The notes under the pieces are model-generated. The model saw nothing but the letters and a program-made list of their open reading frames with translations. It was not told where the DNA came from and searched no databases. A program made the position numbers and the translations under genes. A DNA stretch of 32,529 nt, from NCBI RefSeq assembly GCF_009649845.1, contig NZ_WJIE01000034.1, positions 1 through 32,529 of the forward strand, given 5' to 3'. The DNA is from Polyangium spumosum (GTDB lineage Bacteria; Myxococcota_A; Polyangia; Polyangiales; Polyangiaceae). Positions 1 to 32,529 of the stretch are shown here, in pieces (the first letter of the stretch is position 1; each line of letters starts with the position of its first letter).

Positions 1-122
1 TCTTCGACCTGCGGCGCCACTGCGCGGTGCTGAACCTGGAGGTCATCCTGCGGCGAGGCGGTGCGCTGGCCTTGCACAAGGCCGCGTAACTTGAGGTGGA
101 AGCGAACGGGTTGGCGCTCTAG
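1..122 (+). mobile_element. 3' end of an IS1182-like insertion sequence, cut by the window edge
   Basis: The last 28 transposase codons and the right terminal end are visible. The 3' non-coding part and terminal sequence GGTTGGCGCTCTAG match the corresponding end of the complete element at 22427-24202. The element ends in CTAG at 119-122, which could be part of the terminal repeat or a palindromic target duplication. The end lies only about 9 bp from the stop codon of the serine recombinase at 131. The two copies point in opposite directions and are related but clearly diverged. Confidence 0.75.
3..89 (+). pseudogene. C-terminal fragment of IS1182-like DDE transposase (cut by window edge)
   Basis: The frame beginning at base 3 reads FDLRRHCAVLNLEVILRRGG and ends in HKAA and a TAA stop. 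It aligns with the C-terminus of the complete transposase at 22459-24126 (FDLRRHCAVLNLETIQRWGG). The two differ at several residues, so this is a different family member or an old copy. Whether the gene is intact cannot be judged, because its 5' part is outside the window. Confidence 0.75.
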
Positions 123-130
123 GGCGCCTG

Positions 131-1984
131 CTAGGCGTCGCCGGGCGGGAGCGCGCGCACGTGTTCCGCGCCTCCCGCGAGCATCGGGCGAGCCGGACGC
201 CTCGGATCCTCGTCACCCAGCGTGGCGAGATCGGGCAAGCGCCCTTCCGCATACCGGACCGCCATCGTCGCCGCGTCGCTCCATTCCACGGCGATCCCCT
301 CCGGGCCGATCGTAATCCCCTCGATCAACGCGGCGAGGGCCGCGCGCCGCGCTGGGACACCCATGCTCGGCCATTGCTCCCCAATCGCCCGAAGCCATCC
401 CAGCGCCCCTTGACGGTTCGCGACCGTATCGGCCGACGCTTCCGCGGACAGCGCCCGCTCCTCCGCGTCGATCGCCGCAAGCTCGCGCTCGATCCTCGCC
501 GCTTCCGCGCGAATGACGTCCATGGACCATGCGCCGGAAGACACCATGGAAACGAGGTTGCTCCGCGCCGTGACGAGCTTGGCCCGCTGCGCCCTGAAGT
601 TGGGCGCGTGAGGCGACGCGGGGGGCGCCTTCGATAGCTGCCTCTCCAACGCCTTGTAATGGCGCACAATGAGCCCCTCGATATGGGGATCGACGTTGTC
701 CTTCCGATTCCACGGAGCGTCCGAGCAACCCTCCCGCGTCGCGTTCTTCAAGTGCGGTGCATAGCGCTTCCGACACACGTAGTAGCCTTCATGCGCGTTG
801 CTCTCGCCCGCGGGTCTGCACGTGATCGCCGATCCGCACAGCGTGCAGCGGGCAAGCCCGCGGATCAGCCAGTTCGCGGTCTTCGTCTCGGCGCCAGGCT
901 TGCGCCCGTAGGAGCGACGTCCCGCCAGCGCATGCTGCGCCGCATGCCACATTTGCAGGGGAACGATCGGCTCGTGCGCGTCGACCCATTCCGCAGGCTT
1001 CTGCGTCATCTGGCGCTTTTTATCCGGCCGGACGGGCGTGGTCGCAAGCTGCCCCGCGTACATCCTGTTTTTGAGTATGAGCAGGATCCAGCTCGTGGCG
1101 AACGCAGCAACCCCTGGATACTTCTCCTGACAATGGCGCGATATCTCGGGAGCACCCTTGCCCGCGAGGCACATGTCGAACATCTCCCGAGCAATCGGCC
1201 CCTTCACGGGATCGATTTCCAATCGGCGGGGCTTATCGTGGATATCTACCCCCTTGGCGCGCACGTACCCGAACGGGGGATGCCCTTCGACGAACTTCCC
1301 CAGGGCGCGGAGCCGCTTCTTGTTCCCTTCGGTGCGCTCTCGAATGCGCGCCCGCTCCATTTGCGCGATGGATGCCCACAGCGCCATTTGCGTTTCCCCC
1401 TCGGGGGTAGAGGCGTCGAAACGCTCGGCGAGGGAGAGGAAGCGCGCCCCGCGCTTGATGATGTCCCGCACGGCGGAGATCGTGAAGACGATATCGCGAG
1501 AGAACCGATCGAGCTTCGCCACGATCACGAGATCCCCCGGGCGGACAGCCTTTAGCAGGGCTGCGATCTTCTCGCGTTTCTCCTGAGACTCGACGCCCCC
1601 CGACTCCGTCTCTTCGAAGTCGATCGGATCGGGGAGGCGGGCATATCGGCAGTAACGCCGGATCTCCTCGTCCTGCGCGTCGAGGGACGTGCCGGATCGC
1701 ATCTGTTCCATGGTGGAGACGCGCCGATAGGCGAGCACGCGCGACGTCCCGGGGTGGGGGCCGTCGACCGTGGGGACGCGCACCGCGGGAGGCTCGACGC
1801 CCGCGGGCGCGGGAGTATCCTGCATCACTTCGCCGATGGAAACGTCGCTCGGCGGGCTCGCGTGCGCCCTGTGCTGCCCTGCCCCGCGCGCCTTGCTGCC
1901 CCTGCTGCCCTTGCTGCCCATGGCGGAAAGGATGGCCGTCTTGGGATCCATGGTCCAGACCTCGATCATCGATGGTACGAACAC
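131..1984 (-). CDS. Large serine recombinase (resolvase/invertase N-terminal domain, recombinase domain, zinc ribbon)
   Basis: This is a site-specific DNA recombinase of the large serine family, which cuts and joins att sites through a Ser-phosphodiester intermediate. The catalytic domain starts near residue 82 (VLAYRRVSTMEQ, nucleophile Ser90), followed by the LDAQ and AKLDRFSRD motifs. The recombinase domain (HPPFGYVRAKG, about 230-350) is followed by a zinc-ribbon-like CTLCG...C...C region (about 380-425) and a basic, probably coiled C-terminal part to 617. The size is typical of integrases of phages, ICEs and large mobile elements. The first 70-80 residues are low-complexity and an internal Met (about residue 12 or 22) may be the true start. 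The stop codon is next to the IS end at 1-122, and the 5' end faces a palindrome and a truncated tyrosine recombinase. The gene is therefore probably the recombination module of a mobile element whose boundary lies near 2045-2093. Confidence 0.9.
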   Translation of the reverse strand: MFVPSMIEVWTMDPKTAILSAMGSKGSRGSKARGAGQHRAHASPPSDVSIGEVMQDTPAPAGVEPPAVRVPTVDGPHPGTSRVLAYRRVSTMEQMRSGTSLDAQDEEIRRYCRYARLPDPIDFEETESGGVESQEKREKIAALLKAVRPGDLVIVAKLDRFSRDIVFTISAVRDIIKRGARFLSLAERFDASTPEGETQMALWASIAQMERARIRERTEGNKKRLRALGKFVEGHPPFGYVRAKGVDIHDKPRRLEIDPVKGPIAREMFDMCLAGKGAPEISRHCQEKYPGVAAFATSWILLILKNRMYAGQLATTPVRPDKKRQMTQKPAEWVDAHEPIVPLQMWHAAQHALAGRRSYGRKPGAETKTANWLIRGLARCTLCGSAITCRPAGESNAHEGYYVCRKRYAPHLKNATREGCSDAPWNRKDNVDPHIEGLIVRHYKALERQLSKAPPASPHAPNFRAQRAKLVTARSNLVSMVSSGAWSMDVIRAEAARIERELAAIDAEERALSAEASADTVANRQGALGWLRAIGEQWPSMGVPARRAALAALIEGITIGPEGIAVEWSDAATMAVRYAEGRLPDLATLGDEDPRRPARPMLAGGAEHVRALPPGDA

Positions 1985-2044
1985 TGAACGCTTGAGCAGT
2001 TATTATGCCCGGCCGCGCGTCGCGCTCAATGTCTCATAAGTGTT

Positions 2045-2093
2045 CGGAATCGTTATATTTGCGACCCACCTAGCAGGTAGCAAATAGATTCCG
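2045..2093. repeat. Imperfect palindrome at the serine-recombinase/tyrosine-recombinase junction
   Basis: The arms are CGGAATC (2045-2051) with GATTCCG (2087-2093), and TATTTGC (2056-2062) with GCAAATA (2080-2086). A short ACCT/AGGT pair lies inside, and there is a 4-nt bulge at 2052-2055. It sits just upstream of the serine recombinase start on one side, and exactly where the plus-strand tyrosine recombinase homology begins on the other. It could be an att half-site dyad, a recombinase autoregulatory operator or a transcription-related hairpin. A weak -10-like TATAAC lies on the minus strand at about 2052-2057. Confidence 0.5.
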
Positions 2094-2094
2094 C

Positions 2095-2346
2095 ATGGGG
2101 GTGCCCGTGCACGTGGTCCAGCGCATGGCGGGGCACAAGCACCTGTCGACGACGCAGCGCTACGTGCACCACCTGAAGGAAGACCTCGCCGAGGCCGCCC
2201 GGAGGATCGCGAAGGCGACCGAGGGGCGGGGCAACAGCGGGGCAACGGAGCCCGGCGAGCCGGAGCAGGGGCGGGGCGACGGACGGGGCGATGGTGGGAC
2301 ATCGCACGATCCGAGGACGGCCAAGGGGCGAGGTCGGAAGGGGTGA
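2095..2346 (+). pseudogene. 5'-truncated tyrosine recombinase (C-terminal catalytic end only)
   Basis: The 83 readable residues begin MGVPVHVVQRMAGHKHLSTT and continue QRYVHHL. This is the last part of a phage-type integrase: the box II GH motif with nucleophile Tyr, then a helix and a polar tail. The N-terminal arm, core-binding domain and catalytic Arg/Lys/HxxR motifs are missing, and an in-frame TAG at 2071-2073 lies directly upstream. Truncation occurs at the palindrome next to the serine recombinase, suggesting that insertion or deletion removed the 5' part. It converges with the minus-strand integrase at 2350-3930, with a tRNA 3' half and GGGGCAAC repeats between the two catalytic regions. 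It is not expected to be functional. Confidence 0.75.
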
Positions 2347-2459
2347 CCGTCACCACGGAGCCGCTCGCGACCCGCCGGGATCGGCGAGAGCACCCAGGGG
2401 GGTTGGGGCAACAGTGGGGCAACGCGTTTCCAGACGGCCCCGGGGCAACGCGGGGCAAC
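2228..2459 (+). repeat. Six GGGGCAAC direct repeats, probable integrase arm-type sites
   Basis: GGGGCAAC occurs at 2228, 2239, 2405, 2416, 2442 and 2452. The copies are in three pairs with 11, 11 and 10 bp spacing, all in one orientation. They lie within about 30-250 bp of the tRNA-derived core at 2481-2525. Paired, same-phase short direct repeats beside a core are the usual form of tyrosine-integrase arm-type binding sites. Assigning them to one of the two integrases is inference. Confidence 0.5.
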
Positions 2460-3930
2460 GCGCTAACCCCTCGAAATCATTGGCACCCCCGGCAGGAATC
2501 GGACCTGCGACCTTCGGTTTAGGAATTCGCGCCCGCTCGAGAACTGGTTGTGCCTGGATGTCGCTTTTGTGTGCGTAGGAAGCTGTGGAAGCACGATCGG
2601 ACAACGGTTTCTGCGTCGCCAGCGGTTTGCGGAAGTGATGCCTTTTCGGTGCCGGCCTTGTGCCGGTTTTCGATGTGAAGACGGGGGCGCGGGGCACCTC
2701 TGAAGCAGTCGGGCTGGGCACCGTAGGGGTCGTGGTGGTCACCGTCTCCCACCGGAGCTCGATCTTCGCGACCGCTCGGGCGAGCTGCTCGAGGTCGCGC
2801 GCCGTATAGTGCTTCTCGGTCACGTCGCGGAGCGCGTGGCCCATGAGGCGCTTGCGGACCTGCTCGGGGACCTCTGCGTCGGACAGCCACGAGGCGAAGC
2901 AGGCACGGGTTGCCTTGAAGTCGAGCGCTTGGCCGCGGAGCTCGATGGGAAGTCCCAGCAAGGCGAGGTGTTCACGGATCTGCTCGGCGCTACGGGGCCG
3001 TGCGGGCTCACCGTTCGGGCCTGGGAAGATAAAGTCTTTCGGCGTCGGGGTTCGACCGACGAGTTCGCCCCAGTGCGTATGCCATTCGAGCAGTGCTTCC
3101 CGGGCCGCGGGATGAAGCGGCATCGTGCGCTTGCTCTGCCTGGTTTTCGGGTCCCTTGGCTGTGCAAAGCTGACCCCGGCCTTCTTCCCTATGAGTGCAA
3201 CGGCCTGCTCGATCCGGAACGTCGGCGTCGCGCCATCGAGGTCGACGTCGGACCAGCGCAATCCGGCGATCTCGCCATCGCGCGCGCCGCTCGTGAATGC
3301 GACGGCGTAGCGTGCGCGCCAATCGAGGGTGATCAGCGGAGAACTCACAAGGGCCGCCGCCCATTCGAGCGGAATGCGGAGAGCGCCGTGCGCCTCCAAC
3401 TCAGGCACCTCACGCTGGACGCCCGGATGCTGCAGGATATTGGCTGGACTCGTCACCCAGCCCTCGGCCATGGCATCGGCGAAGAGCGTGCAGAACGTGT
3501 AATAGACGTTGCGCACCGTCGAGGCCGCGCGCTTCCCACGGATATCCCGGATGAATGCGCGTAGCTCCGGCACTTCCAGCGAGACCATGGGCTTCGCGCC
3601 GAACCGGGGAAGGATCCAGTTGTGGAGGGCCCCTCGGTTGCCGCTCAGGGTTGCGGGGGAGACGCGCTCGTCACCGGCGCGCAGGCTGAGCCATTTTTCG
3701 GCGCAGGCGGCGACGCTGAGGCCCTCCTCGCGGCGCTGCGTGAGGGCGAGGTCGGGGCGCAGGTTCTCGGAGCGAAGCCATTCGGCCGCCCAGGTTTCGG
3801 CGTCGCGTTGGCGGGTGATCTCCTTCGGGAGGACCTTCTGCGGCTGGCCGCGGACGGGGTCGGCGTAGCTGAGAACCCAGCGTTTCTTGGAGGGGCGGTA
3901 GAAGAGGGAGGTGCCTTTCGGGAGGGGCAT
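2350..3930 (-). CDS. Tyrosine recombinase / site-specific integrase of an integrative element
   Basis: This integrase of 526 codons has an N-terminal arm-binding-like segment (1-65), a SAM-like core-binding domain (about 70-165) and a C-terminal catalytic domain (about 185-385). Catalytic residues by motif are Arg217 (SGARDGE), a Lys near 262-267, K339-x-x-R342 (Lys in the usual HxxR His position), His365 (MGH) and nucleophile Tyr375 (KHY). The family joins attP and attB by sequential strand exchange. The reading frame runs unusually far past the catalytic Tyr. Residues about 468-485 (RIPKPKVAGPIPAGGAND) are the translation of a tRNA 3' half, so the attachment core lies inside the coding end. 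The tail after the core belongs to flanking DNA and would change on excision. The gene converges with the truncated integrase at 2095-2346, and its start faces the end of the Kelch operon. Confidence 0.88.
   Translation of the reverse strand: MPLPKGTSLFYRPSKKRWVLSYADPVRGQPQKVLPKEITRQRDAETWAAEWLRSENLRPDLALTQRREEGLSVAACAEKWLSLRAGDERVSPATLSGNRGALHNWILPRFGAKPMVSLEVPELRAFIRDIRGKRAASTVRNVYYTFCTLFADAMAEGWVTSPANILQHPGVQREVPELEAHGALRIPLEWAAALVSSPLITLDWRARYAVAFTSGARDGEIAGLRWSDVDLDGATPTFRIEQAVALIGKKAGVSFAQPRDPKTRQSKRTMPLHPAAREALLEWHTHWGELVGRTPTPKDFIFPGPNGEPARPRSAEQIREHLALLGLPIELRGQALDFKATRACFASWLSDAEVPEQVRKRLMGHALRDVTEKHYTARDLEQLARAVAKIELRWETVTTTTPTVPSPTASEVPRAPVFTSKTGTRPAPKRHHFRKPLATQKPLSDRASTASYAHKSDIQAQPVLERARIPKPKVAGPIPAGGANDFEGLARCPALPRGRLETRCPTVAPTPLGALADPGGSRAAPW
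2481..2525 (-). tRNA. 3' half of a tRNA-Arg(CCU)-like gene (attachment-site core), partial
   Basis: On the minus strand this reads from the anticodon-loop sequence TTCCTAA through a variable region AGGTC and a T-arm with perfect stem GCAGG/CCTGC to an acceptor strand ending GGGGGTGCCA. The encoded CCA and the T-arm identify it as tRNA. The CCT triplet in the anticodon loop suggests Arg. The sequence immediately 5' (GCGCGAA) does not pair with the anticodon 3' strand, and no D-arm is present, so only the 3' half exists. This is the usual scar of a tRNA-targeting tyrosine integrase, and the core lies inside the 3' end of the integrase frame at 2350-3930. It is not a functional tRNA. Confidence 0.75.
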
Positions 3931-4102
3931 GATGACGCGGGATGGTATGGGAGGTTAGCACTCAGATGCTGGGGGGCACGGACGCCATAAGGCTTGGACC
4001 CAAAACCAGTTCGAGCGGTCGCCCACGCGCGGCTTGATCCATGGGTGAGTCTGCCAGTACGCTGTTTGGAATGTTACCGTCAGGGCAGAGCTGCCAAAGT
4101 CG

Positions 4103-6601
4103 CTACGTACCATTGGATTCAGCCAAGCTACGCCTACGCACCATCCATGTCGCGAGCACGATGAGAAAGAGCCGGGTTCCACTCCAACCGCTTGCCCCTC
4201 CAGCCGCGAGGCACGCGCACGCTGTACCAGGGCGCTCGTCTTGCTGTACGAAACAGGTGCCCAGGTAACCGGTGAGGTAGCAAGCGTTGCCTTTGGCACA
4301 ATCCGCATTCGACGTGCAGCGCTCCAAACATTGCCCCGTGTCCACGCATCGATATGGCCAACAGTCGTGGCCAACGCCACCGTCTGGGGCGATGAGCGAG
4401 TGTTCACCATCGCACTCAAATTGAGGGATGCAGCTTTGGTCGGGTGCGCAAATATGCTGCGCCTCGCACTCGCCGCCGTTCGCCGTACAATACGAATGAC
4501 ATTCGTACGAGGCATTGCACTTGTACGGAGAGCAAGGGTTCACGAGCCGCGGCGCGCACTGGCCATCCGGGAGGCCAGTGGCGGACGAGTTGCACGAGAG
4601 GCATTCGGCCGTGCAGCCCGCGTCGCAACAGGATCCATCGACGCACCATCCCGAAATGCACTCGCCTGCCTGAGCGCAAGCAGCGCCGAGCGGGGACATC
4701 TTCCATACCTCCGTGCTCGATAGATGCCCGGTTTCGTTGTATCCGCCGGCGATGATGACCGTATCTCCCACGAGGACAGAGGCGTGGCTGAGGCGGGGCT
4801 CCTGCGTGCCTTCGACGTTCACCCATCCTGATGGTCCCCCCTCGAAGATTTGAGCAATCGAGGCCGTCGTCTCGGTGAACGTGAATCCGCCGACCACGAG
4901 GACACGCCCGTTCGGAAGCGTCGACGCGGTGTGCTCGCCTCGTGCATGACCCATGCTACCGACGGGCTTCCAGATCATGGTGGCGTGCTCCAGGACCTCC
5001 GCGGTATCCAAGGTGCCCGAACCATAACCCCCCGTGACAAGCACCCTGCCGTCCGGTAAGAGATTGGCAGTGTGGTGCCAGCGCGCGTTCACAAGGGATG
5101 GCCCCATCTTCCATTGCATGGTATCGTCGCGTATCTCGGTCGTATTTGTTGCCTGCGAGCCTCGTCCACCCGCCACGAGGATGTCTCCGCTCTGGAGGAG
5201 CGTCGCGGTATGGGAATATCTTGGCGTCTGGAGATCGGAGCCGAATGTCCAGGATCCGGTCGCAGGGTCGAACGTCTCGGAACTCCCGAGCGTGGCGGAG
5301 TCGAACGCGCTCTGGCCTCCGACGACGAGAACGCGTCCGTCCGAGAGCCCCACGGCGGCATGGTTGTAGCGTGGCACGTTCAGCGGGGCCGTGGGGATCC
5401 ATGCGTTTATCGACGCGTCGAAAACTTCGGCCACCGTGGGCTTGCTGCCGGAGGCTTCGCCCCCAGCCACCAGGATGTTGCCGCTTGCGAGGACAGTCGC
5501 GGTGTGCTGGCTGCGCTGGTGATTGAGTGCGGGGCCCGAACTCCAGGTGCCGCTGGATGGGTCGTAAAATTCGACGGAATCGAGATAATCGATTCCGCTT
5601 TGCTCCCCGCCCGCCACGAGGACACGGCCGTCCGGCAGAGGAGCCGCAGCAAAGAGCTTCCTTGCCTCGCCCATGGAGCCCGTCGTCGACCATTTGGGAT
5701 CGAGCAGCGCCGGGTATCGTATGACCTCTCCATCCCATCGAACGACGACCTCACACGTGCATTCGACGCCCGTCCTACAAGGAGGCGTAACCGGGCGGCC
5801 CCAGGGAGGAGTCGGGGAGACATCGGCACGGCAACCCTTGAGCGTGAACTTCGCTTGGTGGCGGCGGAGTCGGGGACGTTCCCTGGAGTGGCTCTCGGAG
5901 GTCGCATTGAAGGCGAACAAACTCGGAGGTGCGATCCGGAGGCGCGGCGTGCCCGCTGCATCGAGGAATTCGATGGTGTTAGCCACGTGCCGCAAGCCGG
6001 GGACGTTCGACAGGTTGAGCAGATACCGGACCTCTTCGCGCTGCGGACGCGATCGGAAGAAGAGGTAGTTCTCCAGGCCGTCCCGATGAGTCGCGTAGAA
6101 AGACGTTGCGAATTCTCCGTCCAGGGCGCGTGGATACACCGCGAGTCTGTCAACCTCGGCGAGCGGCATGTCCCCAGCGTCGGGCATGCAGAAATCGATG
6201 CGCGCGCCTCCCTGCTCTTCGATTCGAGCCCAGCCGGACGCTCGCGATGGCACCACCACGCGCGCGCCATGAAGGCTGTCGCCCGGCGGGGCCATCCTGA
6301 TGAAGGGGAGATCATCAGCCGATGGTGACGTCGAAGCGAAGAACGGGCGCAGTTCGTCGAAGCGAATTGCCTCATCGAGACCTCCGCCGCCTTGGCCGTA
6401 CGTTGCGCGTGAGAGCCACTCTCGTAACGCGCGGACCTCTCCGCGTGCGACATCCGCGCCCCGATCCCCTTCCAGACCCGCCCCCTGGGGCTCTCGCAGG
6501 CGAGGGGGCTCTCTGAACGCTACGTCCGTGGCCGCGCAGCACGCAAGCAAGAGCGAAGGTATGTACAACCAGCGAGGCCCTTTGCTCTCATGAAAGCTCA
6601 T
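4103..6601 (-). CDS. Kelch-repeat lipoprotein with Cys-rich tail and MYXO-CTERM-like anchor (paralogue 4, last gene of operon)
   Basis: This is a probable exported surface protein of 832 residues. An N-terminal lipobox (LLAC, Cys21) follows a hydrophobic stretch. Residues about 85-300 form a domain shared by all four paralogues (GLRHVANTIEFLDAAGTPRL, then PPWGRPV and a YPALLDPKW motif). Residues about 308-640 contain seven Kelch blades, each centred on a strand such as VLVAGG, enough for a closed seven-bladed propeller. Residues about 645-795 are Cys-rich (CISGWCVDGSCCDAGC). The C-terminus has CAC, a hydrophobic helix (about 807-820) and RRRS, resembling MYXO-CTERM sorting signals. Its ATG overlaps the end of the upstream paralogue by 14 bp, implying translational coupling. 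The ligand is unknown; Kelch propellers usually bind proteins or glycans. A short 5-bp hairpin follows the stop and no convincing terminator was seen. Confidence 0.85.
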   Translation of the reverse strand: MSFHESKGPRWLYIPSLLLACCAATDVAFREPPRLREPQGAGLEGDRGADVARGEVRALREWLSRATYGQGGGGLDEAIRFDELRPFFASTSPSADDLPFIRMAPPGDSLHGARVVVPSRASGWARIEEQGGARIDFCMPDAGDMPLAEVDRLAVYPRALDGEFATSFYATHRDGLENYLFFRSRPQREEVRYLLNLSNVPGLRHVANTIEFLDAAGTPRLRIAPPSLFAFNATSESHSRERPRLRRHQAKFTLKGCRADVSPTPPWGRPVTPPCRTGVECTCEVVVRWDGEVIRYPALLDPKWSTTGSMGEARKLFAAAPLPDGRVLVAGGEQSGIDYLDSVEFYDPSSGTWSSGPALNHQRSQHTATVLASGNILVAGGEASGSKPTVAEVFDASINAWIPTAPLNVPRYNHAAVGLSDGRVLVVGGQSAFDSATLGSSETFDPATGSWTFGSDLQTPRYSHTATLLQSGDILVAGGRGSQATNTTEIRDDTMQWKMGPSLVNARWHHTANLLPDGRVLVTGGYGSGTLDTAEVLEHATMIWKPVGSMGHARGEHTASTLPNGRVLVVGGFTFTETTASIAQIFEGGPSGWVNVEGTQEPRLSHASVLVGDTVIIAGGYNETGHLSSTEVWKMSPLGAACAQAGECISGWCVDGSCCDAGCTAECLSCNSSATGLPDGQCAPRLVNPCSPYKCNASYECHSYCTANGGECEAQHICAPDQSCIPQFECDGEHSLIAPDGGVGHDCWPYRCVDTGQCLERCTSNADCAKGNACYLTGYLGTCFVQQDERPGTACACLAAGGASGWSGTRLFLIVLATWMVRRRSLAESNGT

Positions 6602-9014
6602 TTCCCGTCTCCGCTCGTCTCTGTCGTCTCATCGACAACGCAATATATGAAACACCAAGCATGATGAGCCATCGCGCTGAGGCACTGCATGGTGCTGGGA
6701 GGCTGCAGGAGCAGCCGGGGACCTCCGAAACGCCGGCACGGAGCGGAACGCATTCATTGACGATCCCGGCCTTGCAGACGTTACCTGCAGCACAGTCCCG
6801 GTTCGTCTCGCAAGTCTCCAGGCAACCTCGATTTGGGACGCACGCGTAGCGCGCGCAGAGCTCTTGCGTCCCGTCTGGCCTTGTCAATACGCCAGCATCG
6901 CAGGTTCCAATGCCGTTGTAGACGCACTGTCCCCCATCCGTGCAACCGTAACCGCTGGCGCAGTCCGAATCGATCGCGCAGGACACCAAGCATGGTCCGG
7001 AAGGGTCGCACACGTACTCCTTGCACGGGTTGTAGGTGACCGGTTCGCAAATGCCATCCTCTCCGCCTCCCTTGTCTGCAGCGGTGCAAGCACGGCATGG
7101 TCCTTTGCAACGTTCGTTGCAGCAGAATCCAGCTGCGCAGAGGGCTGTCGTGCATTGCCCCGACCCGACGCATGGCTCCCCCGCGGGGACGACCCGGAAC
7201 GTCTCGGCAGTCGCTAGAGACGTTTTCCCATCGTACCCACCGATCAAGAGGACGCCATCGGCGAGCTCCACGCCCTCGAACGCGGAGCGCGGGGTCGTCA
7301 TTTCGCCCGCGCCGAGCCAGGAGCCCTCCTGATCGTCATGGAGGAGCGCTTCCGCGGAGGAGAGCCGAACACCTTGATTGAATCCGCCAGCCACGAGCAG
7401 ACGGTCCCCGAGCACCAGAGCCACGTGGCGCTGCCGCGCGTCGAGCATCATGGGCATCAAGGACCATTCGCCTGCGGGCGACGACCCGGGCGTGTAGGCT
7501 TCGACGCTGCTCGAGGCAGCCTTGCCATTCGTTCCACCCGTGACGATGATGCGGTCTCCGGGGACGGCGGTGGCGCGGTGACCGTACCGTGGAACGTGCA
7601 TGTGTGCCACCTCCGACCACGACCCGGCGAGCGGATCGAACGTCTCGCTATGGCTCAGCGCTTCCCCCGCGAACGCCGTCGACTCGAGCCCGCCCGTCAC
7701 GAGCACACGGCCGTCCGACAGACGCACCGCATCGTGATATTTGCGCCGTCTATGCATGTTGCCCACCGGAGTCCACGCGCCGCTGCCAGCGTTGCCCGAC
7801 GGATCGAAAACCTCCACGACGTCGGTGGCCGGGCCCGTCGGGCTGCCGCCCAGAATGCCACCAGCGACGAGCACCCGCCCGTCCGCGAGCAGCGTGGCGG
7901 TATGCAAGTGACGATCGACGCCCATCGATGCGGTAGGGGCCCATTGACCATTCTCGTATACCTCGGCCGTCGCGAGCGCCGCTTCGTTCGCCGCCCGCCC
8001 GCCTGTCACCAAGACGCGCCCGTCGAGGAGGAGCGTCGCGCTATGGCGGGACCGAGGCTCCAGCATGGGCGTCGTCGCGCTCCACGTCCTCGACGTTGGC
8101 TCGTAGAGCTCCGCGGACGCCAAGAAGGCGCTGCCCCCCGGCACCTCTTCACCAACGATCTCGTCGCCGTCGACCTCCGAGAGGGCCGTGGAGCCTGCCT
8201 GATAACCTCCCGAAACGAGCATCATGCCTCCGGGTAGGAGGGTCGCTGCATGACCTCTGCGCGACTCCACCATCTCGGAGGTCGTCTCCCAGGAGGGGTC
8301 CACGACGACAGGATATGCATCTCTCGTGACGCTCCATCGAACGCGGACGGCACACCGGCACGGCGCGCTGCGGCCAGCCTCAACCCGTGGGCCGGCCACG
8401 AGGCTGGAATCGGACGGGCAAGGCGCTCGAACGGGCCTACCCCACGGCGGGGCGGGGGCCCTGTCGACTGTGCACGCTGGGCGATCCCCCCAAGGTATGA
8501 CCGATACGGCCGCGGACGACCGCCTGCCGAAGCGGTCCAGCACGAACGGGGGAGACATTCGCAGGCGAGGCGCGCCGGAAGCGTCCAGGAACTCCAACGT
8601 GTCGCCTACGAGGCGCAACCCCGCAGCGCCGGACGGCTCGACGAGATACACGAGCTCGCTTTTCGGCAGGGGCACCCGGAGACGGACGAAGTCCTCGATT
8701 CCGTTTGGTGTAGGCCGCAAGATCAGGTCGCCATGTCCAGCGATGGCTCCTGGATATCGAGTGAGCTCGCGCTCCTGCGCCCGGCGCACCGAAGCAGCGC
8801 CGAAGAGCGAGACCTGGAGCCGCATCCGAGGTTCGACGGCATCGATCACAAACGAACCGTCCGCCGTCTGCGGGAGCTCCAAGCGGACGTGCGCGCTCGA
8901 CGTCGCCCACGGAATGGCCGGCGCCCGAGGATCTCGTGGCGCATGATCGCCGGGCAGCAGGCACCCGGCGACGGCGGCGAGCGTGGTGGCCGGCGCGACA
9001 ATGGCTCGTCTCAT
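6588..9014 (-). CDS. Kelch-repeat lipoprotein with Cys-rich tail and MYXO-CTERM-like anchor (paralogue 3)
   Basis: This 808-residue paralogue has the same order of parts as its neighbours. The signal peptide has lipobox AVAGC (Cys18). The shared N-terminal domain includes GLRLVGDTLEFLDASGAPRL and APPWGRPV. Seven Kelch strands can be read (MLVSGG, VLVTGG, VLVAGG, VLVTGG, IIVTGG, LLVAGG, VLLIGG). A Cys-rich block follows (CVGSGQCTTALCAAGFCCNE), then GCSC, a hydrophobic segment and an RRQRR tail. The insertion between the first two Kelch strands is longer than in the other copies (about 30 extra residues, rich in Glu/Asp). Its ATG overlaps the stop of the preceding paralogue by 4 bp (ATGA), and its own end overlaps the next start by 14 bp. 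Envelope or surface location is inferred from both termini. Confidence 0.85.
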   Translation of the reverse strand: MRRAIVAPATTLAAVAGCLLPGDHAPRDPRAPAIPWATSSAHVRLELPQTADGSFVIDAVEPRMRLQVSLFGAASVRRAQERELTRYPGAIAGHGDLILRPTPNGIEDFVRLRVPLPKSELVYLVEPSGAAGLRLVGDTLEFLDASGAPRLRMSPPFVLDRFGRRSSAAVSVIPWGDRPACTVDRAPAPPWGRPVRAPCPSDSSLVAGPRVEAGRSAPCRCAVRVRWSVTRDAYPVVVDPSWETTSEMVESRRGHAATLLPGGMMLVSGGYQAGSTALSEVDGDEIVGEEVPGGSAFLASAELYEPTSRTWSATTPMLEPRSRHSATLLLDGRVLVTGGRAANEAALATAEVYENGQWAPTASMGVDRHLHTATLLADGRVLVAGGILGGSPTGPATDVVEVFDPSGNAGSGAWTPVGNMHRRRKYHDAVRLSDGRVLVTGGLESTAFAGEALSHSETFDPLAGSWSEVAHMHVPRYGHRATAVPGDRIIVTGGTNGKAASSSVEAYTPGSSPAGEWSLMPMMLDARQRHVALVLGDRLLVAGGFNQGVRLSSAEALLHDDQEGSWLGAGEMTTPRSAFEGVELADGVLLIGGYDGKTSLATAETFRVVPAGEPCVGSGQCTTALCAAGFCCNERCKGPCRACTAADKGGGEDGICEPVTYNPCKEYVCDPSGPCLVSCAIDSDCASGYGCTDGGQCVYNGIGTCDAGVLTRPDGTQELCARYACVPNRGCLETCETNRDCAAGNVCKAGIVNECVPLRAGVSEVPGCSCSLPAPCSASARWLIMLGVSYIALSMRRQRRAETGNELS

Positions 9015-11476
9015 GCCTCTTCTCGCATGGATCGCTCGCGGGGGCGCGGCGCTCCGGGACGCCGGCGATGGACACGGACCACGATCGCCATCAGTATCAC
9101 GCAGGCGCCTGCTTCATTCCCCGCGGGAGTGGTCGTCCTGCAGGCACACCCCGGGGGCATGCCGTCCTTCGCCGTACGAACACACGTGTTCATATCCGTG
9201 CACGCCGCTTCAACTACACAATCTTCATTGGTAGTGCATTTGTCCAGGCACTGTCCGGCGTCGCCGCACCGGTAGTTGCCGCAGGGGATGGCGACCCCGT
9301 CTCTGATAGCGTGATCGTCCTTGCAGATTGGAGGAGCCGGGATACACGTCGCGGCCCCGCTGCACACGTGGTCGGGCATGCAATCGGAGTCGGTTTCGCA
9401 GGAATTGGCGCATTCCCCGGAGGGCAGGCACAAGTAGGCATTGCAAGGGTGTTTCGCGACGGGGCTGCAGGTGCCGTCGGGCAGACCGGTCTTCGCCTCG
9501 GAGCAACCGTTGCAGATCCCTTTGCAGGCCGCCTTGCAGCAAACGTCATCGACGCAATGACCGGAGAGGCACTCTCCCCCCGAGATGCACGGCATACCAT
9601 TGGACGCCGCTAACCAGCGCTCGGCGCCGCCCGTGGTTTTGCTCGAAGCGTTTCCCCCCACGACCAGGACGCTCCCGTCGTCGAGCAGCGTCGCCAGGTG
9701 ACTCTCGCGCGGGTCGACGAGGCTGCCGGTGAGGGACCAGGTCTTGCTGCTGGGATCGAAGAGTTCCACGGAGGACGACACGGAGTCCCCCAGTTGTCCG
9801 AATCCTCCCGTCACCATGACGAACCCGGTCGAGAGCTCGACGGCCGTGTGCTCGCGACGCGCATGATTCAGGCTCGGCAGCTCGGTGCAGCCAGGAGCGC
9901 CGCTCCCGAGGTTGCACGACTCGACGCTCGCGACACGACCATAAGAATCGCGTTGGCCGCCGATGACGAGGACGTCATCGCCATGCTGCCCAATCGACGC
10001 GTGCAGATAACGACCTGACACGAGATCTGGCCCGAGGGACCACACGCCGCTCGCCGGGTCGAAGATCTCGATCGCGGCTATCGATGCGCCGAGCGCGCCG
10101 TCATGGCCGCCAATGACGGCGACCCGCCCATCCGAGAGCCTCGTTGCCGTATGCCCGTCGCGCGCGTAGGTGAGGTCGCCGGCGTCCAGCCACGAGCCCG
10201 TCGCAGGGTCGAACAGGATCGTCTCTCGTACGTAGAGGGGCACGCCGCGGCCCCCGGCGACGAGTACGCGCCCATCCATCAACGAAACCGCGACGTGATC
10301 GGATCGCGGCGCGGGCATGGAGCTCTCGGACGTCCATGTGCCCGTTTGCCAGTCGTATCGTTCGACCGAAGATGTTTCGCCGAAATAATTCCGGGAGCCG
10401 CCCACCACGAGCACGTTGCCGTCCTGCAGACGTGTGGCCGTGTGCTTTTTTCTTGCGAGCCCCATGCTTTCGACGACGGCCCAGGTGCCGGAGCCAGGAT
10501 CGAAGACCTCCGCGCTCTCAAGATCGATCGTATCCAGATCACGGCCGCCGGCCACGAGCACCCGACCGTCCGGCAGCTTTGTCGCCGTCGCATGCATTCG
10601 CCAATGTGCCATGCTGGATGTCGCTATCCATGCCGGATCCACGAGCGCTGGATAGGATATCCCGCCTCCGGTCCAATCGACGGAGACGATACATACGCAC
10701 GCGTCCGATGGGCCGTCGGTCGTGCACGGCGACACGGGAGGGCGCCCCCAAGGCGGCGCGGGCGACTCGTCCACCCGACAGCCGTTCACCGACAGTGTCG
10801 CCGAAGCGGCGGCGACGCCCTCGGCTCGCGGAGACATATAGACGCGCGGCGGCGCAATGCGCAGCCGCGGTGCTCCGGAGGCGTCGAGAAATTCGAGGGT
10901 GTTTGCGACGAACCGTAGCCCCGCCACGCCATGAATTGCCACGCGGTACTCGAGCCTCTCCACGTCCGGCCGACGCTCGAAGAGGATCAGGTCCTCAGCC
11001 CGATCCTCGCGCACACCTTGAAAAATGGTCCCGTGACCGCCGAATGCTTCGGAGTAGACGAGCATCTTACCACCGCTGCGCGCCGGGACGTCGAACGCGC
11101 CGCTCAACCGGAAGGAGACGTCGAGCGACGCAGCACGGATGCGGGTCCACCCCGAGGCGAAGGCAGGCAGCTCCGTCTCGAGCGGGCATCGGCCCTCCTG
11201 GCAGCGAGGGGGTGCGAAGCGCGTCACGATACGCGAATCACCCACGCGTTCGAAGGGGCCTACGTCCGAGGATGTCGAAAAAGACGCCAGGGCGCCGCTC
11301 TGCGGAGGGAGCAATGCCCTGGCCGACGCCATCGCGGCCCGGGCTCCTTCGCTGGACGCAACCGTCGACGCCTCCTCGTCGTGTCGAGAGGGGTCCGCAT
11401 CGGTGGGCGCGCTCTGGCATCCGATCAGTCCGAGGACGAGCGCCAGAGCCCTGTGCAGCCATTGCCCCGCGTTCAT
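9011..11476 (-). CDS. Kelch-repeat lipoprotein with Cys-rich tail and MYXO-CTERM-like anchor (paralogue 2)
   Basis: This paralogue has 821 residues. Signal peptide LVLGLIGC gives a lipobox Cys20. A Ser/Ala/Glu-rich linker precedes the shared domain (GLRFVANTLEFLDASGAPRL, APPWGRPPV, YPALVDPAW). Seven Kelch strands follow (VLVAGG, VLVVGG, VLVAGG, VAVIGG, VLVIGG, VMVTGG, VLVVGG). The Cys-rich part reads CISGGECLSGHCVDDVCCK onward. The C-terminus is GCACR, a hydrophobic helix and RVHRRRPGAPRPRE, the closest to a classical MYXO-CTERM Arg-rich end in this set. The start shares one base with the previous stop (TGATG) and the stop overlaps the next start by 4 bp, so ribosomes probably reinitiate along the array. 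Function beyond surface binding cannot be deduced. Confidence 0.85.
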   Translation of the reverse strand: MNAGQWLHRALALVLGLIGCQSAPTDADPSRHDEEASTVASSEGARAAMASARALLPPQSGALASFSTSSDVGPFERVGDSRIVTRFAPPRCQEGRCPLETELPAFASGWTRIRAASLDVSFRLSGAFDVPARSGGKMLVYSEAFGGHGTIFQGVREDRAEDLILFERRPDVERLEYRVAIHGVAGLRFVANTLEFLDASGAPRLRIAPPRVYMSPRAEGVAAASATLSVNGCRVDESPAPPWGRPPVSPCTTDGPSDACVCIVSVDWTGGGISYPALVDPAWIATSSMAHWRMHATATKLPDGRVLVAGGRDLDTIDLESAEVFDPGSGTWAVVESMGLARKKHTATRLQDGNVLVVGGSRNYFGETSSVERYDWQTGTWTSESSMPAPRSDHVAVSLMDGRVLVAGGRGVPLYVRETILFDPATGSWLDAGDLTYARDGHTATRLSDGRVAVIGGHDGALGASIAAIEIFDPASGVWSLGPDLVSGRYLHASIGQHGDDVLVIGGQRDSYGRVASVESCNLGSGAPGCTELPSLNHARREHTAVELSTGFVMVTGGFGQLGDSVSSSVELFDPSSKTWSLTGSLVDPRESHLATLLDDGSVLVVGGNASSKTTGGAERWLAASNGMPCISGGECLSGHCVDDVCCKAACKGICNGCSEAKTGLPDGTCSPVAKHPCNAYLCLPSGECANSCETDSDCMPDHVCSGAATCIPAPPICKDDHAIRDGVAIPCGNYRCGDAGQCLDKCTTNEDCVVEAACTDMNTCVRTAKDGMPPGCACRTTTPAGNEAGACVILMAIVVRVHRRRPGAPRPRERSMREEA

Positions 11477-14019
11477 CAGCGGGGGCTCCTCTTCGCCATA
11501 TCACGCAACTCTCGCGATCGGCGCCAATGCATGACGATCACCGTCAACACAGTGGCGATTATCGGGAGGACCGGGGTCTTCGAGGAGGCGCCGCCGACCT
11601 TGCACCCGCACCCGGCAGGAGCCTCGACCGCCGCTGATATGGAGGCGCAATTGCCTCCTGCGGTGCAGGAAGCGCCTTTCGCGCAATCGTCATTGAGTTC
11701 GCAAACGCTCACGCACGCTCCGGCGTCACAGGAAAACGGGAAACAATCCTCGGGTGGCGTATCGTCGTTTGCCTGCTTCTTTATGTGGTCGACACAATAC
11801 CATTCACCGGCCGCCGTGCACAGGCCGCTCTGCTCGTTGCAGGCAAACCCTGTCGCGCAGTCGTCGTCCGCCGCACAGCTCGACTTGCACGATCCTCCTT
11901 CGGACAGATCCTGGCATTCGAATGGTGCACAGGGGGATCCAGGGACGTTCCCGCAAACACCGTCTAGGCCGCCCCCCTTGTCGGCGTTGGTACAGGCATA
12001 ACAGGGCCCGCTGCAGGGTTGGTCGCAGCAGACACCCGCTGCGCAGAGCCCGGACTCGCAAGCGCCCGATACCAGGCAGGGGCTGCCGCCTGGGAGCAAC
12101 GTGAAGAGCTCCGCGCTGGCAAGGTCGTTCGGTCCGTCGTTGCCGCCGGCCACCAGCACCTTGCCTGTCGCGAGCGTCGATGCGGCGTGCCACGAGCGGA
12201 GCCCGGACATGTTGCCGGCGTCGAGCCAGGCCGCGGCGCCGGGGAGCAATACCTCGGTACTGGCCAGGCGACCGTTCGCGTTGGCCCCCCCTGCGACGAG
12301 CACGCCCCCGCCCGTCATGCGGGATGCCGTGTGCGAGCGCCGCGACGACAGCATTGTCGGCCCTTGGATCCATTGGTTCTTCTCTTTCGGCAGCACCTCG
12401 CATGTCGCGAGGACCACATCGTCCGGTCCGAAGCCGCCGCAAACGAGGATGGATTCGTCCGGAAGAAGGACTGCCGTGTGCATCTTCCGTGCTTCCCCGA
12501 GGGAGGGAAGAGGCGACCACTGGCCCGTGTCGGGGTCGTATTGCTCCACGGAGGCATGCGCGGATCCGTCGTTGCTCGCTCCACCGACGACGACGACTCG
12601 ACCTTCAGGCGTCAGAGTGGCCGTGTGGTATTTGCGAGCCGCGCCCATGGGGGGCGCCTGTTGCCATGATTCGGTGACCGGATCGAAAATACGAACGTTC
12701 GTCGTGGCCGGGCCGACGGAATCGGCTCCGAAGGTCAAACCACCAGCAACGAGGACCCTGTCGTCGAGCATCCTCGTAGCCGACGACAGAAGCCTGAACG
12801 TCTGTATGGGAGCCGTATAGTCCCAACTATGGGTGATGGGATCGTACAGCTCGGCCGAGTTCGTTGTGTTGTTCGCATCGACTCGACCCGCGGCGACCAA
12901 CACTCTGCCATGAGGCAATGCGCTCACGGAGGCGTCATCACGTGGTTCGTTCATGGTGGGCCCCATCGACCACGTCTCGGTGGTAGGGTCGAAGATCTCG
13001 GTGGTTGCGCTGGCGGCGCTGGGCCCCTCCGGATTCCCGCCGATCACCATGATCCGGTTCTCCTGGAGAGGGCTCAAGGCGGGCCCGTTCCGGGCCTCGG
13101 CCATGCTTTTCGTCGACGACCATGCCGGATCGAGCAAAGCTGGATACACGACGCCACGACCCTCCCACGAGACGCGAACTTCGCAGCGGCACGCGTCCAT
13201 GGATTCCCGCGCCGCCTGCAGGCCCCTCGAACAGGGAGGAATGGGAGGCCGGCCCCAGGGTGGGGCGGGCGACCTATCCACGACGCAGTCACCCCCGTGA
13301 TCTCCAGGTACGACTTCGAGCTGCGCATACACGATTTCACCGCGAGCGTCGAGGAGCCAAGGCCTCTTCACTCTCAACCGCGGGGCGCCTCCCGGATCGA
13401 GGAACTCCAGCACGTCACCTACCAGGCGCATTCCAGCGACGGAGGTGACGTCGATCTCGTAGCGAATGGCCTCCGTGATCGGCGCGCGCTCGAATGCTAC
13501 GAAGTCCTCGATTGCATCCGGACGAACCACGTGGAGCACGTCGAACACACCGCCGAGCGCGCCGCGGAACAGCAGAGCGTTCCGGGCCGCTTCGAGCTGC
13601 ACGGGCCTGCTTTCGAGGAGCGCAAAGCGAATAGCGAGCCCCGAGGCGACGTCCTCGAGGAGCACCTCGCCGGACGCGTGGACCGGGACATGGACGCGTG
13701 CTTGCAGCAAACGCGCACCAGCAACTTCGACCTGGAAATGACCATCCCCCGCCGGCGTGAGGGACATCTCCCGAGCAGCCTGGAACGGGCGTCGGCGATG
13801 GCCGAGGTTTTCTCGGGAGTCATGCGCCACGAGCGAGAACCGCTCGTCGAGGGCGCGTATCTGGAGCTCGGCCAATGCCTCATGATTCATCGCTTGGCTC
13901 GGGCTCTCCCCGTAGACGCCCTCCGTTTCCGCCGTCTCCCGACCGGAGCAGCCGAGGAGGCAGGACGCGACGACCATCTCGTAGAGCATGCGCCGAAAAA
14001 AGAACGTGGAGCCGCCCAT
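11476..14019 (-). CDS. Kelch-repeat lipoprotein with Cys-rich tail and MYXO-CTERM-like anchor (paralogue 1, first of the array)
   Basis: This is the longest paralogue (847 residues). Lipobox CLLGC gives Cys24; internal Met11 or Met15 could also begin a lipoprotein signal. The shared N-terminal domain (GMRLVGDVLEFLDPGGAPRL, APPWGRPPI, YPALLDPAW) is followed by seven Kelch strands (IMVIGG, VLVAAG, VLVAGG, VVVVGG, ILVCGG, VLVAGG, VLVAGG). The second blade has Ala in place of the first Gly. The Cys-rich block (CLVSGACESGLCAAGVCCDQ) is followed by AGCGCK, a hydrophobic helix (PVLPIIATVLTVIVM) and a basic tail. A 64-bp gap separates it from the TPR/PEGA gene upstream, the largest spacing within the 18.4-4.1 kb operon. 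A promoter there was not evident. Confidence 0.85.
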   Translation of the reverse strand: MGGSTFFFRRMLYEMVVASCLLGCSGRETAETEGVYGESPSQAMNHEALAELQIRALDERFSLVAHDSRENLGHRRRPFQAAREMSLTPAGDGHFQVEVAGARLLQARVHVPVHASGEVLLEDVASGLAIRFALLESRPVQLEAARNALLFRGALGGVFDVLHVVRPDAIEDFVAFERAPITEAIRYEIDVTSVAGMRLVGDVLEFLDPGGAPRLRVKRPWLLDARGEIVYAQLEVVPGDHGGDCVVDRSPAPPWGRPPIPPCSRGLQAARESMDACRCEVRVSWEGRGVVYPALLDPAWSSTKSMAEARNGPALSPLQENRIMVIGGNPEGPSAASATTEIFDPTTETWSMGPTMNEPRDDASVSALPHGRVLVAAGRVDANNTTNSAELYDPITHSWDYTAPIQTFRLLSSATRMLDDRVLVAGGLTFGADSVGPATTNVRIFDPVTESWQQAPPMGAARKYHTATLTPEGRVVVVGGASNDGSAHASVEQYDPDTGQWSPLPSLGEARKMHTAVLLPDESILVCGGFGPDDVVLATCEVLPKEKNQWIQGPTMLSSRRSHTASRMTGGGVLVAGGANANGRLASTEVLLPGAAAWLDAGNMSGLRSWHAASTLATGKVLVAGGNDGPNDLASAELFTLLPGGSPCLVSGACESGLCAAGVCCDQPCSGPCYACTNADKGGGLDGVCGNVPGSPCAPFECQDLSEGGSCKSSCAADDDCATGFACNEQSGLCTAAGEWYCVDHIKKQANDDTPPEDCFPFSCDAGACVSVCELNDDCAKGASCTAGGNCASISAAVEAPAGCGCKVGGASSKTPVLPIIATVLTVIVMHWRRSRELRDMAKRSPR

Positions 14020-14083
14020 GAATGTACGCTTTCTGGGAACCTCGTTCCCGATGATGTGCGCGCCGTTGCCGCCTCTATGCGGC

Positions 14084-15952
14084 TCAACGGAGCTCGTATT
14101 GCATCGTCAGCCGGGGGCTGAAGGCCACGAACCGGCCATACGCTCGTTCGTGGCTCAAGATGTCGGTCCCCGGCGCGCAGAACGCAGACTCGGGACCTGC
14201 ATTTTGACACTGGGCAGAGGCATCGACCGCAATGGGTTGCCCGATGCCCAGCTCGAGGTCCCCGAGCAAGAACATAGACGCGGCAAGTCCAGCGCCGAAC
14301 CTCCAGTTGCCGACCTTCAGACGCGCCGTGGCTTCCGCAGATGCGAAGAAGTCCACCCCCTTCTGCGAATCCGGCGGCAGGAAAGGCGCGCCGCTGAACC
14401 CCCCCGGATCGATGGCCGCGGTAACCCCGCCCGAGCTGATCGTACCATCGATCCGGTCGTACGCATTAGCGAACACAACGTCCACCCCCGCTCTGACTGC
14501 GAGATCGAACGCGCCGTGCTTCAACAACCCATAACCGAGCCCGAGGCCCGCGAAGGGCCCCCAAAGCGAGAGGCTGTCGCGCAGCGAGTAGGTCGCGGTC
14601 ACCGTCTTTCCTGCAGCCGAGAAATTGGCCGTCTCCGCGCGGGAGAAGGATGTGCGTATCCACATGCCTCCCGCTTCACCGTCGAGGGAGAAGCCATTGG
14701 GCCAGGTGTAGCCGACCCTCAGGGCGCCCATCATGCCGAACGCACCGGAGTGGCCGGTGCACTCGTCGGGGCATTCCTCCTCCGGGCCCGAATTCATGGT
14801 GGGGGCGAGGCTCGGACCCGCGACGGCCCCGACCCAGAGAAAGCCGAAGTCTTCCCAGAACGTGTCGTCGGGGTTCTTCTGGAGCGCGATATCGACGAGG
14901 CTAGGCTTCCCTGCCACCACGCTCAGCGGGATGCTTTCGTGGTGGAAGCCCGGCGCGCTTGCGGTGAGGATATGTGCCCCGACCGGCAGGCTTCCGTTCC
15001 AACGCCCCATACCGAGCTTCAGATCCCCAAACTGGAGCGTGGCGTCGGGTCGGTTGACCGTGAGCCTCACCTTGCTCAACGGTACCAGGCTCAGGCGTAT
15101 CGTTTGTTCCTTTTGGACGATAGCGTCGACACGGGTCGGTGCTGAACCGACGCCTTCTCCCTCGAGCTGAACGATATGCGTGGCCGGAACGACGGAGCCC
15201 TCCCACGGCGCGGTCCCGACGCTGACGCCATCCAGCAGGACGCGTACCCTCCGGGCCAGCGCTGGGGCTACACCGGCGCTAGGCGTCGCCGCGACGTGGA
15301 CGCGAATGACCGCACCGACGGGTGTCAGCTCGACGTTCAACGACTCGACCTTGGATGGCTCGATTTGCACGGTGAGTTTGCGGGAATAGTATCCGTTGCT
15401 CGTCACCTCGATCGAGTGGGCCCCCGGCATGAGGCGGATCCTCTGGCCTGATCGGACGCGGGACTCGCGATTGTCGTCGATGACGATGGCGATGTTGGCG
15501 GCGTTCGTCGTCAGCTCCAGCGCCCCCGTCTTCTCGGAGAGGCCTGCGATCGCGCTGCCGATGTTCTGCCTGTTCTCCGCGCTCAGGATCTCGGAGAAGT
15601 CCCTCACGACCTCCTGATAAAGCTCGAGTGCCTCGTCCAGCCTGCCGAGGGCCTCGAGGCAGTTCGCCGCGCCGAACGTGTTGCTGAAGCGCCGCTCAAG
15701 GGCTCGAGCGCGCAGGTAGAGCTCCAGGGCACGCTCGGGGTCGTCTCGCTCCTGGAGGTCCTGTGCCTCCTGGACGAGCCGCTGCGCCTGCTCGTGTCGC
15801 GCCTCGAAACTCTCTTCCAGCTCGGTCGGCGCGGCCATGGCTCGAGGTACCGAACCGGAGAGAACGACGAGGGCGAGTGCGACCGCAATTCGGGGCCGGC
15901 TCGACGCCTTGCGGCGTGCGCTGGTTCGATGGTCACAGGTGCGCGGCGTCAT
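14084..15952 (-). CDS. TPR-PEGA domain protein with C-terminal outer-membrane beta-barrel-like domain
   Basis: This 622-residue protein has a probable Sec signal peptide (about 20-41, hydrophobic core IAVALALVVLSG, AMA site). TPR-like helices follow (about 45-140: DPERALELYLRARALERRFS, then LGRLDEALELYQEVV). Three PEGA-type modules can be picked out by their PGAHSIEV, PATHIVQLEG and PVGAHILTASAPG motifs (about 155-212, 232-292, 296-358). From about 365 to the end, Gly/aromatic alternation and a final Leu-Arg suggest an outer-membrane barrel (LRVGYTWPNGFSLDGEAGG, GPFAGLGLGYGLL). PEGA modules are commonly found beside Ser/Thr kinases in myxobacteria. The start lies 7 bp after the kinase stop, so co-transcription and coupling are likely. 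A structural or sensory role at the outer membrane is inference. Confidence 0.85.
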   Translation of the reverse strand: MTPRTCDHRTSARRKASSRPRIAVALALVVLSGSVPRAMAAPTELEESFEARHEQAQRLVQEAQDLQERDDPERALELYLRARALERRFSNTFGAANCLEALGRLDEALELYQEVVRDFSEILSAENRQNIGSAIAGLSEKTGALELTTNAANIAIVIDDNRESRVRSGQRIRLMPGAHSIEVTSNGYYSRKLTVQIEPSKVESLNVELTPVGAVIRVHVAATPSAGVAPALARRVRVLLDGVSVGTAPWEGSVVPATHIVQLEGEGVGSAPTRVDAIVQKEQTIRLSLVPLSKVRLTVNRPDATLQFGDLKLGMGRWNGSLPVGAHILTASAPGFHHESIPLSVVAGKPSLVDIALQKNPDDTFWEDFGFLWVGAVAGPSLAPTMNSGPEEECPDECTGHSGAFGMMGALRVGYTWPNGFSLDGEAGGMWIRTSFSRAETANFSAAGKTVTATYSLRDSLSLWGPFAGLGLGYGLLKHGAFDLAVRAGVDVVFANAYDRIDGTISSGGVTAAIDPGGFSGAPFLPPDSQKGVDFFASAEATARLKVGNWRFGAGLAASMFLLGDLELGIGQPIAVDASAQCQNAGPESAFCAPGTDILSHERAYGRFVAFSPRLTMQYELR

Positions 15953-15959
15953 GGCGTCC

Positions 15960-18431
15960 TCAGAATCCTTTTTGCATTTTTAGCCCCGAGGGTGATACCC
16001 ACGTCGATTGAGAGGGTGCCGGCGGCGTCGGGGGCGTCGGGGTTGGGTCGGGCGGCGGCGATGGCATGTTCGAAGATACCGGCGCGCTGGTGCTCATCGG
16101 CCTGCGCACCGCTCCTCGAGGGGCGGGAGGTGTCGGCGCAGATGGGAGCGGCGACGCGCTCGAAGGCGGCGCGAGCGGCGCGGGCTCTGCCGGCTCGGGC
16201 GGGTGGATCAGGAGCTCCGGGACGAGCTCCAACATTTGAGCTCGGGCGATCGAAGGTTTTTCAGGACGGCTCGACAGCACGGCGATGGCGCCGGTCACGA
16301 TGCTCATCAGGACGAGGGGCCGCCAAGGGACGCGCCTCCACGGCCCTGTCTTCGCACTGGAGCCTGCCTCAGATGGAGCTCGCTGGTCGGGACGTCGCTC
16401 TTCCGACGGAATACCGACCAGTTCGTCTCTCGCGAGGGGCGCGCCGCCGCACGCGAATTCGTCGAGGGCTCTGTCGAGGTCCACGGCGCTCTGCCAGCGC
16501 CGCGTCGGATCCTGATCGAGTCCCCGGAGGACGATCCGCGCGAGCGCGGGGTCGATCCAGGGAGCCGCCTCCATGAGCGGGATGGGGGGTTTCGTGCAAA
16601 TGGCGATGATCAGCTCGCCCGGCGTCCTGCAGTGAGGCCACGGGTGTTTCCCGGACAGGGCCTCGTACATCGATACACACAGGCTCCAGATGTCCGATCG
16701 GGAATCGACCTCCGTCGGATCTTTGACTTGCTCCGGGGAGACGTACGCGGGAGTGCCCAGCATGAATCCGGTCTTCGTGAGGGACTGCGCAGACGCGTCG
16801 AGGGCATTGGATTCGGTCCGTTTTGCGATGCCGAAATCGCACAGCTTGACGGTGACGGCTCCGGTATCGTCTTCGTGCAAGAAGATGTTGGCAGGCTTCA
16901 CGTCCCGATGAATGAGCCCTCGTTCATGGGCAGCAGCGAGCCCTCTGCATACCTGGCGGAAGATACGGGCCACGATACGCGGCGGCATTGCACCCTCGGC
17001 TTGGAGTAGCTCGGCGAGGTTTCTCCCTCGCAGCAGCTCCATGACTATGAAGGGCCTCTCGCCTCGATCGTCGATACACACGTCGACGACGGTCACGACG
17101 TGGACGTGACAGAGGGCCGACGCCAGCTGCGCCTCGCGGCGGAGCCTCCTGCCGGCCTCTGGGTCGACGGCCGCGTCGTGCGGTATCAGCTTGACCGCGA
17201 ACCGCTCGCCCATGTCGTCGGAGACCTCGTAGACGGCGCCCATCGCGCCGCGGCCGATGAGCCGCTCGACATGGAATCGCCCGCCGAGCACCATGCCCGC
17301 GTGCTGGACATCGCCCGACTCGCGTGAGGCCGTCGCTCCCCATGAGAAAGCGTCCGTGCGCTCGACGCCGCCCTCGGCAGGTTCGTCCATCGTCGCGCCT
17401 TCACGCGTCGGCTCTGGCTCGACCTCGCCGGGAGCGCCGCTCGTCGCTCGCCCCTGGATGACCCGGCGAATGCGGTCCGGCAGGAGCCTCGCGACCGGGC
17501 TGCAAAAGGGCGCGAGGCTCGCCGCGACGGCTCCGACGTCGACCGGACGGAAAGCTGGGTCTTTCTGGAGGCAACCGAGGATGAGTGATTCGACGGGAGG
17601 CGACAGATCGTGTCGCAGCGCCGAGGGCCGCGCCGGCTCGAGGGTCGATATACGAGCGAAGATCTCCGCCTGCGACAGCCCGTCGAAGGGCCGTTCTCCC
17701 GTGAGGAGCTCGTAGAGGACGACGCCGAGCGACCAGATATCGGCGCGCGCATCCACCTCGCGCGGGTTCGCGATCTGCTCTGGCGCCATGTAATGTGGGG
17801 ACCCCATGATGGCCGTTGCGGACGTCAATCGACCGTCGGCGTCCTCCTCCGGTATCTTCGAGAGTCCGAAATCGAGCACCTTGAGCCTCGTCGAGCCGTC
17901 GAGCTGGCGCGCGAGGAACAAGTTGGAGGGCTTCAGATCGCGGTGGATGATATCCAGCACGTGGGCCGCCGCGAGCGCGTCGCACGCCTCGACGATCATG
18001 TCCGCCACTTCGGTGATCGGGAGCGGCCCGCGCTCTTTCAGCGTCGCGGCGACGTCTGCGCCCTCGAGGTATTCCATGACAATGAATGGTCTGCCCTCGC
18101 CCAGCATGCCGACGTCCATCACGCGGGCGACGTGTTCACTCCGGATCCGCGCAGTGGCGCGCGCCTCACGCTGCAGGCGCGCGATTCCTCGACGGTGCGC
18201 GGCGCGCGGTGAGAGCACCTTGACGGCGACGAACCCGCCGAGCGCGAGGTGCGTCGCAGAGAGCACTATGCCCATGGCGCCCCGACCGAGCGTGCGCTCG
18301 ACGCGGTACCTGCCTGCGAGCACGTCGCCAGATCGAAATCCCGCTGCGTGCGCTTCATCGCCGTATCTGGCGGCAGGTACGTTGAACCCTTCGTCTTCCG
18401 AACCGGTCTCCGCCATGGTGTCGTGAGGCAC
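15960..18431 (-). CDS. Membrane-anchored Ser/Thr protein kinase with two complete kinase domains in tandem
   Basis: This 823-residue protein carries two Hanks-type kinase domains. Domain 1 (about 42-310) has the GRGAMG loop, Lys71, HRDLKPSN with Asp165, DFG 187-189 and an APE motif. Domain 2 (about 386-660) has GRGAMG, Lys414, HRDVKPAN with Asp510, DFG 532-534 and SPE. All core catalytic residues are present in both, so neither looks like a pseudokinase. A single transmembrane segment (about 705-721, PLVLMSIVTGAIAVLSS) is followed by a Pro/Ser-rich tail of about 100 residues, expected in the periplasm. Myxobacterial Ser/Thr kinases usually have one kinase domain, so the duplication is notable. 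The stop is 7 bp from the TPR/PEGA gene start. About 95 bp separates it from the protease gene upstream, with no sigma54 match seen there. Confidence 0.93.
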   Translation of the reverse strand: MPHDTMAETGSEDEGFNVPAARYGDEAHAAGFRSGDVLAGRYRVERTLGRGAMGIVLSATHLALGGFVAVKVLSPRAAHRRGIARLQREARATARIRSEHVARVMDVGMLGEGRPFIVMEYLEGADVAATLKERGPLPITEVADMIVEACDALAAAHVLDIIHRDLKPSNLFLARQLDGSTRLKVLDFGLSKIPEEDADGRLTSATAIMGSPHYMAPEQIANPREVDARADIWSLGVVLYELLTGERPFDGLSQAEIFARISTLEPARPSALRHDLSPPVESLILGCLQKDPAFRPVDVGAVAASLAPFCSPVARLLPDRIRRVIQGRATSGAPGEVEPEPTREGATMDEPAEGGVERTDAFSWGATASRESGDVQHAGMVLGGRFHVERLIGRGAMGAVYEVSDDMGERFAVKLIPHDAAVDPEAGRRLRREAQLASALCHVHVVTVVDVCIDDRGERPFIVMELLRGRNLAELLQAEGAMPPRIVARIFRQVCRGLAAAHERGLIHRDVKPANIFLHEDDTGAVTVKLCDFGIAKRTESNALDASAQSLTKTGFMLGTPAYVSPEQVKDPTEVDSRSDIWSLCVSMYEALSGKHPWPHCRTPGELIIAICTKPPIPLMEAAPWIDPALARIVLRGLDQDPTRRWQSAVDLDRALDEFACGGAPLARDELVGIPSEERRPDQRAPSEAGSSAKTGPWRRVPWRPLVLMSIVTGAIAVLSSRPEKPSIARAQMLELVPELLIHPPEPAEPAPLAPPSSASPLPSAPTPPAPRGAVRRPMSTSAPVSSNMPSPPPDPTPTPPTPPAPSQSTWVSPSGLKMQKGF

Positions 18432-18526
18432 ATGTTACACGTACCGCGCATCACGCATCAAGGGGGTTCAGGATGACGCTCGCTGCCTCGAAGCAACGGC
18501 AAACTCGACGTTCGAGGTACAGTGTA
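18432..18526 (-). other. Intergenic gap between protease and kinase genes
   Basis: This 95-bp spacer contains a short palindrome, CTCGA-CGT-TCGAG, at about 18506-18518 just after the protease stop. It is too short and lacks a T-run, so it is a weak candidate terminator or processing site. No sigma54-type GG/GC pair with correct spacing was found. The kinase may be expressed by read-through or from an unseen vegetative promoter. Confidence 0.3.
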
Positions 18527-20602
18527 TTAAGGGATGCACTTCCTCTTGACGGACACCGTATTGGTGGCACGCCATGACTGGAAGCCTCCCTCGTCCTTGC
18601 CGACCCAGAACTGCTTGGTCTCGTTGAGCGCCCACGCTGCGCCGTAGGGATCGACCGTGAGATCGATCTTCTGCTCGGTGGAGCCGGTGACGATGGGAAC
18701 GCTGGTCTTGATGACGTTCGGTGGATTCGGACACGTGGGGCCGGTCCCGACGTAGAGGGTGAGCGTACCCGGCGTGCTGAACGACGAGTCGTCGGCCTTG
18801 CGAACATAGACGCGCAAAACCGTGGGCTGGATCATCGCGGCGGACGCCTTGAGCTTGAGCGTCCCGTCCCCCGAGCACCCGACGGGCCCGAAGTTCGGGT
18901 ACACGTAATCGACGACCTCGAATCGCCCCGAGTTCCCCGAAGGGCATCCACATCCCGGGCCGATGCAAATCTGGCCGTTCTTGCACGTATCGATGGTCGC
19001 GAGCTCGTAACAAGCGTCCGGATCGTAGTTGCCGCAGCTCTGAACCACGCCGTTCGAGCACGTCGTCGTCCCGGGCGTGCATTGGTTCGAGCAGCAGCCG
19101 CTGCTACTGTAGCCGGTACATGTTCCGTTGCACGCGAGTGTGCCGTTGTCGTACCCCTGGCCCTGGCAGGTGGCCCCCCCGAGATCGAAGCCGTCGCAGA
19201 CCTCCGAGCCCTCCTTGACCCCATTGTTACACTGCTGCGTGGCGCAGGCGTTGCCTACACACGGACAGGTGGTGAGGGCTCCCCACTCCATGCAAGTATC
19301 CGCGTCGTAGTTGCCACACGTCTGTTGCGCGTCGCTGTTCGCGCATTGCGTGGCCCCAGCCACGCACTCATTGTTGCAGCAGCCGCTCGTGTTCAACGAG
19401 CAGTCCGCATGGCACGAGAGCGTGCCGCTCTGGTAGCCCAGCGATCCGCATGTCTTGCCCTTGAAATCGTTGCCGTCGCACGCCTCCTCCGGAGCCGCGG
19501 TTCCATCACCGCACGACGAGCCGGGTACGCAGATGCCGCCTTGACAGCCAGCGCCCGTGGGGCACCCGCAGTCCTTGCAGCAGCTCGACTGCGTCTCCCC
19601 GTTGCCACATACGCCGTCTCCGCACCCGCCGACGCCCTTGTAGGTGAGGTTTTGGACGGCGGTCCCACCCATGGAGTATTGCGCGACGAATTCGTAGCTC
19701 ATGGTGGCGGTCCCCGAGTTGCCCCAGCCGGTGCCCCACGAATTCACGAACGTGAACCGCTGGGCCGCGTCGTCATAGGAGACCACCGTGATCGCGTGGT
19801 TGCTGTCAGGCTCACCGGCTGCGCCTTCTCCTGACACATCGAAATCCTCCCAATCGTCCCAGAATACCGGGACCCCGATCACGGGGGCCCAGCCCTGAAC
19901 GATGGCGTACTTCAGCTCGTTCACGCTCTTCGGAGATACAGTGACGAACTCACCGATGTACGCGACGCCGGCGGACAAGAGGACGTCCGCGGAAGGGACT
20001 GCATCGAGCGACGACTCCGGGTTCCAGGGATCGTAGAGCCATGTGGATGCTGGGACGACATGCGCTCCAGCTTCCTGGTTCTCGTAAAAAATATGATGAA
20101 TGGACGACCCCTGGATGCAGTCGTCGGAGCCGTAGCCCGCGATATGCCAGATGTGCGCGGGGCTGAAGTCGACGAACTCCGAAGCTTGGGTCACCGCACG
20201 GATCCCCATTGCACTCCGCGTGGCGAACGCTGCGCACGATCCGCAGCTCCCCTGATTCGGAACGGTGAAGCCATCGAGTTTCAGACTGGCGCTCGCAGGA
20301 AGGGGACCCGGGGGCGCCGGTACCGTGCCCAAGAGGATCTCCCCCTCCGATGGTCCGGGATTGCTCTCTTGCAGGCAGATGACTTGTCCACCGCCAATAT
20401 CACGACATCTCGTGGACCCCGGCGAGCCGCCGGATCCACCCGAGGGATTGGGCGTCTCTGTATCGTCCGTGCACGCGCCGTCGATGCAGAGGCGGTTCCC
20501 CTTGCAATCCGTATCCTTGGAGCAGTCCGGGTTGTCACAAGCGGCGCTCCAGATAACGAGCCCGAGCAGGAGGCTGCCCGTCGCGAGAGCTGTCTTTTGC
20601 AT
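18527..20602 (-). CDS. Papain-like (C1A) cysteine protease lipoprotein with myxobacterial Cys-rich repeats
   Basis: The start at 20602 gives 691 residues and a clear lipoprotein signal (LGLVIWSAAC, Cys22). A GAGGAG-like Shine-Dalgarno lies about 12 nt upstream. A longer open frame to 20965 exists only because an upstream 11-bp repeat lacks stops. The peptidase motif NQGSCGSCAAFA (residues 116-127) places catalytic Cys123, with Ala replacing the usual following Trp. His269 lies in NHAITVVSYDD and Asn287 in NSWGTGWG. No obvious inhibitory propeptide precedes the domain, only about 90 low-complexity residues. After about residue 325 come Cys-rich modules of the DUF4215-like type (CDGNDFKGKTCGSLGYQSGT and CDGFDLGGATCQGQGYDNGT), then a C-terminal beta-rich domain. 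A secreted or surface protease is expected; its target is unknown. Confidence 0.88.
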   Translation of the reverse strand: MQKTALATGSLLLGLVIWSAACDNPDCSKDTDCKGNRLCIDGACTDDTETPNPSGGSGGSPGSTRCRDIGGGQVICLQESNPGPSEGEILLGTVPAPPGPLPASASLKLDGFTVPNQGSCGSCAAFATRSAMGIRAVTQASEFVDFSPAHIWHIAGYGSDDCIQGSSIHHIFYENQEAGAHVVPASTWLYDPWNPESSLDAVPSADVLLSAGVAYIGEFVTVSPKSVNELKYAIVQGWAPVIGVPVFWDDWEDFDVSGEGAAGEPDSNHAITVVSYDDAAQRFTFVNSWGTGWGNSGTATMSYEFVAQYSMGGTAVQNLTYKGVGGCGDGVCGNGETQSSCCKDCGCPTGAGCQGGICVPGSSCGDGTAAPEEACDGNDFKGKTCGSLGYQSGTLSCHADCSLNTSGCCNNECVAGATQCANSDAQQTCGNYDADTCMEWGALTTCPCVGNACATQQCNNGVKEGSEVCDGFDLGGATCQGQGYDNGTLACNGTCTGYSSSGCCSNQCTPGTTTCSNGVVQSCGNYDPDACYELATIDTCKNGQICIGPGCGCPSGNSGRFEVVDYVYPNFGPVGCSGDGTLKLKASAAMIQPTVLRVYVRKADDSSFSTPGTLTLYVGTGPTCPNPPNVIKTSVPIVTGSTEQKIDLTVDPYGAAWALNETKQFWVGKDEGGFQSWRATNTVSVKRKCIP

Positions 20603-20809
20603 GGTCCTCGCTCCTCGATGAAAGAGAGTTGTGGATGGTCTCCGCTCATGCCTTCCGTGCAATACCGGAGCTCGAAGGCGACCCGTCGAGAGGCAGGAAC
20701 GAGCACGGGCGGGATTGCAAGAGCCGGGCCGTTCGGCACGTGCCTCTGCCGCGTGCTCCAGCGCGTGATCGGGCACGAACCAGAGCGGTGCTTCGACGAT
20801 CGAAGAGCG
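20603..20809 (-). promoter_or_regulatory. Leader and promoter region of the protease gene
   Basis: This non-coding stretch of about 207 bp lies between the 11-bp repeat array and the protease ATG. It contains the sigma54-like promoter at 20716-20731 and an untranslated leader of roughly 100 nt. A protein-like reading continues through it on the minus strand, but it has no plausible start or domain. It is judged non-coding. Confidence 0.55.
20716..20731 (-). promoter_or_regulatory. Candidate sigma54 (-24/-12) promoter for the protease gene
   Basis: On the minus strand the sequence is CGGCCCGGCTCTTGCA. Compared with TGGCAC-N5-TTGCA, it has the GG and GC dinucleotides at exact spacing, a perfect TTGCA, and mismatches only at the first T and the A of the -24 box. 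The predicted start is about 20705, roughly 100 nt before the ATG at 20602. The gene immediately upstream encodes a sigma54-dependent activator, which strengthens the call. Confidence 0.6.
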
Positions 20810-20919
20810 TCGATGTCCAGTCGATGTCCAGTCGACGTCCAGTCGACGTCCAGTCGATGTCCAGTCGACGTCCAGTCGACGTCCAGTCGACGTCCAGTCG
20901 ACGTCCAGTCGATGTCCGG
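20810..20919 (-). repeat. Ten tandem 11-bp repeats between activator and sigma54 promoter (candidate enhancer iterons)
   Basis: Ten contiguous units of TCGAYGTCCAG (plus strand; Y is T or C, last unit ends CCGG) begin at 20810 and end at 20919, next to the activator stop codon at 20920-20922. The only variable position is C or T, apart from the last unit. The array starts about 80 bp upstream of the sigma54-like -24 box. The 11-bp period is close to one DNA helical turn, so bound proteins would line up on one face. Enhancer function is inferred from position and periodicity. Confidence 0.75.
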
Positions 20920-22404
20920 CTAATGCCCCGAGCGAGCGCGCGGCAAACCCAGCACGTCCATCCACCGCGCGAGCTGGCGCTCGTGCACGCCGAGCAACCG
21001 CGCGGCGTCCCGCTGGATTCCGCCGGCTCTCTCCAGGACGGCAACCAGCTGCTCCCGGCTGGGGCAGCGGTGCTTCCCGGAGGACGTGGGCGGCGGGCGG
21101 GTTGCGGGCACGGGGCCGGCCAAAGGATCTTGCAGATCCCCTGTCATCGTGACGGGCAGGTGGGGCGTATCCATCGGATGACCATCCGCGAGAACGGCGA
21201 TGCGGACGAGCACGCGTTCGAGCTCCCGGACGTTCCCTTCGAGGGGCCCGCCGAAGAGGATACGGGCGGCGGCTCTCGTTATCGACGCTTTTGAGACAGC
21301 CGCTTTTTCGAGAATGTGCGACGTCAAAATACCCAAGTCCTCACGCCTGCGGCGGAGCGGCGGCAAGATGGCGGTATACCCAGCCAACCGCTCCCGGAGG
21401 TCGGCCCGGAATCGTGCCTCTTTCGCAAAAAGGTCGGTGTTCGTCGCGGCGATCCATCTCACGTCGACTCGGACACCTTTGTCGGCGCCCACGGGGATGA
21501 CCTCGCGGTCCTGAACGACGCGAAGCAGCCGTGCCTGCGCCGACTCGGACATGTTACCGATCTCATCGAGGAACAAGGTCCCACCCTCGGCGCTCCGAAG
21601 CCGCCCCTGGCGCTCCTCGGTTGCGCCGGTGAAGGCTCCGCGACGGTGACCGAAGAGCTCCGACTCGACGAGATGCTCTGGGATGGCACCGCAGTCCACG
21701 GCCACGAAGGGACCAGAGCGCCCGCTCTTGTCGTGCACGTATCGCGCGGCGACCTCCTTGCCGGTGCCGGTTTCCCCTAGGAGCAGGATTGGCTGCCGGG
21801 TGCCGGCGACCTGCTCGAGCTCCATGGCGATACGCGCGAACTCGGGCGACAGCGTCCGGGTCGGTCCCAGGCAGGCCGCCTGCTGCAGCGCCAGCCGCGC
21901 ATCGATCCGACGATAGCAGAGGAACGAGTGCCCCACCTCGAGCCAATCACCATCGTGCAAAACACGTTCCTCGCCGGGAGCAAGGCGCTCGCCGCTGACG
22001 AGCGTGCCGTGCTTGCTGCCGAGGTCTCTGACGATGTCGACCACGCCGCGGCGCTCGATCAGGGCATGCCGACCCGATACGTAGCGATCAGGGATCAGGA
22101 CCGCGCCCTCGGCGAACCGCGGAGGGGTTTCGCCCGAAGTGCGCCTGATCTCCAGTGACTGCACATTGGGGCCGAGTGCGGGCATTGCCGATGATGCGCA
22201 CGCGAGCAGATCGTCGTAGCCAAGAACATAGGTCAAGACGCCGGCAGGCTTGAGGTCGGCGAGCTCCGCGTCCTCGCTGAGGGTATCTTCCACGTTTCTC
22301 GTCGAACCGTAGCGCCAATTCCCGGCTGTTGGAAGCTGATGAAGGTGCGAGGACCCCGAGGAGATCCGTGACGGGGATCGCCTCCGTTCAGTACGCTTGC
22401 CCAC
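20920..22404 (-). CDS. FHA-domain sigma54-dependent transcriptional activator (bEBP), Fis-type DNA-binding domain
   Basis: Numbered from the ATG at 22404, the protein has 494 residues. An FHA domain lies at about 85-165 (IPDRYVSGRHALI, LGSKHGTLVSGERL). An AAA+ sigma54-interaction domain lies at about 182-405, with Walker A GETGTGKE (210-217), GAFTGA (256-261), Walker B GTLFLDE (275-281) and an ATNTDL motif. A Fis-type helix-turn-helix lies near 449-484. The family hydrolyses ATP to open sigma54 promoters, and the FHA part senses phospho-Thr, commonly from Ser/Thr kinases. A GTG at 22293 (starting VEDTLSEDAEL) is a more natural N-terminus, since the first 37 residues look non-conserved. An IS end at 22427 lies just upstream and may have altered its promoter. 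The likely target is the promoter at 20716-20731. Confidence 0.9.
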   Translation of the reverse strand: MGKRTERRRSPSRISSGSSHLHQLPTAGNWRYGSTRNVEDTLSEDAELADLKPAGVLTYVLGYDDLLACASSAMPALGPNVQSLEIRRTSGETPPRFAEGAVLIPDRYVSGRHALIERRGVVDIVRDLGSKHGTLVSGERLAPGEERVLHDGDWLEVGHSFLCYRRIDARLALQQAACLGPTRTLSPEFARIAMELEQVAGTRQPILLLGETGTGKEVAARYVHDKSGRSGPFVAVDCGAIPEHLVESELFGHRRGAFTGATEERQGRLRSAEGGTLFLDEIGNMSESAQARLLRVVQDREVIPVGADKGVRVDVRWIAATNTDLFAKEARFRADLRERLAGYTAILPPLRRRREDLGILTSHILEKAAVSKASITRAAARILFGGPLEGNVRELERVLVRIAVLADGHPMDTPHLPVTMTGDLQDPLAGPVPATRPPPTSSGKHRCPSREQLVAVLERAGGIQRDAARLLGVHERQLARWMDVLGLPRARSGH

Positions 22405-22426
22405 TTAGAGCAACCGGCGCGCTCGG

Positions 22427-24202
22427 CTAGAGCGCCAACCCCTTCACTTCCCCTAAAGTTACGCGGCTTTGCGCATGCTCAGCCCCCCACCCCACCGTTG
22501 GATGGTCTCCAGGTTCAGCACGGCGCAGTGGCGCCTCAAGTCGAACAGGTTTTTGCGTAGGCCACGATAGCGGGCGCGAGGCCCCTGCTTGCGTGAGAGA
22601 TGGGCGAGTCGATGCTCGACGTGGACTCGCTGCCGGAGCGCTTCACGTCCCTTCGTCGTGCTGACGAGCTTACGGAATCGCTGCTGCTGTTGCTCGTCCG
22701 CGGCAATGTGCACGGTCCGTCCCGCGTCGTTGCTCGCGTTGGTGCAGCGTGATCGCAGCGAACACGCGCCGCAGATTCCCGGCTCGAACTCGACCGTCTG
22801 ACCGGGCACGAATCGCTGGGTCTGGCCCGCGGGACATGTGATCGTCCTGAGTTTGAAGTTTTTCTTGAAGTCGTCCTTGGAGAAGCGCTCGCCGTTGGCC
22901 GCTGTGCGCGGCTTGCAGAGGATTTGGGCTCCGGCTGCAGCCGCGCCTCGCACGAGCTCGCTGCCCACATACGCGCGGTCGATGTACACCTCGGCAATCT
23001 TCTCGTTCCTCGGGGAGCGTGAAAGATCCTCCGCGAGGGCTGCCGCCCCCTCGCCTTCGGGACGATTGGCCGGTGTCACAGAGGCCGCCAGGATCAATTC
23101 GGTGTCGAGGTCATTCGCGATGTGTTGCTTGTAGCCCTTGAATCGCTTGGATTTGCTCTTGCGCCCGTGGCGCATCTGCGGATCCTCGATCGACACGCGC
23201 CGATCTTTGGCGACGCCCTTACGAATGTGCGGCTTGCCGCCCCCCGGCGGATCCGGCTGGAGATCTTGCGCGCGGAGCTGCGCGATGCACTCGAATAGCT
23301 CCTTCAGCGGCGCCTCGTCCGCCGCGTCGCCGGCCTGCCTGCGAATCCACGCCTCGAGCGCGTCAATCTGCCGCGTGAGTTCGACGATTGCATCGGCCTT
23401 TTGCTCGGGGTCGAACCAGTCGATGTCCAGACCCGTCTTGATGCTCGGCGCCAGAAACGCCGGGGCTCCCGCGCACGCCGCGATTTCCTCCGCTTTCAGC
23501 TCGAGCAACACGGCCGCCCCGCGCAGGAGCTTGAAGGCCGCATGGCCGAGGAGGTTTATCGTGTCCTCGACGCGCCCCGCGCCTTCCAGGGGACGCGAAT
23601 CGATGGCCAGGCGCAGCGTCTTCGGCAGCTTTTTCCAGTCGAACTCCTGGGTCTTCTTGGCGAGCTCGATGCTGCGCTCGAGCAGCCGGAGATCCATGCC
23701 ATGCGCGCTCATCCGATCGCGAAACGCCTGCAAAGTGCTCTGCCCAAACGCCTGCGTTTCTGCGCCCAAGATGCCCAGCACGAGCTGCCAGCGCAGATCG
23801 ACGACCGTCAACTCGACCGCCTCGCGATCGGATACGCCGTGATACGCCTGCAATAGCAAGACCATCGCCAGCAAGGCCGGTGGCACAGGTAGCCTGCCTT
23901 CGCCGGTGTCGCGATACATGGCCGCGAGTTCGTCCTGGAAAGCGTCGTCGAACAACTCGAGGCGATGCTTGTAGAGAAACGCGAACAACTTCCGGTGGTT
24001 ACCCAGCCGGGCCAGGAGCATCTGCTCCCTACGGGTCGCGATAGAGCTCGGATTCCAGCGCGGAACGGGGGTCATCATGGACGTGCCTTCTCCGTTGGGC
24101 TGGGCGAGCCACAGAGAGTGGATCACGTCGGCGTGCGTTTGTCGATCCCCCTCGTGTAAGTGCGCGGAAGGATCGGGGAAGTTGAAGGGATCGGCGCTCT
24201 AG
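22427..24202 (-). mobile_element. Complete IS1182-like insertion sequence
   Basis: This 1776-bp element has terminal inverted repeats. The left end reads CTAGAGCGCCAACCCCTTCA, and the right end read inward is CTAGAGCGCCGATCCCTTCA. They continue with ACTTCCCC for roughly 27 bp in total with few mismatches. Both ends finish in CTAG, which may be the repeat terminus or a 4-bp palindromic target duplication; the partial copy at 1-122 also ends in CTAG. One transposase gene fills it. The left end is 22 bp from the farthest possible start of the sigma54 activator. Confidence 0.85.
22459..24126 (-). CDS. IS1182-family DDE transposase
   Basis: This 555-residue transposase has an N-terminal DUF772/InsH-type domain (about 35-125: LFDDAFQDELAAMYRDTGEG, VPPALLAMVLLLQAYHGVSD). 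The catalytic DDE domain has candidate residues in LAIDSRPLEGAG, EVYIDRAYVGSEL and VHVEHRLAHL. A CGACSLRSRC zinc-knuckle-like motif lies near 465, and the C-terminus is FDLRRHCAVLNLETIQ. The length is normal for the family and no frameshift is seen, so it may be active. Met17 (MMTPVPRW) is an alternative start. The nearly collinear C-terminus of another copy lies at 3-89. Confidence 0.9.
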   Translation of the reverse strand: MIHSLWLAQPNGEGTSMMTPVPRWNPSSIATRREQMLLARLGNHRKLFAFLYKHRLELFDDAFQDELAAMYRDTGEGRLPVPPALLAMVLLLQAYHGVSDREAVELTVVDLRWQLVLGILGAETQAFGQSTLQAFRDRMSAHGMDLRLLERSIELAKKTQEFDWKKLPKTLRLAIDSRPLEGAGRVEDTINLLGHAAFKLLRGAAVLLELKAEEIAACAGAPAFLAPSIKTGLDIDWFDPEQKADAIVELTRQIDALEAWIRRQAGDAADEAPLKELFECIAQLRAQDLQPDPPGGGKPHIRKGVAKDRRVSIEDPQMRHGRKSKSKRFKGYKQHIANDLDTELILAASVTPANRPEGEGAAALAEDLSRSPRNEKIAEVYIDRAYVGSELVRGAAAAGAQILCKPRTAANGERFSKDDFKKNFKLRTITCPAGQTQRFVPGQTVEFEPGICGACSLRSRCTNASNDAGRTVHIAADEQQQQRFRKLVSTTKGREALRQRVHVEHRLAHLSRKQGPRARYRGLRKNLFDLRRHCAVLNLETIQRWGGGLSMRKAA

Positions 24203-24342
24203 CGGGCGCTCGGCGCGCGGGAGGGTCGGGGGCCATCCCGCGCGCCGGAACGCATGGCGCCCCCCCCTTCCCGTGCCGTTTCGCCCCGCTCGGCGTGGTT
24301 GCTCGACTACGGAGCCGCTAACAGCTCGGTAAAGCCATATTG
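24203..24342. other. Gap between the IS element and the Gly-rich gene
   Basis: This 140-bp stretch is G+C-rich near the IS end (a C8 run at about 24259) and more mixed near 24320. No gene, strong hairpin with T-run or recognisable site was seen. Confidence 0.3.
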
Positions 24343-24543
24343 TCACTTCGAGGGAGGATTATTGCCCCGGCCGCCGCCGGAAGGCTTACCCGTGGTGCTC
24401 GGTGCGTTCGCTGGCCTGCCGCCGCCACCACCGCCACCACCCTTGCCACCGCCACCGCCACCGCCACCACCGCCACCGCCACCACCCTTACCACCACCAC
24501 CACCGCCCTTGCCTCCACCACCACCGCCACCTTTGCCGCTCAT
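24343..24543 (-). CDS. Small Gly/Lys low-complexity protein (66 aa)
   Basis: The start at 24543 is chosen because a perfect GGAGG (24549-24553) lies 5 nt upstream. The peptide begins MSGKG and is mostly uninterrupted Gly runs punctuated by single Lys residues, then a polar tail (RPANAPSTTGKPSGGGRGNN, ending PPSK). There is no signal peptide or membrane segment. Gly codons are mixed GGT/GGC/GGG, not one repeated triplet. An in-frame ATG at 24645 would add 34 residues and lies 6 bp after the upstream stop, so a 100-residue product is possible. The gene follows the STSQYGG-repeat gene on the same strand and is probably co-transcribed. The family is not recognised. A cationic, disordered partner or scaffold role is speculation. 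Confidence 0.6.
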   Translation of the reverse strand: MSGKGGGGGGGKGGGGGGKGGGGGGGGGGGGGGKGGGGGGGGRPANAPSTTGKPSGGGRGNNPPSK

Positions 24544-24651
24544 ATTTACCTCCACCTTTCGCCGTTCACTGCATTTGTTGATGAGAACCTTGGTGCCCTT
24601 ACGTCCTTGCCAAACCCAATCGCAGCCCAGCCCCGTCCGCTGCATCTGTTG

Positions 24652-25119
24652 TTAGCCCTTTGGGAAAAAGTTCTCTGGCCATAGAAACTCCGGCAAGTAT
24701 TGCCGGATCAGGACGGAGGCCCAGTCGTAGCCGCGTGCCTCCAACTCGCGGAGAAAATACGGCCACGGGGGGATATTGCTTCTGTAGACGTTGGTCGATG
24801 ACGTCGACATCCCACCACCCTCCAATGTCGAGAGCCCACCGTACTCTGACGTTGACAACCCACCGTACTGCGACTTCGACAGGCCGCCGTACTGAGAGGT
24901 GGAAAGGCCACCATACTGTGACGTTGACAAGCCCCCATATTGCGATGTGGACATGCCCCCATACTGCGACGTCGACAGTCCTCCGTACTGTGAGGTCGAA
25001 GCCCCACCATACTGTGAGGTGGACATTCCACCATACTGCGACGTCGATAGACCGCCGCCTTGGCTAGTTGAAAGATTCCGCGGCCACGTTCTGAGGTTTG
25101 GTATGTTGGGTCTTCCCAT
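24652..25119 (-). CDS. STSQYGG octad-repeat protein (155 aa), unknown function
   Basis: An AGGAGG Shine-Dalgarno (25125-25130) lies 5 nt before the ATG, so the start is secure. After a 15-residue leader come eleven 8-residue repeats of the type (L/M/A)STSQYGG (residues 16-103) and a degenerate twelfth. A non-repetitive aromatic/Pro tail of 44 residues follows (NIPPWPYFLRELEARGYDWA, then LIRQYLPEFLWPENFFPKG). The 24-bp DNA units differ at many third positions while the peptide stays constant, which indicates selection on the protein. There is no signal peptide, Cys or transmembrane segment. Regularly spaced Tyr among Gly/Ser/Gln resembles low-complexity, phase-separating domains. A multi-core RiPP precursor is another possibility, but no maturase is visible. 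It is upstream of and co-directional with the Gly/Lys gene. Confidence 0.75.
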   Translation of the reverse strand: MGRPNIPNLRTWPRNLSTSQGGGLSTSQYGGMSTSQYGGASTSQYGGLSTSQYGGMSTSQYGGLSTSQYGGLSTSQYGGLSKSQYGGLSTSEYGGLSTLEGGGMSTSSTNVYRSNIPPWPYFLRELEARGYDWASVLIRQYLPEFLWPENFFPKG

Positions 25120-25556
25120 GAGATCCTCCTATTGCCTACCTGCTAGCCACCCGTGAGGAGGGCTAACGTGGCGTTGAACTGCGGCCATCCTAAGCAAGCA
25201 CAGCGGCCGAAGAACGTTGTGCGCTGCGATGATGGCCGTCAGATCCAACGCCGAGTTGGGCAGTTCTCGTTTCATTCGTGATCACCAGCAGGTTCGCCCT
25301 CGTCCTGGTTGCTCTTGACCGGAGCCACACGACAGTGCCACAACTCACAAATAGAAGGCGTCTCACAACTTTCGCCCGGCTACAAGCAGAATCCAAAATT
25401 GTATGCGCTACCACGTTTGTTCCAGGGCTTCCCGCGGTCCCCCCGTCATTGACTGAAAGGTTGGACCTTTTCACACGGACGGCGTTACATGCTCGACGGC
25501 GTAGACCTGGGGCGCTCGGCCTGGTCCCCGACGGTGTAAACGTCGCGGCGCTCGGT

Positions 25557-25576
25557 GCGGCTCGCATGCGAGCCGC
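25557..25576. repeat. Perfect 20-bp palindrome
   Basis: GCGGCTCGCA is followed directly by its reverse complement TGCGAGCCGC, with no spacer. It could be a dimeric-protein operator or a cruciform. It lies in non-coding DNA upstream of the 48-bp repeat arrays. Confidence 0.6.
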
Positions 25577-25651
25577 CCCCTTGGCGGCGCCGCCGCTCTC
25601 AGTCTTACGCGGGCGCAGCCTCACGCGTGAGAGCGCGCCTTGCGTGAGCGT

Positions 25652-25689
25652 GCGAGGGGACCGCGGGAGGCGGCGCGCGGTCCCCTCGC
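25652..25689. repeat. 14-bp perfect inverted repeat with 10-nt loop
   Basis: Arms GCGAGGGGACCGCG (25652-25665) and CGCGGTCCCCTCGC (25676-25689) form a very stable hairpin. No T-run follows on either strand, so a classical rho-independent terminator is unlikely. Confidence 0.6.
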
Positions 25690-25819
25690 GTGGACCGCTT
25701 ACGCTAAGCGTCCCGCTCGCCGCGCAGTGTGTCCCGCTCCGCGAGTGTGCCGTGGCACAGTGGAGCGATTAGCACACCGCAGCACACCGCGGGCGCGCTG
25801 CGACTTATCGTAAGTCCCG

Positions 25820-26072
25820 CTCGGCGCGGTCGTGCTCGACGGCGCAGCCCTCGCGCGCCGCTCGGCGCACGCAAGCCCCCCGTGGGCGCTTCTGGCTTGT
25901 AGCCGTGAGGCTTGCGCCACAAGCCACTTGTGAGCACAAGCCCACAAGCCCCTCGTGAGCCACGCGGAACGCTTCCGCTTGACGGGCGCCCCCTCGCGCC
26001 GCTCGGCGCAGCCCTCGGGGCGCTCGGCGCGGTCGTGCTCGACAGCGCAGCCCTCGTCCCTCCGCCGTGGCG
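25820..26072 (+). repeat. 48-bp-family repeat, block A (sparse copies)
   Basis: These are the first copies of the repeat whose core is GTCGTGCTCGACGGCGCAGC followed by CCTCGCGGCG and CTCTCGACGCTCGGCGCG. In this block they occur at about 25820-25870 and 25985-26072. They are separated by a stretch with repeated CACAAGCC motifs (about 25888-25960). It is judged non-coding. Confidence 0.6.
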
Positions 26073-26271
26073 CAAGGGCCGTGTCTTGTAGGCGAACTAA
26101 TTGTCGGGCTTCTCGCGGCGCTTCGTTTCAAGGGGTTTGCTGCCGTTCGTTCGCCCGGAATTAATAAACACCCTAGACTAATTCAGTTCCCCGGATCCTT
26201 TTGACGGGCCTGATTTCGGGCACTTAGGCAACGAATTAGCACACAAAAACCTGAACTAATTACAAGCCCCT
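26052..26271 (+). repeat. A+T-richer spacer S1 (homologous to S2)
   Basis: This differs sharply in composition from the flanking repeats. It aligns along its length with 27284-27470 and shares the exact 17-mer ATTTCGGGCACTTAGGC at 26213-26229. It contains its own inverted repeat GAATTA/TAATTC (about 26158-26184). No gene was seen; a decayed mobile-element end or a regulatory element is possible. Confidence 0.5.
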
Positions 26272-26369
26272 TGACGGGGCAGCCCTCGGGGCGCTCGGCG
26301 CGGTCGTGCTCGACGGCGTAGCCCTCGGGGCGCTTGTCAAGGGGGACGTGCGCGGAGGGCTCGCGTTTC

Positions 26370-26432
26370 TTGTCACGTTGTCTCGGAGGGGCTTGTCTCG
26401 CGAGACACACGGACCCGAGACATGCGTGACAA
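26370..26432. repeat. Nested palindrome with four GTCTCG/CGAGAC half-sites
   Basis: Outer arms TTGTCACGTTGTCTCGG (26370-26386) and CCGAGACATGCGTGACAA (26415-26432) are inverted repeats with one inserted base. In the centre TGTCTCG/CGAGACA (26394-26407) is a perfect 14-bp palindrome. The four related half-sites suggest a multimeric binding site. Confidence 0.5.
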
Positions 26433-26863
26433 CACAACGGGGCAGCCCTCGGGGCAGCCCTCGCGGCGCGCTAGGCGGCCCTCTCGACGCTCGGCGCGAC
26501 CCTGGGAAGCTCGGCGCGGTCGTGCTCGACGGCGCAGCCCTCGCCGCGCTCTCGACGCTCGGCGCAGCCCTCGCGGCGCTCGGCGCGTCGTGCTCGACGG
26601 CGCAGCCCTCGGGGCGCTCTCGACGCTCGGCGCGATCATGCTCGACGGCGCGGCCCTCGGGGCGCTCTCGACGCTCGACGCGGTCGTGCTCGACGGCGCA
26701 GCCCTCGCGGCGCTCTCGACGCTCGGCGCGATCGTGCTCGACGGCGCGGCCCTCGCGGCGCTCGGCGCGGCCCTCCCCGGCTCCGTTTCTTCGCCGAAGA
26801 TACGCGGCCCTCGATCCACGCGTAACCACGCGAGATGTAGCCAGAAGGCCCGGGAACGGCGCG

Positions 26864-26886
26864 CTGTTCTCCGGTGCGGAGAACGG
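26864..26886. mobile_element. Minimal remnant of the MITE-like element (fused terminal ends)
   Basis: CTGTTCTCCG-GTG-CGGAGAACGG forms a perfect 8-bp stem. The same outer sequences bound the 330-bp element at 27911-28240, and the flanks on both sides match as well (GGCGCG before; GGGGGACGGCGC-like after). It is read as an internally deleted copy, or the ancestral state of the longer one. Confidence 0.45.
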
Positions 26887-27283
26887 GGGGGACGGCGCGG
26901 CCCTCGGGGCGTCATCGATGGTCGGCGCGCGCGCTCGACGCGGCGCAGCCCTCGCGACGCTCGGCGCGGTCGTGCTCGACGGCGCAGCCCTCGCGGCGCT
27001 CTCGACGCTCGGCGCGCGTGCTCGGTGCGATCATGCTCGACGGCGCGGCCCTCGGGGCATGCTCGACGCTCGGCGCGCGTGCTCGGCGCGGCGCAGCCCT
27101 CGCGACGCTCGGCGCGCGTGCTCGGCGCGACCATGCTCGACGGCGCGGCCCTCGCGGCGCTCTCGACGCTCGGCGCAGTCCTCGCGCGGCGCTCGTCACG
27201 TCGTGCTCGACGGTGCGGCCCTCGCGGCGATCTCGACGCTCGGCGCAGTCCTCGCGCGGCGCTCGGCGCGTCGTGCTCGACGG

Positions 27284-27504
27284 CGCAGCCCTCGTCCCCC
27301 GCCCCTACGCAAACGCGGTAATTTATAGGGAAACGATTCGTCTCATGCTCGGCGGACCTTGGTTTCAACGAGTTTTTGTGACGTTCGGTTGCCCGTGATT
27401 GATTCGCTTTCAACTAAACGAATCACCCGAAATTCTTTCAACAGGTCTCATTTCGGGCACTTAGGCCGTCTGATTGCATCGCCTCCCCCGAACGAATCGC
27501 GGCC
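27284..27504 (+). repeat. A+T-richer spacer S2 (homologous to S1)
   Basis: This aligns with 26052-26235 over roughly 185 bp at about 60-65% by eye, and shares the exact 17-mer at 27450-27466. It carries a different inverted repeat, GATTCG/CGAATC (about 27402-27425). Together with its neighbouring array it suggests duplication of a larger unit of about 1.2 kb. Confidence 0.5.
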
Positions 27505-27905
27505 ATCGCGGCGCGGCCCTCACGGCGCTCGGCGCGGCCCTGGGAGCTCGGCGCGGTCGTGCGCGACAGCGCAGCCCTCGCGGCGCTCTCGACGCTCGGC
27601 GCGGCCCTCGCAGCGATCGGCACGTCGTGCTCGACGGCGCAGCCCTCGCGGCGCTCTCGACGCTCGGCGCGGTCGTGCTCGACGGCGCAGCCCTCGCGGC
27701 GCTCTCGACGCTCCGCGCGGCCCTCGCAGCGATCGGCACGTCGTGCTCGACGGCGCGGCCCTCGCGGCGATCGGCACGTCGTGCTCGACGGCGCGGCCCT
27801 GGGAAGCTCGGCGCGTGCTCGACGGCGCAGCCCTCGCGGCGCTCGGCGCGGCCCGAAGCTCGGCGCGATCGTGCTCGACGGCGCAGCCCTGGAAAGCTCG
27901 GATCG
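27505..27905 (+). repeat. 48-bp-family repeat, block C
   Basis: This is a dense array of the same unit, including variants with GCGATCGGCACGTCGTGCTC inserted between cores (about 27610 and 27728, 118 bp apart). It is in the same orientation as blocks A, B and D. It ends exactly at the MITE-like element. Confidence 0.8.
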
Positions 27906-27910
27906 GCGCG

Positions 27911-28240
27911 CTGTTCTCCGGCGTGCGTGTTTCGCGCCATCGTGACCACCTGTTTCGCGGCGGCGTGACCAGTGATTTCGCCACCGTGACCACCCGTTTC
28001 GCGGCGATTGACCACCCCCCGCGGAGGGCCATCGTACTCGGGCGCGTCAAGGGTCGGCTCCGCCGAAATCCTAGCGGATTCGGGCCCTTGACCCGCCCTG
28101 CGTGCGATGAAGAAGGAGCGACTACGAGGGGCGCGCGGGGACGCGCGCCCCTCTCGTTCTCGGAGCCTGTGGAAAAGTGGTCAGCGAACGCGAAACGGGT
28201 GGTCAAACTTGGCGAAATACGCATCCGGCGCCGAGAACGG
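27911..28240. mobile_element. 330-bp MITE-like element with long terminal inverted repeats
   Basis: The ends begin CTGTTCTCCGGCG (27911) and, inverted, CCGTTCTCGGCG (ending 28240). Inside, both ends carry ATTTCGCCA, TGACCACCCGTTTCGC and TGACCAC blocks in the same order (left 27975-28016, right 28177-28218 inverted). The left end has extra tandem copies of the TGACCAC-TTTCGC motif. Multiple end repeats are typical of IS21-like termini, but no istA/istB reading is present, so it would be non-autonomous. The centre holds nested palindromes (28040-28098 and 28126-28153). Confidence 0.55.
28126..28153. repeat. 12-bp hairpin with GGGA tetraloop inside the MITE-like element
   Basis: GAGGGGCGCGCG (28126-28137) pairs perfectly with CGCGCGCCCCTC (28142-28153) across the loop GGGA, a GNRA-type tetraloop. 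Just to the left, GGGCGCGTCAAGGG (28040-28053) and CCCTTGACCCGCCC (28085-28098) form another inverted repeat with one mismatch. Confidence 0.5.
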
Positions 28241-28244
28241 GGGA

Positions 28245-28745
28245 CGGCGCAGCCTCGGGGCGAAACGCTCGGCCGAGTTATTACAGCCCCTCCGGAGCGA
28301 GTTATTACAAGTAAGACCCCCGCGCGTCACGCGGCGCGGCGCAGCCCTCGGGACGCTCGGCGCGACGCTTCGGCGCACGGCGCAGCCCTCGCGACAGTTC
28401 GTGTCATGGCACGAGATCGAACCCTGGCACGAACGCCCGCCGCTCGGCGCTCGGCGCAGTCCTCGCGCCGCTCGGCGCGCGCTCAGTGTGGCGCGTGCTC
28501 GACGGCGCAGCCCTCGCGGCGATCGGCGCAGCGATGCTCGACGGGGCAGCCCTCTCGACGATCGGCGCAGCCATGCTCGACGGCGCGGCCCTCGCGACGC
28601 TCGGCGCAGTCGTGCTCGACGGCGCAGCCCTGGGAAGCTCGGCGCGGTCGTGCTCGACGGCGCAGCCCTCGCGGCGTTCGGCGCGGTCGTGCTCGACGGC
28701 GCAGCCCTCGGGGCGTACTCGGCGCTCGGCGTGGTCGCTCGACGG
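28245..28745 (+). repeat. 48-bp-family repeat, block D
   Basis: This continues the array family after the MITE-like element. Copies are sparse up to about 28400 and dense from about 28495 to 28740. It ends about 90 bp before the GTG start at 28837 and is in the same orientation as A-C. Confidence 0.75.
28274..28309 (+). repeat. Pair of CGAGTTATTACA direct repeats
   Basis: Two exact 12-bp copies at 28274-28285 and 28298-28309 are spaced 24 bp start to start. This A+T-rich motif is unusual within the GC-rich array. It could be a protein-binding pair or a decayed element end. Confidence 0.4.
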
Positions 28746-28774
28746 CGACAGACTTGCGGATCGCACGGTGCAAA

Positions 28775-28819
28775 GGTTCGTCCGATCTTACCGTACCCCT
28801 TCCCGGGGTTCGTCCGATC
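28775..28819 (+). promoter_or_regulatory. Pair of 13-bp direct repeats before the 28837 gene (candidate operator)
   Basis: GGTTCGTCCGATC occurs at 28775-28787 and 28807-28819, 32 bp apart (about three helical turns). The second copy ends 17 bp before the GTG start. The position fits an activator or repressor site, or duplication of a promoter-proximal segment. No clear -10/-35 pair was assigned. Confidence 0.4.
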
Positions 28820-28836
28820 CTGTAGGATGCTCCCTC

Positions 28837-30102
28837 GTGTCTCGCACCTTCGCCCTGGCCGCTCTGCTCCTACTTTCGCTTTCGGCGCCCATTAAGGCGG
28901 CTGAACCAGAGAAGCCCGCGCAGTCGAAACCCGACGAACCGAAACCCACGCGCGCCAGCCGGTATCGTAAGTTAAGCCCCGAGGAGGAAGAGCGGTTCAA
29001 GGCGCGCGTTGCGGCGGGAGATCGGGCCCTCGAAGCGGGGCGGCTAAATGAGGCTGCCGATACATATACGGAGGCCCTGACGATTAAGCACGATCCTCGC
29101 CTGTCCGGACGCCTTGGGCTCGTGCTTTCAATGTTTCTGCCAGACCCGCAAACCGATCTCACAATGGCATTTGCGTTGCAAGTTGCGGTATCCGAGGCAG
29201 CCGGGATATCGTCGGCAGAACGTAGGCAATTCTTTGAGGCTTACGAACGCGTGCGCAAGCGTGTCTGTCGGGTCGATATCTTGGTCAACGATGTCGACGC
29301 CATGGTATCGATCGGAGTCGACAGGCGCGTCCGAAGCGAAGGCGCGTTTTGGACGTTCATATCGCCTGGAAAGACAGACATCTCCGCGACATTAACGGGC
29401 CGTAAAGATCTCAAACAGACCGCCGAGTGTGTCGGCGGAAAGTCGATTCTCCTGCAATTCGAGTTTCCCGAGCCTGACGAGAGTCAGCCTCGGGTCATAA
29501 CCATCGAGAAGGAGCCGAAGGAACGACGTGTAATTGTGCGCGAAGTTGCCCGGGCGGCGCATGTCGCGCGAGGGCCCTTGCCATTGAAGGTAGAGGCGCC
29601 GCCTCGCTTCAATGGTGGCATCGGGCCTGTGATGGTATTCGGCGCGGCCCCCTCTCCGTCCCTTGGCTTCTCCCTTGTGGGCCAGTATCGACGCCAAAGC
29701 TTTTCAGTCATGGCCGTTGCAAAAGGCGCATGGTCGCTTGGTGATGTTGGCAACCGGCCAATCGACATATTCTCGGTTTCTGCTGTTGTGGGGCCGTGCG
29801 TGCAATGGCAATGGCTGGACGGCTGCGCGTACGGGGGCGCCACGTTTTTCGAGCGCCAAGTTTTGCCAAATGAATTGTATCGCGCCGATGCGGATCGAGG
29901 CGTCATCCCGTCATTCGGACTTGGCGTCGGTGCGACGTACAGGATCAAGGGCAGTGTCGCCGCACGCCTATTCTTAGATGCTACGGCACTGACCCGGGAT
30001 ATGGCAGTCGATGTTGTTGCTCCCAACGGTTCCGTGGCCTCAGCTTGGCAAACCCAAAGGTTTATCTTCTCTGTATCTGCATTGATGATGTTCGGGCGCT
30101 AG
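28837..30102 (+). CDS. Secreted PEGA-like/outer-membrane beta-barrel-like protein (421 aa)
   Basis: The start is taken at GTG 28837, because it gives an ideal signal peptide (VSRTFALAALLLLSLSAPIK, then AA). An AGGA lies about 8-12 nt upstream, and the in-frame upstream sequence is only repeat. Residues about 45-140 are TPR-like (AGDRALEAGRLNEAADTYTE). Residues about 148-215 resemble a PEGA-like beta domain (CRVDILVNDVDAMVSIGVDR, FISPGKTDISATLTG). A charged linker precedes a C-terminal region from about 255 with barrel-like Gly/aromatic strands (FGAAPSPSLGFSLVGQYRRQ, YGGATFFERQV). The overall order matches the TPR-PEGA-barrel protein at 14084-15952, but the sequence is clearly different. Codon use looks less GC-biased than the Kelch operon. 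It is followed after 13 bp by the Cys-rich lipoprotein gene, probably one operon. Confidence 0.75.
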   Translation: MSRTFALAALLLLSLSAPIKAAEPEKPAQSKPDEPKPTRASRYRKLSPEEEERFKARVAAGDRALEAGRLNEAADTYTEALTIKHDPRLSGRLGLVLSMFLPDPQTDLTMAFALQVAVSEAAGISSAERRQFFEAYERVRKRVCRVDILVNDVDAMVSIGVDRRVRSEGAFWTFISPGKTDISATLTGRKDLKQTAECVGGKSILLQFEFPEPDESQPRVITIEKEPKERRVIVREVARAAHVARGPLPLKVEAPPRFNGGIGPVMVFGAAPSPSLGFSLVGQYRRQSFSVMAVAKGAWSLGDVGNRPIDIFSVSAVVGPCVQWQWLDGCAYGGATFFERQVLPNELYRADADRGVIPSFGLGVGATYRIKGSVAARLFLDATALTRDMAVDVVAPNGSVASAWQTQRFIFSVSALMMFGR

Positions 30103-30115
30103 AAAGGCTATCGTC

Positions 30116-31270
30116 ATGCTCACACGTCGGATCACGGCAGGGTTTATCGTTTCAGTAGTCGTGGGCAGTCTGTGCACTGGCACGCTGATGGTCATCAATG
30201 GCTGCACGACTGAGCCTTGGCATACGTACGTTTACTGTCTGCCCGATGCGAATCCTGACGCCGATATTAATGGTGATTGCTTCCCCCCCGACGGGGGAGG
30301 CTCGATCGAGCCGCTATCGTGCGAGCGTTCCGGCGGACAGTGCGTGCCCATGGGAACATCGGACTTCCGCGAGCGAGCGGTTTTGCTCTGGATCGGACCG
30401 GAGGAAGAAGCGCCCGATTGCCCCGAGCGCGCGAGTGGCGTGTTTTATACGGGATTCGCCGACCTAAGCGTATCATTCCAATGCGCGGCTTGCTCGTGTG
30501 GTCCAGCGGCGTGCTCATTGCCAGCGGGTATCGCCGCGGATCCCGCAAGCTTCTGCCAAGGCGCCAATCCAACGGACTATCCCGGTCCGGAAGGCTGGGA
30601 TGGCTCTTGTGTCTCCCCCTCCGTGCTCCCCCCAGGAAGTTTTTCGTCGATCGAGCTAGCCCCCGCGGTCGTGTCGCCATGCGAGCCGAGCGTCGATCCA
30701 GTTCCTACCCCCCCGGGGTTCGCGCCACAGCCGCGATCGTTCGCGAACGGTATTTACTGGGGCAAGTTCGCGAAAGCTTGTCAGGGAGTAGCGGATGGCC
30801 CTTGTCCCATTACCGGAGAGGTATGTCTACCAAGCACGGAACCGCCGCCTCCTGAATTTCGTCAGTGCGTGCAATACCTTCTGCCCGTCGACGAGCAGAA
30901 GCTGCCGCAATGTCCAGCGGCGTTTCCCGAGCGATTGGTGTTCTATTCGGGAACTGATGGTCAGGTCGATTGTTCGCCCTGTGAATGTGGGGAGCCCACG
31001 GGCGCACAATGCACCGTCTCGTTTTCGGCATATCAGGATACGGCATGCGCCGGGGTTCCAATGCCTCTTTTCAAAGATGTTCCGGCGGTGCCGGGGAGTT
31101 GCGTCGGCTTTGGGGGCGCTGCTTTCTCGCTCGGATCCATGGAGGCGAAGTGGATCGCGAATGAGCCCGGCACGTGCGAAGCAAGCGGCGGCGAACTGAT
31201 CAGCGAACCCAAAGCCGTTGACCCGCGCGTTTTTTGCTGTCAAGAGCCGACCTCCCCGCCGACGGAATGA
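30116..31270 (+). CDS. Cys-rich lipoprotein with internal duplication (384 aa), unknown function
   Basis: A GAAAGG Shine-Dalgarno lies about 8 nt upstream of the ATG. The N-terminal hydrophobic segment ends in lipobox VINGC (Cys30). The mature part is two related modules. Module 1 (about 70-170) has CERSGGQCVPM, DCPERASGVFYTG and CAACSCGPAAC. Module 2 (about 235-330) has CPITGEVCLPS, QCPAAFPERLVFYSG and CSPCECGEPTGAQC. Each closes with a GSCV-like motif. Paired Cys suggest disulphides outside the cytoplasm. No catalytic motif was recognised. It is co-directional with and 13 bp downstream of the barrel-like protein, suggesting a shared envelope role. The stop codon is followed directly by the inverted 48-bp repeat array. 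Confidence 0.75.
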   Translation: MLTRRITAGFIVSVVVGSLCTGTLMVINGCTTEPWHTYVYCLPDANPDADINGDCFPPDGGGSIEPLSCERSGGQCVPMGTSDFRERAVLLWIGPEEEAPDCPERASGVFYTGFADLSVSFQCAACSCGPAACSLPAGIAADPASFCQGANPTDYPGPEGWDGSCVSPSVLPPGSFSSIELAPAVVSPCEPSVDPVPTPPGFAPQPRSFANGIYWGKFAKACQGVADGPCPITGEVCLPSTEPPPPEFRQCVQYLLPVDEQKLPQCPAAFPERLVFYSGTDGQVDCSPCECGEPTGAQCTVSFSAYQDTACAGVPMPLFKDVPAVPGSCVGFGGAAFSLGSMEAKWIANEPGTCEASGGELISEPKAVDPRVFCCQEPTSPPTE

Positions 31271-31560
31271 TCAGAGCTGCGCCGAGCGTCGAGAGCGCCC
31301 CGGCGGCTGCGCCGTCGAGCACGACCGCGCCGAGCGCCCCGAGGGCTGCGCCGTGTGCCTCGCAATCGCCCCGAGCGTCAAGAGCACCCCGAGGGGTGCG
31401 CCGTGCGCCTCGCATCGCGCCGCGCGTCGAGAGCGCCCCGAGGGCCGCGACGTCGACCTCGACCGCGCCGAGCGCCCCGAGCGTCGAGAGCGCCCCCGAA
31501 GGCTGCCGTCCGCCCCGCGTCGCGTTGCCGCCGTTCGCCGCTCGTGATAAGCCATTGTTC
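31271..31560 (-). repeat. 48-bp-family repeat, block E, opposite orientation, plus short leader
   Basis: Directly after the TGA at 31268-31270 the repeat family resumes to about 31525, reverse-complemented relative to blocks A-D (GTCGAGCACGACCGCGCC on the plus strand). The remaining 35 bp before the ATG at 31561 carries no obvious Shine-Dalgarno sequence. Confidence 0.75.
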
Positions 31561-31836
31561 ATGAAAAGGATGCCGTATTATGTAATAATAATGCTCGCCA
31601 ACTATGGATGTGCGGCGTGGCTATTTTGGCGGGTCGCAAGTTACAAGGGGTATGGTTATTGGAGCGGTGTCACAAGGGGTTTCCTCACTGCCGGGGCCTT
31701 CCTTCCGCTAGGTCTGGGGGTCCTGACAATATGCTTGGGTTCGAGGGAGCGGGAGAGTTCGACCGGTCTGGTCCTGAGCCTCGCGCTCACCCTGCTGCTC
31801 GTCTTGCCTCTCCTGCTGCTGGCAGCGCATTGTTGA
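31561..31836 (+). CDS. Small membrane protein (91 aa), unknown function
   Basis: The ATG at 31561 begins MKRMPYYVIIMLANYGCAAW. Hydrophobic segments at about 7-24, 39-60 and 68-90 predict three transmembrane helices, with a short charged loop (GSRERESS) between the last two. A second ATG at 31570 is possible. The frame is open far upstream only because of repeat block E. No Pfam-like motif was recognised. It sits as an isolated island between two repeat blocks on the same strand as the two genes before it. Confidence 0.6.
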   Translation: MKRMPYYVIIMLANYGCAAWLFWRVASYKGYGYWSGVTRGFLTAGAFLPLGLGVLTICLGSRERESSTGLVLSLALTLLLVLPLLLLAAHC

Positions 31837-32529
31837 CAACAGAACGAGGCCACCAAGGCACGAAGCGTAGTTTTTCGGCTGGTATTCGTACCGTGTCACA
31901 GAGCAGGCGTAGGCGTGGCGGGACGCCGCTCGTGCGTTCACGCCGCGCCGGGCACCCCGAGGGCTGCACCGTGCGCCCGCATCGCGCCGAGCGTTATGAG
32001 TGCCCCGAGGGCTGCGCCGTCGAGCACGACCGCGCCGAGCGCCCCGAGGGCTGCGCCGTGCGCATCGCAATCGCCCCGAGCGTCGAAGCGACCCGAGGGC
32101 TGCGCCCGTCGAGCACGACCGCGCCGAGCGTCGAGAGCACCCCGAGGGCTGCGCCGTCGAGCACGACCGCGCCGAGCGTCGAGAGCACCCCGAGGGCTGC
32201 GCCCGTCGAGCACGACCGCGCCGCGCGTCGAGAGCACCCCGAGGGCTGCGCCGTCGAGCACGACCGCGCCGAGCGCGCGCCGAGCGTCGAGAGCGCCCCG
32301 AGGGCTGCGCCGTGCGCATCGCAATCGCCCCGAGCACCGAGAGCGCCCCGAGGGCTGCGCCCGTCGAGCACGACCGCGCCGAGTGTCGAGAGCGCGCCGA
32401 GCACCCCGAGGGCTGCGCCGTGCGCATCGCAATCGCCCCGAGCACCGAGAGCGCCCCGAGGGCTGCGCCCGTCGAGCACGACCGCGCCGAGTGTCGAGAG
32501 CGCGCCGAGCACCCCGAGGGCTGCGCCGT
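31837..32529 (-). repeat. 48-bp-family repeat, block F, opposite orientation, reaching the window edge
   Basis: The first 110 bp (31837-31947) is unique and has no gene. From about 31948 the array is dense and reverse-complemented relative to blocks A-D, and includes an added module CGCATCGCAATCGCCCCGAG. From 32296 to the end an exact 108-bp unit is repeated (32296-32403, 32404-32511, partial from 32512). Open frames run through it on all sides, as in block B, and are considered non-coding. Confidence 0.8.

Follow-up and report, generated by a model that had tools for sequence, protein, structure and literature searches.

An eleven-octad repeat protein in a probable decayed integron cassette of Polyangium spumosum and its relatives in distant bacteria

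The locus and its cassette-like context

The window, by which we mean the whole 32,529-nucleotide stretch of Polyangium spumosum DNA that was analysed, carries on its minus strand a gene for an octad-repeat protein of 155 residues (24652..25119), which is supported by the ORF list, the relatives, the octad count and the analysis of selection. The protein starts with an N-terminal cap (W12-P-R-N15), continues with 11 octads and a half, and ends in a C-terminal tail. The 11 octads, delimited by the octad count and the dN/dS comparison, span residues 16-103 (24811..25074, minus strand). All of them end in GG, a figure of 100% by construction since the octad is defined by this ending; seven of the 11 are exact STSQYGG units and nine contain Tyr. 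No signal peptide was seen on inspection by eye. A second ORF on the minus strand (24343..24543) encodes a poly-Gly/Lys product of 66 residues, largely from GGT/GGC repeats, and is located just past the decayed end of the octad cassette.

Integron cassettes are bounded by ends of known consensus, GTTRRRY-type on the leading and RYYYAAC-type on the trailing side. Complementary ends are present around the octad gene on the minus strand. The leading end GTTAGCCCT (25159..25167) begins 48 nt before the ATG and is the reverse complement of the trailing end AGGGCTAAC (24651..24659), an R''-like box that overlaps the stop codon of the gene. The window's GTTAGCC box differs from the consensus by one base. 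Directly before the cassette lies an attC-like site (25161..25261, minus strand), which would belong to the preceding cassette. The other strand of this stretch folds with unpaired stem bases (z -4.07), and none of 200 shuffles was as stable. No stable hairpin (z +0.77) forms in the stretch that follows the octad gene (24540..24660, minus strand), in which the attC of the octad cassette itself would be expected, so that this attC looks decayed or truncated and the cassette decayed rather than intact.

Ends matching over at least 9 nt were found at seven of 42 loci, two of which (L040 and L042) are identical, versus six of 1722 mismatched pairs; the remaining 35 loci have no matching ends of 9 nt. 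The P. spumosum genome (G000) contains no integron integrase over the TIGR02249 cut-off, and integron arrays without an integrase are known. An integrase is present in seven of 38 host genomes, including, among the six other end-matching loci, only that of L032. A strict attC scan gave one near match, that of the window, in 21.0 kb versus four in 538 kb, and a looser scan gave one in 12.7 kb versus 21 in 527 kb. When the surroundings of the loci were scanned at tighter settings, only the window's site lay near a gene, L055 being added at the loosest. We conclude that the octad gene in the window is a decayed integron gene cassette, and that it has several other carriers elsewhere.

The locus is adjoined by a DDE transposase gene (22459..24126, minus strand; DDE_Tnp_1 and DUF772 by Pfam). 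Pfam searches of four other window proteins returned a transposase and a sigma-54 regulator and no defence family, and Rfam found no match in the window. At the left end, a serine-recombinase-like ORF (131-1984) and a tyrosine-integrase-like ORF (2350-3930), both recognised by eye on the minus strand, suggest a mobile region. The window holds several further features. Four consecutive minus-strand ORFs of 808-847 residues fill positions 4103-14019 (4103-6601, 6588-9014, 9011-11476 and 11476-14019); by eye they are paralogue-like and show repeated motifs of the VLVAGG type and ends rich in Cys. An 11-bp tandem repeat GTCGACGTCCA (20809-20917; 9.9 copies, 95% matches) lies in frame close to the beginning of an ORF of 812 residues (18527-20965). 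GC-rich minisatellite-like arrays of GCTCGACGGCGCAGCCCTCG variants, both strands of which are free of stops in several frames, occupy positions 25991-28710 and 31279-32529.

Selection on the octads and the tail

The octad gene is real and conserved. A previous sequence-only reading of this DNA had assigned perfect Shine-Dalgarno sequences to both ORFs, and GGAGG-type sites read by eye are indeed present, AGGAGG 5' of the octad ORF and GGTGGAGGT before the poly-Gly ORF. The same reading proposed that the peptide of the 11 octads is kept while third codon positions drift, and the window gene agrees, with a mean pS of 0.78 and a mean pN of 0.15 over all octad pairs. The octads are thus near synonymous saturation with their peptide held, indicating that the repeat is old and kept by selection. 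The non-repetitive tail is also borne out, and it is strongly conserved among the relatives; the three closest pairs show dN/dS of 0.027, 0.069 and 0.028, in the range of 0.03-0.07 rather than near 1, as expected of a protein under purifying selection.

The number of octads is nearly fixed, with exactly 11 in 40 of 53 sequences and in both subfamilies (the phase of the octad script gives L079 one octad extra). The first residue of the octad follows a largely fixed order in the 39 distinct 11-octad proteins: Leu opens octads 7-11 in all 39, Met opens octad 3 in 35 and octad 6 in 34, and octad 4 starts with Ala in 23 and with Met in 16. Positions 4-5 are uniform inside each protein, reading SQ, AL, GP, LQ, SL or GA among proteins. 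Over octads 3-10, this uniformity reaches 0.904 versus 0.629 in column-shuffled sequences (largest 0.651), a comparison in which the relatedness of the proteins is not controlled. The A. junii protein (L077) has GP throughout octads 1-10, and the nearest tails, those of Acinetobacter proteins, go with SQ octads. The octads of L077 are more similar in DNA (pS 0.45), showing that local homogenisation does occur; the octad count and the Leu/Met order stay nonetheless.

We found no description of this family in our NCBIfam, PHROGs and literature searches. NCBIfam models gave a single weak match to the octad protein, far under the cut-off. PHROGs was searched with the octad protein (P0001), with P0002 and with the tail, Pfam with the tail, and the PDB sequences with the family profile, all with no match. 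Text searches of the literature for the octad, cap and tail strings returned no family description, only work on collagen-integrin binding and on enteric pathogens that its titles mark as unrelated; this is weak evidence, as sequence strings are rarely printed.

Spread, carriers and neighbours of the family

A single search through 84,980 species genomes recovered 39 relative loci, whose best segments are 54-93% identical. In 38 of them the match covers nearly the whole protein, and in L065 it comprises residues 1-82 only. The record titles name 12 phyla, including Pseudomonadota, Bacteroidota, Cyanobacteriota, Bacillota, Fusobacteriota, Acidobacteriota, Gemmatimonadota, Omnitrophota and Rifleibacteriota, although many of these records are metagenome bins, which may hold stray contigs. 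At the nucleotide level, L033 (Riflebacteria) and L049 (Paraburkholderia) are 87.5% identical across phyla. Among the sequences used, L064 includes consecutive N letters, both L065 and L083 are truncated, and L040 equals L042. Set A1 stands without L042, L064 and L065, and set A3 without L042, L058, L061, L064, L065 and L076.

Within the P. spumosum genome and 58 relatives, a full-length copy was found only in the window, the other hits being weak period-8 matches. An order-level relative has a frame of 3447 residues (G056:C1086:11589-21758), covered in part by L008, that is full of octad-like period-8 repeats. The octad gene was not found in E. coli genomes by blastn, nor the octad protein in 50,697 phage records by tblastn. 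With a Gram-positive relative as the query, three of 398 genomes in the class of G093 (Rossellomorea) matched at 1e-8, G093 itself included.

A more distant, shorter-tailed subfamily, with a MWxRNQ-type cap, LYTGPGGG, LSTGPGGG or LSTGAGGG octads and a SNIPPWPIFVKELEKRG-type tail, is carried by Firmicute plasmids, those of Weissella, Aerococcus, Enterococcus and Bacillus, and by contigs of a viral collection. On the Weissella plasmid pJY33 (2,365 bp), the two listed genes are the octad gene and a replication initiator, suggesting that no dedicated partner is needed for the octad gene to act. Two contigs of phage-like character also carry the octad gene: in L074 it is next to genes for head closure and tail sheath, and in L076 a tail-sheath gene is one ORF away. 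Two plasmids depart from the usual layout. In a Paenibacillus peoriae plasmid (L078, about 4961-5179), a single octad stands between a conserved cap and tail, in a stretch for which the collection's gene table, itself incomplete, lists no gene. On the Acinetobacter plasmid pAB1 (L080/L081), an octad-type tail survives as a fragment interrupted by stops, beside a LysR gene.

A tree of 51 rows, 15 of them without a phylum, requires 16 phylum changes for the 12 phyla, where 11 is the minimum possible. Shuffled labels gave a mean of 19.0 and were as low as 16 in one of 200 trials, so some phylum signal remains. The tail of L077 is closest to those of the Acinetobacter loci L041 and L047 (33 of 39 residues), and yet the tree puts L077 among other forms with GP octads, which shows how far the octads influence its grouping. 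On the larger scale, identities of about 70-90% connect the host of the window with cyanobacteria, Bacteroidota and candidate phyla. Such identity across very different bacteria, together with a near-fixed eleven-unit repeat, leads us to expect a useful role that does not depend on a fixed partner.

No recurrent partner was found. Clustering of the ORFs of at least 50 residues within 8 kb of 40 loci (blastp, 1e-6) yielded no family in more than three loci; the only cluster in three or more joins L046, L048 and L062, and its L048 member matches PDC-S45 at 1.2e-116. This clustering left the GajA (Gabija) genes of L033, L035 and L060 unjoined, so distant families escape it. In each of these three loci GajA is the next ORF of at least 90 residues downstream, and each best matches a different GajA model; GajB models were matched by three pooled neighbours. 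Single PADLOC scans identified PDC-S45 before L048, TIR/PDC-S35 before L051 and an AbiJ-like protein after L029, and 14 of the 20 neighbours scanned singly, which were picked after the pooled result, had no PADLOC match at 1e-8. Moreover, the A. junii plasmid copy is accompanied by a MspI-type enzyme and a reverse transcriptase.

In the pooled PADLOC comparison, 143 neighbours (alignment A2, 143 of 213 listed ORFs) matched 207 models and 134 control ORFs matched 57, many of the models in both counts being near-duplicates of one family. The controls were drawn from long contigs of these hosts, 17 stretches in all, and were not matched for mobile regions. Several of the models matched by neighbours were hit by 3-5 members, and the controls gave one member each among the 25 models listed. 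A genomic association of the octad gene with defence genes is thus found against controls not matched for mobile regions, and it can reflect plain shared mobility.

Predicted fold, possible function and known systems

AlphaFold2 gave a poor model of the window protein (pLDDT 61.7, pTM 0.41). For the relative L027, with an alignment of 41 rows, one of five models was confident (pLDDT 92.3, pTM 0.85), the other four reaching 38.8-55.7. In the confident model, the octads adopt neither helix nor strand, and helices are found at residues 119-128 and 132-141. From this single model, the octads are predicted to form a packed Gly-turn or polyproline-II-like bundle, and the octad proteins are probably small and well-folded. 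The predictor may have been misled by the perfect repeats, and the bundle stays a prediction. Foldseek searches of the L027 model in the PDB, and of the poor window model in the PDB and BFVD, returned no match at E 0.001 or better; a second comparison with VIA reached a best Z of 2.1 over 59 chains, a comparison that tests little. If the predicted fold is right, the family provides a well-defined natural case in which to ask why all octads of a repeat switch letters together while their number is kept.

We tentatively read the family as mobile, stand-alone cargo, whose most plausible role would be antiviral or counter-defensive. The gene would move horizontally on its own, in a cassette that has since decayed in the window and elsewhere on phage-like contigs, on plasmids and in the surroundings of defence systems. 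Behind the W-x-R-N cap, eleven Gly-turned octads would pack side by side, probably into one compact bundle and not into a disordered tail. The conserved SNIPPWP...RELE.RG motif would lie on a helical hairpin at the C-terminus. Such a rigid bundle could present the same residue pair, that of octad positions 4-5, on every octad, and thereby a regular face for a target, with the helical tail as the acting or docking part. We propose that the protein works on its own, its likeliest role being in anti-phage action or counter-defence; this role is an inference, as are the target and the part assigned to the tail. As a defence or counter-defence factor, the protein would be antiviral while lacking any evident enzyme domain. 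A more far-reaching version, which we consider possible but on the unlikely side, is a new fold and a single-gene immunity or counter-immunity factor in one: a compact eleven-octad bundle, neither helical nor beta, whose target-facing pair changes on all octads together (among SQ, AL, GP, LQ, SL and GA) while the octad count and the first-residue order stay nearly fixed, and whose gene travels on its own from phylum to phylum, with integrons, phages and plasmids as vehicles.

The sequence-only reading had instead taken the octad and Gly/Lys proteins for a sticker-and-partner pair able to condense or form fibres, and named a multi-core RiPP precursor as the alternative. The nine Tyr-bearing octads of the window protein, together with the Tyr that 23-35 of 39 proteins have at position 6 of octads 2-10, are in keeping with stickers. 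However, no comparable Gly-rich ORF (18 or more Gly in 30 residues) accompanies the octad gene in the 39 relative loci; the single frame that passes this test, in L064, is encoded on the opposite strand at a distance of about 4.2 kb from the octad gene. Aromatic residues are lacking from the octads of L064 (partly unread), L091 and L092, and are found in one of 11 octads of L084. The largely fixed octad count and first-residue order, and the compact, ordered structure predicted for L027 in one of five models, also speak against stickers and against conserved aromatics in a disordered region. A sticker-and-partner pair is therefore very unlikely, and the Gly/Lys ORF is probably a bystander. A RiPP precursor, which short repeated units after a conserved N-terminal part do resemble, is more improbable still: the conserved neighbours to be looked for under this reading (radical SAM, protease or ABC exporter) did not emerge, as the blastp clustering within 8 kb, which can miss distant families, gave no neighbour family in more than three of 40 loci, the NCBIfam matches include no RiPP model, and the tail behind the repeats is strongly conserved.

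The protein could also serve the mobile element rather than host defence, through superinfection exclusion, incompatibility, counter-defence or stabilisation. The 2.4-kb Weissella plasmid with only a replication initiator as the other listed gene, the further plasmids, phage-like contigs and cassette-like unit, and the want of a recurrent partner all suit such a role, but 50,697 phage records contain no match, and the majority of loci come from genome-assembly contigs that may be chromosomal or part of an element; we regard this reading as doubtful. A stress or ice-binding protein with a polyproline-II bundle, like the snow flea antifreeze protein, would be consistent with Gly-rich octads that form neither helix nor strand in the confident model and with cold-related host names such as Psychrobacter. 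On the other hand, hosts with no evident cold habitat and plasmids of kimchi, pig and human blood isolates carry the gene as well, and the PDB search returned no such match, which makes an ice-binding role a very remote prospect. Membership in the ALTTAQ repeat proteins (PF20080) is suggested by the match of the window protein at 46.8 bits, over the gathering score of 26.4, and by the similar period-8 repeats of the 3447-residue frame in G056. Yet PF20080 is absent from all six divergent-octad relatives (L051, L056, L077, L079, L082 and L084), in a scan of the relatives that took divergent-octad copies and none with STSQ octads, and hence the window match seems to follow the STSQ letters. Since the tail has no Pfam match and a 31-residue N-terminal piece with two octads gives only a sub-threshold Pfam match of 11.5 bits, such membership appears highly improbable.

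Compared with known systems, the window repeat resembles ALTTAQ in its period of 8, with Leu or Ala at position 1, Thr at 3 and Gln at 5, but the octad protein is capped and small with a near-fixed octad number, and none of the six relatives whose positions 4-5 carry other letters gave a match to that family. Polyproline-II bundle proteins, such as the snow flea antifreeze protein, are built from Gly-X-X triplets. The octad protein is likewise Gly-rich, with repeats that lack helix and strand in the confident L027 model; its octads are not such triplets, it has an added helical C-terminal part, and no structural match was returned. With integron cassettes of unknown function, the octad gene shares a single short ORF, an R''-like box at the stop codon, a complementary leading end and an attC-like site before it; unlike them, it is not followed by a recognisable attC of its own, no integrase in its genome passes the cut-off, and matching ends of 9 nt are missing from 35 of 42 loci. 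Single-gene cargo of defence islands is a further known kind. Unlike such cargo, the octad protein has no recognised enzymatic domain, and its defence role is a proposal; like it, the gene is patchily distributed, neighbours several defence systems, and is carried by phage-like contigs and plasmids.
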